Assembly: GCF_020379485.1 (NCBI RefSeq)
Contig: NW_026014710.1
Span: 205,353-269,352, forward strand
Length of the DNA: 64,000 nt
Source: Brassica napus
Lineage: Eukaryota > Streptophyta > Magnoliopsida > Brassicales > Brassicaceae
Direction: 5' to 3'
The translations under genes were made by a program, and so were the position numbers. The notes under the pieces were generated by a model. It was not told the origin of the DNA. It made no database searches and worked only from the letters and a program-made list of their open reading frames with translations. The first letter of the stretch is position 1. Each line of letters begins with the position of its first letter. Positions 1 through 64,000 of this stretch are shown one piece after another.

Positions 1-176
1 TCCTTAGTCTACAGGAAGTGTAGCATGGGTCATTATGCAATGAGAGGTGTGTCTTGTGAGACTCTCTATGGTGATTCAAACACCCTAGTTCCTGGTTAAG
101 GAAGAGAGTAAACTCACAAGAAGAAAGCTATCATGAAAGATGATAGTTATTAGACCATGGAGATGCATAGGATCAT

Positions 177-221
177 CACAAGCTTAGCTCCTTATAGTCT
201 CGGTTCTAAGCTTGAGGGGGA
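177..221 (+). repeat. Internal PPT-hairpin-like module in K
   Basis: CAAGCTTAG and CTAAGCTTG form a 9-bp stem and run into GAGGGGGA, the same layout as the terminal PPT module at 1136-1178, but the following bases are TCTTAAT and not an LTR start. Equivalent copies lie in A2 (54220-54263) and A1 (46622-46661). Confidence 0.6.
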
Positions 222-1067
222 GTCTTAATGCATATGATCCATGGTCAGTAACAAGTCTTTGCAAAGGCTTCTACAAAGGATCATCAACCGGACCAAGTCA
301 GTGGCGTGTCTAGGTAAAAGGCTGTTCAGAGCAGTCTTGGCGAGTGAGGAAGAAGGCTCTCCATCAATGCGGCTTCAATGAGAGGTGATTGAGGAGAAAC
401 TGATGAATCCATTCTGCCTTTCCAAGAAGTTGATGATGCCATGAAGATGGTGCATTGGCCGAGTTAGGAAACTCACAAAAACACAAGGGAAGTTCCCTTA
501 GACTTTTAAACTCTTTCTTCAATCTTTTTCATTCATCTTATTCATTGCTTGTGCTTGAAAAGATACTTAAGATGATCATGATTGAATTATGGGATTGTGT
601 GCATCAAGTGTGATGCAGGATATTCATTGTCTTGTTTTTGATAGGTTCTGATGCACCTTTGGGATAATGTATCAGGTACCATTGCTTGAGCCTCACTAAA
701 GGTGTTCCTGGTCATTTCCTAGCTTCTCTAAGGTGGCTGTGAAGTCTGTTGAGAAGGGGATATCCAAACCAGTTCTATAAAGAGGGCAAGCCGTGTGTGA
801 AGTGTTGATCAGCCTCACTGGTGTTTTGAAGATGATCTGGTTGTGTCCTAGCTTCTCTAGGATGGCTGTGAAGTCAGTTGAGAGGGGGAGACTTCAAACC
901 GGTTCCATGGAGAGGTGAAGCTGAAGTGTGAAGTGTGCGCAAAGCTGTGAAGAGTTGCTGCACCTAGTAGGCCGTGATCCAGAGCTTCTTGTGTCCAACC
1001 ACACTGGTTCTAAGGCACAAGAGCTCACTGGCCAATCCCTAGGCTTTGGAGAGCTCTACTCTTTTTC

Positions 1068-1178
1068 CCTTGCAAGGTTTTGTCCCAATGGGTTTTCCTT
1101 GTAAGGTTTTTAATGAGGGAGACTCTTCAGAGTTCCAAGCTTGGCTTAGGATCTCCTAAAGTCAAGCTTGAGGGGGAG
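1068..1178 (+). promoter_or_regulatory. Double hairpin and polypurine tract of K
   Basis: Stem 1 is CCTTGCAAGG (1068-1077) with CCTTGTAAGG (1097-1106), enclosing a CCC-AAT-GGG mini-hairpin. Stem 2 (1136-1170) pairs CAAGCTTGGCTTAGGA with TCCTAAAGTCAAGCTTG, with one bulge. AGGGGGAG (1171-1178) then abuts the LTR and is the predicted plus-strand primer. Confidence 0.7.
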
Positions 1179-2169
1179 TGTTGAACTGAAGAGAAGAATG
1201 GAGCTTGTGCATAAATAGGGCAAGCTTCAGGTGATCTCCGGAAGAGTTCTACAAAGCTTCAGGAGAGTCTTGAAGTATCTATCATGGGTAAAGTTAAGTT
1301 CAAGAAGGGCTTAGACTGATCTTAAGAAGACATGGAAGAAGTATGGAGGTGAATGGTTGAACGTGCAAAGTTAGGGCGAGGCCGGTACGGACGGCCGTAC
1401 GGATGGTACGGCCCGTACGGACATGATCGACTCAAAACTTATGTACTCGGCCATTTGAAGCTATTTGAGGGCTGTGCAAATATAGGGCATTGGTGTACGG
1501 TTATGGCAAGTCCGTACAGCCAAGGAGAAGCTCTACTATGAATGTGCAAAGTCCGGGATGGTGAGAAGCATCAAATGGAACAAGAAGATGCTTTGGAGGC
1601 AAGAAGATTCAAATAAGAGTTGGCGCCAGTCTGTGGGTTATGGGATTGGTTGTAGTGGTCTAAGGACAGGCTGTAAAGAGCTGTAAAGGAAGAGCAAGGC
1701 TTGACCAAGTATCTGGCCAAAGAAGAGGGCAGATACATAAGGCTGTGTGGAGCATTTCTAGCCTTGCCTTCCCACATCCAATCAGGCGACAACAACAAGC
1801 TGCAAAGACCACAAGACTGAATCAAGATCGTCCAATTCAAATCAGAGCATCTCCACCCTTCATGTCTTATCTATTACTTTAGGGTTTCATGAGTTTGTAA
1901 CCTGTTTCTATATAAAGACCCCATTAGGGCGAATTGTAAGCCTTAAGTGAGTAAGGGGGGAAACCCTTCTCCTTCATGTTCTATGAAAGTCTGTTCTTGA
2001 TACTAAGTCTCTAATCTATTCTCTAAGTCTCTCAGTCTCTTTAATCTTGTTACCTAGTCTCTCTCATACTCTAAATCTCTCCCCATACTCCTAAGTCTCA
2101 AATCTGTTCACATAAACTCTCCTAAACACTTTCTCACACACACCTTGAGTTAATCCTATAAAAATCTCA
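1179..2169 (+). repeat. 3' LTR of K
   Basis: It starts TGTTGAACTGAAGAG, as in the A LTRs, directly after the purine tract. It holds several copies of a TGCAAANNTAGGGC-like motif and a cluster of GTACGG palindromes at 1383-1420. A TATATAAAG TATA-like site lies near 1910. After the first bases it diverges strongly from the A1/A2 LTRs although the interior is almost the same. The end is placed at TCTCA (2169), by comparison with other LTR ends in the window. Confidence 0.7.
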
Positions 2170-4553
2170 TCTGGATCATAACACTTATATCCTTTTTGAG
2201 TTGTTGAGTAGCCAATGAACATTGCCTTTCTGCTTCTTGCTTCTAGCTTGTTCCTCAACTCTCCTGGTACCAACACATAACACAAGCATCCAAACACTCT
2301 CATATATGTCAAAGATGGCTTGCGCTGGTTCAGTACCTCAAATGGTGCTTGATCCTTCAATACCCTTGTAGGTATTCGGTTGATTAGATAGCAAGCAGTG
2401 GATACAGCATCACTCCAGAATCTTTTAGGTACATTAGCTTGGAACATTAATGACCGAGCCACCTCCATCAAGTGCCTGTTCTTCCTCTCAGCTACACCAT
2501 TCTGTTGTGGTGTGTAGGGGCAGCTTGTTTGATGAAGTATTCCATGATGATCTAGATGGCTTTTGAACGCATAGCTTGTGTATTCTCCTCCATTATCTGA
2601 TATCAAAATTTTAATCTTAGCATGATAATGGTTAGTCACATAAGCTTGAAAGTTCTTGAATGCATCTATCACCCTATCTTTTGATGGAATTAGTGTTAAC
2701 CAGGTGTATTTAGATTTTTCATCAATGAATGTGACAAAGTACTTATGATTATCTCTAGAGAAAATAGGTGCAGTCCACACATCAGTATGAATCAAATCAA
2801 AGCAATTTTCATAAACAGTAGATGTTCTTGGAAATACATTCTTACAATGCTTGCCTAAAATGCAAGCTTCACACTTATCATTTTCAAAAACCACACCTGG
2901 TAACATCAAGTTTAAAGCCCTCTCATGGGGATGACCTAGTCTAGCATGCCACAATGCATTTTTATTCAAACTAGAAGCAGAAGTAAATGAGCAGTTATGA
3001 TTGGAAACAGGATCAAGCTTCTCAAGCATATATAACTCTCCCTTTGTAACTCCTTTTCCAATCAATTGGCTGCTTTCAATATCCTGAAACTTCACATCAT
3101 TAGGACTGAATATAACATTGCAATTCAAATCAGTAGTGCATTTCTTAACTGAAAGTAGATTTGATGTGAATTCAGGAATATAAAATGCTCTAGTAGTCTT
3201 ATCAAATAGCTTTAAGTTTCCTATTCCCTTAATAGGTATCTTATCTCCATTTGCAATCATCACACATCCATTAGTAGGTTCTATGTCTTTAATCAGGTTG
3301 GTGTCACTAATCATATGATGAGATGCACCTGAATCTATAATCAATGGTTTGGATGCATTGCTAGCATGATGGCAGATACATTTTGATCTATATGCATTCA
3401 TCCTAGCATTTCTATCAATGCACTGCTCAATTCCAGCCTTACTATCATTCCTAGCAATCTCAGCCTTACTGTGAGTCATTTCTATAGTCCTAGCAATCAT
3501 AGAAGCACCAAATGAATACCCATGAATGTTACCATTATCCTTGAGCATTTTGATGAGGGCATCCATCTCGGACCTCCTGATGAAGTCTTGATCATTGCCT
3601 CGGGGGTTGATGGCTCCAGTATAGGTCACCAAAGCTTTTCCATTTCCTTCACGGTTCTCCACTTCAGTTCCTCGGTTGGATGGCCCTGCTCCACTTGATC
3701 CTTCAGTCATGTGAGCTCTTGCCTCTTTCTCCTTTATGAACTTAGCCGGCTTCAAGTGGGGATGGAGTATCCAGCACTGAATCTTCTTGTGCCCATACCT
3801 CTTGCAATGATCACAATTCCCATTGAACTTCTCATACTTGTTGTAGCCAGCTTTTTTGGCTTGAGGAGGTTCTTCACGGTCAGATTGCACAGCATTTGCA
3901 AGAGATAAGTCTCCCTTGCCTCCAAACAAGCCCATTGAGCCCTGCTCCCTTTGTATCTGAGCACACACCTCCTCAAGGTCAGGTAACTTCTCGGACCTTA
4001 GCATGTGCTGAATGAGACCATTGTAGCTTGCATTCAATGTGAGCAGCAACCCAAAGACCTTGTCCTGCTCACGCCTCTCATTTAGAAGCTCTGGATCAAC
4101 TGTGCTTGGCCTCAACATCTCCAGCTCAGACCACAGTGTCCTGAACCTCCCCAAATGCTTTGTAAACTCCATGTCATCTTGGGTTAACTCGTTGATTGCC
4201 TTCTTGACTTCAAACACTCGGTTCAGGTTAGAAACATTTCCATACACCTTCTTCAGAGTGTCCCACAGCTCCTTGGCTGTCTCACAGTAGCTATAAGCAT
4301 CTAGGATAGCCGGTTCCAAAGAGGCATGAAGAACTGACATCACCATCATGTCTTCTTGTTGCCACTTCTCCACAACACTCTCCTCGGAGCTCTCTGCGTC
4401 ACCCTCTTGAGTAATCGCCCTTGGAGCTTCACCAGCTGTGATATGCTTCCACAAACCCTTGCTTCCCACAGCAGTCTTCACCATCCTAGACCAGACTAGG
4501 TAGTTGCTTCCTTTGAATGTCACCGCGACCTTCATCTTCATAACACTTTCCAT
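2170..4553 (-). CDS. J gag-protease-integrase polyprotein, truncated by K
   Basis: This is a Ty1/copia Gag-Pol of about 795 retained residues, starting at the ATG at 4553. The N-terminal gag domain (FKGSNYLVWSR block) is followed by a CCHC zinc knuckle (CDHCKRYGHKKIQC), the aspartic protease motif DSGASHH, the integrase HHCC finger (WHARLGHPH, CEACILGKH) and a DDE core (D in DVWTAP, D in SDNGGEY, E in NGVAERKN). The frame runs unbroken up to the CYDP block before the INT-RT linker. There the matching sequence ends and the frame runs on into the K LTR (2169 down to 2091), which is foreign. Reverse transcriptase and RNase H are missing from the window. It probably encoded a full polyprotein before K inserted. 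Confidence 0.88.
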
Positions 4554-4804
4554 CTTGAACAGCTTGACGTCTACAGCTTGAACAAACTACTAGATCTTGT
4601 ACTGAGAACCCACACTGCCCTCTAGAACACAGATTTACCCTTGAGTCTTCAAATGAACCTCCCACGGATCACCAAGACACACGCAAAGTACCTTGAGCTT
4701 TTGAACTCTCAAGAAACTCTCAAACACACTCACTTGTTCTCTTAAAGTTTCAAACTTGAATCCTTTAAGAGAGTCACTCACGAACTCAGATTTTAATTAA
4801 CCTG

Positions 4805-4816
4805 GCTCTGATACCA
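4805..4816 (-). other. PBS of J (initiator-Met tRNA)
   Basis: The minus strand reads TGGTATCAGAGCCAGGTT directly after the LTR end, the complement of the plant initiator-Met tRNA 3' end over 18 bases. Confidence 0.85.
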
Positions 4817-5419
4817 TATGAGATTTAAGGATGTAAATGATTATCTGAGTTTAGAAAGGATTATAGAAGAGAATAAGAGATTAAGAGACAGATTAGATAT
4901 ACACTTTTGTGTATGTAGAGTGATGAATAAATATCAAGAGATGATTAGTGTAGATTTGGAGATTTAAGAGAGACTAAGAGAATAAAGAACAAGAGAGAAT
5001 ACTCAAAACTCCATTAGATTGATTAATGAGAGAGTTTACAATATATATAGAGTAGGGATACATAAAAACGTCCAGGTTCAGTCTAGCTAGGATAAGAAGC
5101 ATGTGTAGTCAAAGATGCCTTATTCAAACTAGCCAATAAGGTTCCTAACATGCTTGGGTATCTTGCTTTAGCTTTCCAGCTGTGCCAGCCTGTCTAAAGC
5201 TTTCTTCCCTTGACCAGACCTTATCCAAACTCCTCCTTGCTTATCCATACTCCCCCTGGCGTGTTTCACTCTCAAAATAGGTGCAAGGTAACTTCCCAAG
5301 TCTTATAACTCAGTTACCACAGTAACAATAAAGTTACTGTGGTAAATCACCAAAGTTACTACCTGCTCCAAATTCCTTCCTCTATCCATGTATCAACTCT
5401 TCATCTCCTCATCTCAACA
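4817..5419 (-). repeat. LTR shared by J (as 5' LTR) and H (as 3' LTR)
   Basis: On the minus strand it begins TGTTGAGATGAGGAG at 5419 and ends at 4817. A PBS abuts one side and a PPT module abuts the other, so a single LTR serves two neighbouring internal regions. Its 5' half resembles the I LTR. It contains an inverted repeat (5314-5326 with 5333-5345) that is also found in I and F. Confidence 0.8.
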
Positions 5420-5529
5420 CTCCCCCTCAAGCTTGACCATGTGGAACAAGTCAAGCTTGGAAACCATGAAGACCTCCCTCATTAAAAACCTCACCAAAGA
5501 AAACCCATTGGGATAAAACTTTGATGAGG
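5420..5529 (-). promoter_or_regulatory. Double hairpin and polypurine tract of H
   Basis: On the minus strand stem 1 is CCTCATCAAAG (5519-5529) with CTTTGGTGAGG (5489-5499), one G-U pair, enclosing CCC-AAT-GGG. Stem 2 is CAAGCTTGAC with GTCAAGCTTG (5428-5459). The purine tract AGGGGGAG abuts the LTR at 5420. Confidence 0.75.
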
Positions 5530-5561
5530 GAAAAAGAGTGGAGACTCCATGGTTAAGGGGC

Positions 5562-7866
5562 TCAGCTCCTGGGAGTAAGATCGATGAGTCCAAGCCTGGA
5601 TAGTATGGACTCCATCGTCTTCAATCTCGCTGCCTTGGTAAACACATCTGCAAGCTGATCTTCACTCCTTGTATAACATGGCAGAATCACTCCTAAGATA
5701 ATCATCTGCCTCACCTTATGACAATCCACCTCTATGTGCTTTGTTCTCTCATGAAACACTGAGTTGGAGGCAATGTGGATAGCTGCTTGATTATCACAAT
5801 GCATAGTCATAGGAGTACTCTGCTCAATCTCTAGATGCTTCAAGATCCCCTTGATCCACACCAATTCGTTTGTCAGCTTCAACATGGATCTATACTCAGC
5901 TTCAGCACTTGAACAAGAGATAACCTTTTGCTTCTTACTCTTCCAAGTAACCAAGTTCCCTCCAATGAATGTACAATATCCAGTAGTTGATCTCCTGTCC
6001 ACTCTATCTCCTGCCCAATCAGCATCACAATACCCAACCACTTCTGTACTGCCATTGCAACCCATCCAAACTCCTTGACCAGGCGTGCCACTCAAATACC
6101 TCAGTATCCTATCAACCATCTTCCAATGATGTACCTTTGGCGCCTGCATATGCTGACTCACTTGGTTCACTGCAAAACATATATCTGGCCATGTGATGGT
6201 CAAGTAGATCAACTTGCCAACCATCTTCCTGTATAGCTTAGGATCCTCAAACAACTGCTTCTCTTCAACCTCCCCCTCACGCAAGACCTTATACCCCTCC
6301 TCAAGAGGTGTCTTTGCTACCTTTCCTCCAAGTACATCAGTCTCCTTCAGCATATCCATTGTATACTTCCTTTGAGACATAAACAAACCCTCCTTGGATC
6401 TGCATATCTCAATCCCCAAGAAATACTTCATCTCTCCCAAGTCTTTGATGTCAAACACAGACTTGAGGAACTCTTTAGTGGCTTTAATCCCAGCCTTATC
6501 ACTCCCTGTGATAATCAAATCATCCACATATACCAGTATCACAATGATCCCTGATGGAGTAACCAAAGTGAAGAGTGTATGATCCAGTTCAGACTTCCTG
6601 AATCCTCTGCCATTCAGGGTTGTACTCAGCTTCCTGTACCAAGCTCTAGGAGACTGCTTCAGCCCATAGATTGCCTTCTTCAATCTCAAAACATTTCCTG
6701 GTTTTACTAGATGCTCAAGACCAGGAGGAGGAAGCATGTATACCTCATCTTCTAGCTCACCTTGTAAGAAAGCATTCTTCACATCCATCTGCCACAAATC
6801 CCACTCCAAGTTTGTTGCAATGGACAACACAATCCGAACTGTATGTAGCTTAGCTACTGGTGCAAAGGTATCAATGTAATCCTCTCCATAGGTCTGTGTA
6901 AATCCTCTTGCAACCAATCTGGTCTTCTTCCTATCAATCTGTCCATTTGCTAGATACTTGATTGTGAAGATCCATCTACTAGATACAGCCCTCTTTCCCT
7001 TAGGCAGCTCACTCTCATACCATGTATCATTTTTGATCATAGCACCTGCTTCAGCTCCCACTGATTCTTTCCATTCCTTGTCTAACATAGCTTCTTCATA
7101 AGTCCTTGGTACATAACTCTCATCCAGACTAATCATAAAGGCATGATGCTCCTCTGGAAACTCAGCAAAGGAACACACAGCTTGAGAAGGATTCTCCACA
7201 GCCTGGGCATTGTAGTACACTCTCGTGTTTACCCAGTTGGAAGGATCCCTCTTTATCCTTGTGCTCCTCCGCAGGGTCTCAACGTATTCTTCAGCCTGAA
7301 TATTATCTTGTGTTTCTTCTCCTAAGCCAGTAGGTTCTCCCTGCTCATTTCCATCTGACTGATCCTCACTCTCCTCTGTACCAGTAGACTGAACAACATT
7401 CTCTACTTCATGTGTCTCCTCATGATCATGCTGTCCTGAATCCTCTTGGTTTTGCTCCTTCTCCTCTGATTCAGATCCATTCCCCCTCTCATGATCAAGA
7501 GGGGTTGTTTCTCCAGCTTCTCCAGCTTGGTTAGAAGGTTCTCTCCTTCCTGGTTTCTGATCTTGGGATAATCCTATCCCTAGCCTCTCCAACAACACTC
7601 TCAGTGTTGTTGCCTTCTCTGTTGGAGCTCGGGACAGATCCTCTAGGTCTTCCCATTTCTTCTCCTCATAAATATCCTTTAGACTCCACAAACTTCACTT
7701 CTCTGGATACCAAAAACCTCCTGGTTATTGGATCATAACATTTGTACCCTTTCTGAGTGATTGAGTACCCAATGAACATAGCTTTAGTACTCTTTGCTTC
7801 TAGCTTGTTCCTCCTCTCTCCGGGAACCATCACATAACATAAACACCCAAAGACTCTCAAATGATC
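5562..7866 (-). pseudogene. H pol 3' part: integrase end, reverse transcriptase and RNase H, frameshifted
   Basis: This is the C-terminal half of a copia polyprotein. The segment 7866-7666 encodes the end of integrase (RVFGCLCYVMVPGERR, CYDP). A one-base insertion near 7680 (GGATATTTATG against GGGTATTATG in F) shifts the frame. From about 7691 to 5562 a new open frame carries the acidic INT-RT linker, the reverse transcriptase with DVKNAFLQGELEDEVYM and YVDD, and RNase H (CDADWAGD, SSAEAEYR, CDNQAAIHIA). It ends LIDLTPRS like F. The RT keeps its catalytic residues, but a continuous polyprotein cannot be made without frameshifting. TWPDICF replaces the TRPDICF of relatives. Confidence 0.85.
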
Positions 7867-7871
7867 AAGGT

Positions 7872-8398
7872 TGTTGAGATGAGAGAATAAAGTGTTGAGA
7901 TGAAGTGATGAAGAGTTGATACATGGATAGAGGAAGAGAGTTGGAGCAGACAGTAACTTTGGAGATTTACCACAGTAACTTAATTAAGTTACTGTGGTAA
8001 CTGAGTTAAAAGGCTTTGGAAGTTACCTTGCATCCATTTGGAGAGTGAAACACGCCAGGAGGAGTCTGGATAAGCAAGGAGGAGTTTGGATAAGGTCTGG
8101 TCAATGCTAGAGAGCTTTAGACAGGCTGGCACTAGCTGGAAAGTTAAAGCAAGATACCCAAGCATGTGAGGAACCTTATTGGCTAGTTTAAATCAAGCAT
8201 CTTTGACTACACATGCTTCTTATCCTAGCTAGACTGAACCTGGACGTTTTTGTGTATCTCTTATCTATATATGTTGTAAACTCTCTCATTAATCAATCTA
8301 ATGGAGTTTTGAGTCTCTCTCTCTCTCTTGTTCTTAATCTCCAATCTCTTTAATTCTCAGATTAAACTTAATCACTCTTTAAATCACAAAATCTAATA
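7872..8398 (+). repeat. 5' LTR of I
   Basis: It starts TGTTGAGATGAGAGA and ends ATCTAATA, directly before the PBS. A 34-bp perfect palindrome lies at 7967-8000. A TATA box (CTATATAT) is near 8265. Confidence 0.92.
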
Positions 8399-8410
8399 TG
8401 GTATCAGAGC
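8399..8410 (+). other. PBS of I
   Basis: TGGTATCAGAGCCAGGTT, complementary to the initiator-Met tRNA 3' end, follows the LTR with no gap. Confidence 0.9.
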
Positions 8411-8671
8411 CAGGTTCCTCTAAAAGGAGAGAGTGATTTCGTTTTTCAAATGTTCTTGAGTGTTCTTGAGTGTTCTTGAGAGTTCTTGAGATTTTTTTCA
8501 AGAGCTAGATCCTTTAAAAGTCAAGATTGTGTCTGTTGGTGTTTCTTTTGGAGAGTCAGCTTCAAGGGAGTCCCTTTAGGTGTTTGACAAGGTCAGAAGA
8601 GGTGTCTAGCTTGTGGTTAATCTTGGCGTGAGAGATTGGAAGCATTTGAGGGAAGATCTAGGCTAAAGAAA

Positions 8672-11600
8672 ATGGAGCTGCTTCAATCTGGTACAACAAG
8701 GCGTGAAGAGAAGAAAGAGAGAGGGAATGAGTGGGGGTGGTTCTCACAAATGAAAACAACTCTGAAAAGGTGTGGAGTTTGGAGAAACCATGAGAAGGAA
8801 GAGTCTTTGAAGGGTAAAGCTGCTGAGAAAGATCAGACAGCAAGAGAAACAAGTGGAGATTGCTTTAGTCTTGAAGAAAGTACACTGCTTGAGAAGATTG
8901 AAGATGTTTATGAGAACAAGATCAGTCTTAGGAGAGTGTATGGAGTCAAGAAGGTGATTAGTGAAGTTAAACCAGGAAGAGAAGGGTTTAATAACCATGT
9001 GAGGAAGCTACAACATTTGTGGGTTGAACTACAAGGGTTGAGATCCCATGTGGATGGAGATACTACACAAGAGCAAGCGACAGTCTTGAAGCTCTTGGCG
9101 AGCATGGAGTCATCATATGGGTGGCTGGTGGAGATGGTTCTAAGAGGGGAACAGCTTCCGGAAATGGAAGAGGTCTGTGTGCTTATAAGAAGGGCGTATG
9201 AGATAATGAGAGATGATGAGAGGCTAACCATGAGTAGGAGTGAGAGCTCATGGAAGCCAACTGGGAGTAGGAGTGAGAGCTTCCAGAAGCTAACCATGAG
9301 TAGGAGTGAGAGCTCATGGAGGCTAACCGGGAGTAGGAGTGAGGGCTTCCGGAAGAAGAGAAGATGCAGAATGCTATCCAAAGCTTCTATCAACATAGGA
9401 AAGGGTAGGAAGAGAGTTGTGGGAGAGTGTTCTTACTCAGCCTACATGGGGGAATCAGTAGAAGACAGTGGGGTGTTAAAAGAGCAGGAGAAAGGGAGTG
9501 GAGCTGATGATCGCATCACCAGGAAGGAATGGAGAGTGTTCATGGAACAAGTACAAGCCTTAGCAGCAAGCAGGAAGCATGCTATACAATCCGGAGCTTC
9601 TAAACCCATTGTGATTGATTCTGGAGCAAGTCATCATATGATCAGTGATAGGAGGCTTATAAGTGAGATCAAGGCTGCAACAGGGAGTGTTATGATAGCT
9701 AATGGTGCCATGATCCCAATAGAAGGAGTGGGAAAGCTAAAACTGTTTGAGAAGGACACGGCTGCCTTCTACATGCCTCAGTTCACTTCAAATCTATTAT
9801 CTGTGAAGAAAGCTACCATTGATCTTGATTGTCAAGTAGTATTCAGACCTGATGAAGTGGAGTTTCAAGATTTGAAGACTGGGAGAGTCATTGGCAGAGG
9901 AGACAGCAAGAATCAGCTATACCACCTCAACTTGGCTAAGACCTCTAATCCCTTTGATTCTATTTGCTTGAGTAGTACTGCTGAGAAGATTGATAGTATT
10001 ACTTGGCATGCTAGATTAGGACATCCTCATGCTCGTGCCATTGAATTGATAATCCCTAATATGTCATTCAATCACTTGAATTGTGAAGCATGCATATTAG
10101 GAAAGCATTGTAGGACTGTTTTCCCAACATCTGAGACTACTTATGAGCATTGCTTTGATCTAGTTCACTCTGATGTGTGGACCGCTCCATGCATGTCTAG
10201 AGACAGCCATAAATACTTTGTGACATTCATTGATGAGAAGTCTAAGTATACATGGCTCACATTGCTTCCATCTAAAGATAGGGTGCTAGAAGCTTTTATG
10301 AACTTCCAAGCATATGTATCTAATCAATACAATGCCACTGTGAAGGTACTGAGATCAGACAACGGAGGTGAATACATCAGCAATGCCTTTAAGAGTCATC
10401 TAGCCAAGCATGGGATTGTGCATCAGACCAGTTGTCCCTACACACCACAGCAGAATGGTGTAGCTGAGAGGAAGAATAGGCACTTGATGGAGGTTGCTAG
10501 GTCGATGATGTTTCATGCAAATGTCCCAAAACGTTTTTGGGGAGATGCTGTACAGACTGCTTGCTATCTCATCAACCGGGTCCCAACAAAGATACTGAAG
10601 AATCTGTCTCCATTTGAGGTGCTGAATAAGAGCAAGCCTTTTATTGATCACCTACGAGTATTTGGGTGTGTATGCTATGTCATGACTCCAGGAGAACAGA
10701 GAAACAAGCTGGAGGCAAAGAGTACTAAGGCTATGTTCATTGGATACTCTATCACTCAGAAGGGATACAAGTGCTATGATCCTGAAGCAAGGAGAGTGAT
10801 GGTATCTAGAGAAGTGAAGTTTATTGAATCAAAAGGGTATTATGAAGAAAAGGAGTGGGAAAATCTGAAGGATTTGTCTCAAGCTCCATCTGATAGAGCA
10901 ACAACACTGAGGGTGCTGTTGGAGAAGCTAGGGATAGGGTTATCCCAGGATCAGGAATCTGGAAGAAGAGAGTCTTCCAATCCGACTAGTGAAACTGAAA
11001 GAACAACTCCTCTTGATCATGAGAGGGGGAATGGAACTGAATCTCATGAGCAAGTGCAAAATCAAGAAGATTCAGGCCAGCATAATCAAGAGGTGACACA
11101 GGAAGTAGAGAGTGGTGCTCAGTCTAGTGGAGATGGGCAAAGAGAGTCTACTGGCTCAGATGAGAGTGGAGAGTGGGAAGGAGATCCTAATGGGTCAAAT
11201 GAGAGTGGTGCTCAATCAAGTGAAGATGGGCAAGAGCCACAAGAAGAACAAGTTCAGGAGCTAAGGAGGAGCACAAGGGTGAAGAGAGATGCTTCCAACT
11301 GGGTAAACACGAGAGTGTACTACAATGCCCAGTCTGTGGAGCATCCTTCTCAAGCTATGTGTTCCTTTGCAGAGTTTCCGGACGAGCATACAGCCTTCAC
11401 AGTAAGCTTGGATGAGAGCTATATTCCAAGGACATATGAAGAAGCTATGGCTTTAAAGGAGTGGAGAGATTCAGTTGCTGATGAGTCCGGAGCCATGATT
11501 AAGAATGAAACGTGGTATGAGAGTGAACTGCCTAAAGGGAAGAAGGTAGTGACTAGTAAATGGGTGTTCACAATCAAGTTTCATCCTGATGGGAGAATAG

Positions 11601-12963
11601 AGAGGCGCAAATCTAGGTTGGTGGCAAGAGGATTTACTCCTGTGGACTATGTTGAGACCTTTGCTCCTGTGGCTAAACTTCATACTATCAGGATTGTATT
11701 ATCTTTAGCTGTGAATCTTGAGTGGGATTTGTGGCAAATGGATGTGAAGAATGCATTCCTTCAAGGAGAGTTGGAAGATGAAGTATACATGCATCCACCA
11801 CCAGGTCTTGAACATCTAGTAAAGAAGGGTAATGTGTTGAGGTTGAGGAAAGCTATCTATGGTCTCAAGCAGTCTCCAAGGGCATGGTACAACAAGTTGA
11901 GTACTACACTGAATGGGAGAGGGTTCAGAAAGTCAGAATTGGATCACACTCTCTTTACCCTAACCACCTCATCTGGTATTGTGGTGTTGCTTGTGTATGT
12001 GGATGATATCATCATCACAGGCAGTGATAAGGAAGGCATCAAGGCTACAAAGGAGTATCTCAAGGCAAGCTTTGAGATTAAAGACTTGGGGGAAATGAAG
12101 TATTTTCTTGGGATTGAGATATGCAGATCAAAGGAAGGATTGTTTATGTCCCAAAGGAAGTATGTGATTGATCTCTTGAAGGGAGCAGATGCCTATGGAG
12201 GAAAGACAGCCAAGATGCCAATGGAGGATGGTTACAAGGTTCCACGTGAGGGGGAGATTGAGGATAGCAAGCCGTTCCATGATCCTAAGCTATATAGGAA
12301 GCTGGTGGGGAAGTTGATTTATCTTACCATTACTAGACCTGATGTGTGTTTTGCGGTGAATCAAGTCAGTCAACACATGCAAGTTCCTAAGGAGCACCAT
12401 TGGCGGATGGTGGAAAGGATCTTGATGTATCTGAATGGAACTACTGGTCTTGGAGTATGGATGGGATGTAACAAGAGTACTGAGGTTGTAGGCTACTGTG
12501 ATGCAGATTGGGCTGGAGACCGAGCAGACAGAAGATCAACCACAGGCTATTGTACATTCATTGGTGGTAACTTGGTCACTTGGAAGAGTAAGAAGCAGAA
12601 GGTAGTGTCTTGCTCCAGTGCTGAGGCCGAGTATAGAGCATGCTGAAGCTTACAAATGAGCTAGTGTGGATAAAAGGGATTTTGAAGCATCTGGAGATTA
12701 TTCAAGCAACGCCAATGACAATGCATTGTGATAATCAAGCAGCTATCCACATTGCATCTAATTCTGTGTTCCATGAGAGAACAAAGCACATTGAGGTTGA
12801 TTGTCACAAGGTGAGGCAGATGATGATTCTTGGGGTGATTCTACCTTGTTATACTCGGAGTGAGGATCAGTTAGCAGATGTGTTCACAAAGGCAGCAAGG
12901 CAAAAGACAATGGAGTCCATACACATTAGGTTAGGACTCATTGATCTCTCGCCTAAGGACTAG
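8672..12963 (+). pseudogene. I gag-pol polyprotein with RNase H frameshift
   Basis: The first ATG in the open frame is at 8672. Gag is divergent and lacks a CCHC zinc knuckle; instead it has about four copies of a 12-residue SRSES-rich repeat (9228-9355) and a basic tail. Then come the protease (DSGASHH near 9620), the integrase (WHARLGHPH, CEACILGKH, D in DVWTAP, D in RSDNGGEY, E in NGVAERKN), an acidic linker, the reverse transcriptase (DVKNAFLQ, YVDD near 12000) and RNase H. A one-base deletion at about 12641 (AGAGCATGC against AGAGCAATGC in relatives) stops the frame after SSAEAEYR; the rest continues in another frame from 12640 to 12963. The RT also lacks about four residues (GFTPVDYVETF against GFTQTYGEDYIDTF). 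It is probably not autonomous now. Confidence 0.87.
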
Positions 12964-13000
12964 TCTATACACTCTCCTGATCATGTGATCTCTACTCTTT

Positions 13001-13110
13001 CCTCATTAAGGTTTTGTCCCAATGGGTTTTCCTTAATGAGGTTTTAATGAGGGAGATCTCATGGTTCTTCCAAGCTTGACTTGTTCCACATGGTCAAGCT
13101 TGAGGGGGAG
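13001..13110 (+). promoter_or_regulatory. Double hairpin and polypurine tract of I
   Basis: Stem 1 is CCTCATTAAGG (13001-13011) with CCTTAATGAGG (13031-13041), fully paired, enclosing CCC-AAT-GGG. Stem 2 is CAAGCTTGAC (13071-13080) with GTCAAGCTTG (13093-13102). AGGGGGAG follows at 13103-13110. Confidence 0.78.
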
Positions 13111-13637
13111 TGTTGAGATGAGAGAATAAAGTGTTGAGATGAAGTGATGAAGAGTTGATACATGGATAGAGGAAGAGAGTTGGAGCAGACAGTAACTTTG
13201 GAGATTTACCTCAGTAACTTAATTAAGTTACTGTGGTAACTGAGTTAAAAGGCTTTGGAAGTTACCTTGCATCCATTTGGAGAGTGAAACACGCCAGGAG
13301 GAGTCTGGATAAGCAAGGAGGAGTTTGGATAAGGTCTGGTCAATGCTAGAGAGCTTTAGACAGGCTGGCACTAGCTGGAAAGTTAAAGCAAGATACCCAA
13401 GCATGTGAGGAACCTTATTGGCTAGTTTAAATCAAGCATCTTTGACTACACATGCTTCTTATCCTAGCTAGACTGAACCTGGACGTTTTTGTGTATCTCT
13501 TATCTATATATGTTGTAAACTCTCTCATTAATCAATCTAATGGAGTTTTGAGTCTCTCTCTCTCTCTTGTTCTTAATCTCCAATCTCTTTAATTCTCAGA
13601 TTAAACTTAATCACTCTTTAAATCACAAAATCTAATA
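13111..13637 (+). repeat. 3' LTR of I
   Basis: It matches 7872-8398 over 527 bp. The palindrome (13206-13239) has one changed base (CTCAG for CACAG). Confidence 0.92.
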
Positions 13638-13642
13638 AAGGT

Positions 13643-14720
13643 GTGGTTTAGTCTTGTTCAATACCTCAAAGGGAGACAGATTCTTTAGGATCTTGGTCGG
13701 AACTCTGTTGATGAGATAGCATGCAGTCTGAACAGCATCCCGCCAAAACCTCTTTGGAACATTTGCATGAAACATCATTGACCTTGCTACCTCCATCAAG
13801 TGCCTATTCTTTCTCTCAGCCACCCCATTCTGCTGTGGTGTGTAAGGACAGCTTGTCTGCTGCACAATCCCATGCTTTGCTAGATAACTCTTGAAAGCAT
13901 TGCTAGTGTATTCTCCTCCATTATCAGATCTTAGCACCTTCACAGTAGCATTGTATTGATTAGTTACATATGCTTGGAAGTTCATAAAGGCTTCTAGGAC
14001 TCTATCTTTAGAGGGAATCAAAGTGACCCATGTATACTTTGATTTCTCATCAATAAAAGTTACAAAGTACTTCTGGCTATCCCTAGACTCACACGGAGAT
14101 GTCCACACATCTGAGTGAACTAGATCAAAGCAATGCTCATATATAGTCTCTGATGCTGGAAAGACAGTCCTACAATGCTTTCCTAATATGCATGCTTCAC
14201 ACTCCAAGTGATTAAATGACATATTAGGCATGATTAACTCAATTGCACGAGCATGAGGATGTCCTAATCTAGCATACCAAGTCATACTATCACACCTATC
14301 AGCAGCACTACTCAGGCACATAGAGTTAATGGGATTAAGAGTCTTAGCTGTTTGGAGATGATATAAGTGATGCTTGCTATCCCCTCTGCCAATAACTCTT
14401 CCAGTCTTCAAATCTTGAAACTCAACTTCATTTGGCCTGAATACTACTTGACAATCCAGATCAATTGTAGCTTTCTTAACAGATATCAGATTTGAAGTGA
14501 ACTGAGGCAGATATAAGGCGGTTGAGCTCTTCTCAAACAGCTTGAGGTTTCCCATTCCTTCTACTGGGATCTGAGCGCCATTAGCTATGGTAACACACCC
14601 TGTTGCAGCCCTGACGTCACTTATCAGACTCCTATCACTGATCATATGATGTGTTGCTCCAGAATCAATTATGATAGGTTTAGAGGCTGTGTAGGAATCG
14701 GTTTGCTTCTCACTTGCAGC
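13643..14720 (-). pseudogene. H protease-integrase segment
   Basis: This is the middle segment of H pol, lying between the I and F insertions. It starts just after the F target site, contains the protease motif DSGATHH, the integrase finger (WYARLGHPH with Tyr in place of the usual His, CEACILGKH) and the DDE core (DVWTSP, RSDNGGEY, NGVAERKN), and ends at FEVLNKTKPH, where I is inserted. The loss of the first zinc-finger His is a likely inactivating change. The frame itself is open. It joins 63343 upstream and 7866 downstream once the insertions and one copy of each duplication are removed. Confidence 0.85.
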
Positions 14721-14725
14721 TAGAG

Positions 14726-15213
14726 TAAACACTTTTGTGTTTTAAGAGTATGATTCAAATAATCAGAGATAATCAGATAAAAGTACCAAAGAGATTAAGA
14801 GATTTTAGAGAATAGAGAGAGAATAGAGAGAGAGAGGCTCAAAACTCCATTAATTGATTTAATGTATCAGATACAAGATATATATGAAGAGATAAGGCTG
14901 ATTAAGTGAATTTCGAAATCCATAAGCATGTGTAGTCAATGGACAGGCTGGAACTCCTTTTGAAATGCTTGGCTGTGCTTTCTCACATGCTTGCACTAGT
15001 GTAAAAGCATCCTCTCCTTTCCAGCATCATACAGGCTGTCAAAGTGCTCCCTTATCCTTCCTTATCCTCCCTTATCCTCTTTGGTCGAGTTTCCTCTCTT
15101 CTCTTCACTAAGTTACCTTCTCATCCCATCAGATAACTTCCCCAAGTAGTTACTGTGGTTAAAATAAAGTTACCACAGTAAAACTCTAAAGTTACTGTCT
15201 CACCAACTTAACA
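14726..15213 (-). repeat. 3' LTR of F
   Basis: On the minus strand it runs from TGTTAAGTTGGTGAG to AAGTGTTTA. It has a near-palindrome TTACTGTGG/CCACAGTAA at 15150-15181, like I and H. Confidence 0.9.
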
Positions 15214-15324
15214 CTCCCCCTCAAGCTTGACCATATGGAACAAGTCAAGCTTGGATTGCCATGAGATCTTCCCTCATTAAAAACCTCATCAAAGAAAACC
15301 CAATGGGATAAAACTTTGATGAGG
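15214..15324 (-). promoter_or_regulatory. Double hairpin and polypurine tract of F
   Basis: On the minus strand stem 1 is CCTCATCAAAG (15314-15324) with CTTTGATGAGG (15284-15294), fully paired, enclosing CCC-ATT-GGG. Stem 2 spans 15222-15253. The purine tract abuts the LTR. Confidence 0.78.
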
Positions 15325-15355
15325 GAAAAAGAGTGGAGATCTCATGACGAGGGGA

Positions 15356-18320
15356 TCAGCTCCTGGGAGTAAGATCAATGAGTCGAAGCCTGGATAGTAT
15401 GGACTCCATTGTCTTTAATCTTGCTGCCTTAGTAAACACATCTGCAAGTTGATCTTCACTTCTTGTATAACATGGCAGAATCACTCCTAAGATAATCATC
15501 TGCCTCACCTTGTGGCAATCAACTTCTATGTGCTTTGTCCTCTCATGAAAGACTGAGTTAGAAGCAATGTGGATAGCTGCTTGATTGTCACAATGCATTG
15601 TCATAGGAGTACTCTGCTCAATCTCCAAATGCTTCAAGATCCCCTTGATCCACACCAACTCGTTTGTCAGCTTCAACATGGCTCTATACTCAGCTTCAGC
15701 ACTTGAACAGGAGATAACCTTCTGCTTCTTACTCTTCCAAGTGACCAAGTTCCCTCCAATGAATGTACAATACCCAGTAGTTGATCTCCTGTCCACTCTA
15801 TCTCCTGCCCAATCAGCATCACAATACCCAACCACTTCTGTACTGCCATTGCAACCCATCCAAACTCCTTGTCCATGCGAGCCACTCAAATACCTCAGTA
15901 TCCTATCAACCATCTTCCAGTGATGTACCTTTGGCGCCTGCATATGTTGGCTCACTTGATTCACAGCAAAGCATATATCAGGTCTGGTGATAGTCAAGTA
16001 GATCAGCTTACCCACCATCCTTCTATACAGCTTAGCATCCTCAAACAACTGGTTCTCTTCAACCTCCCCCTCACGCAAGACCTTATACCCTTCCTCAAGA
16101 GGTGTCTTAGCTATCTTTCCTCCAATCATATCAGTCTCCTTCAGCATATCCATAGTGTACTTCCTTTGAGACATAAACAAACCCTCCTTAGATCTGCATA
16201 TCTCAATCCCCAAAAAATACTTCATCTCTCCCAAGTCTTTAATATCAAACACAGACTTGAGAAACTCTTTTGTGGCTTTAATCCCAGCCTTATCACTCCC
16301 TGTGATAATCAAATCATCCACATACACCAAAATTACTATGATCCCTGATGGTCCAACCAGTGTGAAGAGTGTATGATCTAGTTCAGACTTCCTGAACCCT
16401 CTCCCATTGAGAGTTGTACTAAGCTTTCTGTACCAAGCTCTAGGAGACTGCTTCAGCCCATATATAGCCTTCTTCAATCTCAAGACATTTCCTGGCTTCA
16501 CTAGATGTTCAAGACCAGGAGGTGGAAGCATATATACCTCATCTTCTAGCTCACCTTGCAGGAAAGCATTCTTCACATCCATCTGCCACAAATCCCACTC
16601 CAAGTTTGTTGCAATAGACAACACAATCCGAACTGTATGTAGCTTAGCTACTGGTGCAAAGGTATCAATGTAATCCTCTCCATAGGTCTGTGTAAATACT
16701 CTTGCAACCAATCTGGTCTTCTTCCTATCAATCTGTCCATTTGCTAGATACTTGATTGTGAAGATCCATCTACTAGATACAGCCCTCTTTCCCTTAGGCA
16801 GCTCACTCTCATACCATGTATCATTTTTGATCATAGCACCTGCTTCAGCTCCCACTGATTCTTTCCATTCCTTGTCTAGCATAGCTTCTTCATATGTCCT
16901 TGGTATATAGCTCTCATCCAGACTAATCATAAAGGCATGATGCTCCTCTGGAAACTCAGCAAAGGAACACACAGCTTGAGAGGGATGCTCCACAGCCTGG
17001 GCATTGTAGTACACTCTCGTGTTTACCCAGTTGGAAGGATCCCTCCTTATCCTTGTGCTCCTCCGCAAGGTCTCAACCTGTTCTTCAGCCTGAACATTCT
17101 CTTGTGCTTCCTCTCTTAAACCAGTAGGTTCTCCTTGCTCATCTCCAGTAGACTGAGCAACATTCTCTACTTCCTGTGTCTCCTCCTGATCATGCTGACC
17201 TGAATCCTCTTGGTTATGCTCCTGCTCCCCTGATTCAGATCCATTCCCCCTCTCATGATCAAGAGGGGTTGTTCCTCCAGCTTCTCCAGCTTGATTAGAA
17301 GGGCATGTTCTTCCTGGTTCCTGATCTTGGGATAATCCTATCCCTAGCCTCTCCAACAACACTCTCAATGTTGTTGCCTTCTCTGATGGAGCTCGGGACA
17401 GATCCTCTAGGTCTTCCCATTTCTTCTCCTCATAATACCCTTTAGACTCAACAAACTTCACTTCTCTAGACACCATAACCCTCCTGGTTATTGGATCATA
17501 ACATTTGTAGCCTTTCTGAGTGATTGAGTACCCAATGAACATAGCTTTAGTACTCTTTGCTTCTAGCTTGTTCCTTCTTTCTCCGGGAATCATCACATAA
17601 CATAAGCATCCAAAAACTCTCAAATGATCAATGTGTGGCTTGGTCTTGTTCAATACTTCAAAGGGAGACAGTTTCTTCAAGACACGGGTTGGCACTCTAT
17701 TGATGAGATAGCAAGCGGTCTGAACAGCATCACTCCAAAACCTCTTAGGAACATTCATGTGGAACATTATTGATCTCGCAACCTCCATCAAATGTCTGTT
17801 CTTCCTCTCAGCCACCCCATTTTGTTGTGGTGTGTAAGGACAGCTAGTTTGTTGCACAATCCCATGCTTTGCAAGATGACTCTTGAAAGCATTGCTAGTG
17901 TATTCTCCTCCATTATCAGACCTCAGAATCTTCACAGTGGCATTGTACTGGTTGGTAACATATGCTTGGAAGTTCATGAAGGCTTCTAGGACTCTGTCTT
18001 TGGAGGGAATCATGGTGATCCATGTGTACTTTGACTTCTCATCAATGAATGTCACAAAGTACTTATGGCTGTCTCTAGACATACAGGGAGCTGTCCACCC
18101 GTCTGAATGCACCAGATCAAAGCAATTCTCATATCTGGTTTCTGATGTTGTGAAGACAGTCCTACAGTGCTTTCCAAGTATACAAGCTTCACACTCCAAG
18201 TGATTGAACGCCATACTTGGTAGAATCAGTTCAATTGCCTTGGCATGAGGATGTCCCAGCCTTGCATGCCATGTGAGATTATCACACCTATCTGTTGTGC
18301 TGCTTAAACACACAGACCCC
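15356..18320 (-). CDS. F pol: integrase, reverse transcriptase, RNase H (3' segment of split gene)
   Basis: This is the C-terminal part of the F polyprotein, continuing from 26626 across G1. Integrase finger (WHARLGHPH, CEACILGKH), DDE core (D in DGWTAP where relatives have DVWTAP, RSDNGGEY, NGVAERKN), acidic linker, RT with DVKNAFLQ and YVDD, and RNase H with CDADWAGD, SSAEAEYR and CDNQAAIHIA are all present in one frame ending LIDLTPRS. The open frame extends to 18385, but the part from 18321 upward is G1 LTR and does not belong. Apart from the insertions I saw no stop or frameshift. H carries a near copy at 5562-7866. Confidence 0.87.
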
Positions 18321-19330
18321 TGTGAGTTTTTATAGAGTACTACTCTGGTTGTGTGTGTGAATGTGTATAAGCTCCAATTGAGCAAGATGAGAGCTTTTAA
18401 TGGTGATTTAAGAACAGAGATTGATAAGAGTGTTTTTGAGTGTATAAGAGACTTAGAAACAGAGATTAAGAGACTGAGAGACTGAGAGATTAAGACTAGA
18501 GAATAGATTTGTGTTTCTGGTTTTCAAAACCCTTTCATTGATGAAGGAGGAGGGGAAATCCCCCTCTCTCTCTTAGACTCTCTTAGAGAGATACAATTTC
18601 GTCCATCATGCTTATTTATAAGCTTACACAGGTTTACACAATCAGAAACCTATATCTAATGGCTGATAATAACTTAAGAGGAATGGATGGTGTAGATGAG
18701 CTGGTCTTGTTGCAATCTGAGTAGTTGATGCTGATTGGTTAAGAGGAGATGGAGCCTGATTGGTTTAATTCAAAATGGGGAAGGCTGGGCTGTGATTGGC
18801 TTTCCTTAGGCTCCTCCTAATCTGTCCACAGATCAGTCCAGGTTCATGGTCGTGGCTCCCCTTGTCTTTACAGCCAAGGCCAGCCTGTCCCATGACCAAA
18901 CTAGCCAATCACACTCCAATGGCATCTTCTTGATTCTCCTTTGATGCCATCTGATCAGAACCTTATCCACAAGACTGGGACCACTTTTATAACTCTCAAA
19001 CCTTGCCCAGACATTGCACAAGCTTTCCCGGGACGTCAGGTTCGCCCTATTTTTGCACCAACTCCAAAACTTCTCAAATGGCCGAGTTATGCAAATCTGG
19101 GTCGCCCTGGTCTGTACAGATCCGTACTGTCCGTACATGTCCGTACTGCCTCTCCCTATCTTTGCACACTCGTCCATTTGCTCCCAAATACACTTCTAAG
19201 TCTCTCCTAGACTTGGCCCTAACATTGCACATCCATCATGACACTTCTGGACACCTTGCCCTATCTTTTGCACAAGCCCCAACTCAACTCAACACCTTTA
19301 GTTTCTCCATTTCTTCTCTTCAAGTTAACA
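18321..19330 (-). repeat. 3' LTR of G1
   Basis: On the minus strand it starts TGTTAACTTGAAGAG and ends AAAACTCACA. It carries TGCAAANNTAGGGC-like motifs, several GTACGG/CCGTAC sites near 19115-19150 and a TATAAATA box at 18613-18621. The ORFs in it are incidental. Confidence 0.9.
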
Positions 19331-19442
19331 CTCCCCCTCAAGCTTGACTTTAGTTGATCCTAAGTCAAGCTTGGAACCTTGAAGAACTTCCTCATTAAAA
19401 ACCTCACCAAGGAAAACCCTTTGGGACAAAACCTTGATGAGG
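19331..19442 (-). promoter_or_regulatory. Double hairpin and polypurine tract of G1
   Basis: On the minus strand stem 1 is CCTCATCAAGG (19432-19442) with CCTTGGTGAGG (19402-19412), one wobble pair, enclosing CCC-AAA-GGG. Stem 2 is CAAGCTTGACTTAG with CTAAAGTCAAGCTTG (19339-19373, one bulge). AGGGGGAG follows. Confidence 0.75.
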
Positions 19443-19894
19443 GAAAAAGAGTAAAGTCTCCAAGGCCTAGGGATTGGCCAGTGTGTTTTTGTGCCTTACC
19501 AACAATGTAAGGGACACAAAGACTCTGGATCATGGCCCTCATGTGATGCAAGATAGAACCCACTCCTCTTGCTCATCATCAACACTTCTTGTACTCTTCT
19601 TTAGACAGATCTTGGTCTCTCCCCCTTTCTCACAACCTTCTTGTTGTGATCAAGTGCTCGGACTACCAGATCTTCTTTGATAGATACAAGCTGAGTCTTG
19701 GCTGCTTCTTCTTCATGAGTCACCACCATGTTACTGAAACCTTCATGACAGGATGCTTCAGACTGTAGTACCAATCACCTCACTCTAGAGGCCGCATTGG
19801 TGATTGCTTCTTCATCCTTCATTATGCTTCATAACTGATCTGCTCCTCTTCTTGAATAACCACCAAGTACTCTCAGATCATGTAAGCTTCAACA

Positions 19895-19934
19895 CTCCCC
19901 CTCAAGCTTGAGAATCTCACAAGAACAAGCTTGG
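19895..19934 (-). repeat. Internal PPT-hairpin-like module in G1, first copy
   Basis: On the minus strand CAAGCTTG pairs with CAAGCTTG across a short loop and runs into AGGGGGAGTGTTGAAG. The bases after the purine tract resemble the start of an LTR (TGTTGAA), yet no LTR follows. Confidence 0.6.
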
Positions 19935-20205
19935 ATGGATAGCTTCATGATCTGCACCATTACTCCATTGCAACACCTTCTGAACTCGCCATCTTCATGG
20001 AGTGCTTGTGGAAGCTTCAGCTACCTCTTCAGCCACCTCACTCTAGAAGCCGCACTGATAAAGTCTTCATCTTCTCACAGCCAAGAGTGCTCTGAACACT
20101 CTCTTGCCTAGACACGCCACTGCCTAGACCCGGATGGCTCCTTCATCTTCAGTTGCTTGCAATGGACCTTCTGAACCTTCTTGGTCCGACTGATAGCTCA
20201 CTAAA

Positions 20206-20246
20206 CTCCCCTCCTCAAGCTTGGATTGAGTATAGGTCCAAGCTTG
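20206..20246 (-). repeat. Internal PPT-hairpin-like module in G1, second copy
   Basis: On the minus strand CAAGCTTGG and CCAAGCTTG form a stem followed by AGGAGGGGAG. It is weaker than the terminal module. Confidence 0.5.
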
Positions 20247-21116
20247 CAAGTGAGCTTCAGTGAGACTTCACACCAGTGGCGCATCACCACTTCTTTCTCA
20301 ACTCTCCATTGCTCCACACAATGGGCAAAGTCTTCCTCTTTCAACTCGGATGGATGGTGAACCAAGAACACCTCTTGTGAACCTGAAACATCACTCAAAC
20401 TCCAGCAAAGATAAGACACAAGTGCATTGGGTCAACCCTTGATGCATCATCAAGTTTGAACACCAATGTCTTTAAGCAATGCAACAGATTAAACTAGACA
20501 TTTTCAAGTTCTAATCTTTGCAAGCAAACTCTCTAAGCACTAGCATGATCCTAATAGATTCAATACAAGCTACTTAGGCAATTTTTAAAGCTCCTTTACT
20601 CAGCAATTTAGACTTAAATCTAATGCTTCAATGTAAGACAGCCACAAGACTATATGCAACAGCTTTCAATCAGATTCATTACATGTATGCAAGCAGATTC
20701 AATTAATCACAACAAGCATCACTATGAACTGGAGCTAAGCATATTAATTCAATCTCAATCACCAAACAAGTCTCTTTAAGCATCCTGGGACAGATTCCAA
20801 ATCATTTTCATTTAGCAATCTTTAAACAATCCTCAGGTTTTCAATCACATCACAACATCACAACCAGTCAATAACACAAGCTCATTATCAAGAAGGGATA
20901 GTAATAGCTTACAGTCAAGGAACCTGTTTGGTTCCTTCAACCTCCAATGGCATTAAGGTCATGGCTTGTTGGATCTGAGAGTTACAGGTCGTCACCCAAC
21001 CTCTCTTCCTTCTACTCATGACCATCTTCTTGTTTCTCCAGCTCAAAGACCCCTCCTTTCTCCATACATACAGTCACCATCTTCTAGACATCTTTCTTGT
21101 AACCAGATGCAACAAA

Positions 21117-22121
21117 TGTGAGATTTTCAGAGATCTCAGGCTGTGTGTTTGTGTGAAATCCAATAGGGCAGAGAGAGAGAGAGTTTGATTTAGGTGATTT
21201 AGAGAGAGATAGATTAGTGGAAGTGTTTATGAGTGATTAAGTGTTTACTCAGATCAGAAACAAAAGACTTTGAGAGATTAGGAGATTAGAGACTAAGAAA
21301 GGGAGAGATTAAGGGATTCTGATCCAAGAACACTTTTCTATTATGAAGGAGAAGGGGAAATCCCCCTAACTCTCTTAAGAGTTACAAATTGCCTCATACA
21401 TCTCTTTATATAGGCTTTTACAATCTGAGACATCTTAAACCTATATCTAATGGCTGTAAATAACTTAAGAGGAATGGATGGTGTAGATGAGCTGGTCTTG
21501 TTGCAATCTGAGTAGTTGATGCTGATTGGTTAAGAGGAGGTGAAGCCTGATTGGTTTAATTCAAAATGGGGAAGGCTGGATGATGATTGGCTCTCCTTAG
21601 GCTCCTCCTAATCTGTCCACAGATCAGTCTAGGTTCATGGTCGTGGCTCTCCTTGTCTTTACAGCCAAGGCCAGCCTGTCCCATGACTAAAGTAGCCAAT
21701 CACACTGCAATGGCATCTTCTTGATTCTCCTTTGATGCCATCTGATCAGAACCTTATCCACAAGGCTAGGACCACTTTTATAACTCCCAAACCTTGCCCA
21801 GACATTGCACAAGCTTTCCCGGGACGTCAGCCTCACCCTATTTTTGCACCAACTCTAAAACTTCTCAAATGGCCGAGTTATGCAAATCTGGGTCGCCCTG
21901 GTCCGTACGGATCCGTACTGTCCGTACACGTCCGTACTGCCTCGCCCTATCTTTGAACACTCGCCCATTTGCTCCCAAATACACTTCTAAGTCTCTCCTA
22001 GACTTGGCCCTAACTTTGCACATCCATCAGGACACTTCTGGACACCTTGCCCTATCTTTTGCACAAGCCCCAACTCAACTCAACACCTTTAGTTTCTCCA
22101 TTTCTTCTCTTCAAGTTAACA
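21117..22121 (-). repeat. 3' LTR of G2
   Basis: It is a close relative of the G1 LTR, with a CGTAC-rich cluster at 21902-21937. A PPT module abuts it at 22122. Confidence 0.92.
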
Positions 22122-22245
22122 CTCCCCCTCAAGCTTGACTTTAGTTGATCCTAAGTCAAGCTTGGAACCTTGAAGAACTTCCTCATTAAAAACCTCACCA
22201 ACGAAAACCCTTTGGGACAAAACCTTGATGAGGGAAAAAGAGTAA
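22122..22245 (-). promoter_or_regulatory. Double hairpin and polypurine tract of G2
   Basis: The layout is as in G1: CCTTGATGAGG-type outer stem, CCC-AAA-GGG inner hairpin, CAAGCTTGACTTAG stem 2 and AGGGGGAG. One base differs in the arm (ACCAACG in place of ACCAAGG), which breaks one pair. Confidence 0.7.
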
Positions 22246-22660
22246 AGTCTCCAAGGCCTAGGGATTGGCCAGTGAGTCTTTGTGCCTTACCAACAATGTA
22301 AGGGACACAAAGACTCTGGATCATGGCCCTCATGTGATGCAAGATAGAACCCACTCTTCTTGCTCATCATCAACACTTCTTGTACTCTTCTTCAGACAGA
22401 TCTTGGTCTCTCCCCCTTTCACCTAACTTCTTGTTAGGTTGAAGTGTTTGGACACACCAGATCTTCCTTGATAGATACAAGTACCTGATACATCATTCCA
22501 CAAGTGTATCAGTCCCCAAGAGATAAACATATCATGAATGTATATAAAGAATAGATAAGGTTTACTCCCTTGTTTAGATGGTGAGGAGTGGCTGCTCTTC
22601 ACTAGCCACTTGAATCCCACACTTCTGAAACTCCATCTGATCAGTGAAGCCACTTCAACA

Positions 22661-22701
22661 CTCCCCCTCAAGCTTGAGACCTCTTGCAAGGATCAAGCTT
22701 G
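22661..22701 (-). repeat. Internal PPT-hairpin-like module in G2, first copy
   Basis: On the minus strand CAAGCTTG repeats as a stem and runs into AGGGGGAGTGTTGAAG, the same arrangement as 19895-19934 in G1. Confidence 0.6.
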
Positions 22702-22995
22702 GACAGCAAGAAGGCTTCATGATCTGGACTGAACAAACCATTGCAACCTCTCTTCATAACTTGCCACCCTTGATGGACTCCTGGTAGATACCTCAGTTCC
22801 CTCTTCAATCACCTCACACTAGAGGCCGCATTGATAGAGTAACCTTCTTCATACACAGCCAAGACTGCTCTGAACAATCTCTTGAGTAGACACGCAACTG
22901 CCTAAACCCGGGTTGGCTCCTTCTTCGGAAGCTTGCAATGGTAAGGAGGAAACAGGTCACTGAGCTTCGAGAATCTTCTGGTAGCTCACTTGAAT

Positions 22996-23033
22996 CCCCA
23001 CCTCAAGCTTGACTGAGTCTAGGTTCAAGCTTG
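22996..23033 (-). repeat. Internal PPT-hairpin-like module in G2, second copy
   Basis: On the minus strand CAAGCTTGAA and GTCAAGCTTG form a stem followed by AGGTGGGG. The purine tract is interrupted by one T. Confidence 0.45.
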
Positions 23034-24336
23034 AAGTGAGCCTCAATGAGACTCCAAACCGGGAGCGCATCACTTCCTACAGCTGCGCTTAAGTCAACCG
23101 ATCTCCCATTTCCTTCAGCTCCAATGCCTTCAGGTCACCGGTCTCCTCAAGACTTAGGTGATGACCTTTCCTTGTGTGTCTCCATGAACCAGGAGCGCAT
23201 CACTATCACTAGCTGCGCTTCTCAACCGGCCATACACACAAGCCACTCTCCATTGCTTCAACAATGGGCAAAGTCTTCCTCTTCTACTTGGATGGATGGT
23301 GAGCAAAGAACACTTCTTGTGAACCTGAAACATCACTCAAACTCCAGCATAGATAAGACACAAAGGTATTGGTATCAATCCTTGACACATCATCAAGGTT
23401 GATCACCAATATCACAAGCATTGCTACAGATTATACAAGACACTTTCAAGTTCTAATCTTTGCAAGCAAACTCTCTAAGCACAAGCACTTTCTTTTCCAG
23501 ATTTATGCAAGCTACTTAGGCATTTTAACTTCTGCCTTAACTGCATCTTAGACTTGAATCAAAGTGCATCAACCTAAGGCAGCAACAACACTCTACACTC
23601 CACTTTAAGCTCGGTTTCAATTCATGAAAGCAGTCAGGTTTAGACAATACTACTAACTCCCTAACAGACATTCATTATGAACCAGATTCAAGCAACAATT
23701 CTCAGTCACCAACCAACTCTTTTTAAGCATCCTGGGACAGATTATAAACATTTCATATCTAGCAATCTTTAAACACATCCTCAGGTTTTCAATCACATCA
23801 CAACATCACAACCTGTTTAATACATCATTCAGTTCACATACACAAGCTTTAAACAAGAGAAAGAGGTTTCTTACAGCCAAGGAACTAGTGTTAGTTCCTT
23901 GAAACTCCATAGAACATGGCAAGACAGTGAGCTGTTGGTGTCGACCCCAACTTCTCCTTCTTCCAAGGACCTTTCTCTTGAACTCTCCATGTCAAAGACC
24001 CCACCTTTCTTCATGTTACACTCGCCACACCAGTACCAGATGAAAGCTATCACCTTTCTTCTTGGACAGTGAATAAGAAACAGCTTGTATAAAGCTTTGA
24101 AGCTTGGTTGATCAGACCACTTCATGCCTTGTTTCCAAGAGCCTTCTTTCTTCATGGGCGTCATGAGAGGGTGAGAAACGACCACATACAGCTTCTGGAC
24201 ACCAGGGATGAACCCATCTTCCACTTGAGATGTTGAACAGCCGGCTGGATCATCTAAGCTTGGTCTTGGTTTCAAAACGACATGAGAGGAGCTTGTGAGC
24301 TTTTGCGGAAGCTAAGAACCAGATCAGATGAACCTG

Positions 24337-24348
24337 GCTCTGATACCA
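24337..24348 (-). other. PBS of G2
   Basis: The minus strand reads TGGTATCAGAGCCAGGTT next to the LTR end, as in the copia elements. Confidence 0.88.
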
Positions 24349-25353
24349 TGTGAGATTTTCAGAGATCTCAGGCTGTGTGTTTGTGTGAAACCCAATAGGG
24401 CAGAGAGAGAGAGAGTTTGATTTAGGTGATTTAGAGAGAGATAGATTAGTGGAAGTGTTTATGAGTGATTAAGTGTTTACTCAGATCAGAAACAAAAGAC
24501 TTTGAGAGATTAGGAGATTAGAGACTAAGAAAGGGAGAGATTAAGGGATTCTGATCCAAGAACACTTTTCTATTATGAAGGAGAAGGGGAAATCCCCCTA
24601 ACTCTCTTAAGAGTTACAAATTGCCTCATACATCTCTTTATATAGGCTTTTACAATCTGAGACATCTTAAACCTATATCTAATGGCTGTAAATAACTTAA
24701 GAGGAATGGATGGTGTAGATGAGCTGGTCTTGTTGCAATCTGAGTAGTTGATGCTGATTGGTTAAGAGGAGGTGAAGCCTGATTGGTTTAATTCAAAATG
24801 GGGAAGGCTGGATGATGATTGGCTCTCCTTAGGCTCCTCCTAATCTGTCCACAGATCAGTCTAGGTTCATGGTCGTGGCTCTCCTTGTCTTTACAGCCAA
24901 GGCCAGCCTGTCCCATGACTAAAGTAGCCAATCACACTGCAATGGCATCTTCTTGATTCTCCTTTGATGCCATCTGATCAGAACCTTATCCACAAGGCTA
25001 GGACCACTTTTATAACTCCCAAACCTTGCCCAGACATTGCACAAGCTTTCCCGGGACGTCAGCCTCACCCTATTTTTGCACCAACTCTAAAACTTCTCAA
25101 ATGGCCGAGTTATGCAAATCTGGGTCGCCCTGGTCCGTACGGATCCGTACTGTCCGTACACGTCCGTACTGCCTCGCCCTATCTTTGAACACTCGCCCAT
25201 TTGCTCCCAAATACACTTCTAAGTCTCTCCTAGACTTGGCCCTAACTTTGCACATCCATCAGGACACTTCTGGACACCTTGCCCTATCTTTTGCACAAGC
25301 CCCAACTCAACTCAACACCTTTAGTTTCTCCATTTCTTCTCTTCAAGTTAACA
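24349..25353 (-). repeat. 5' LTR of G2
   Basis: It matches 21117-22121 over 1005 bp. Confidence 0.92.
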
Positions 25354-25598
25354 ACAAACACTTGGACAAGGTGTTTTGGAGTCAGGTTAGCTAGGCCTCT
25401 CCATCTACCTTTGCTTCCAACGTGGCTCTTCATCAGGACAGGTATGAGAAAGGTTGAGGAACCAGGAACAAGCGCCAAGCTTCAGTCTTCTTCTTCATGG
25501 AGAAACTGAACTGGATGGAGCTGTCTTCATGGCTTGGATTTGAGCTGAGGTATGAGTGTGAGATGTGCGGAAGCTTCAACCAGGTTCTGATGAACCTG

Positions 25599-25610
25599 GC
25601 TCTGATACCA
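25599..25610 (-). other. PBS of G1
   Basis: The minus strand reads TGGTATCAGAGCCAGGTT, abutting the LTR. Confidence 0.88.
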
Positions 25611-26620
25611 TGTGAGTTTTTATAGAGTACTACTCTGGTTGTGTGTGTGAATGTGTATAAGCTCCAATTGAGCAAGATGAGAGCTTTTAATGGTGATTTA
25701 AGAACAGAGATTGATAAGAGTGTTTTTGAGTGTATAAGAGACTTAGAAACAGAGATTAAGAGACTGAGAGACTGAGAGATTAAGACTAGAGAATAGATTT
25801 GTGTTTCTGGTTTTCAAAACCCTTTCATTGATGAAGGAGGAGGGGAAATCCCCCTCTCTCTCTTAGACTCTCTTAGAGAGATACAATTTCGTCCATCATG
25901 CTTATTTATAAGCTTACACAGGTTTACACAATCAGAAACCTATATCTAATGGCTGATAATAACTTAAGAGGAATGGATGGTGTAGATGAGCTGGTCTTGT
26001 TGCAATCTGAGTAGTTGATGCTGATTGGTTAAGAGGAGATGGAGCCTGATTGGTTTAATTCAAAATGGGGAAGGCTGGGCTGTGATTGGCTCTCCTTAGG
26101 CTCCTCCTAATCTGTCCACAGATCAGTCCAGGTTCATGGTCGTGGCTCCCCTTGTCTTTACAGCCAAGGCCAGCCTGTCCCATGACCAAACTAGCCAATC
26201 ACACTCCAATGGCATCTTCTTGATTCTCCTTTGATGCCATCTGATCAGAACCTTATCCACAAGACTGGGACCACTTTTATAACTCTCAAACCTTGCCCAG
26301 ACATTGCACAAGCTTTCCCGGGACGTCAGGTTCGCCCTATTTTTGCACCAACTCCAAAACTTCTCAAATGGCCGAGTTATGCAAATCTGGGTCGCCCTGG
26401 TCTGTACAGATCCGTACTGTCCGTACATGTCCGTACTGCCTCTCCCTATCTTTGCACACTCGTCCATTTGCTCCCAAATACACTTCTAAGTCTCTCCTAG
26501 ACTTGGCCCTAACATTGCACATCCATCATGACACTTCTGGACACCTTGCCCTATCTTTTGCACAAGCCCCAACTCAACTCAACACCTTTAGTTTCTCCAT
26601 TTCTTCTCTTCAAGTTAACA
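25611..26620 (-). repeat. 5' LTR of G1
   Basis: It matches 18321-19330 over 1010 bp, with one difference noticed (GGCTCTCC against GGCTTTCC). Confidence 0.92.
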
Positions 26621-26625
26621 ACCCC

Positions 26626-27827
26626 ACAGGACTAGGCGCTTCAGTTGTTTGGAGATGATAGAGCTGATGCTTGCTGTCTCCTCTGCCAATAACCCTTCCA
26701 GTCTTCAAATCCTGGAACTCAACTTCATTTGGTCTGAAAACCACTTGACAATCCAGATCAACTGTAGCCTTCTTAACTGAGATTAGATTGGATGTAAACT
26801 GAGGTAGGTAGAAGGCAGTGGAGTTCTTCTCAAACAGCTTGAGGTTTCCCACTCCTTCTATTGGAATCCTGGTACCATTGGCTATCATGACACTCCCTGT
26901 TGCTGCTTTAACCTCACTGATTAGTCTCTTGTCACTGATCATGTGGTGTGTTGCTCCAGAGTCAATGATGATGGGTTTAGATGTGGATGCTTTGGCAGGA
27001 GCACCCAGACTCCGGGTCGTAGCCAAAGCATACACATGCTTAATCAACTCATCCCATTCCTTCTTTGTCACACACTCATCTGCCCTCTTGGTATCCATTC
27101 CTCTCATATCCGCACTGTCTCCTACTGTTTCTCCCATGTATGCTGAGTAGGAGCATTCTCCCATCACCATCAGTTGCTGAATCTCCTTGATCACTTTCAG
27201 TTCCACCTCAAGTTGTCTCCTCTTCATCCTAGTCTTTCTTCCTCGGATCCATATCTTGGACAACCTCCTCAGGCTTGCCCTCTTACACTTTGTACCATTC
27301 CTCCTCTTGATCCGCTTCTTGTTCTTCTCATGAACATCATACGCTGCTTGGATCAAGTCACACAACCCATCCACATCTGCTTGCTCTTCACCTTTGATCA
27401 TTTGCATACTCAGCTGACCATAAGATGAGTTTAAGCTGACTAGAAGACTCAAGACTACATCTTGCTCCATCCTCTTCTGTATCATCTCCGGGTCTGATGC
27501 CTTTGTTCTCAAGACACTCAACTCCTTCCACAGGTATTTCAGCTTTCCCACAAGCTGATGAAGTTCTTCTGCTCCTCTTTTAAGACTGCTGCGAGTTCCC
27601 TTGACCTCACAGACCTTCTTCAGTGCAGATCTACTCCCACAAACTGCTCCAATCTCACATCTTGTGTGGTTTCCTTGAACAGCTCTTTCTTCAGACCTCA
27701 GGCTCCACGCCTGACCTTCATTTGCAGTCATTTCTTGTAAAGGCTTCTCCTTTCCATGACTGCTCCATAACCCACAGCTTTCCAAAGCTCTTTTGGCCCA
27801 CCTTGACCACTCGCCATGCCTCTCCTC
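26626..27827 (-). CDS. F gag-protease (5' segment of split gene)
   Basis: This is the gag and protease part of F, upstream of the piece at 15356-18320. It continues upstream past D to 44604-44645, where in-frame ATGs lie at 44645 and 44615, so the first codons sit on the other side of a 16.8-kb insertion. Gag is divergent: it keeps the ESCGLWSSH and EQDVVLSLLVSLNSSYGQL blocks but has no CCHC zinc knuckle. In its place is a strongly basic stretch (KKRIKRRNGTKCKRASLRR and beyond). The protease motif DSGATHH and the flap-like IANGTRIPIEGVG follow. The frame is open up to the G1 site. It is the same type of gag as I and H and unlike C, D and J. Confidence 0.83.
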
Positions 27828-28402
27828 TAAGAGTTTTAGATAATCTGAGTTTGTATGTGAAAGAGTAGAATGATTTAGGATGAATAAGGAGATGATTATG
27901 TGATTAGATGACTAGTGAGGAATCATTATGAAAGACTAGAGTGATTAATTGGATAGAACTGTCTGATCTCTTATTAATGAGGAGATTACATATTTATACT
28001 TAGAGGACATAGGGTTTTCGAAATGGGTTAAGGTAGCTTAAGCATGTGAAGTCAAATGGTAAGAGCTGGCCGGTTTTGAATCCGTCCAATAGGGGCCATC
28101 ACACGTTTGATCCCTTTAGCATCTTGGATCAGATGCCAAACACCTTTACAGCCTGTCCCAGCTGTAAAGCCGCGCCTCCTCTTATCCATAAACGGTCATC
28201 TCCCTTCTTTGGCCGTGACCTTCCCTTTGCATAAGTGTCTTTGGCCTTTCCCTCCTTCTTGTTGTTCAATCTCTTATTTACCGTGGTAACTCCAAATGGT
28301 ACGGACATGGTAACTCCGTACACTTCACCCTGAACTTCATCTCCTCATCCCTTTCATTACCCAAGCCTCTCTAAGCCTTCATCTCAACTCCTCATCTCAA
28401 CA
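27828..28402 (-). repeat. 3' LTR of D
   Basis: On the minus strand it runs from TGTTGAGATGAGGAG to AAAACTCTTA. It abuts the PPT module at 28403 and has a TATAAATATG box near 27990. Confidence 0.92.
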
Positions 28403-28510
28403 CTCCCCCTCAAGCTTAGCTTTGTGAAAGCCTAAGCTTGGATAGCCATGAGATCTTCCTCATTAAAAACCTCACCAAGGAAAACCCATTGGGATAAAAC
28501 CTTGATGAGG
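28403..28510 (-). promoter_or_regulatory. Double hairpin and polypurine tract of D
   Basis: On the minus strand stem 1 is CCTCATCAAGG (28500-28510) with CCTTGGTGAGG (28470-28480), enclosing CCC-AAT-GGG. Stem 2 (28411-28440) is CAAGCTTAGGCTTT with AAAGCTAAGCTTG, where GAC/GTC of the other families is replaced by a matching TAG/CTA pair. AGGGGGAG follows. Confidence 0.78.
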
Positions 28511-28542
28511 GAAAAAGAGTAAAGACCTCACAGCCAAGGGGA

Positions 28543-28997
28543 TCAGCTCCTTCTCTTCCCAAGATCAATGAGTCCCAATCTGATATGAATGGACTCCATT
28601 GTCTTTTGTCTTGCAGCCTTAGTGAACACATCAGCCAACTGATCTTCACTCCTAGTGTAGCATGGCAAGATAACTCCTAGGACAATCATCTGCCTCACCT
28701 TGTGACAATCAACTTCAATGTGCTTGGTTCTCTCATGAAACACTGAGTTGGAAGCAATGTGAATAGCTGCTTGGTTATCACAATGCATTGTCATTGGCGT
28801 GGCTTGATCAATCTCCAAATGCTTCAAGATGCCTTTGATCCACACCAGCTCGTTGGTAAGCTTCAGCATAGCTCTATACTCAGCTTCTGCACTTGAGCAA
28901 GAGACCACCTTCTGCTTCTTACTCTTCCACGTAACCAAGTTGCCTCCAATGAATGTGCAATAGCCTGTGGTTGATCTCCTGTCTGCTCTATCACCAG
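28543..28997 (-). CDS. D RNase H C-terminal segment
   Basis: This is the last piece of D pol, downstream of the E insertion. It holds the RNase H motifs TTGYCTFIGGN, SSAEAEYRAM and CDNQAAIHIA, and the end block EDQLADVFTKAARQKT, with a stop at 28543 after LIDLGKRRS. It continues from 33705 once E and one ACCAG copy are removed. Confidence 0.85.
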
Positions 28998-30045
28998 TGG
29001 TGTGACCCTGATCAGCTCCATACTAAAGAACATGAAGTCAAGGAGAGAAGGAGCTAGGAAATGGATCTTGACACGACCTGATGAGCTTTATGGAAAGCTA
29101 AAAGGCTTGATCCATGAGGTACTGGACCGAGAAAAGGCTATGGGCCTTGATGTGGCCTTTATAAAGCATGGACTGACTTTAAACAATCATGGACGACCTG
29201 TGACAACCCTGATTGACAAGGAGATGGATAGGATGAAGCTGGTTAGACAGGAAATGGAATGGGAGATTCAGTCCGATCGAGAAATGGACTGGTCAAACCG
29301 ACATATGCGAGAATTGAGTTGGAAATGGAAGATTGAGAACCAGAGCAGGAACTGGAACATGATGAGGACCTTTATCATCCAAATGAGCATAAGGAGCAGG
29401 TTGGTCGGACCTGGAACAAGATGGATCGAGCCCAAGAAAGAGTTGTTCGAAAAAGGCCTTTATCGGCCCAAAAAGTGGAAGGACAAGCCAGCTTGGTTTA
29501 TGATTGGCCCAATATGATTATGCACGACCATTATGGTCTATTTTAAGTGTATTTGGTTTTATTATTTATGTAAACTCATTAGGAAGAGGTTTTGGGCTTT
29601 ATAAACCCATTAGGAGTCGGTTTGGTGTTTTAAATCAATTAGCAATACGATTTGGTTTTGGTTTTCCTAAACCACATTGGTTTAGGCTTAGGGTTTTATG
29701 TTTTATGCTTTTAAACAGCAGCACCACGTCCATGTAACTTTGAATCATTCTTTTTATCAATAAACTTCTTTTTGGTGCAAACCAGTCTTGAGACGACACT
29801 GTCTCCTTTGTTCACAAGTGGTGAACGTTTATATCACACTAAGGGAGAGTTAATCTTCTGTGATCCATCCTAGACATCAAGCAGGACGCCCCTGTGTCTC
29901 AGGAGTAGCATAAACAACCTCTGAGCAATCCATAGCTCGAAGGTGAAGTCCATCCGCCATCCAAGAAACCTACAATCTCTTGATCCTTTCACCCACACCC
30001 CTTCAAGTGATTCAGGGACTAGACAGCCTATCCAGGGCCGCACCA
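28998..30045 (+). repeat. First LTR of E
   Basis: 1048 bp, TGGTGTGACC to GGGCCGCACCA. It encodes an open frame (to 29517) and has an AATAAA signal near 29760. Confidence 0.9.
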
Positions 30046-30050
30046 AGTGA

Positions 30051-31098
30051 TGGTGTGACCCTGATCAGCTCCATACTAAAGAACATGAAGTCAAGGAGAG
30101 AAGGAGCTAGGAAATGGATCTTGACACGACCTGATGAGCTTTATGGAAAGCTAAAAGGCTTGATCCATGAGGTACTGGACCGAGAAAAGGCTATGGGCCT
30201 TGATGTGGCCTTTATAAAGCATGGACTGACTTTAAACAATCATGGACGACCTGTGACAACCCTGATTGACAAGGAGATGGATAGGATGAAGCTGGTTAGA
30301 CAGGAAATGGAATGGGAGATTCAGTCCGATCGAGAAATGGACTGGTCAAACCGACATATGCGAGAATTGAGTTGGAAATGGAAGATTGAGAACCAGAGCA
30401 GGAACTGGAACATGATGAGGACCTTTATCATCCAAATGAGCATAAGGAGCAGGTTGGTCGGACCTGGAACAAGATGGATCGAGCCCAAGAAAGAGTTGTT
30501 CGAAAAAGGCCTTTATCGGCCCAAAAAGTGGAAGGACAAGCCAGCTTGGTTTATGATTGGCCCAATATGATTATGCACGACCATTATGGTCTATTTTAAG
30601 TGTATTTGGTTTTATTATTTATGTAAACTCACTAGGAAGAGGTTTTGGGCTTTATAAACCCATTAGGAGTCGGTTTGGTGTTTTAAATCAATTAGCAATA
30701 CGATTTGGTTTTGGTTTTCCTAAACCACATTGGTTTAGGCTTAGGGTTTTATGTTTTATGCTTTTAAACAGCAGCACCACGTCCATGTAACTTTGAATCA
30801 TTCTTTTTATCAATAAACTTCTTTTTGGTGCAAACCAGTCTTGAGACGACACTGTCTCCTTTGTTCACAAGTGGTGAACGTTTATATCACACTAAGGGAG
30901 AGTTAATCTTCTGTGATCCATCCTAGACATCAAGCAGGACGCCCCTGTGTCTCAGGAGTAGCATAAACAACCTCTGAGCAATCCATAGCTCGAAGGTGAA
31001 GTCCATCCGCCATCCAAGAAACCTACAATCTCTTGATCCTTTCACCCACACCCCTTCAAGTGATTCAGGGACTAGACAGCCTATCCAGGGCCGCACCA
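30051..31098 (+). repeat. Second LTR of E (the one next to the PBS)
   Basis: 1048 bp, matching the other two except C for T at 30632. Only AGTGA separates it from the first LTR. Confidence 0.9.
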
Positions 31099-31100
31099 AG

Positions 31101-31112
31101 TGGTATCAGAGC
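31101..31112 (+). other. PBS of E
   Basis: TGGTATCAGAGCC matches the initiator-Met tRNA over 13 bases, two bases after the LTR. The next bases (TCTTGAAGG) differ from the 18-base PBS of the other elements. Confidence 0.85.
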
Positions 31113-31281
31113 CTCTTGAAGGTTAGGGTAAAAGATATTAATCTGGTTTCATCAACTGCACACGATCTTCTCTCTTTGGTAGCTGATCTACCATCAAAGT
31201 CGTTTGGAAAAGGAAAAGAGTGGCAGAGAAGTGAAACTACAACAAGACTGAGACCTAAGAGACTTATTTGATTTGGTTTCT

Positions 31282-33171
31282 ATGATCTATCCTGAGGTTT
31301 TTGTTGGAGGATATGGTCCAGAATATGGTCCAGAAGCTTTTAAGTCGTGGGTTGAAAGCCTAGATAGTTACATTGGGCAGAATCAAGTATCCTCATGGGA
31401 AAGCCTATCCTTTGCTATTAATTTATTGAGAGGTGAGGCTAAAGCTTGGTGGAATGTAGAGGAAGAAGCCCGCTGGGATGATGAAGAACCAATCTACACT
31501 TGGAATGAGCTTAAAATAATCATGAGTTTTAAGTATGTGCCTGGTTTCCAATGGGAGGAGGAGGAATCAGATTTAAATTTTTTCTTGAAAGAGATTGAAC
31601 AACCAGATTCACTACCAGAGGATTCATTGCCCATGATTGCAGCTGAACATGAAGGAGAAACACAAGAGCTGTGTTTACACGTGCCTGATCAAACAAACCA
31701 AGAAGAGAAAGTGCTTGGAGAGTCATCTACAACTTCTGAACTGGCGCATGCTTTGATTGATCAAGGTGAAAGCTTTCAGTCTTTATCTTCTGGCTTACTG
31801 ACCTGGTATACTTTAGACTTCCAGACCAGCTTAGTGGAGTATTTGAGAGATGTTAAGGGCTTGCAGCAAGTTGTTTTTGAACCAGGAGGAAGCTTCAGTG
31901 TTAGTATAAGAAGTAACAACAATCTGGTGCAGAAAACAGTTACATACAAGCTTGATCTGCAAGGTTTCTTCACTCCTGAAAAACAAGATTTGAGGTCAAA
32001 TCTTTTTGAAGGGAGAGAGGATGGTGTGATCTTGAGTATCTGCAGTAAAAATAGAGGAGAAACAGGAGGTAACACGCCCTTGATCAGTCCCATAACTGAT
32101 CAGAACCAGCTGAGATCAACAAAACAGAAACTTGCTGTGGTTAAAAAGATGCCAAAGCTTGAGAATGAATATGGGGATCATTACACACGACCACCAGACC
32201 CTATGCAGCATGAGAACCAAGTTATAATGAGCATTGGGCAAGGTGTATTGAGAGAAATCATAGATATTCTCCTAGGCAGCCACAAGGAGCTAGTTCGGCC
32301 ACCAGATCAATCAGCAAGGTTTCTGCTTGTTTTTAGAGATCTAATGCTCTCATTCTATCCGGGAGAGCATAGAACACATGCTGAGACAGCCATGGTTGAG
32401 GCGTGCTTATGGAGTAAATGGAGAAAATCTTTTGCAGCAGCAGCTGGTTATGAGTTAAATGGAAAGGAAAGTTTTGTTTGCTACATACTAAGGCACGTGA
32501 GGGGCTTAGAGATGATTGAGCAAGGTTCCAAGAGCTCGCTGAAGCATGGAAAAGGATTGCAGTCCTGGGTATTTGATCCAGGAGATGATCATGTTTCTAT
32601 CATCTTACAAGTCTCGGATTTGAGGACAAATCCTTTTGAAGGGAGAGAGGATGGTGTGACCCTGATCAGCTCCATACTAAAGAACATGAAGTCAAGGAGA
32701 GAAGGAGCTAGGAAATGGATCTTGACACGACCTGATGAGCTTTATGGAAAGCTAAAAGGCTTGATCCATGAGGTACTGGACCGAGAAAAGGCTATGGGCC
32801 TTGATGTGGCCTTTATAAAGCATGGACTGACTTTAAACAATCATGGACGACCTGTGACAACCCTGATTGACAAGGAGATGGATAGGATGAAGCTGGTTAG
32901 ACAGGAAATGGAATGGGAGATTCAGTCCGATCGAGAAATGGACTGGTCAAACCGACATATGCGAGAATTGAGTTGGAAATGGAAGATTGAGAACCAGAGC
33001 AGGAACTGGAACATGATGAGGACCTTTATCATCCAAATGAGCATAAGGAGCAGGTTGGTCGGACCTGGAACAAGATGGATCGAGCCCAAGAAAGAGTTGT
33101 TCGAAAAAGGCCTTTATCGGCCCAAAAAGTGGAAGGACAAGCCAGCTTGGTTTATGATTGGCCCAATATGA
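31282..33171 (+). CDS. E gag-like protein running into the 3' LTR
   Basis: The first ATG is at 31282, giving about 629 residues. Residues 10-95 look like a Retrotrans_gag capsid domain: FKSWVESLDSYIG, SWESLSFAINLLRGEAKAWW and a later W..L....FKYVP block. I see no zinc knuckle, protease or polymerase. Two diverged copies of a unit follow, each ending in a DLR-N-FEGREDGV block (near 31990-32030 and 32620-32660). The last approx. 172 codons (from 32652) are encoded by the 3' LTR and are rich in Lys, Arg and Trp. Since LTR sequence encodes the C-terminus, the protein tail and the LTR are under joint constraint. A role as particle protein is inferred from the domain only. Confidence 0.75.
   Translation: MIYPEVFVGGYGPEYGPEAFKSWVESLDSYIGQNQVSSWESLSFAINLLRGEAKAWWNVEEEARWDDEEPIYTWNELKIIMSFKYVPGFQWEEEESDLNFFLKEIEQPDSLPEDSLPMIAAEHEGETQELCLHVPDQTNQEEKVLGESSTTSELAHALIDQGESFQSLSSGLLTWYTLDFQTSLVEYLRDVKGLQQVVFEPGGSFSVSIRSNNNLVQKTVTYKLDLQGFFTPEKQDLRSNLFEGREDGVILSICSKNRGETGGNTPLISPITDQNQLRSTKQKLAVVKKMPKLENEYGDHYTRPPDPMQHENQVIMSIGQGVLREIIDILLGSHKELVRPPDQSARFLLVFRDLMLSFYPGEHRTHAETAMVEACLWSKWRKSFAAAAGYELNGKESFVCYILRHVRGLEMIEQGSKSSLKHGKGLQSWVFDPGDDHVSIILQVSDLRTNPFEGREDGVTLISSILKNMKSRREGARKWILTRPDELYGKLKGLIHEVLDREKAMGLDVAFIKHGLTLNNHGRPVTTLIDKEMDRMKLVRQEMEWEIQSDREMDWSNRHMRELSWKWKIENQSRNWNMMRTFIIQMSIRSRLVGPGTRWIEPKKELFEKGLYRPKKWKDKPAWFMIGPI
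32011..32031 (+). repeat. Internal PPT/LTR-start-like sequence in E
   Basis: GGGAGAGAGGATGGTGTGA repeats the real PPT and LTR start at 32641-32659. It is part of a duplicated coding block. Confidence 0.55.
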
Positions 33172-33699
33172 TTATGCACGACCATTATGGTCTATTTTAA
33201 GTGTATTTGGTTTTATTATTTATGTAAACTCATTAGGAAGAGGTTTTGGGCTTTATAAACCCATTAGGAGTCGGTTTGGTGTTTTAAATCAATTAGCAAT
33301 ACGATTTGGTTTTGGTTTTCCTAAACCACATTGGTTTAGGCTTAGGGTTTTATGTTTTATGCTTTTAAACAGCAGCACCACGTCCATGTAACTTTGAATC
33401 ATTCTTTTTATCAATAAACTTCTTTTTGGTGCAAACCAGTCTTGAGACGACACTGTCTCCTTTGTTCACAAGTGGTGAACGTTTATATCACACTAAGGGA
33501 GAGTTAATCTTCTGTGATCCATCCTAGACATCAAGCAGGACGCCCCTGTGTCTCAGGAGTAGCATAAACAACCTCTGAGCAATCCATAGCTCGAAGGTGA
33601 AGTCCATCCGCCATCCAAGAAACCTACAATCTCTTGATCCTTTCACCCACACCCCTTCAAGTGATTCAGGGACTAGACAGCCTATCCAGGGCCGCACCA
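32652..33699 (+). repeat. Third (3') LTR of E
   Basis: 1048 bp, identical by eye to the first LTR. It is preceded by the purine tract GAAGGGAGAGAGGA. Confidence 0.9.
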
Positions 33700-33704
33700 A
33701 CCAG

Positions 33705-33888
33705 CCCAATCCGCATCACAGTATCCAACCACTTCAGTGCTCCCATTGCAACCCATCCATACTCCTTGATCAGGTGAGCCGTTGAGATACATCAAGATTC
33801 TCTCCACCATACGCCAATGATGCTCCTTAGGCACTTGCATGTGTTGACTCACCTGATTCACAGCAAAACAAATGTCAGGTCTAGTTAT
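33705..33888 (-). CDS. D RT/RNase H connection segment
   Basis: This 184-base remnant lies between E and C2. Its minus strand encodes the block TRPDICFAVNQVSQHMQVPKEHHWRMVER and on to CDADWAG, joining 39893 upstream and 28997 downstream. It is one piece of the split D pol, too short for ORF callers. Confidence 0.8.
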
Positions 33889-34488
33889 TGAGATTTTAGA
33901 GAGTAGAATAGGTATTGAGAGATTAAGAGAGATTTGGTAAGAGATTAAGAGAAGATTAGAAGCGATTGTGAATGAAATGGAGAGATTAAGTATGATCCAT
34001 GATGAACAAGAGAGAGACTAGAGAGAGAGAGACACAATCCGCATAATTTTATTAATGAGAGAGTGTTTACAATATATAGGAGTGTGATACTAGGGTTTAA
34101 GAAGAGACTAAGCATGTGAGGTCAAAGCTAAGGGAGCCTTTAATTTGAACCGGACCAATGAGCCTCTCCACACGCGTGGTCACTATGCTAAAAGTGAACC
34201 TTATCCTTCCAGCCTGTGCCAGCCTGTTGAGACGCTCTTCCTCTATCCATAAACGGTCATATGTCTTCTTTGGTCAAGGCAAAACATGATCAGACCGTGA
34301 ACTTCTTCTCGCGGTAACATTTCTTTACCGCATGGTCGATACCGTCTGTACGGCCGTACGGCCATGGTACGGACCTGTACGGACCGGTACGGACGGTTCT
34401 CCCTAAGGCCAATCCTTCTCCTCTTCTCCACATCACAACCTCTTCAACCCTGAACAACTCTCCTCATATTCCTCAGCTCATCTCAACA
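33889..34488 (-). repeat. 3' LTR of C2
   Basis: 600 bp, TGTTGAGATGAGCTG to TAAAATCTCA on the minus strand. It contains the CGTAC cluster at 34325-34392. Confidence 0.95.
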
Positions 34489-34599
34489 CTCCCCCTCAAG
34501 CTTGACCATGTGGAACAAGTCAAGCTTGGAAGGATCATGAGCTCCTCCTCATTAAAAACCTCATCAAAGAAAACCCATTGGGACAAAACTCTGATGAGG
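34489..34599 (-). promoter_or_regulatory. Double hairpin and polypurine tract of C2
   Basis: On the minus strand stem 1 is CCTCATCAGAG (34589-34599) with CTTTGATGAGG (34559-34569), one G-U pair. Stem 2 spans 34497-34528. Confidence 0.78.
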
Positions 34600-34639
34600 G
34601 AAAAAGAGTAAGGACCTCATGATCAGGAGAGTGTATAGA

Positions 34640-37600
34640 TCAGCCCTTAGGCGAAAGATCAAGGAGTCCCAACCTTATGTGAATTGACTCCATTGTCTTT
34701 TGCCTAGCCGCCTTAGTGAATACATCTGCCAACTGATCCTCACTCCTTGTGTAGCACGGCAGTATCACTCCCAAGACTATCATCTGCCTCACTTTATGAC
34801 AGTCCACTTCAATATGCTTGGTTCTTTCATGGAACACCGAGTTTGTGGCTATGTGAATGGCTGCTTGATTGTCACAGTGCATGGTCATTGGTGTTGCTTG
34901 CTCAATCTCCAAGTGCTTCAGTATTCCTTTAATCCATACCAACTCATTTGTGAGCTTTAGCATTGCTCTATACTCAGCCTCGGCACTTGAGCATGACACC
35001 ACCTTCTGCTTCTTACTCTTCCAAGTAACCATGTTTCCACCAATGAATGTGCAATAGCCGGTTGTAGATCTTCTATCTGTTCTGTCTCCAGCCCAATCTG
35101 CATCACAATATCCCACTGCTTCAGTGCTCCCGTTACAACCCATCCATATACCAAGCCCTTGAGTTCCATTCAGATACATGAGAACTCTTTCTACCATGCG
35201 CCAGTGATGCTCTCTTGGAGCTTGCATATGCTGACTCACTTGGTTCACAGCAAAACAGATGTCTGGCCTGGTGATGGTTAGATAGATCAGCTTCCCCACA
35301 AGCTTCCTGTATAGCTTTGGATCATGAAATACCTTACTATCTTCTAGCTCCCCCTCACGTGGAGCTTTATACCCATCCTCCATGGGCATCTTGGCTGTCT
35401 TTCCTCCATACGCACCAGCCTCCTTCAACAGATCCAAGATATACTTCCTTTGTGAGATGAACAACCCTTCTTCTGATCTGCACAGCTCAATTCCAAGGAA
35501 GTACTTCATTTCTCCCAAGTCTTTGATGTCAAACACAGATTTCAGAAACTCCTTGGTCTCCTTGATTCCCACCTTATCACTGCCTGTGATAACTATGTCA
35601 TCCACATATACAAGAAGCACAACAATGCCTGCAGGTGTAGTAAGAGTGAAGAGAGTGTGATCAAGCTCTGATTTCCTGAAGCCTCTTCCATTTAGAGTTG
35701 TACTCAGCTTGTGATACCAGGCCCTTGGTGATTGCTTTAACCCATAGATGGCCTTCTTCAATCTCAGCACATTCCCTGGTTTCACCATCCCTTCTAGGCC
35801 CGGAGGTGGTAGCATGTAAACTTCATCTTCTAACTCTCCTTGGAGAAATGCATTCTTAACATCCATTTGCCAAAGATCCCACCCAAGGTTAGTAGCCACT
35901 GATAGGACTATTCGAATGGTGTGAAGCTTTGCAACTGGAGCAAATGTGTCAATGTAGTCTTCTCCATAAGTCTGAGTGAACCCTCTTGCTACCAGTCTAG
36001 TCTTCTTCCTCTCAATCGACCCATCAGCCTTGTACTTGACTGTAAAGATCCATCTACTAGACACAGCCTTCTTCCCTTTTGGTAGTTCACTCTCATACCA
36101 TGTGTCATTCTTTATCATAGCTCCTGCCTCAGCTCCTACTGATTCCTTCCATTCCTTATCTTCCATTGCCTCTTCATAGCTTCTTGGAATGTGATTCTCA
36201 TCTAAGTTTACCATAAATGCACAATGTGCTTCTGGATATTGAGCAAAGGAACACACGGCCTGAGTAGGATGCTTCACAGCTTGGGCATTGTAGTACACTC
36301 TCGTGTTTACCCAACTGGAAGGATCCTTTCTCAGCCTTGTACTCCTTCTCAACACTGGCCCTTCTTGCGCCATCTCTTGTTCTTCTTCTACTTGTGGAGT
36401 CACTGCTTCAGTCTGTTCTTCAGCTTCAGCTCTAGCCTCTCCTTGTCTCTGATCTTCTTCATTCAGTTCTCCCCTTGCTGATCCTTCTCCACTTTGGACA
36501 GGAGAATCAGTTCCTCTGTTTCCTAGCTCACCGGCCTCTTCTAAGCCTTGGTCCTCTAGTTCAGATACTGATTCACTTCCCCCCTCATGTGCAAAGTGGG
36601 ATGGTTCTTCTGCTGCAGTTGGAGTAGGTTCTGGACGCCTACTCTGATCCTGGGACACTCCAATTCCGAGCCCCTCTAGGATGTTTCTCAAGCAAGCAGC
36701 TCTTTCTGATGGCTGGGAGAGATCCTCCAAGTCTTCCCATGTCTGCTCATCATAGTATCCTTTGTCTTCCATGAATCTGACATCCCTTGACACTAGGACT
36801 CTCCTAGCTGTAGGATCATAGCATTTGTATCCCTTCTGTGAAGTGGAATACCCAATCATCATAGCCTTGGTGCTCTTTGCTTCTAGTTTGTTTCTCTGCT
36901 CGCCTGGTACAAGAACATAACACACGCATCCAAAGTCCTCAGGTGATCCAAGACTGGCCTGCTCTTGTTGAGTACCTCAAATGGAGATTGATCTGCCAAG
37001 ATCCTGGTTGGTATCCTGTTGATCAGATAGCACGCAGTCATCACAGCATCACTCCAATACCTCTTGGGAACCCCTTTGTGGAACATCATGGACCGGGACA
37101 CCTCCATGAGATGTCTGTTCTTCCTTTCCGCAACTCCATTCTGCTGTGGAGTGTATGGGCAGCTAGTCTGGTGAAGAATCCCATGTTGAGCAAGGTGATC
37201 ACGAAATGCATGCCCAGTATACTCCCCACCATTATCAGACCTGAAAATCTTAATCTTGGCATGATATTGGTTAGTCACATAGGCTTGAAAATTTTTAAAT
37301 GCATCAAGGACCCTATCTTTAGTTTTAATCAATGTTAACCAGGTGTATTTGGATTTTTCATCAATGAATGTGACATAATACTTGTAATCATCCCTAGATA
37401 AGCAAGGTGCCGTCCAAACATCAGAGTGAATTAAATCAAAGCAGTTTGCATAAAGAGTAGATGATTTCTGAAAAACAGTCTTACAATGTTTGCCCAAAAT
37501 ACATGCCTCACAATCATTATTTTTAAACATGACACCTGGTAACATAATGCTTAAAGCCCTAACATGTGGATGTCCTAGCCTAGCATGCCACAGAGCATCA

Positions 37601-39195
37601 GTACTTAAGGAAGAAACAGAACTAAACGAGAAACAAGAACTAGAAATAGGTGCAAGGTCTTCAATCATGTAAAGATCCCCCTTGGTTGCTCCTTGCCCAA
37701 TCAACTTACTGCTCTTAATATCCTGAAACTTAACATCATTAGGACTGAAAATAACATTGCATTGAAGATCAGTAGTGCATTTCTTAACTGATAAAAGATT
37801 AGAGGTGAACTCAGGCATGTAAAAAGCTTTTGAATCCTTATTAAACAAGTTCAGTTTACCAATGCCTCTAATGGGAATTCTATCTCCATTTGCAATCATA
37901 ACATGTCCAAGGGCAGGTTCTATGTCTTTTATCAGATTGTTATCACTAATCATGTGATGAGATGCACCAGAATCAATTATCAATGGTTTATGCAAGCTCC
38001 TACCAGTATTGATTCTAGATGTTTCATTTTCAGCTTTCAGGCTCTTAACTACTCCTAACAATCTATCAGTTATGCTAGTATGAGCAGTGGCAGTACATGA
38101 GGTTTTAAAAATGTCTAACAGCTTATCAGAGATACTAGGTAATGTATGAGCAGAGTATGAGTATCCAAGAGTGTTGCCTAGCACTTTACCAGACTCCTTG
38201 AGGGCTCGGATGAATGCCTCAAAGTCAGCCTTGGTGATCACCTCCTGAGAAGTTAGAGCTCTGCCTTCACTTTCACCCGCCTTGACATTTGGACTAGCCC
38301 CTGATGAGCCGGCACCACTTGCTTCAGCAGAAAGGTGAGCCTTAGCTTCTCTATCCTTGTTGAACTTGCTCGGCCTGAGGTGTGGATGTAGGATCCAGCA
38401 CTGACTCTTCTTATGCCCCTGCCGCTTGCAATGCTCACAGCTTCCTTCATACTTCTCATACTTCCTTCCATCTCCACGGTACGCTGCCTTGTTTGCTTGC
38501 GCCTCTTCTGCTTTATGAGCCGTGGACATTCCCTTCTTGCCTCCAAACAACCCAAGAGAGCCTTCCTCCTTCTGAAGTTGTGCGCATACCTCCTCCATGG
38601 ATGGGAGAGTAGGTGATCTCAGGATATGCTTGATCACATCCTGGTAGCTTTCATCTAGAGTCATCAATAGCCCAAACACCTGATCTTGCTCTCTCCTTTC
38701 AATGAGCGATTCTTCATCAGTTGTGTTGGGTCTAAGACTCTCAAGTTCGGACCACAAAGCTCCAAACTTCCCCATGTGCTTGGTGAGATCTTCTCCATCT
38801 TGCCTCAAGACGCTGATGGTTTGCTTTAGATCAAACACCCGACTTATGTTGGACTTGTTTCCATACCTCTTATGGAGCATGTCCCAAAGGCGCTTAGGAG
38901 TCTCAAAGTGCACGTAAGCTTCGAGTATGGGGAGCTCCAGAGAGGCATGGAGCACAGACAGCACCATCAAATCCTCTTGGACCCATCTCTTTGCTTCAGC
39001 TACCGCAAGAGTCTTCCCGTCGCCTTCTTCTTCATCTTCTTTGGCCACTGGCTCCGGACCATCATCTGTGATGTGGTTCCACAGCCCTAGCCTTCCAATG
39101 GTAGTCCTCACTAACTGGGACCACATCAAGTAGTTCGAGCCTCCCTTCAGTGCAACCGGAACCGTCACCAGTTTGCTAAAGTTGGTCGTCTCCAT
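34640..39195 (-). pseudogene. C2 gag-pol polyprotein with single-base frameshift
   Basis: The ATG is at 39195. The protein is the same as that of C1 up to the end of integrase (LDHLRT), where one base of a GGACCTTTGG run is missing (about 36935). Translation then leaves the frame; the remaining 34640-36925 (linker, RT with YVDD, RNase H) is open in the other frame. Every catalytic motif is present, so this one base is the only visible lesion. Gag and protease could still be made, but reverse transcriptase could not. Confidence 0.92.
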
Positions 39196-39275
39196 TTCCT
39201 CTTCTTTATCACACAAGAACAAACTCGCAAATGTAAAGAAAGGAACAAGGATCTCTCAATACCAAAGCCAACCTG

Positions 39276-39287
39276 GCTCTGATACCA
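39276..39287 (-). other. PBS of C2
   Basis: The minus strand reads TGGTATCAGAGCCAGGTT directly at the LTR end. Confidence 0.9.
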
Positions 39288-39887
39288 TGAGATTTTAGAG
39301 AGTAGAATAGGTATTGAGAGATTAAGAGAGATTTGGTAAGAGATTAAGAGAAGATTAGAAGCGATTGTGAATGAAATGGAGAGATTAAGTATGATCCATG
39401 ATGAACAAGAGAGAGACTAGAGAGAGAGAGACACAATCCGCATAATTTTATTAATGAGAGAGTGTTTACAATATATAGGAGTGTGATACTAGGGTTTAAG
39501 AAGAGACTAAGCATGTGAGGTCAAAGCTAAGGGAGCCTTTAATTTGAACCGGACCAATGAGCCTCTCCACACGCGTGGTCACTATGCTAAAAGTGAACCT
39601 TATCCTTCCAGCCTGTGCCAGCCTGTTGAGACGCTCTTCCTCTATCCATAAACGGTCATATGTCTTCTTTGGTCAAGGCAAAACATGATCAGACCGTGAA
39701 CTTCTTCTCGCGGTAACATTTCTTTACCGCATGGTCGATACCGTCTGTACGGCCGTACGGCCATGGTACGGACCTGTACGGACCGGTACGGACGGTTCTC
39801 CCTAAGGCCAATCCTTCTCCTCTTCTCCACATCACAACCTCTTCAACCCTGAACAACTCTCCTCATATTCCTCAGCTCATCTCAACA
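39288..39887 (-). repeat. 5' LTR of C2
   Basis: Identical by eye to 33889-34488. Confidence 0.95.
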
Positions 39888-39892
39888 GTTAT

Positions 39893-42800
39893 GGTAAGGT
39901 AAATCAATTTACCAACTAGTTTTCTATAGAGTTTAGGATCCTGATAAGGTTTGCTATCTTCAATCTCCCCCTCTCGTGGGACTTTGTAGCCATCCTCCAT
40001 AGGCATCCTTGCTGTCTTGCCTCCATAAGCACCTGCACCTTTCAAAAGATCAAGTGTATACTTCCTTTGGGACATGAATAAACCTTCCTTGGATCTACAT
40101 ATCTCAATTCCAAGAAAGTATTTCATTTCTCCCAAGTCTTTAATCTCAAACATGGATTTAAGGAACTCCTTGGTTGCTATGATACCTTCCTTATCACTTC
40201 CTGTGATAATGATGTCATCAACATACACAAGGAGTGTAATCATACCTGAGGGAGTTGTGAGTGTGAAGAGAGTGTGATCTAGTTCAGACTTCTTGAAACC
40301 TCGGCCATTAAGAGTAGTGCTCAGCTTGTTATACCAAGCTCTTGGTGATTGTTTCAGCCCATAGATAGCTTTCTTCAGTCTCAACACATTCCCTTTCTTT
40401 ACTAAGTGTTCCAAGCCTGGAGGTGGATGCATATACACTTCATCCTCAAGCTCTCCTTGTAGAAATGCATTCTTCACATCCATTTGCCATAAGCCCCATC
40501 CAAGATTCACAGCCAAGCTTAATACAATCCGGATTGTGTGTAGCTTAGCCACTGGTGCAAAGGTCTCAATGTAATCTTCTCCATACGTTTGAGTAAAGCC
40601 TCTTGCAACCAGTCTTGACTTCTTCCTCTCAACTTGACCATCAGCCTTATACTTGATTGTGAAGATCCATCTACTAGTCACAGCCTTCTTCCCTTTAGGT
40701 AACTCACTCTCATACCATGTATCATTCTTGATCATGGCTCCTGCCTCAGCTCCAACTGATTCCTTCCACTCCTTGTCTTGTATTGCCTCTTCATAGCTTC
40801 TTGGGACATAACCCTCATCCAGATTTACCATAAATGCGCAATGTGCTTTAGGATATTGAGCAAAGGAGCACACAGCTTGAGAAGGATGCTCCACTGCTTG
40901 GGCATTGTAGTACACTCTCGTGTTCACCCAAGAGGAAGGATCCTTCCTCACTCTTGTGCTTCTCCTCAATTCTGGTTGTTGAACTCTCACTGTTTGCTCT
41001 TGAACGTCTGGTTCTTCTTCTACATCCTCAACTGATGCTTCTACTTCTCTTTGTTCCTGCTCACCTTGATTGTGAGAGCCTGAACTCATCTCCATTTGTT
41101 CCTGATTCAAGCCGGCTTCATCACCATCTCGGCCTAAACTTGTCTCCATTCCTTCCTCATTCAAGCCGGCTCCTTCTTGGCCACTTTCTTGAACTTCAGG
41201 CTCATTTCCCCCCTCACGATCATGGTGAGAGTCTCCATGTTGTTCTCTTTGACCAGAGTTCTGATCCTGGGACATCTTGATTCCTAGCCCCTCTAGGATA
41301 ATCCTTAACACCCCAGCCTTATCTGAGGTGAGATCCTTCAAGTCTTCCTGATTCTTCTCATCATAATACCCACGGGATTCAATGAACTTTACATCTCTAG
41401 ATGTAAGTACTCTTCTTGTGACAGGATCATAACATCTATAACCCTTTTGAGTGGTTGAATATCCAATAAACATGGCTTTGGTGCTTCTCGCTTCAAGCTT
41501 GTTGCGCAGCTCTCCTGGAATCAACACATAACACAAGCATCCAAAGACTCTCAAGTAATCTAGAACCGGCTTGTGTTTGTTCAATACTTCAAATGGAGCA
41601 TGATCATCCAAAACTCTAGTAGGAGTCCTGTTGATCAGATAACATGCTGTGGAGACAGCATCACTCCAAAACTTCTTGGGAACATTTGCTTGAAGCATGA
41701 GAGACCTTGCCACTTCCATTAGATGCCTGTTCTTTCTCTCAGCCACACCATTTTGCTGAGGAGTATATGGGCAGCTAGTTTGATGAAGTACTCCATGTTG
41801 AGCTAGGTGCTGCTTGAACGCCAAGCTTGTATACTCTCCTCCATTATCTGATCTAAAAATTTTAATCTTTGCATGATAATGGTTAGTCACATAAGCTTGA
41901 AAGTTTTTAAATGCATCAAGTACCCTATCTTTGGTTTGAATTAAGGTTAACCAGGTGTATTTGGATTTTTCATCAATGAATGTGACAAAGTATTTATAAT
42001 TATCCCTTGACAAACAAGGTGCAGTCCACACATCAGAATGAATCAAATCAAAGCAATTTTCATAGACCGTTGAAGATTTTGGAAACACATTCTTACAATG
42101 CTTGCCTAAGATACATGCTTCACAATCTTTATTCTCATAAATAACACCTGGTACCATTAAGTTCAAAGGTTTAGCATGAGGGTGACCTAGTCTAGCATGC
42201 CACAATGCATTCTTATTTAAACTAGTGACAGAATCAGAAGCAAATGTAAATGAACAACAATGACTAGGATCAGAAGCAATATCTTCAAGTAAATAAAGGT
42301 CTCCTTTAGTAACTCCTTTCCCAATCATCTTGCTGCTCTCAATATCCTGAAACTTCACATCATTAGGACTGAATATAACATTACATTGCAAGTCAGTAGT
42401 GCATCTCTTAACTGACAATAGATTAGATGTGAACTCAGGCATATAGAAGGCTTTAGATTCTTTTTCAAACAACTTAAGTTTTCCTATTCCTTTTATGGGA
42501 ATCTTATCACCATTAGCAATCATAACATGTCCATTTGCAGGTTGAATGTCCTTAATCAATCTAGTGTCACTTATCATGTGATGAGATGCACCAGAATCAA
42601 CTATTAATGCTTTAGACATGTTTCTAGCAATATGAGCTTGACAGAGGATACTATCTGGTTTATATCCATTTCCTATACTCTTGAGTGTACTTTCAGTCCT
42701 ATCAAGTCTAGGTTCATTCTCAACACAATCAGACACACTCTTGATCATAGATGCACCAAATGAATAACCAAGGTTGATACTACTTTTGTTACCGTTTTCC

Positions 42801-43810
42801 TTGAGCATCTTGATGAAGGCGTCCATGTCTGAGCGCCGGATGTAGTCATTGTTGCTTGAACCTCCAGTGTACGCCACCAGTGACTTTCCATCACCCACCT
42901 CACGCACTTCTCCTTCACTTGTCCTGCTTGAGGAGCCAGGACCCATAGAGCTCTCAGTCATATGTGCTCTTGCTTCCTTCTCCTTTAAGAACTTCGCCGG
43001 CTTCAAGTGAGGGTGGAGTATCCAGCATTGACTCTTCTTGTGTCCATGCTTCTTGCAGTGATCACAATTCCCATTGAACCTCTTGTCTTCATACTTGCCA
43101 TGAACTGCCTTGTTAGCTTGAGGAGCTTCAGTCTGATTCACTTGGGACGCATGATTTGCCAATGTGAGTTCTCCTTTGCCTCCAAACAGTCCAATGGAGC
43201 CTTGTTCTTTCTGAATCTGTGCACACACGTCCTCTAGATCAGGTAGCTTATCAGCTCTCAACATGTGCTTGATGAGACTGTTGTAGGCCGGGTTTAGTGT
43301 GAGAAGCAAGCCGAACACTTTGTCTTGCTCCCGCCTCTCATTCAACTGATCTGGATCAGTTGTACTCGGCCTCAACATCTCTAGCTCTGACCACAACGCC
43401 CTGAATCTTCCCAAATGCTTGGTGAACTCCATGTCTTCTTGTGCAAGATTGTTGATGGCTTGCTTTACCTCAAAGACACGGCTCAGGTTCGAAATGTTCC
43501 CATACACCTTCTTCAAGGTGTCCCACAGCTCCTTGGCTGACTCACAGTAGCTGTATGCCTCCAATATCGCTGGCTCCAACGACCCATGAAGAACAGACAT
43601 CACCACCATGTCTTCCTGCTGCCACTTCTCTACAGCATCAACTGAGACCCCCTCTTGGTCTTCTTCCTGAGTAATGAGCTTTGGAGCTTCACCGGTTGTG
43701 ATATGACTCCACAAGCCCTTACTCCCAATGGTTGTCTTCACCAGCCGGGACCAAACCAAGTAGTTGCTTCCCTTGAAGGTAATCGCCACTTTCATCTTCA
43801 TGTTCTCCAT
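39893..43810 (-). CDS. D gag-protease-integrase-RT (5' segment of split gene)
   Basis: The ATG is at 43810 (the open frame extends a little further up without an ATG). Gag has the FKGSNYLVWSRLVKTT block and a CCHC knuckle (CDHCKKHGHKKSQC). Protease DSGASHH, integrase (WHARLGHPH, CEACILGKH, D in DVWTAP, D in RSDNGGEY, E in NGVAERKN), an acidic INT-RT linker and RT with DVKNAFLQGELEDEVYM and YVDD follow without a stop. It ends at KLVGKLIYLTIT, where C2 is inserted; the continuation is at 33705-33888 and 28543-28997. The last few residues of the open frame (to 39872) are C2 LTR. Apart from insertions I saw no lesion. Confidence 0.9.
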
Positions 43811-44011
43811 CTTGTCACAGCTTAACTTCAAAAACTTGAGAGGGATGGAGCTTTGAACGGATGACTCTTGTATGAATGGATCTTAACTTGTTTAGAACTC
43901 GCGCACACACCAAATGAACACCCTTGAGCTCTGATCTTCCTTGGATGGCTTCAAAGCTTCACCTTTGTTCTTCAGTGTATCAAAATAAGAACTCAGATTC
44001 TTTGTAACCTG

Positions 44012-44023
44012 GCTCTGATACCA
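44012..44023 (-). other. PBS of D
   Basis: The minus strand reads TGGTATCAGAGCCAGGTT, abutting the LTR. Confidence 0.9.
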
Positions 44024-44598
44024 TAAGAGTTTTAGATAATCTGAGTTTGTATGTGAAAGAGTAGAATGATTTAGGATGAATAAGGAGATGATTATGTGAT
44101 TAGATGACTAGTGAGGAATCATTATGAAAGACTAGAGTGATTAATTGGATAGAACTGTCTGATCTCTTATTAATGAGGAGATTACATATTTATACTTAGA
44201 GGACATAGGGTTTTCGAAATGGGTTAAGGTAGCTTAAGCATGTGAAGTCAAATGGTAAGAGCTGGCCGGTTTTGAATCCGTCCAATAGGGGCCATCACAC
44301 GTTTGATCCCTTTAGCATCTTGGATCAGATGCCAAACACCTTTACAGCCTGTCCCAGCTGTAAAGCCGCGCCTCCTCTTATCCATAAACGGTCATCTCCC
44401 TTCTTTGGCCGTGACCTTCCCTTTGCATAAGTGTCTTTGGCCTTTCCCTCCTTCTTGTTGTTCAATCTCTTATTTACCGTGGTAACTCCAAATGGTACGG
44501 ACATGGTAACTCCGTACACTTCACCCTGAACTTCATCTCCTCATCCCTTTCATTACCCAAGCCTCTCTAAGCCTTCATCTCAACTCCTCATCTCAACA
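44024..44598 (-). repeat. 5' LTR of D
   Basis: 575 bp, identical by eye to 27828-28402. Confidence 0.92.
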
Positions 44599-44603
44599 TC
44601 CTC

Positions 44604-44645
44604 TTCAGTCTTCATGGTTGTACTAGATCTGTGCTTCATTTCCAT
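44604..44645 (-). CDS. F gag start segment
   Basis: These are the first codons of F gag, with in-frame ATGs at 44645, 44639 and 44615, separated from the rest (26626-27827) by D. The leader continues from 44646 to 44741 and, past A1, from 62799 to the PBS. The choice among the ATGs is open. Confidence 0.65.
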
Positions 44646-44741
44646 GTTGAGATCGTTTGAATCCAGCAGAATATCTCACACCACTCAGATAATAAAGACC
44701 AGAACTCAAGAACACCAAGAACACTCAAGAACACTCAAGAA

Positions 44742-45659
44742 TATGATTTTTAAAGAGATCTCTACTCTGGTAGTATATGTGTGTGTATAAGCTTCAATGA
44801 AGAATGATTAGAGCTTGTTCTAGGTGATATAGAGAGAGAGATTGGTGAGAGTGTTTATGAGTGTATGAGAGACTTAAGAACAAAGATTAAGAGACTTAAG
44901 AGACTAGAGAGACTGAGAGAATAAGAGACTGAAGATTAGTGTTTCAGATTAGAGAAGGAGAGGGGAAACCCCCTTACTCACTTAAAGATTACAAAATGAT
45001 CATAAGAGGCTTATATATGCTCTTTACATTCCATAAACTTAAAACCTACATCTAATGGCTCATAAAAGACTAGAAGGATGGAGGGACGAGATGGAGAGTT
45101 GATCTGGTCATTATAGCCTCATCTGATTGGTTAAACTCTCTTTGGTGCCTGGTTGGTTAATTCAAATCTGGTCTAAGGGAAGGCTGGCTCCTTATTGGCT
45201 GGCTAAAGGCTCCCATGAACCTGCCCTTGTATCTGTTCAGATACAAGGTCACTATAGCTTCTTCTTTACAGCTCACACAGCTCATAGACAGCCTGTCTTG
45301 GCGCCAGCTTCTTCTTTTGTCTTCTTCTCTTAAGAGCCTCTTTTGTCTTCTTCTCTTAAGAGCTATCCTTTGCCCTGTTTTTGCACCAACTCCAAATAGG
45401 CTCAGATGGTCGAGTCTTGAACTTCCGGATCGGTCAGGTCCGTACATTCCGTACGGCCTCGCCCTAAGTTTGCACACTCGACCATTCTCCTCAACTATAT
45501 GCTTCTAAGTCCCTCCTAGACTTGGCCCTATCTTTGCACAACCATCAGATCACTTCTGGATACCAAGGGACACTCCTGAAGGTCTTGCCCTATCTTTGTA
45601 CCATCGGCCACCTTCTCCCAAACTCTTCCAACACCTTCTATCTTCTCTTCAGTTCAACA
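44742..45659 (-). repeat. 3' LTR of A1
   Basis: 918 bp, TGTTGAACTGAAGAG to AAAATCATA on the minus strand, with a TATATAAG box at about 45019-45026. Confidence 0.93.
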
Positions 45660-45770
45660 CTCCCCCTCAAGCTTGACTTTAGGAGATCCTAAGCCAAGCT
45701 TGGAACTCTGAAGAGTCTCCCTCATTAAAAACCTTACAAGGAAAACCCATTGGGACAAAACCTTGCAAGG
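45660..45770 (-). promoter_or_regulatory. Double hairpin and polypurine tract of A1
   Basis: On the minus strand stem 1 is CCTTGCAAGG (45761-45770) with CCTTGTAAGG (45732-45741), enclosing CCC-AAT-GGG. Stem 2 spans 45668-45702. Confidence 0.75.
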
Positions 45771-48700
45771 GAAAAAGAGTAGAGCTCTCCAAAGCCTAGG
45801 GATTGGCCAGTGAGCTCTTGTGCCTTAGAACCAATGTGGTTGGACACAAGAAGCTCTGGATCACGGCCTAACAGGTGCAGCAACTCTTCAAAGCTTTGCG
45901 CACACTTCACACTTCAGCTTCACCTCTTCATGGAACCGGTTTGAAGTCTCCCCCTCTCAACTGACTTCTCATCCATCTTAGAGAAGCTAGGACACGACCA
46001 GATCATCTTCAAAACACTAGTGAGGCTGATCAATACTTCACACTCGGCTTGCCCTCTTCATAGACTAGGTTTAGGGTTTCCCCCTCTCAACAGACTTCAC
46101 AGCCCCTTTAGAGAAGCTAGGAGATTCCCCGGAACTGTTTAATGAGGCTACAAGCAATGGTACCTGATTCATTATCCCAAAGGTGCATCAGTACCTATTA
46201 AAAACAAGAAAATGAATATCCTGCATCACACTTGATGCACACAATCCCATAATTCAATCATGATCATCTTAAGTATCTTTTCAAGCACAAGCAATGAATA
46301 AGATGAACGAAAAAGACTGAAGAAAGAGTTTAAAAAAGTCTAAGGGAACTTCCCTTGTGTTTTTGTGAGTTTTCTAACTCGGCCAATGCACCATCTTCAT
46401 GGCATCATCAACTTCTTGGAAGGGCAGAATGGATTCATCAGCTTCTCCTCAATCACCTCTCATTGAAGCCGCATTGATGGAGAGCTTTCTTCCTCACTTG
46501 CCAAGACTGCTCTGAACAGCCTCTTACCTAGACACGCCACTGACTTGGTCCGGTTGATGATCCTTTGTAGAAGCCTTTGCAAAGACTTGTTACTGACCAT
46601 GGATCATATGCATTAAGACTCCCCCTCAAGCTTAGAACCAAGACTAGAAGGAGCTAAGCTTGTGATGATCCTATGCATCTCCATGGTCTAATAACTATCA
46701 TCTTTCATGATAGCTTTCTTCTTGTGAGTTTACTCTCTTCCTTAACCAGGAACTAGGGTGTTTGAATCACCATAGAGAGTCTCACAAGTCACACCTCTCA
46801 TTGCATAATGACCCATGCTACACTTCCTGTAGACTAAGGACTAGATATGTCCAATGGTATTATGCAATGGCCATCTCTCATTGCATACTCAATCACACTA
46901 CACTTCCTGTAGGTTATGGACTAACATGTCCTTGTGATGATATGCAATGGCACAAGACCCTTGTCTTTACATTCTTGGTTGTTGGCGAGTTACATGTATC
47001 ACATTTCCTTGTGTACCTAACACCACCACAACTCAATGCAAGATCAGATCATCCCATTGGGATCAAACCAAGATTATCCATCCTGTTTGATCACCAATGC
47101 CACAATAATATGATACTTGAAACAGGCTAGACAATCAATACAATCAAGTAAAGACAATCAATTCAGTTTTTTTTTTTTTAAATGCAGCAATAGATGAATG
47201 CATTAGGTTACATACTAACTATATGAATGAAATATATTCAACCCAAATGAAACACAAGCCTAGATGATACTTATGCAATCAAGGCGACAAGAGTGACTCA
47301 ATTCATGCTTATGCTCACTAGTTTTATCAAAGTCAATGATTCAAATAGCTTAGACATACTTCTAAATGCTTATAAGACATCACTGATGGATTTAACTATG
47401 GCATAGCAACAATCAGAACTGGACTGAGTCAAGACAGCAGATTTCAATCTCTAACAATGACAATGCAAGTTCTATTTTTTTTTTTTTAAGTTCTCTAAAT
47501 GCAATGCAAGCTTACATCAGTACATTTGCAATTTAGGCTCATTTTTAAATGCAATAATACATGAATGCACAATCTTAAAAGCTTTAGCTATATGAATGCA
47601 ACAGGTTCAATCCATGAGCCATATCAAGGCTATGCACAACAGTTTCAATCAAAACCAATGATGCAAGCAACTTAGACAATTTCTAATTGATGCAAGACTT
47701 TCATCAATGGATTAAACATAGGCACTAGTATCAGATAACAACAGGATTGAACTTAGACAGTATGAGACGTGCTTATGTATGCAAAATAGCTTATCAATCA
47801 TGATGCAAGCAGCAGAGACATTCTACTCAATTCTACAACACATTCATGATGATTTCAAGCTATGGCAATACACAAGACAATGCAATGAACAGAACATGAG
47901 ATTTTGGGACTCTAGACATTACTTAATATCAATAAGACAATGCAGCAGCAAAACAATTTCAGTGCAATTAGCCTAGACATTCTACTAGAAGCTATGAACT
48001 CTTAATGGAATTAGGGAAAGCACATAGTATAATCAGGAGATAAACCTATCAAGACATATTAAGATAGATGAGATTAGGTTTACTCCCTTGGTTAAGATGA
48101 TGAGGACTGGTTCTCAAAGTTACCACCTGAATCCTCACTTCTTCTTCTTCTCTTATTGCAATCACCCTTCTGAATTTACCACCATGATGGAATGCTTGTG
48201 GATGCTTCAGCTACTACTTCTTCAATCACCTCACAATAGAAGCCGCCTTGATAGAGTAGCCTTCTTCTTCACAGAGCCAAGAGTGCTCTGTCTTAGTTTG
48301 AGCACCCTCTTGAATAGGCATGCCACTGCCTAGACCCGGTTGGCTTCTTCTTCAGTTACTTGCAATGGTAAGAGGAAGACCAGTGAGCTTCAAGTGAGTT
48401 TTACAACCATCTGCGCTTCACCCTTCTTGTGATAACTCTCCATTGCACACACAATGGGCACCATTCTTTCTCTTTCAACTCGGATTTGATGATGAACTAG
48501 GAACACCTTTTGTGAACCTGAAACATCACTCAAACTCTAGCAAAGATAAGACACAATTGCATTGGGATCAATCCTTGACTTCATCAAGTTTGATCACCAA
48601 TGTCTCAAGCTTTATAGCATTAGATAGAATCAAGACAATGTCAAGTTATTATCTATGCAAGCAACCATTCTCTAAATACTAAGCAAGACCTTATCAGATT

Positions 48701-49838
48701 CAAGTCAAAGTATTTAGGCAATTTTAAACACTCCTTAATATGCAACTTAGACTTTAATCTAAATGCAACAATCCAAGGCAGCAACAAGGCAGTATGCATT
48801 AATGTTAATCAGTTTCTAACTCATGAAAGCAAGTGTGATTAGATAATATAATCTATCATCTTAACAAGACAAGTTAATTTAGAACTGACATTAAGCATTT
48901 AACCATTTTCCATAGTATTGATGTCAAAACTTGATTAATAAATCATCAAGTTTGATTCCCAATATCACAAGCAATGCAACAGATAGACACAAGGCATTAT
49001 CAAGTTCTATTCTTTGCAAGCTAACTCTCTAAGTACATGCAAGATCCTACCAGATTCAAGACAAGTTACTTAGACACTTTTAAAGCTTCTTTACTCAGCA
49101 CTTTAGACATGAATCTAATGCTTCAATGTAAGACAGCCACAAGACTATATGCAACAGCTTTAAATTCAGTTTCAATCCATGTATGCAAGCAGATTCAATT
49201 AATCACACTAAGCATCACTATGAACTGGAGCTAAGCATATTAAGCACATTCAGTCACCAAACAAAGCTCTTAAAGTATCCTGGGACAGATTCTAAACATT
49301 TTAATTTATCAATCTTTAACAATCCTCAGGTTTTCAATCACACCACACATTATAACCAGTCAACAACACAAGCTTATTATCAAGAGGGTTTTAAACAATC
49401 GCTTACACAAGGAACCAGGTTGGTTCCTTAAACCTCCAAGGGGACTGGCCATGGCTTTTGTTGAATCTGAGAGTCTGGATAGTCACCCACCTCCTATTCC
49501 TTCAGTTCATGGCCACCTTCTTGTTTCTCCAACTCAAAGACTCCTCCTTTCTTCAAGTCTTCTAGGCGCCATCATCTTGACAGCTTTCATGATGAACCGG
49601 GTGAAGAAAGCTCTTGGAGGAGGCGCCTTGGATGAGGTTCGTGAGTCCTCTCCATACACTTCTGCTTCCAATGAGTTTCTCCATCAGTATAGACAGGAGA
49701 AAGGATGAGAGACACGCCCTTCAGTCTTCTTCTCATGGAGGAACTGAACTCGGATGGGAATGTCTTCAAGGGTTGGATTTGAGCTGAGGGTAGAGCTTGT
49801 GTTGTGCGGAAGCTACAGCTCAGGTTCTGATGAACCTG
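45771..49838. other. Non-coding interior of A1
   Basis: I find no gene. The stretch has poly-T runs (near 47168 and 47476), repeated phrases such as CACGCCACTG or CATGCCACTG (46500-46560 and 48300-48340), repeated TTTGATCACCAATG-type blocks (47085, 48585, 48945), and a block at 48510-49340 shared with G1 and G2. The longest ORF (122 aa at 46762) is not conserved in frame in A2, where a 13-base deletion lies. Confidence 0.65.
46622..46661 (-). repeat. Internal PPT-hairpin-like module in A1
   Basis: On the minus strand CAAGCTTAG and CTAAGCTTG form a stem and run into AGGGGGAGTC. It is the same as 54220-54263 in A2 and 177-221 in K. Confidence 0.6.
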
Positions 49839-49850
49839 GCTCTGATACCA
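49839..49850 (-). other. PBS of A1
   Basis: The minus strand reads TGGTATCAGAGCCAGGTT, abutting the LTR. Confidence 0.9.
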
Positions 49851-50125
49851 TATGATTTTTAAAGAGATCTCTACTCTGGTAGTATATGTGTGTGTATAAG
49901 CTTCAATGAAGAATGATTAGAGCTTGTTCTAGGTGATATAGAGAGAGAGATTGGTGAGAGTGTTTATGAGTGTATGAGAGACTTAAGAACAAAGATTAAG
50001 AGACTTAAGAGACTAGAGAGACTGAGAGAATAAGAGACTGAAGATTAGTGTTTCAGATTAGAGAAGGAGAGGGGAAACCCCCTTACTCACTTAAAGATTA
50101 CAAAATGATCATAAGAGGCTTATAT
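49851..50125 (-). repeat. 5' LTR of A1, 3'-terminal piece (R/U5 side)
   Basis: It matches 44742-45019 and is cut by A2 inside the TATATAAG box. The other piece is 62145-62793. Confidence 0.92.
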
Positions 50126-51043
50126 TGTTGAACTGAAGAGAAGATAGAAGGTGTTGGAAGAGTTTGGGAGAAGGTGGCCGATGGTACAAAGATAGGGCAA
50201 GACCTTCAGGAGTGTCCCTTGGTATCCAGAAGTGATCTGATGGTTGTGCAAAGATAGGGCCAAGTCTAGGAGGGACTTAGAAGCATATAGTTGAGGAGAA
50301 TGGTCGAGTGTGCAAACTTAGGGCGAGGCCGTACGGAACGTACGGACCTGACCGATCCGGAAGTTCAAGACTCGACCATCTGAGTCTATTTGAAGTTGGT
50401 GCAAAAATAGGGCAAAGGATAGCTCTTAAGAGAAGAAGACAAAAGAGGCTCTTAAGAGAAGAAGACAAAAGAAGAAGCTGGCGCCAAGACAGGCTGTCTA
50501 TGAGCTGTGTGAGCTGTAAAGAAGAAGCTATAGTGACCTTGTATCTGAACAGATACAAGGGCAGGTTCATGGGAGCCTTTAGCCAGCCAATAAGGAGCCA
50601 GCCTTCCCTTTGACCAGATTTGAATTAACCAACCAGGCACCAAAGAGAGTTTAACCAATCAGATGAGGCTATAATGACCAGATCAACTCTCCATCTCGTC
50701 CCTCCATCCTTCTAGTCTTTTATGAGCCATTAGATGTAGGTTTTAAGTTTATGGAATGTAAAGAGCATATATAAGCCTCTTATGATCATTTTGTAATCTT
50801 TAAGTGAGTAAGGGGGTTTCCCCTCTCCTTCTCTAATCTGAAACACTAATCTTCAGTCTCTTATTCTCTCAGTCTCTCTAGTCTCTTAAGTCTCTTAATC
50901 TTTGTTCTTAAGTCTCTCATACACTCATAAACACTCTCACCAATCTCTCTCTCTATATCACCTAGAACAAGCTCTAATCATTCTTCATTGAAGCTTATAC
51001 ACACACATATACTACCAGAGTAGAGATCTCTTTAAAAATCATA
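50126..51043 (+). repeat. 5' LTR of A2
   Basis: 918 bp. Four TGCAAANNTAGGGC-like motifs start at 50184 (GTACAAAGATAGGGC), 50246, 50310 and 50399. A TATATAAG box is at 50768-50775. Confidence 0.93.
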
Positions 51044-51055
51044 TGGTATCAGAGC
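51044..51055 (+). other. PBS of A2
   Basis: TGGTATCAGAGCCAGGTT follows the LTR with no gap. Confidence 0.9.
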
Positions 51056-54000
51056 CAGGTTCATCAGAACCTGAGCTGTAGCTTCCGCACAACACAAGCT
51101 CTACCCTCAGCTCAAATCCAACCCTTGAAGACATTCCCATCCGAGTTCAGTTCCTCCATGAGAAGAAGACTGAAGGGCGTGTCTCTCATCCTTTCTCCTG
51201 TCTATACTGATGGAGAAACTCATTGGAAGCAGAAGTGTATGGAGAGGACTCACGAACCTCATCCAAGGCGCCTCCTCCAAGAGCTTTCTTCACCCGGTTC
51301 ATCATGAAAGCTGTCAAGATGATGGCGCCTAGAAGACTTGAAGAAAGGAGGAGTCTTTGAGTTGGAGAAACAAGAAGGTGGCCATGAACTGAAGGAGTAG
51401 GAGGTGGGTGACTATCCAGACTCTCAGATTCAACAAAAGCCATGGCCAGTCCCCTTGGAGGTTTAAGGAACCAACCTGGTTCCTTGTGTAAGCGATTGTT
51501 TAAAACCCTCTTGATAATAAGCTTGTGTTGTTGACTGGTTATAATGTGTGGTGTGATTGAAAACCTGAGGATTGTTAAAGATTGATAAATTAAAATGTTT
51601 AGAATCTGTCCCAGGATACTTTAAGAGCTTTGTTTGGTGACTGAATGTGCTTAATATGCTTAGCTCCAGTTCATAGTGATGCTTAGTGTGATTAATTGAA
51701 TCTGCTTGCATACATGGATTGAAACTGAATTTAAAGCTGTTGCATATAGTCTTGTGGCTGTCTTACATTGAAGCATTAGATTCATGTCTAAAGTGCTGAG
51801 TAAAGAAGCTTTAAAAGTGTCTAAGTAACTTGTCTTGAATCTGGTAGGATCTTGCATGTACTTAGAGAGTTAGCTTGCAAAGAATAGAACTTGATAATGC
51901 CTTGTGTCTATCTGTTGCATTGCTTGTGATATTGGGAATCAAACTTGATGATTTATTAATCAAGTTTTGACATCAATACTATTGAAAATGGTTAAATGCT
52001 TAATGTCAGTTCTAAATTAACTTGTCTTGTTAAGATGATAGATTATATTATCTAATCACACTTGCTTTCATGAGTTAGAAACTGATTAACATTAATGCAT
52101 ACTGCCTTGTTGCTGCCTTGGATTGTTGCATTTAGATTAAAGTCTAAGTTGCATATTAAGGAGTGTTTAAAATTGCCTAAATACTTTGACTTGAATCTGA
52201 TAAGGTCTTGCTTAGTATTTAGAGAATGGTTGCTTGCATAGATAATAACTTGACATTGTCTTGATTCTATCTAATGCTATAAAGCTTGAGACATTGGTGA
52301 TCAAACTTGATGAAGTCAAGGATTGATCCCAATGCAATTGTGTCTTATCTTTGCTAGAGTTTGAGTGATGTTTCAGGTTCACAAAAGGTGTTCCTAGTTC
52401 ATCATCAAATCCGAGTTGAAAGAGAAAGAATGGTGCCCATTGTGTGTGCAATGGAGAGTTATCACAAGAAGGGTGAAGCGCAGATGGTTGTAAAACTCAC
52501 TTGAAGCTCACTGGTCTTCCTCTTACCATTGCAAGTAACTGAAGAAGAAGCCAACCGGGTCTAGGCAGTGGCATGCCTATTCAAGAGGGTGCTCAAACTA
52601 AGACAGAGCACTCTTGGCTCTGTGAAGAAGAAGGCTACTCTATCAAGGCGGCTTCTATTGTGAGGTGATTGAAGAAGTAGTAGCTGAAGCATCCACAAGC
52701 ATTCCATCATGGTGGTAAATTCAGAAGGGTGATTGCAATAAGAGAAGAAGAAGAAGTGAGGATTCAGGTGGTAACTTTGAGAACCAGTCCTCATCATCTT
52801 AACCAAGGGAGTAAACCTAATCTCATCTATCTTAATATGTCTTGATAGGTTTATCTCCTGATTATACGATGTGCTTTCCCTAATTCCATTAAGAGTTCAT
52901 AGCTTCTAGTAGAATGTCTAGGCTAATTGCACTGAAATTGTTTTGCTGCTGCATTGTCTTATTGATATTAAGTAATGTCTAGAGTCCCAAAATCTCATGT
53001 TCTGTTCATTGAATTGTCTTGTGTATTGCCATAGCTTGAAATCATCATGAATGTGTTGCAGAATTGAGTAGAATGTCTCTGCTGCTTGCATCATGATTGA
53101 TAAGCTATTTTGCATACATAAGCACGTCTCATACTGTCTAAGTTCAATCCTGTTGTTATCTGATACTAGTGCCTATGTTTAATCCATTGATGAAAGTCTT
53201 GCATCAATTAGAAATTGTCTAAGTTGCTTGCATCATTGGTTTTGATTGAAACTGTTGTGCATAGCCTTGATATGGCTCATGGATTGAACCTGTTGCATTC
53301 ATATAGCTAAAGCTTTTAAGATTGTGCATTCATGTATTATTGCATTTAAAAATGAGCCTAAATTGCAAATGTACTGATGTAAGCTTGCATTGCATTTAGA
53401 GAACTTAAAAAAAAAAATAGAACTTGCATTGTCATTGTTAGAGATTGAAATCTGCTGTCTTGACTCAGTCCAGTTCTGATTGTTGCTATGCCATAGTTAA
53501 ATCCATCAGTGATGTCTTATAAGCATTTAGAAGTATGTCTAAGCTATTTGAATCATTGACTTTGATAAAACTAGTGAGCATAAGCATGAATTGAGTCACT
53601 CTTGTCGCCTTGATTGCATAAGTATCATCTATGCTTGTTTTTCATTTGGGTTGAATCTATTTCATTCATATAGTTAGTATGTAACCTAATGCATTCATCT
53701 ATTGCTGCATTTAAAAAAAAAAAAAAACTGAATTGATTGTCTTTACTTGATTGTATTGATTGTCTAGCCTGTTTCAAGTATCATATTATTGTGGCATTGG
53801 TGATCAAACAGGATGGATAATCTTGGTTTGATCCCAATGGGATGATCTGATCTTGCATTGAGTTGTGGTGGTGTTAGGTACACAAGGAAATGTGATACAT
53901 GTAACTCGCCAACAAAGACAAGGGTCTTGTGCCATTGCATATCATCACAAGGACATGTTAGTCCATAACCTACAGGAAGTGTAGTGTGATTGAGTATGCA

Positions 54001-54818
54001 ATGAGAGATGGCCATTGCATAATACCATTGGACATATCTAGTCCTTAGTCTACAGGAAGTGTAGCATGGGTCATTATGCAATGAGAGGTGTGACTTGTGA
54101 GACTCTCTATGGTGATTCAAACACCCTAGTTCCTGGTTAAGGAAGAGAGTAAACTCACAAGAAGAAAGCTATCATGAAAGATGATAGTTATTAGACCATG
54201 GAGATGCATAGGATCATCACAAGCTTAGCTCCTTCTAGTCTCGGTTCTAAGCTTGAGGGGGAGTCTTAATGCATATGATCCATGGTCAGTAACAAGTCTT
54301 TGCAAAGGCTTCTACAAAGGATCATCAACCGGACCAAGTCAGTGGCGTGTCTAGGTAAGAGGCTGTTCAGAGCAGTCTTGGCAAGTGAGGAAGAAAGCTC
54401 TCCATCAATGCGGCTTCAATGAGAGGTGATTGAGGAGAAGCTGATGAATCCATTCTGCCCTTCCAAGAAGTTGATGATGCCATGAAGATGGTGCATTGGC
54501 CGAGTTAGAAAACTCACAAAAACACAAGGGAAGTTCCCTTAGACTTTTTTAAACTCTTTCTTCAATCTTTTTCATTCATCTTATTCATTGCTTGTGCTTG
54601 AAAAGATACTTAAGATGATCATGATTGAATTATGGGATTGTGTGCATCAAGTGTGATGCAGGATATTCATTTTCTTGTTTTTAATAGGTACTGATGCACC
54701 TTTGGGATAATGAATCAGGTACCATTGCTTGTAGCCTCATTAAACAGTTCCGGGGAATCTCCTAGCTTCTCTAAAGGGGCTGTGAAGTCTGTTGAGAGGG
54801 GGAGACCCTAAACCTAGT
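51056..54818. other. Non-coding interior of A2, 5' part
   Basis: This is an inverted copy of the A1 interior with a few small indels. I found no gene. It is cut by C1 at 54823 and resumes at 60829. Confidence 0.65.
54220..54263 (+). repeat. Internal PPT-hairpin-like module in A2
   Basis: CAAGCTTAG and CTAAGCTTG form a stem, followed by GAGGGGGAGTC. Confidence 0.6.
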
Positions 54819-54823
54819 CTATG

Positions 54824-55423
54824 TGTTGAGATGAGCTGAGGAATATGAGGAGAGTTGTTCAGGGTTGAAGAGGTTGTGATGTGGAGAAGAGGAGAAGGAT
54901 TGGCCTTAGGGAGAACCGTCCGTACCGGTCCGTACAGGTCCGTACCATGGCCGTACGGCCGTACAGACGGTATCGACCATGCGGTAAAGAAATGTTACCG
55001 CGAGAAGAAGTTCACGGTCTGATCATGTTTTGCCTTGACCAAAGAAGACATATGACCGTTTATGGATAGAGGAAGAGCGTCTCAACAGGCTGGCACAGGC
55101 TGGAAGGATAAGGTTCACTTTTAGCATAGTGACCACGCGTGTGGAGAGGCTCATTGGTCCGGTTCAAATTAAAGGCTCCCTTAGCTTTGACCTCACATGC
55201 TTAGTCTCTTCTTAAACCCTAGTATCACACTCCTATATATTGTAAACACTCTCTCATTAATAAAATTATGCGGATTGTGTCTCTCTCTCTCTAGTCTCTC
55301 TCTTGTTCATCATGGATCATACTTAATCTCTCCATTTCATTCACAATCGCTTCTAATCTTCTCTTAATCTCTTACCAAATCTCTCTTAATCTCTCAATAC
55401 CTATTCTACTCTCTAAAATCTCA
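54824..55423 (+). repeat. 5' LTR of C1
   Basis: TGTTGAGATGAGCTG to TAAAATCTCA. A CGTAC cluster lies at 54919-54964, a TATA box (CTATATAT) at 55233-55240 and AATAAA at 55259-55264. Confidence 0.95.
55233..55240 (+). promoter_or_regulatory. TATA box of the C1 5' LTR
   Basis: CTATATAT lies 190 bases before the LTR end and just upstream of AATAAA, as expected for a U3/R boundary. The same site is in the 3' LTR (60633-60640). Confidence 0.6.
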
Positions 55424-55435
55424 TGGTATCAGAGC
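55424..55435 (+). other. PBS of C1
   Basis: TGGTATCAGAGCCAGGTT directly follows the LTR. Confidence 0.92.
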
Positions 55436-55515
55436 CAGGTTGGCTTTGGTATTGAGAGATCCTTGTTCCTTTCTTTACATTTGCGAGTTTGTTCTTGTGT
55501 GATAAAGAAGAGGAA

Positions 55516-58500
55516 ATGGAGACGACCAACTTTAGCAAACTGGTGACGGTTCCGGTTGCACTGAAGGGAGGCTCGAACTACTTGATGTGGTCCCAGTTAG
55601 TGAGGACTACCATTGGAAGGCTAGGGCTGTGGAACCACATCACAGATGATGGTCCGGAGCCAGTGGCCAAAGAAGATGAAGAAGAAGGCGACGGGAAGAC
55701 TCTTGCGGTAGCTGAAGCAAAGAGATGGGTCCAAGAGGATTTGATGGTGCTGTCTGTGCTCCATGCCTCTCTGGAGCTCCCCATACTCGAAGCTTACGTG
55801 CACTTTGAGACTCCTAAGCGCCTTTGGGACATGCTCCATAAGAGGTATGGAAACAAGTCCAACATAAGTCGGGTGTTTGATCTAAAGCAAACCATCAGCG
55901 TCTTGAGGCAAGATGGAGAAGATCTCACCAAGCACATGGGGAAGTTTGGAGCTTTGTGGTCCGAACTTGAGAGTCTTAGACCCAACACAACTGATGAAGA
56001 ATCGCTCATTGAAAGGAGAGAGCAAGATCAGGTGTTTGGGCTATTGATGACTCTAGATGAAAGCTACCAGGATGTGATCAAGCATATCCTGAGATCACCT
56101 ACTCTCCCATCCATGGAGGAGGTATGCGCACAACTTCAGAAGGAGGAAGGCTCTCTTGGGTTGTTTGGAGGCAAGAAGGGAATGTCCACGGCTCATAAAG
56201 CAGAAGAGGCGCAAGCAAACAAGGCAGCGTACCGTGGAGATGGAAGGAAGTATGAGAAGTATGAAGGAAGCTGTGAGCATTGCAAGCGGCAGGGGCATAA
56301 GAAGAGTCAGTGCTGGATCCTACATCCACACCTCAGGCCGAGCAAGTTCAACAAGGATAGAGAAGCTAAGGCTCACCTTTCTGCTGAAGCAAGTGGTGCC
56401 GGCTCATCAGGGGCTAGTCCAAATGTCAAGGCGGGTGAAAGTGAAGGCAGAGCTCTAACTTCTCAGGAGGTGATCACCAAGGCTGACTTTGAGGCATTCA
56501 TCCGAGCCCTCAAGGAGTCTGGTAAAGTGCTAGGCAACACTCTTGGATACTCATACTCTGCTCATACATTACCTAGTATCTCTGATAAGCTGTTAGACAT
56601 TTTTAAAACCTCATGTACTGCCACTGCTCATACTAGCATAACTGATAGATTGTTAGGAGTAGTTAAGAGCCTGAAAGCTGAAAATGAAACATCTAGAATC
56701 AATACTGGTAGGAGCTTGCATAAACCATTGATAATTGATTCTGGTGCATCTCATCACATGATTAGTGATAACAATCTGATAAAAGACATAGAACCTGCCC
56801 TTGGACATGTTATGATTGCAAATGGAGATAGAATTCCCATTAGAGGCATTGGTAAACTGAACTTGTTTAATAAGGATTCAAAAGCTTTTTACATGCCTGA
56901 GTTCACCTCTAATCTTTTATCAGTTAAGAAATGCACTACTGATCTTCAATGCAATGTTATTTTCAGTCCTAATGATGTTAAGTTTCAGGATATTAAGAGC
57001 AGTAAGTTGATTGGGCAAGGAGCAACCAAGGGGGATCTTTACATGATTGAAGACCTTGCACCTATTTCTAGTTCTTGTTTCTCGTTTAGTTCTGTTTCTT
57101 CCTTAAGTACTGATGCTCTGTGGCATGCTAGGCTAGGACATCCACATGTTAGGGCTTTAAGCATTATGTTACCAGGTGTCATGTTTAAAAATAATGATTG
57201 TGAGGCATGTATTTTGGGCAAACATTGTAAGACTGTTTTTCAGAAATCATCTACTCTTTATGCAAACTGCTTTGATTTAATTCACTCTGATGTTTGGACG
57301 GCACCTTGCTTATCTAGGGATGATTACAAGTATTATGTCACATTCATTGATGAAAAATCCAAATACACCTGGTTAACATTGATTAAAACTAAAGATAGGG
57401 TCCTTGATGCATTTAAAAATTTTCAAGCCTATGTGACTAACCAATATCATGCCAAGATTAAGATTTTCAGGTCTGATAATGGTGGGGAGTATACTGGGCA
57501 TGCATTTCGTGATCACCTTGCTCAACATGGGATTCTTCACCAGACTAGCTGCCCATACACTCCACAGCAGAATGGAGTTGCGGAAAGGAAGAACAGACAT
57601 CTCATGGAGGTGTCCCGGTCCATGATGTTCCACAAAGGGGTTCCCAAGAGGTATTGGAGTGATGCTGTGATGACTGCGTGCTATCTGATCAACAGGATAC
57701 CAACCAGGATCTTGGCAGATCAATCTCCATTTGAGGTACTCAACAAGAGCAGGCCAGTCTTGGATCACCTGAGGACCTTTGGATGCGTGTGTTATGTTCT
57801 TGTACCAGGCGAGCAGAGAAACAAACTAGAAGCAAAGAGCACCAAGGCTATGATGATTGGGTATTCCACTTCACAGAAGGGATACAAATGCTATGATCCT
57901 ACAGCTAGGAGAGTCCTAGTGTCAAGGGATGTCAGATTCATGGAAGACAAAGGATACTATGATGAGCAGACATGGGAAGACTTGGAGGATCTCTCCCAGC
58001 CATCAGAAAGAGCTGCTTGCTTGAGAAACATCCTAGAGGGGCTCGGAATTGGAGTGTCCCAGGATCAGAGTAGGCGTCCAGAACCTACTCCAACTGCAGC
58101 AGAAGAACCATCCCACTTTGCACATGAGGGGGGAAGTGAATCAGTATCTGAACTAGAGGACCAAGGCTTAGAAGAGGCCGGTGAGCTAGGAAACAGAGGA
58201 ACTGATTCTCCTGTCCAAAGTGGAGAAGGATCAGCAAGGGGAGAACTGAATGAAGAAGATCAGAGACAAGGAGAGGCTAGAGCTGAAGCTGAAGAACAGA
58301 CTGAAGCAGTGACTCCACAAGTAGAAGAAGAACAAGAGATGGCGCAAGAAGGGCCAGTGTTGAGAAGGAGTACAAGGCTGAGAAAGGATCCTTCCAGTTG
58401 GGTAAACACGAGAGTGTACTACAATGCCCAAGCTGTGAAGCATCCTACTCAGGCCGTGTGTTCCTTTGCTCAATATCCAGAAGCACATTGTGCATTTATG

Positions 58501-60072
58501 GTAAACTTAGATGAGAATCACATTCCAAGAAGCTATGAAGAGGCAATGGAAGATAAGGAATGGAAGGAATCAGTAGGAGCTGAGGCAGGAGCTATGATAA
58601 AGAATGACACATGGTATGAGAGTGAACTACCAAAAGGGAAGAAGGCTGTGTCTAGTAGATGGATCTTTACAGTCAAGTACAAGGCTGATGGGTCGATTGA
58701 GAGGAAGAAGACTAGACTGGTAGCAAGAGGGTTCACTCAGACTTATGGAGAAGACTACATTGACACATTTGCTCCAGTTGCAAAGCTTCACACCATTCGA
58801 ATAGTCCTATCAGTGGCTACTAACCTTGGGTGGGATCTTTGGCAAATGGATGTTAAGAATGCATTTCTCCAAGGAGAGTTAGAAGATGAAGTTTACATGC
58901 TACCACCTCCGGGCCTAGAAGGGATGGTGAAACCAGGGAATGTGCTGAGATTGAAGAAGGCCATCTATGGGTTAAAGCAATCACCAAGGGCCTGGTATCA
59001 CAAGCTGAGTACAACTCTAAATGGAAGAGGCTTCAGGAAATCAGAGCTTGATCACACTCTCTTCACTCTTACTACACCTGCAGGCATTGTTGTGCTTCTT
59101 GTATATGTGGATGACATAGTTATCACAGGCAGTGATAAGGTGGGAATCAAGGAGACCAAGGAGTTTCTGAAATCTGTGTTTGACATCAAAGACTTGGGAG
59201 AAATGAAGTACTTCCTTGGAATTGAGCTGTGCAGATCAGAAGAAGGGTTGTTCATCTCACAAAGGAAGTATATCTTGGATCTGTTGAAGGAGGCTGGTGC
59301 GTATGGAGGAAAGACAGCCAAGATGCCCATGGAGGATGGGTATAAAGCTCCACGTGAGGGGGAGCTAGAAGATAGTAAGGTATTTCATGATCCAAAGCTA
59401 TACAGGAAGCTTGTGGGGAAGCTGATCTATCTAACCATCACCAGGCCAGACATCTGTTTTGCTGTGAACCAAGTGAGTCAGCATATGCAAGCTCCAAGAG
59501 AGCATCACTGGCGCATGGTAGAAAGAGTTCTCATGTATCTGAATGGAACTCAAGGGCTTGGTATATGGATGGGTTGTAACGGGAGCACTGAAGCAGTGGG
59601 ATATTGTGATGCAGATTGGGCTGGAGACAGAACAGATAGAAGATCTACAACCGGCTATTGCACATTCATTGGTGGAAACATGGTTACTTGGAAGAGTAAG
59701 AAGCAGAAGGTGGTGTCATGCTCAAGTGCCGAGGCTGAGTATAGAGCAATGCTAAAGCTCACAAATGAGTTGGTATGGATTAAAGGAATACTGAAGCACT
59801 TGGAGATTGAGCAAGCAACACCAATGACCATGCACTGTGACAATCAAGCAGCCATTCACATAGCCACAAACTCGGTGTTCCATGAAAGAACCAAGCATAT
59901 TGAAGTGGACTGTCATAAAGTGAGGCAGATGATAGTCTTGGGAGTGATACTGCCGTGCTACACAAGGAGTGAGGATCAGTTGGCAGATGTATTCACTAAG
60001 GCGGCTAGGCAAAAGACAATGGAGTCAATTCACATAAGGTTGGGACTCCTTGATCTTTCGCCTAAGGGCTGA
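55516..60072 (+). CDS. C1 gag-pol polyprotein, intact Ty1/copia
   Basis: 1518 residues from the ATG at 55516 (the frame is open for nine codons upstream but without an ATG). Order and key residues: gag domain (LKGGSNYLMWSQLVRTT near 16-32), CCHC knuckle C253, C256, H261, C266; protease D408 in DSGASHH; integrase finger H537, H542, C562, C565 and DDE core D592, D654, E690; an acidic low-complexity linker near 830-945; reverse transcriptase with DVKNAFLQ near 1112 and YVDD at 1197-1200; RNase H with D1365, E1406 and D1442. All domains needed for an autonomous cycle are present, with no stop or frameshift. Protease would have to cut the single polyprotein, as in other plant copia elements. Transcription would start in the 5' LTR. 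Activity is inferred, not shown. Confidence 0.95.
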   Translation: METTNFSKLVTVPVALKGGSNYLMWSQLVRTTIGRLGLWNHITDDGPEPVAKEDEEEGDGKTLAVAEAKRWVQEDLMVLSVLHASLELPILEAYVHFETPKRLWDMLHKRYGNKSNISRVFDLKQTISVLRQDGEDLTKHMGKFGALWSELESLRPNTTDEESLIERREQDQVFGLLMTLDESYQDVIKHILRSPTLPSMEEVCAQLQKEEGSLGLFGGKKGMSTAHKAEEAQANKAAYRGDGRKYEKYEGSCEHCKRQGHKKSQCWILHPHLRPSKFNKDREAKAHLSAEASGAGSSGASPNVKAGESEGRALTSQEVITKADFEAFIRALKESGKVLGNTLGYSYSAHTLPSISDKLLDIFKTSCTATAHTSITDRLLGVVKSLKAENETSRINTGRSLHKPLIIDSGASHHMISDNNLIKDIEPALGHVMIANGDRIPIRGIGKLNLFNKDSKAFYMPEFTSNLLSVKKCTTDLQCNVIFSPNDVKFQDIKSSKLIGQGATKGDLYMIEDLAPISSSCFSFSSVSSLSTDALWHARLGHPHVRALSIMLPGVMFKNNDCEACILGKHCKTVFQKSSTLYANCFDLIHSDVWTAPCLSRDDYKYYVTFIDEKSKYTWLTLIKTKDRVLDAFKNFQAYVTNQYHAKIKIFRSDNGGEYTGHAFRDHLAQHGILHQTSCPYTPQQNGVAERKNRHLMEVSRSMMFHKGVPKRYWSDAVMTACYLINRIPTRILADQSPFEVLNKSRPVLDHLRTFGCVCYVLVPGEQRNKLEAKSTKAMMIGYSTSQKGYKCYDPTARRVLVSRDVRFMEDKGYYDEQTWEDLEDLSQPSERAACLRNILEGLGIGVSQDQSRRPEPTPTAAEEPSHFAHEGGSESVSELEDQGLEEAGELGNRGTDSPVQSGEGSARGELNEEDQRQGEARAEAEEQTEAVTPQVEEEQEMAQEGPVLRRSTRLRKDPSSWVNTRVYYNAQAVKHPTQAVCSFAQYPEAHCAFMVNLDENHIPRSYEEAMEDKEWKESVGAEAGAMIKNDTWYESELPKGKKAVSSRWIFTVKYKADGSIERKKTRLVARGFTQTYGEDYIDTFAPVAKLHTIRIVLSVATNLGWDLWQMDVKNAFLQGELEDEVYMLPPPGLEGMVKPGNVLRLKKAIYGLKQSPRAWYHKLSTTLNGRGFRKSELDHTLFTLTTPAGIVVLLVYVDDIVITGSDKVGIKETKEFLKSVFDIKDLGEMKYFLGIELCRSEEGLFISQRKYILDLLKEAGAYGGKTAKMPMEDGYKAPREGELEDSKVFHDPKLYRKLVGKLIYLTITRPDICFAVNQVSQHMQAPREHHWRMVERVLMYLNGTQGLGIWMGCNGSTEAVGYCDADWAGDRTDRRSTTGYCTFIGGNMVTWKSKKQKVVSCSSAEAEYRAMLKLTNELVWIKGILKHLEIEQATPMTMHCDNQAAIHIATNSVFHERTKHIEVDCHKVRQMIVLGVILPCYTRSEDQLADVFTKAARQKTMESIHIRLGLLDLSPKG

Positions 60073-60112
60073 TCTATACACTCTCCTGATCATGAGGTCC
60101 TTACTCTTTTTC

Positions 60113-60223
60113 CCTCATCAGAGTTTTGTCCCAATGGGTTTTCTTTGATGAGGTTTTTAATGAGGAGGAGCTCATGATCCTTCCAAGCTTGACTTGTTCC
60201 ACATGGTCAAGCTTGAGGGGGAG
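60113..60223 (+). promoter_or_regulatory. Double hairpin and polypurine tract of C1
   Basis: Stem 1 is CCTCATCAGAG (60113-60123) with CTTTGATGAGG (60143-60153), enclosing CCC-AAT-GGG. Stem 2 is CAAGCTTGAC (60184-60193) with GTCAAGCTTG (60206-60215). AGGGGGAG ends at 60223. Confidence 0.8.
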
Positions 60224-60823
60224 TGTTGAGATGAGCTGAGGAATATGAGGAGAGTTGTTCAGGGTTGAAGAGGTTGTGATGTGGAGAAGAGGAGAAGGAT
60301 TGGCCTTAGGGAGAACCGTCCGTACCGGTCCGTACAGGTCCGTACCATGGCCGTACGGCCGTACAGACGGTATCGACCATGCGGTAAAGAAATGTTACCG
60401 CGAGAAGAAGTTCACGGTCTGATCATGTTTTGCCTTGACCAAAGAAGACATATGACCGTTTATGGATAGAGGAAGAGCGTCTCAACAGGCTGGCACAGGC
60501 TGGAAGGATAAGGTTCACTTTTAGCATAGTGACCACGCGTGTGGAGAGGCTCATTGGTCCGGTTCAAATTAAAGGCTCCCTTAGCTTTGACCTCACATGC
60601 TTAGTCTCTTCTTAAACCCTAGTATCACACTCCTATATATTGTAAACACTCTCTCATTAATAAAATTATGCGGATTGTGTCTCTCTCTCTCTAGTCTCTC
60701 TCTTGTTCATCATGGATCATACTTAATCTCTCCATTTCATTCACAATCGCTTCTAATCTTCTCTTAATCTCTTACCAAATCTCTCTTAATCTCTCAATAC
60801 CTATTCTACTCTCTAAAATCTCA
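60224..60823 (+). repeat. 3' LTR of C1
   Basis: 600 bp, identical by eye to 54824-55423. Confidence 0.95.
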
Positions 60824-60828
60824 CTATG

Positions 60829-61116
60829 AAGAGGGCAAGCCGAGTGTGAAGTATTGATCAGCCTCACTAGTGTTTTGAAGATGATCTGGTCGTGTCCTAG
60901 CTTCTCTAAGATGGCTGAGAAGTCAGTTGAGAGGGGGAGACTTCAAACCGGTTCCATGAAGAGGTGAAGCTGAAGTGTGAAGTGTGCGCAAAGCTGTGAA
61001 GAGTTGCTGCACCTGTTAGGCCGTGATCCAGAGCTTCTTGTGTCCAACCACATTGGTTCTAAGGCACAAGAGCTCACTGGCCAATCCCTAGGCTTTGGAG
61101 AGCTCTACTCTTTTTC
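60829..61116. other. A2 interior, 3' part
   Basis: It continues the A2 interior after C1 and matches 776-1067 of K and the complement of 45771-46055 in A1. No gene was seen. Confidence 0.7.
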
Positions 61117-61227
61117 CCTTGCAAGGTTTTGTCCCAATGGGTTTTCCTTGTAAGGTTTTTAATGAGGGAGACTCTTCAGAGTTCCAAGCTTGGCTTAGGA
61201 TCTCCTAAAGTCAAGCTTGAGGGGGAG
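61117..61227 (+). promoter_or_regulatory. Double hairpin and polypurine tract of A2
   Basis: Stem 1 is CCTTGCAAGG (61117-61126) with CCTTGTAAGG (61146-61155). Stem 2 spans 61185-61219. The purine tract ends at 61227. Confidence 0.75.
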
Positions 61228-62144
61228 TGTTGAACTGAAGAGAAGATAGAAGGTGTTGGAAGAGTTTGGGAGAAGGTGGCCGATGGTACAAAGATAGGGC
61301 AAGACCTTCAGGAGTGTCCCTTGGTGTCCAGAAGTGATCTGATGGTTGTGCAAAGATAGGGCCAAGTCTAGGAGGGACTTAGAAGCATATAGTTGAGGAG
61401 AATGGTCGAGTGTGCAAACTTAGGGCGAGGCCGTACGGAACGTACGGACCTGACCGATCCGGAAGTTCAAGACTCGACCATCTGAGTCTATTTGAAGTTG
61501 GTGCAAAAATAGGGCAAAGGATAGCTCTTAAGAGAAGAAGACAAAAGAGGCTCTTAAGAGAAGAAGACAAAAGAAGAAGCTGGCGCCAAGACAGGCTGTC
61601 TATGAGCTGTGTGAGCTGTAAAGAAGAAGCTATAGTGACCTTGTATCTGAACAGATACAAGGGCAGGTTCATGGGAGCCTTTAGCCAGCCAATAAGGAGC
61701 CAGCCTTCCCTTTGACCAGATTTGAATTAACCAACCAGGCACCAAAGAGAGTTTAACCAATCAGATGAGGCTATAATGACCAGATCAACTCTCCATCTCG
61801 TCCCTCCATCCTTCTAGTCTTTTATGAGCCATTAGATGTAGGTTTTAAGTTTATGGAATGTAAAGAGCATATATAAGCCTCTTATGATCATTTTGTAATC
61901 TTTAAGTGAGTAAGGGGGTTTCCCCTCTCCTTCTCTAATCTGAAACACTAATCTTCAGTCTCTTATTCTCTCAGTCTCTCTAGTCTCTTAAGTCTTAATC
62001 TTTGTTCTTAAGTCTTCTCATACACTCATAAACACTCTCACCAATCTCTCTCTCTATATCACCTAGAACAAGCTCTAATCATTCTTCATTGAAGCTTATA
62101 CACACACATATACTACCAGAGTAGAGATCTCTTTAAAAATCATA
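61228..62144 (+). repeat. 3' LTR of A2
   Basis: About 917 bp, matching 50126-51043 with a few differences (GGTGTCC for GGTATCC, and small indels near 61985-62015). Confidence 0.92.
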
Positions 62145-62793
62145 TTATATATGCTCTTTACATTCCATAAACTTAAAACCTACATCTAATGGCTCATAAA
62201 AGACTAGAAGGATGGAGGGACGAGATGGAGAGTTGATCTGGTCATTATAGCCTCATCTGATTGGTTAAACTCTCTTTGGTGCCTGGTTGGTTAATTCAAA
62301 TCTGGTCAAAGGGAAGGCTGGCTCCTTATTGGCTGGCTAAAGGCTCCCATGAACCTGCCCTTGTATCTGTTCAGATACAAGGTCACTATAGCTTCTTCTT
62401 TACAGCTCACACAGCTCATAGACAGCCTGTCTTGGCGCCAGCTTCTTCTTTTGTCTTCTTCTCTTAAGAGCCTCTTTTGTCTTCTTCTCTTAAGAGCTAT
62501 CCTTTGCCCTATTTTTTCACCAACTCCAAATAGGCTCAGATGGTCGAGTCTTGAACTTCCGGATCGGTCAGGTCCGTACATTCCGTACGGCCTCGCCCTA
62601 AGTTTGCACACTCGACCATTCTCCTCAACTATATGCTTCTAAGTCCCTCCTAGACTTGGCCCTATCTTTGCACAACCATCAGATCACTTCTGGATACCAA
62701 GGGACACTCCTGAAGGTCTTGCCCTATCTTTGTACCATCGGCCACCTTCTCCCAAACTCTTCCAACACCTTCTATCTTCTCTTCAGTTCAACA
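62145..62793 (-). repeat. 5' LTR of A1, 5'-terminal piece (U3 side)
   Basis: This is the remainder of the A1 LTR after the A2 insertion, matching 45020-45659. It includes the duplicated target bases. It is followed by AAGAA and the F leader. Confidence 0.92.
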
Positions 62794-62851
62794 AAGAACA
62801 CTCAAGATTTTTATGAAAAAGAAATCACACTCTCCCCTTTTAAGCAACCTG

Positions 62852-62863
62852 GCTCTGATACCA
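62852..62863 (-). other. PBS of F
   Basis: The minus strand reads TGGTATCAGAGCCAGGTT, abutting the 5' LTR of F, 48 kb from the F 3' LTR. Confidence 0.88.
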
Positions 62864-63337
62864 TAAACACTTTTGTGTTTTAAGAGTATGATTCAAATAA
62901 TCAGAGATAATATGAAGAGATTTTAGAGAATAGAGAGAGAATAGAGAGAGAGAGGCTCAAAACTCCATTAATTGAATTTAATGTATCAGATACAAGATAT
63001 ATATGAAGAGAATAGGCTGATTAAGTGAATTTCGAAATCCATAAGCATGTGTAGTCAATGGAACAGGCTGGGGAAACTCCTTTTGAAATGCTTGGCTGTG
63101 CTTTCTCACATGCTTTGCACTAGTGTAAAAGCATCCTCTCCTTTCCAGCATCATACAGGCTGTCAAAGTGCTCCCTTATCCTTCCTTATCCTCCCTTATC
63201 CTCTTTGGTCGAGTTTCCTCTCTTCTCTTCACTAAGTTACCTTCTCATCCCATCAGATAACTTCCCCAAGTAGTTACTGTGGTTAAAATAAAGTTACCAC
63301 AGTAAAACTCTAAAGTTACTGTCTCACCAACTTAACA
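62864..63337 (-). repeat. 5' LTR of F
   Basis: 474 bp. It matches 14726-15213 except for a 14-18 base gap near 62910 and a few one- to three-base indels. Confidence 0.9.
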
Positions 63338-63342
63338 TAGAG

Positions 63343-64000
63343 CACCTTGCTTCTTTCTTGCAACCAGTTCATACACACACTTAACAAACTCATCCCATTC
63401 TTTCTTTGTGATTGGATCCTCTCCTCCTTTGGTCTCGCATCCTTGTACTTACACCATCTTCTACTGATTCTCCCAAGTAAGCTGAGTATGAACACTCTCA
63501 TATAACCATCTGTGAAGTATATCCTTGATTCTCTTCAAGATCACACTCATCCTGTCATTAAGGGCTCAGACTCGCTACCCTTTCTCCATGCCCTTCTCTT
63601 CATTAACCATCCTTAGAAAGTTTCTCAACCTTCCCTTCTTACAGCTTGTACCTCCCTTCCATCTTTCTGGTTTTCCTGTTCATCTCCCACACATCACAAG
63701 TGTGTTTAACAAGCTCACATACTTCTTCCATAAGGAAGCCAAAGATCACATCTTGCTTCCTCCTTTCTTGACCACATCTCGGATTTGATGGGTGTGCCTT
63801 CACCACATCTAACTCTGACCATATTCTCTCAGCCTTCCCACAAGCTGATAACACTCATCCCTTCCTTGTCTCAAGCCGCGGATCATCCCTTGTCCTCAAC
63901 GACTCTTACAGGCTTGGACTTGCCTAAAGTTGCTTCAATCACTCTTTGTAGTGTTCCTTGAACAACTTCATTTCCCAGATTCAACTTCTTGTCTGACCTT
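63343..64000 (-). pseudogene. H gag, degraded
   Basis: This is the gag part of H, upstream of its protease at 13643-14720. Fragments can be followed in several frames: a gag block with IWSELDVVKAHPSNP and EVCELVKHTCDVWEMN (63854-63639), and a GECSYSAYLGES-like stretch (near 63470-63510) read in a different frame. No CCHC knuckle is visible. Several frameshifts are needed to join the pieces, so H gag is dead. The start of gag and the 5' LTR lie past the window. Confidence 0.72.

Follow-up and report, generated by a model that had tools for sequence, protein, structure and literature searches.

A probable double-domain ENE hairpin and an adjoining PPT stem at the 3' end of coding and non-coding LTR element families in Brassica napus

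The window, as we call the whole stretch of 64,000 nucleotides of Brassica napus DNA analyzed here, contains the copia element F (54824..60823, forward strand), which has identical 600-bp LTRs, a 5-bp target duplication (CTATG), and an open frame at 55489-60072 with Gag, integrase, and reverse transcriptase domains. Its pol stop codon (60070-60072) is followed by a 92-base hairpin (60088..60179, +), a second stem, the PPT AGGGGGAG (60216..60223, +), and, directly after it, the 3' LTR from 60224. The hairpin opens with an outer stem, in which 14 of the 15 positions of the 5' arm (60088..60102) pair with the 3' arm (60165..60179). Above it, CUC (60104-60106) stands opposite GAG (60162-60164) and borders the lower internal loop, where the U5 tract at 60107..60111, just after CUC, faces the U5 tract at 60154..60158 plus AAU (60159-60161), which separates the latter tract from GAG. 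Stem 1 pairs at 11 of 11 positions (60113..60123 with 60143..60153) and carries the upper loop and cap, UUUU-GU-CCC-AAU-GGG-UUUU (60124..60142), in which U4 faces U4. Stem 2, with its CAAGCTTG arms, occupies 60184..60215, its last base adjoining the PPT. Stem arms were placed by folding, the lower U tracts by a descriptor, and the upper loop by the core pattern, and the letters were checked. The preliminary description had recognized stem 1 and its CCC/GGG cap; however, stem 1 is only the middle of the hairpin in F, and the outer stem of about 15 bp and the U-rich internal loops were absent from that account. Likewise, the interval given there covers stem 1 to the PPT but starts inside the hairpin, without the outer 5' arm and the lower 5' U tract. 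Of the parts added here, the outer stem varies more than any other helix and has the largest number of compensated pairs, and the loops are the constant part of the module.

As had been proposed, the module is present upstream of the 3' LTR in eleven elements of the window. The core pattern TTTTGTCCCAWWGGGTTTT, with up to three mismatches allowed, has 11 matches, all at these elements, against 0.05 expected by chance; none of 100 shuffled windows reached 11 matches, and AGGGGGAG lies downstream of the module in 11 of 11 copies. A covariance model built from seven window sequences, with copy I left out, locates the double-loop hairpin on the forward strand in copies K (1050..1126, 90.1 bits), I (12986..13060, 84.8 bits), and A2 (61099..61175, 90.1 bits), and on the reverse strand in copies C (5469..5547, 106.8 bits), C2 (15264..15342, 99.9 bits), G1 (19382..19460, 106.1 bits), G2 (22173..22251, 102.3 bits), D (28450..28528, 107.3 bits), H (34539..34617, 103.2 bits), and A1 (45712..45788, 90.1 bits). 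Copy I was thus recovered by a model from which it was absent. A double-ENE descriptor, written after the module had been seen, matched 10 of the 11 copies and no other site in the window, whereas 50 shuffles gave no double match and a mean of 0.04 single matches; copy I escapes it because its 5' U tract has three bases. The lower loop of copy I (U3 against U4) is shorter on both sides, as though loop lengths were matched. In the stretches L011-L035, all 34 descriptor matches are module copies. The stem 1 arm pairs quoted earlier do occur in the window copies, but CCTCATCAAAG/CTTTGATGAGG is that of the copy at 15295, F and H having CCTCATCAGAG. One stem 1 pair is broken in the G copy at 22204 (CGTTGG), and the modules of K and the two A copies are identical in the alignment.

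The elements that carry the module fall into coding and non-coding sets. The frame was read whole for F only, of which H is a near-identical twin (99.97% identity over 6,003 bp), and the two are therefore counted as one observation. The coding status of C, C2, and I comes from open reverse-transcriptase pieces, and that of D from about 600 bp of similarity to other coding elements only. Families A (with its member K) and G are taken as non-coding because their longest stop-free stretches are short: 109 residues in sense and 144 in antisense for the interior of A1, where the scan enters an LTR fragment at the far end, and 146 and 120 residues, respectively, for G2. The interiors of F and H start with TGGTATCAGAGC; the same motif in G spans the LTR end, and in the A family GGTATCAGAGC adjoins the LTR. 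The two A elements at 44741-62146 are about 99% alike and lie in inverted order; F has inserted into one of them and splits it. The LTRs and interiors had been described as unrelated or strongly diverged, which holds between coding and non-coding families: in a self-comparison at 1e-10, where some short matches were left without element assignment, these share mainly the module, over about 130-170 bp at 79-85% identity. Thus, the module is common to both sets, as had been stated. Within each set, however, there is kinship: the alignable interior portions of C, D, F/H, and I have a similarity of about 69-92%, and A is related to G through the LTR plus module (about 74%) and one interior stretch (83.5%).

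The covariance-model search suggested with the preliminary description finds copies well beyond the window in the same genome. In the 997-Mb assembly, 8,942 sites match the core 19-mer, compared to five for a reversed control pattern. We cut out 60 stretches from the 100 places listed, and the model matches all 60, the weakest being the broken copy L080 (21.7 bits), which is also the only one of the 60 not to show four U tracts. The stem 1 arms of these outside copies vary widely, for example CCTATCTTTGG/CCAAAGATAGG, CCTTGATTGG/CCAATCAAGG, and CCTTGTCGGG/CCCGATAAGG. In the 200-kb flank, the model gave 35 copies at 84.8 bits or more and nine matches at 23.3 bits or less; the core pattern and the model search, in which U tracts and cap are not demanded, each gave 35 copies. 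These copies, in the flank G000:C828 5353-205352 (L011-L030), amount to about one per 5.7 kb, the contig being dense with such elements. The sequence upstream of the hairpin was inspected in four of the 60 outside stretches (L096, L097, L098, and L099). L098 resembles the C-terminal part of F (30.6% identity over 186 aligned residues); a stop codon precedes its core by about 70 bases, and it reaches no Pfam family at E ≤ 0.1. The other three have no match to that part of F. In L099, a MuDR-type DNA-binding domain (1-294, +; PF03108, E 5e-8) precedes the hairpin by a few hundred bases; the hairpin may belong to a MULE or to a neighboring element. Two core-pattern matches on viral contigs, neither with a hairpin of this kind, were taken as chance.

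It had been claimed that both stems covary and that the RNA fold is selected. We compared the pairing of each family's own arms with that of arms exchanged between families, a swap that treats related families as independent. Exchanged arms paired as well as the own arms in 0 of 20000 permutations for the outer stem, 1 of 20000 for stem 1 (0 of 20000 with genome-wide copies), and 90 of 20000 for stem 2. Kinship enters in a tree-aware simulation in which each branch keeps its changes while the columns are reassigned. For 20 distinct modules in an alignment not fitted to the structure, 14 pairs are doubly changed against a simulated maximum of nine, the pairing is 0.93 against at most 0.86, and the observed pairing and doubly changed cells were reached in none of 200 simulations. 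When the helices are taken separately, the observed numbers of doubly changed pairs, doubly changed cells, and pairing were reached in 1, 2, and 0 of 2000 simulations for the outer stem, in 255, 0, and 0 for stem 1, and in 795, 104, and 71 for stem 2, the last being borderline. Genome-wide, stem 1 in 68 anchored rows pairs at 0.845 against at most 0.635 and has 134 doubly changed cells against at most 100 (0 of 500 simulations), with an unexceptional number of doubly changed pairs (187 of 500); this test leans against structure because anchoring puts some families out of register.

Tests of single pairs at E ≤ 0.05 gave zero or one significant pair for the 20 modules, depending on the null, and none for the 68 anchored rows, and we therefore added a model-fitted alignment of 68 distinct rows drawn from 67 sources (the window, six of the 20 flank stretches, and 60 short outside stretches), which, being fitted to the structure, leans towards it. 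There, 96.2% of cells are paired, 13 of 21 pairs are changed on both sides, and the covariation score is 0.420 against at most 0.108 when slid. On the tree, with L080 and the antisense match at 15264 left out, doubly changed cells number 198 against at most 124 and the pairing is 0.96 against at most 0.81 (0 of 500 simulations), while the number of doubly changed pairs is again unexceptional (37 of 500). Two single pairs are significant in this alignment, of which 7-81 belongs to the structure given and 4-84 is paired in one analysis only. The fold is under selection, as judged from the arm swap and from the pairing and doubly changed cells on the tree; the power for single pairs is low. Set against the phylogenetic expectation that the preliminary description had named as its yardstick, the results are divided: pairing and doubly changed cells of the whole alignments surpass all simulations, but in the two genome-wide alignments the number of doubly changed pairs does not. 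The covariation claimed earlier accordingly stands for stem 1 and extends to the outer stem, but for stem 2 it is only suggestive and unproven. It might be argued instead that one 3' end spread among these elements recently, by descent or recombination, and that its fold has no present function. Such an origin would fit the many near-identical copies, F and H among them, the borderline result for stem 2, and the scarcity of significant single pairs, but we consider it very improbable in view of the tree-aware result for the outer stem, the genome-wide pairing above the simulated maximum, and stems that change while the U tracts stay fixed.

This fixity is pronounced. In the 20 rows there are no changes in 18 U-tract columns compared to 103 in 74 stem columns. 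The lower U tracts, which were no requirement of the search pattern, have U in 259 of 259 and 320 of 322 aligned cells among 66 distinct sequences; their columns change 0.22 times on average, compared to 3.74 times for stem columns. The upper U tracts and CCC/GGG are fixed in the 60 outside rows because the exact core pattern chose those rows. All four tracts are found in 77 of the 78 distinct modules parsed, the upper tracts being demanded by the search pattern and the lower ones accepted from three T on the 5' side and four on the 3' side, with L080 as the one module dropped; one further module set, from which L025 (PPT beyond reach) and the two viral-contig matches were left out, keeps 53 copies and 24 distinct modules. 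G-C pairs border the loops in most rows of the model-fitted alignment: pair 12-75 is C-G in 64 of 68 rows, the outer pair of stem 1 C-G in 62, its inner pair G-C in 58, and the cap pair C-G in all 68, although some of these rows were chosen by a pattern that demands the cap.

A 2016 article by Tycowski (Cell Rep 15:1266) reportedly presents ENEs as RNA-stability elements of plant transposons. In the Arabidopsis copia element Evade (Copia93), the ENE consists of four U-rich tracts arranged as internal loops between the ORF and the 3' LTR and binds the poly(A) tail as a triple helix; it melts in two phases with A20, requires the U tracts and the flanking G-C pairs, and when deleted leaves lower RNA stability and copy number (PMC12501189, in the part of the paper available). 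We propose that the hairpin of the module is most likely a double-domain ENE, because its four U tracts, two loops, G-C borders, and place between stop codon and LTR match that anatomy; the two are likened by the anatomy described in the available part of that text. An Rfam search of window positions 58000-62000 returned no match at E ≤ 1, and a literature search by motif letters returned unrelated papers only. The same source, as far as it is available, treats Evade as the sole retroelement with an ENE among the many transposons that ddm1 mutants of Arabidopsis transcribe, whereas the module occurs in several families of one genome, some of them non-coding, and has a second hairpin against the PPT. 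It also counts about 200 ENE motifs, most of them from plants and fungi and strongly tied to LTR retrotransposons (Tycowski 2016, via the available part of PMC12501189), which would be the same kind of element as the module. For the rice hAT transposon TWIFB1, a double-domain ENE and its structure with poly(A)28 are reported (PMC10855403 and PMC11625349, available in part); by that description it likewise has two ENE domains in one plant-transposon RNA, but it is a DNA transposon, unlike the copia elements with the module. Double ENEs are also named in a meeting report. The preliminary description knew of no earlier account of such a module, but two-loop ENEs of plant transposons were already described, at least in the available part of PMC12501189. 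Among the literature matches listed, which covered few subscription papers, there is no account of a composite of ENE and PPT hairpin and none of an ENE in non-coding LTR families.

Stem 2 behaves as a separate unit. In 293 kb there are 112 sites like GAGGGGGAGT, of which 56 have the AAGCTTG arm, 43 with the ENE and 13 without it. The upstream arm pairs at 9 of 9 positions in 42 of the 43 and at 8 of 9 in the remaining one. Of the 13, one is truncated by the stretch end, and 12 are assigned by their flanks to internal sites of non-coding families, where 8 or 9 of the 9 pairs are kept. Internal second PPTs (AGGGGGAG) with the CAAGCTT hairpin and no ENE occur in the window in the A family (215-228, +; 46613-46626, -; 54256-54269, +) and the G family (19889-19902, -; 22655-22668, -); the distance from these five to the downstream 3' PPT is 539-959 bases when the F insertion in A2 is discounted. 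Several other ENE families place a different stem beside the PPT: of 10 further ENE copies picked by hand, eight hold the PPT within the loop of a repeat that extends into the LTR (-13.2 to -22.8 kcal/mol), and their upstream hairpin is weak (-2.5 to -8.6 kcal/mol). In five window families, both arms of stem 2 are upstream of the PPT (-14.0 to -20.9 kcal/mol), and LTR-side pairing is found too (-13.7 to -20.1 kcal/mol, computed with no shuffle control and with F not used). The ENE and the PPT-side stem are separable, given the 12 internal sites without an ENE and the 8 of 10 ENE copies with a different stem.

In Sireviruses, multiple PPTs and an inverted repeat around the PPT/3' LTR junction are described, and a role in primer formation was proposed for this repeat of copia elements (PMC2829016, in the part available). 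The module shares with them the PPT octamer AGGGGGAG, an immediately adjoining stem, and upstream PPT copies; in contrast, the right arm of the Sirevirus repeat is inside the LTR with the PPT in the loop, whereas both arms of stem 2 are upstream, and the upstream PPTs of Sireviruses are without the repeat, whereas those of A and G keep the hairpin, all as far as the available part of that paper describes. Such a precedent and the near-complete pairing at the 43 sites might suggest that the module in its entirety serves plus-strand priming by presenting the PPT; however, the 12 internal hairpin-PPT sites without an ENE and the hand-picked ENE copies with the PPT in a loop and a weak upstream hairpin speak against it, and priming would give no evident reason for fixed U tracts; we find it quite unlikely. 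Since stem 2 goes with the PPT, a part in priming is possible for stem 2 alone, which most likely helps to define the plus-strand primer, a point we put forward less firmly than the ENE. A further sequence, GAGGGGGAG, lies inside the reverse transcriptase frame at 59356 + (F, 859 bases upstream of the 3' PPT), 35356 - (H), 12248 + (I), 16072 - (C2), and 6278 - (C). It is kept at 32 of 32 sites located through a neighboring peptide, a count that takes in near-identical copies. Across the 163 codons of 21 copies picked by this motif, no other run of three codons keeps both residue and third position invariant; the sequence may possibly be a central PPT.

The results do not support the proposal of the preliminary description that the module is a novel packaging, strand-transfer, or priming signal, the anatomy being that of a described RNA-stability element. 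Packaging or dimerization of genomic RNA deserves separate mention: a signal that the coding families' Gag recognizes, and that non-coding families keep for this reason, would account for a module common to families that otherwise share little, and CAAGCTTG in stem 2 is self-complementary. Nevertheless, the constant part of the module is its U tracts, stem 2 differs across ENE families, and in Ty1 such signals are assigned to the 5' end (PMC5454406, in the part available), which leaves this explanation a slender chance. Instead, the module is very probably a double-domain ENE within the element's 3' UTR, joined to a stem 2 that likely helps to define the plus-strand primer. By analogy with Evade, the two U-rich internal loops between G-C-closed stems would take the poly(A) tail as U-A-U base triples; the clamped 3' end would be hidden from deadenylases and protected from decay, and the amount of full-length RNA would rise, leaving more for translation and reverse transcription and perhaps a gain in transposition. 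Stem 2, whose last base adjoins the PPT, would then help to set the start of the plus strand.

More tentatively, and in our view less likely than not, the ENE and the PPT hairpin could make up a portable cassette at the 3' end, to which the sequence common to coding and non-coding families is nearly confined, with the internal hairpin-PPTs as extra plus-strand starts. If so, the cassette together with PBS and LTRs would be the minimum for the stabilization and copying of a non-coding element and its mobilization by a coding partner. The ENE core occurs at thousands of places in this genome, and the four U tracts are present in 59 of the 60 examined outside the contig and in the 11 window copies, in coding and non-coding families. 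If the Evade mechanism applies, tail protection would be a standard rather than an exceptional feature of such elements here, and the non-coding families would allow a test of their requirements in cis.
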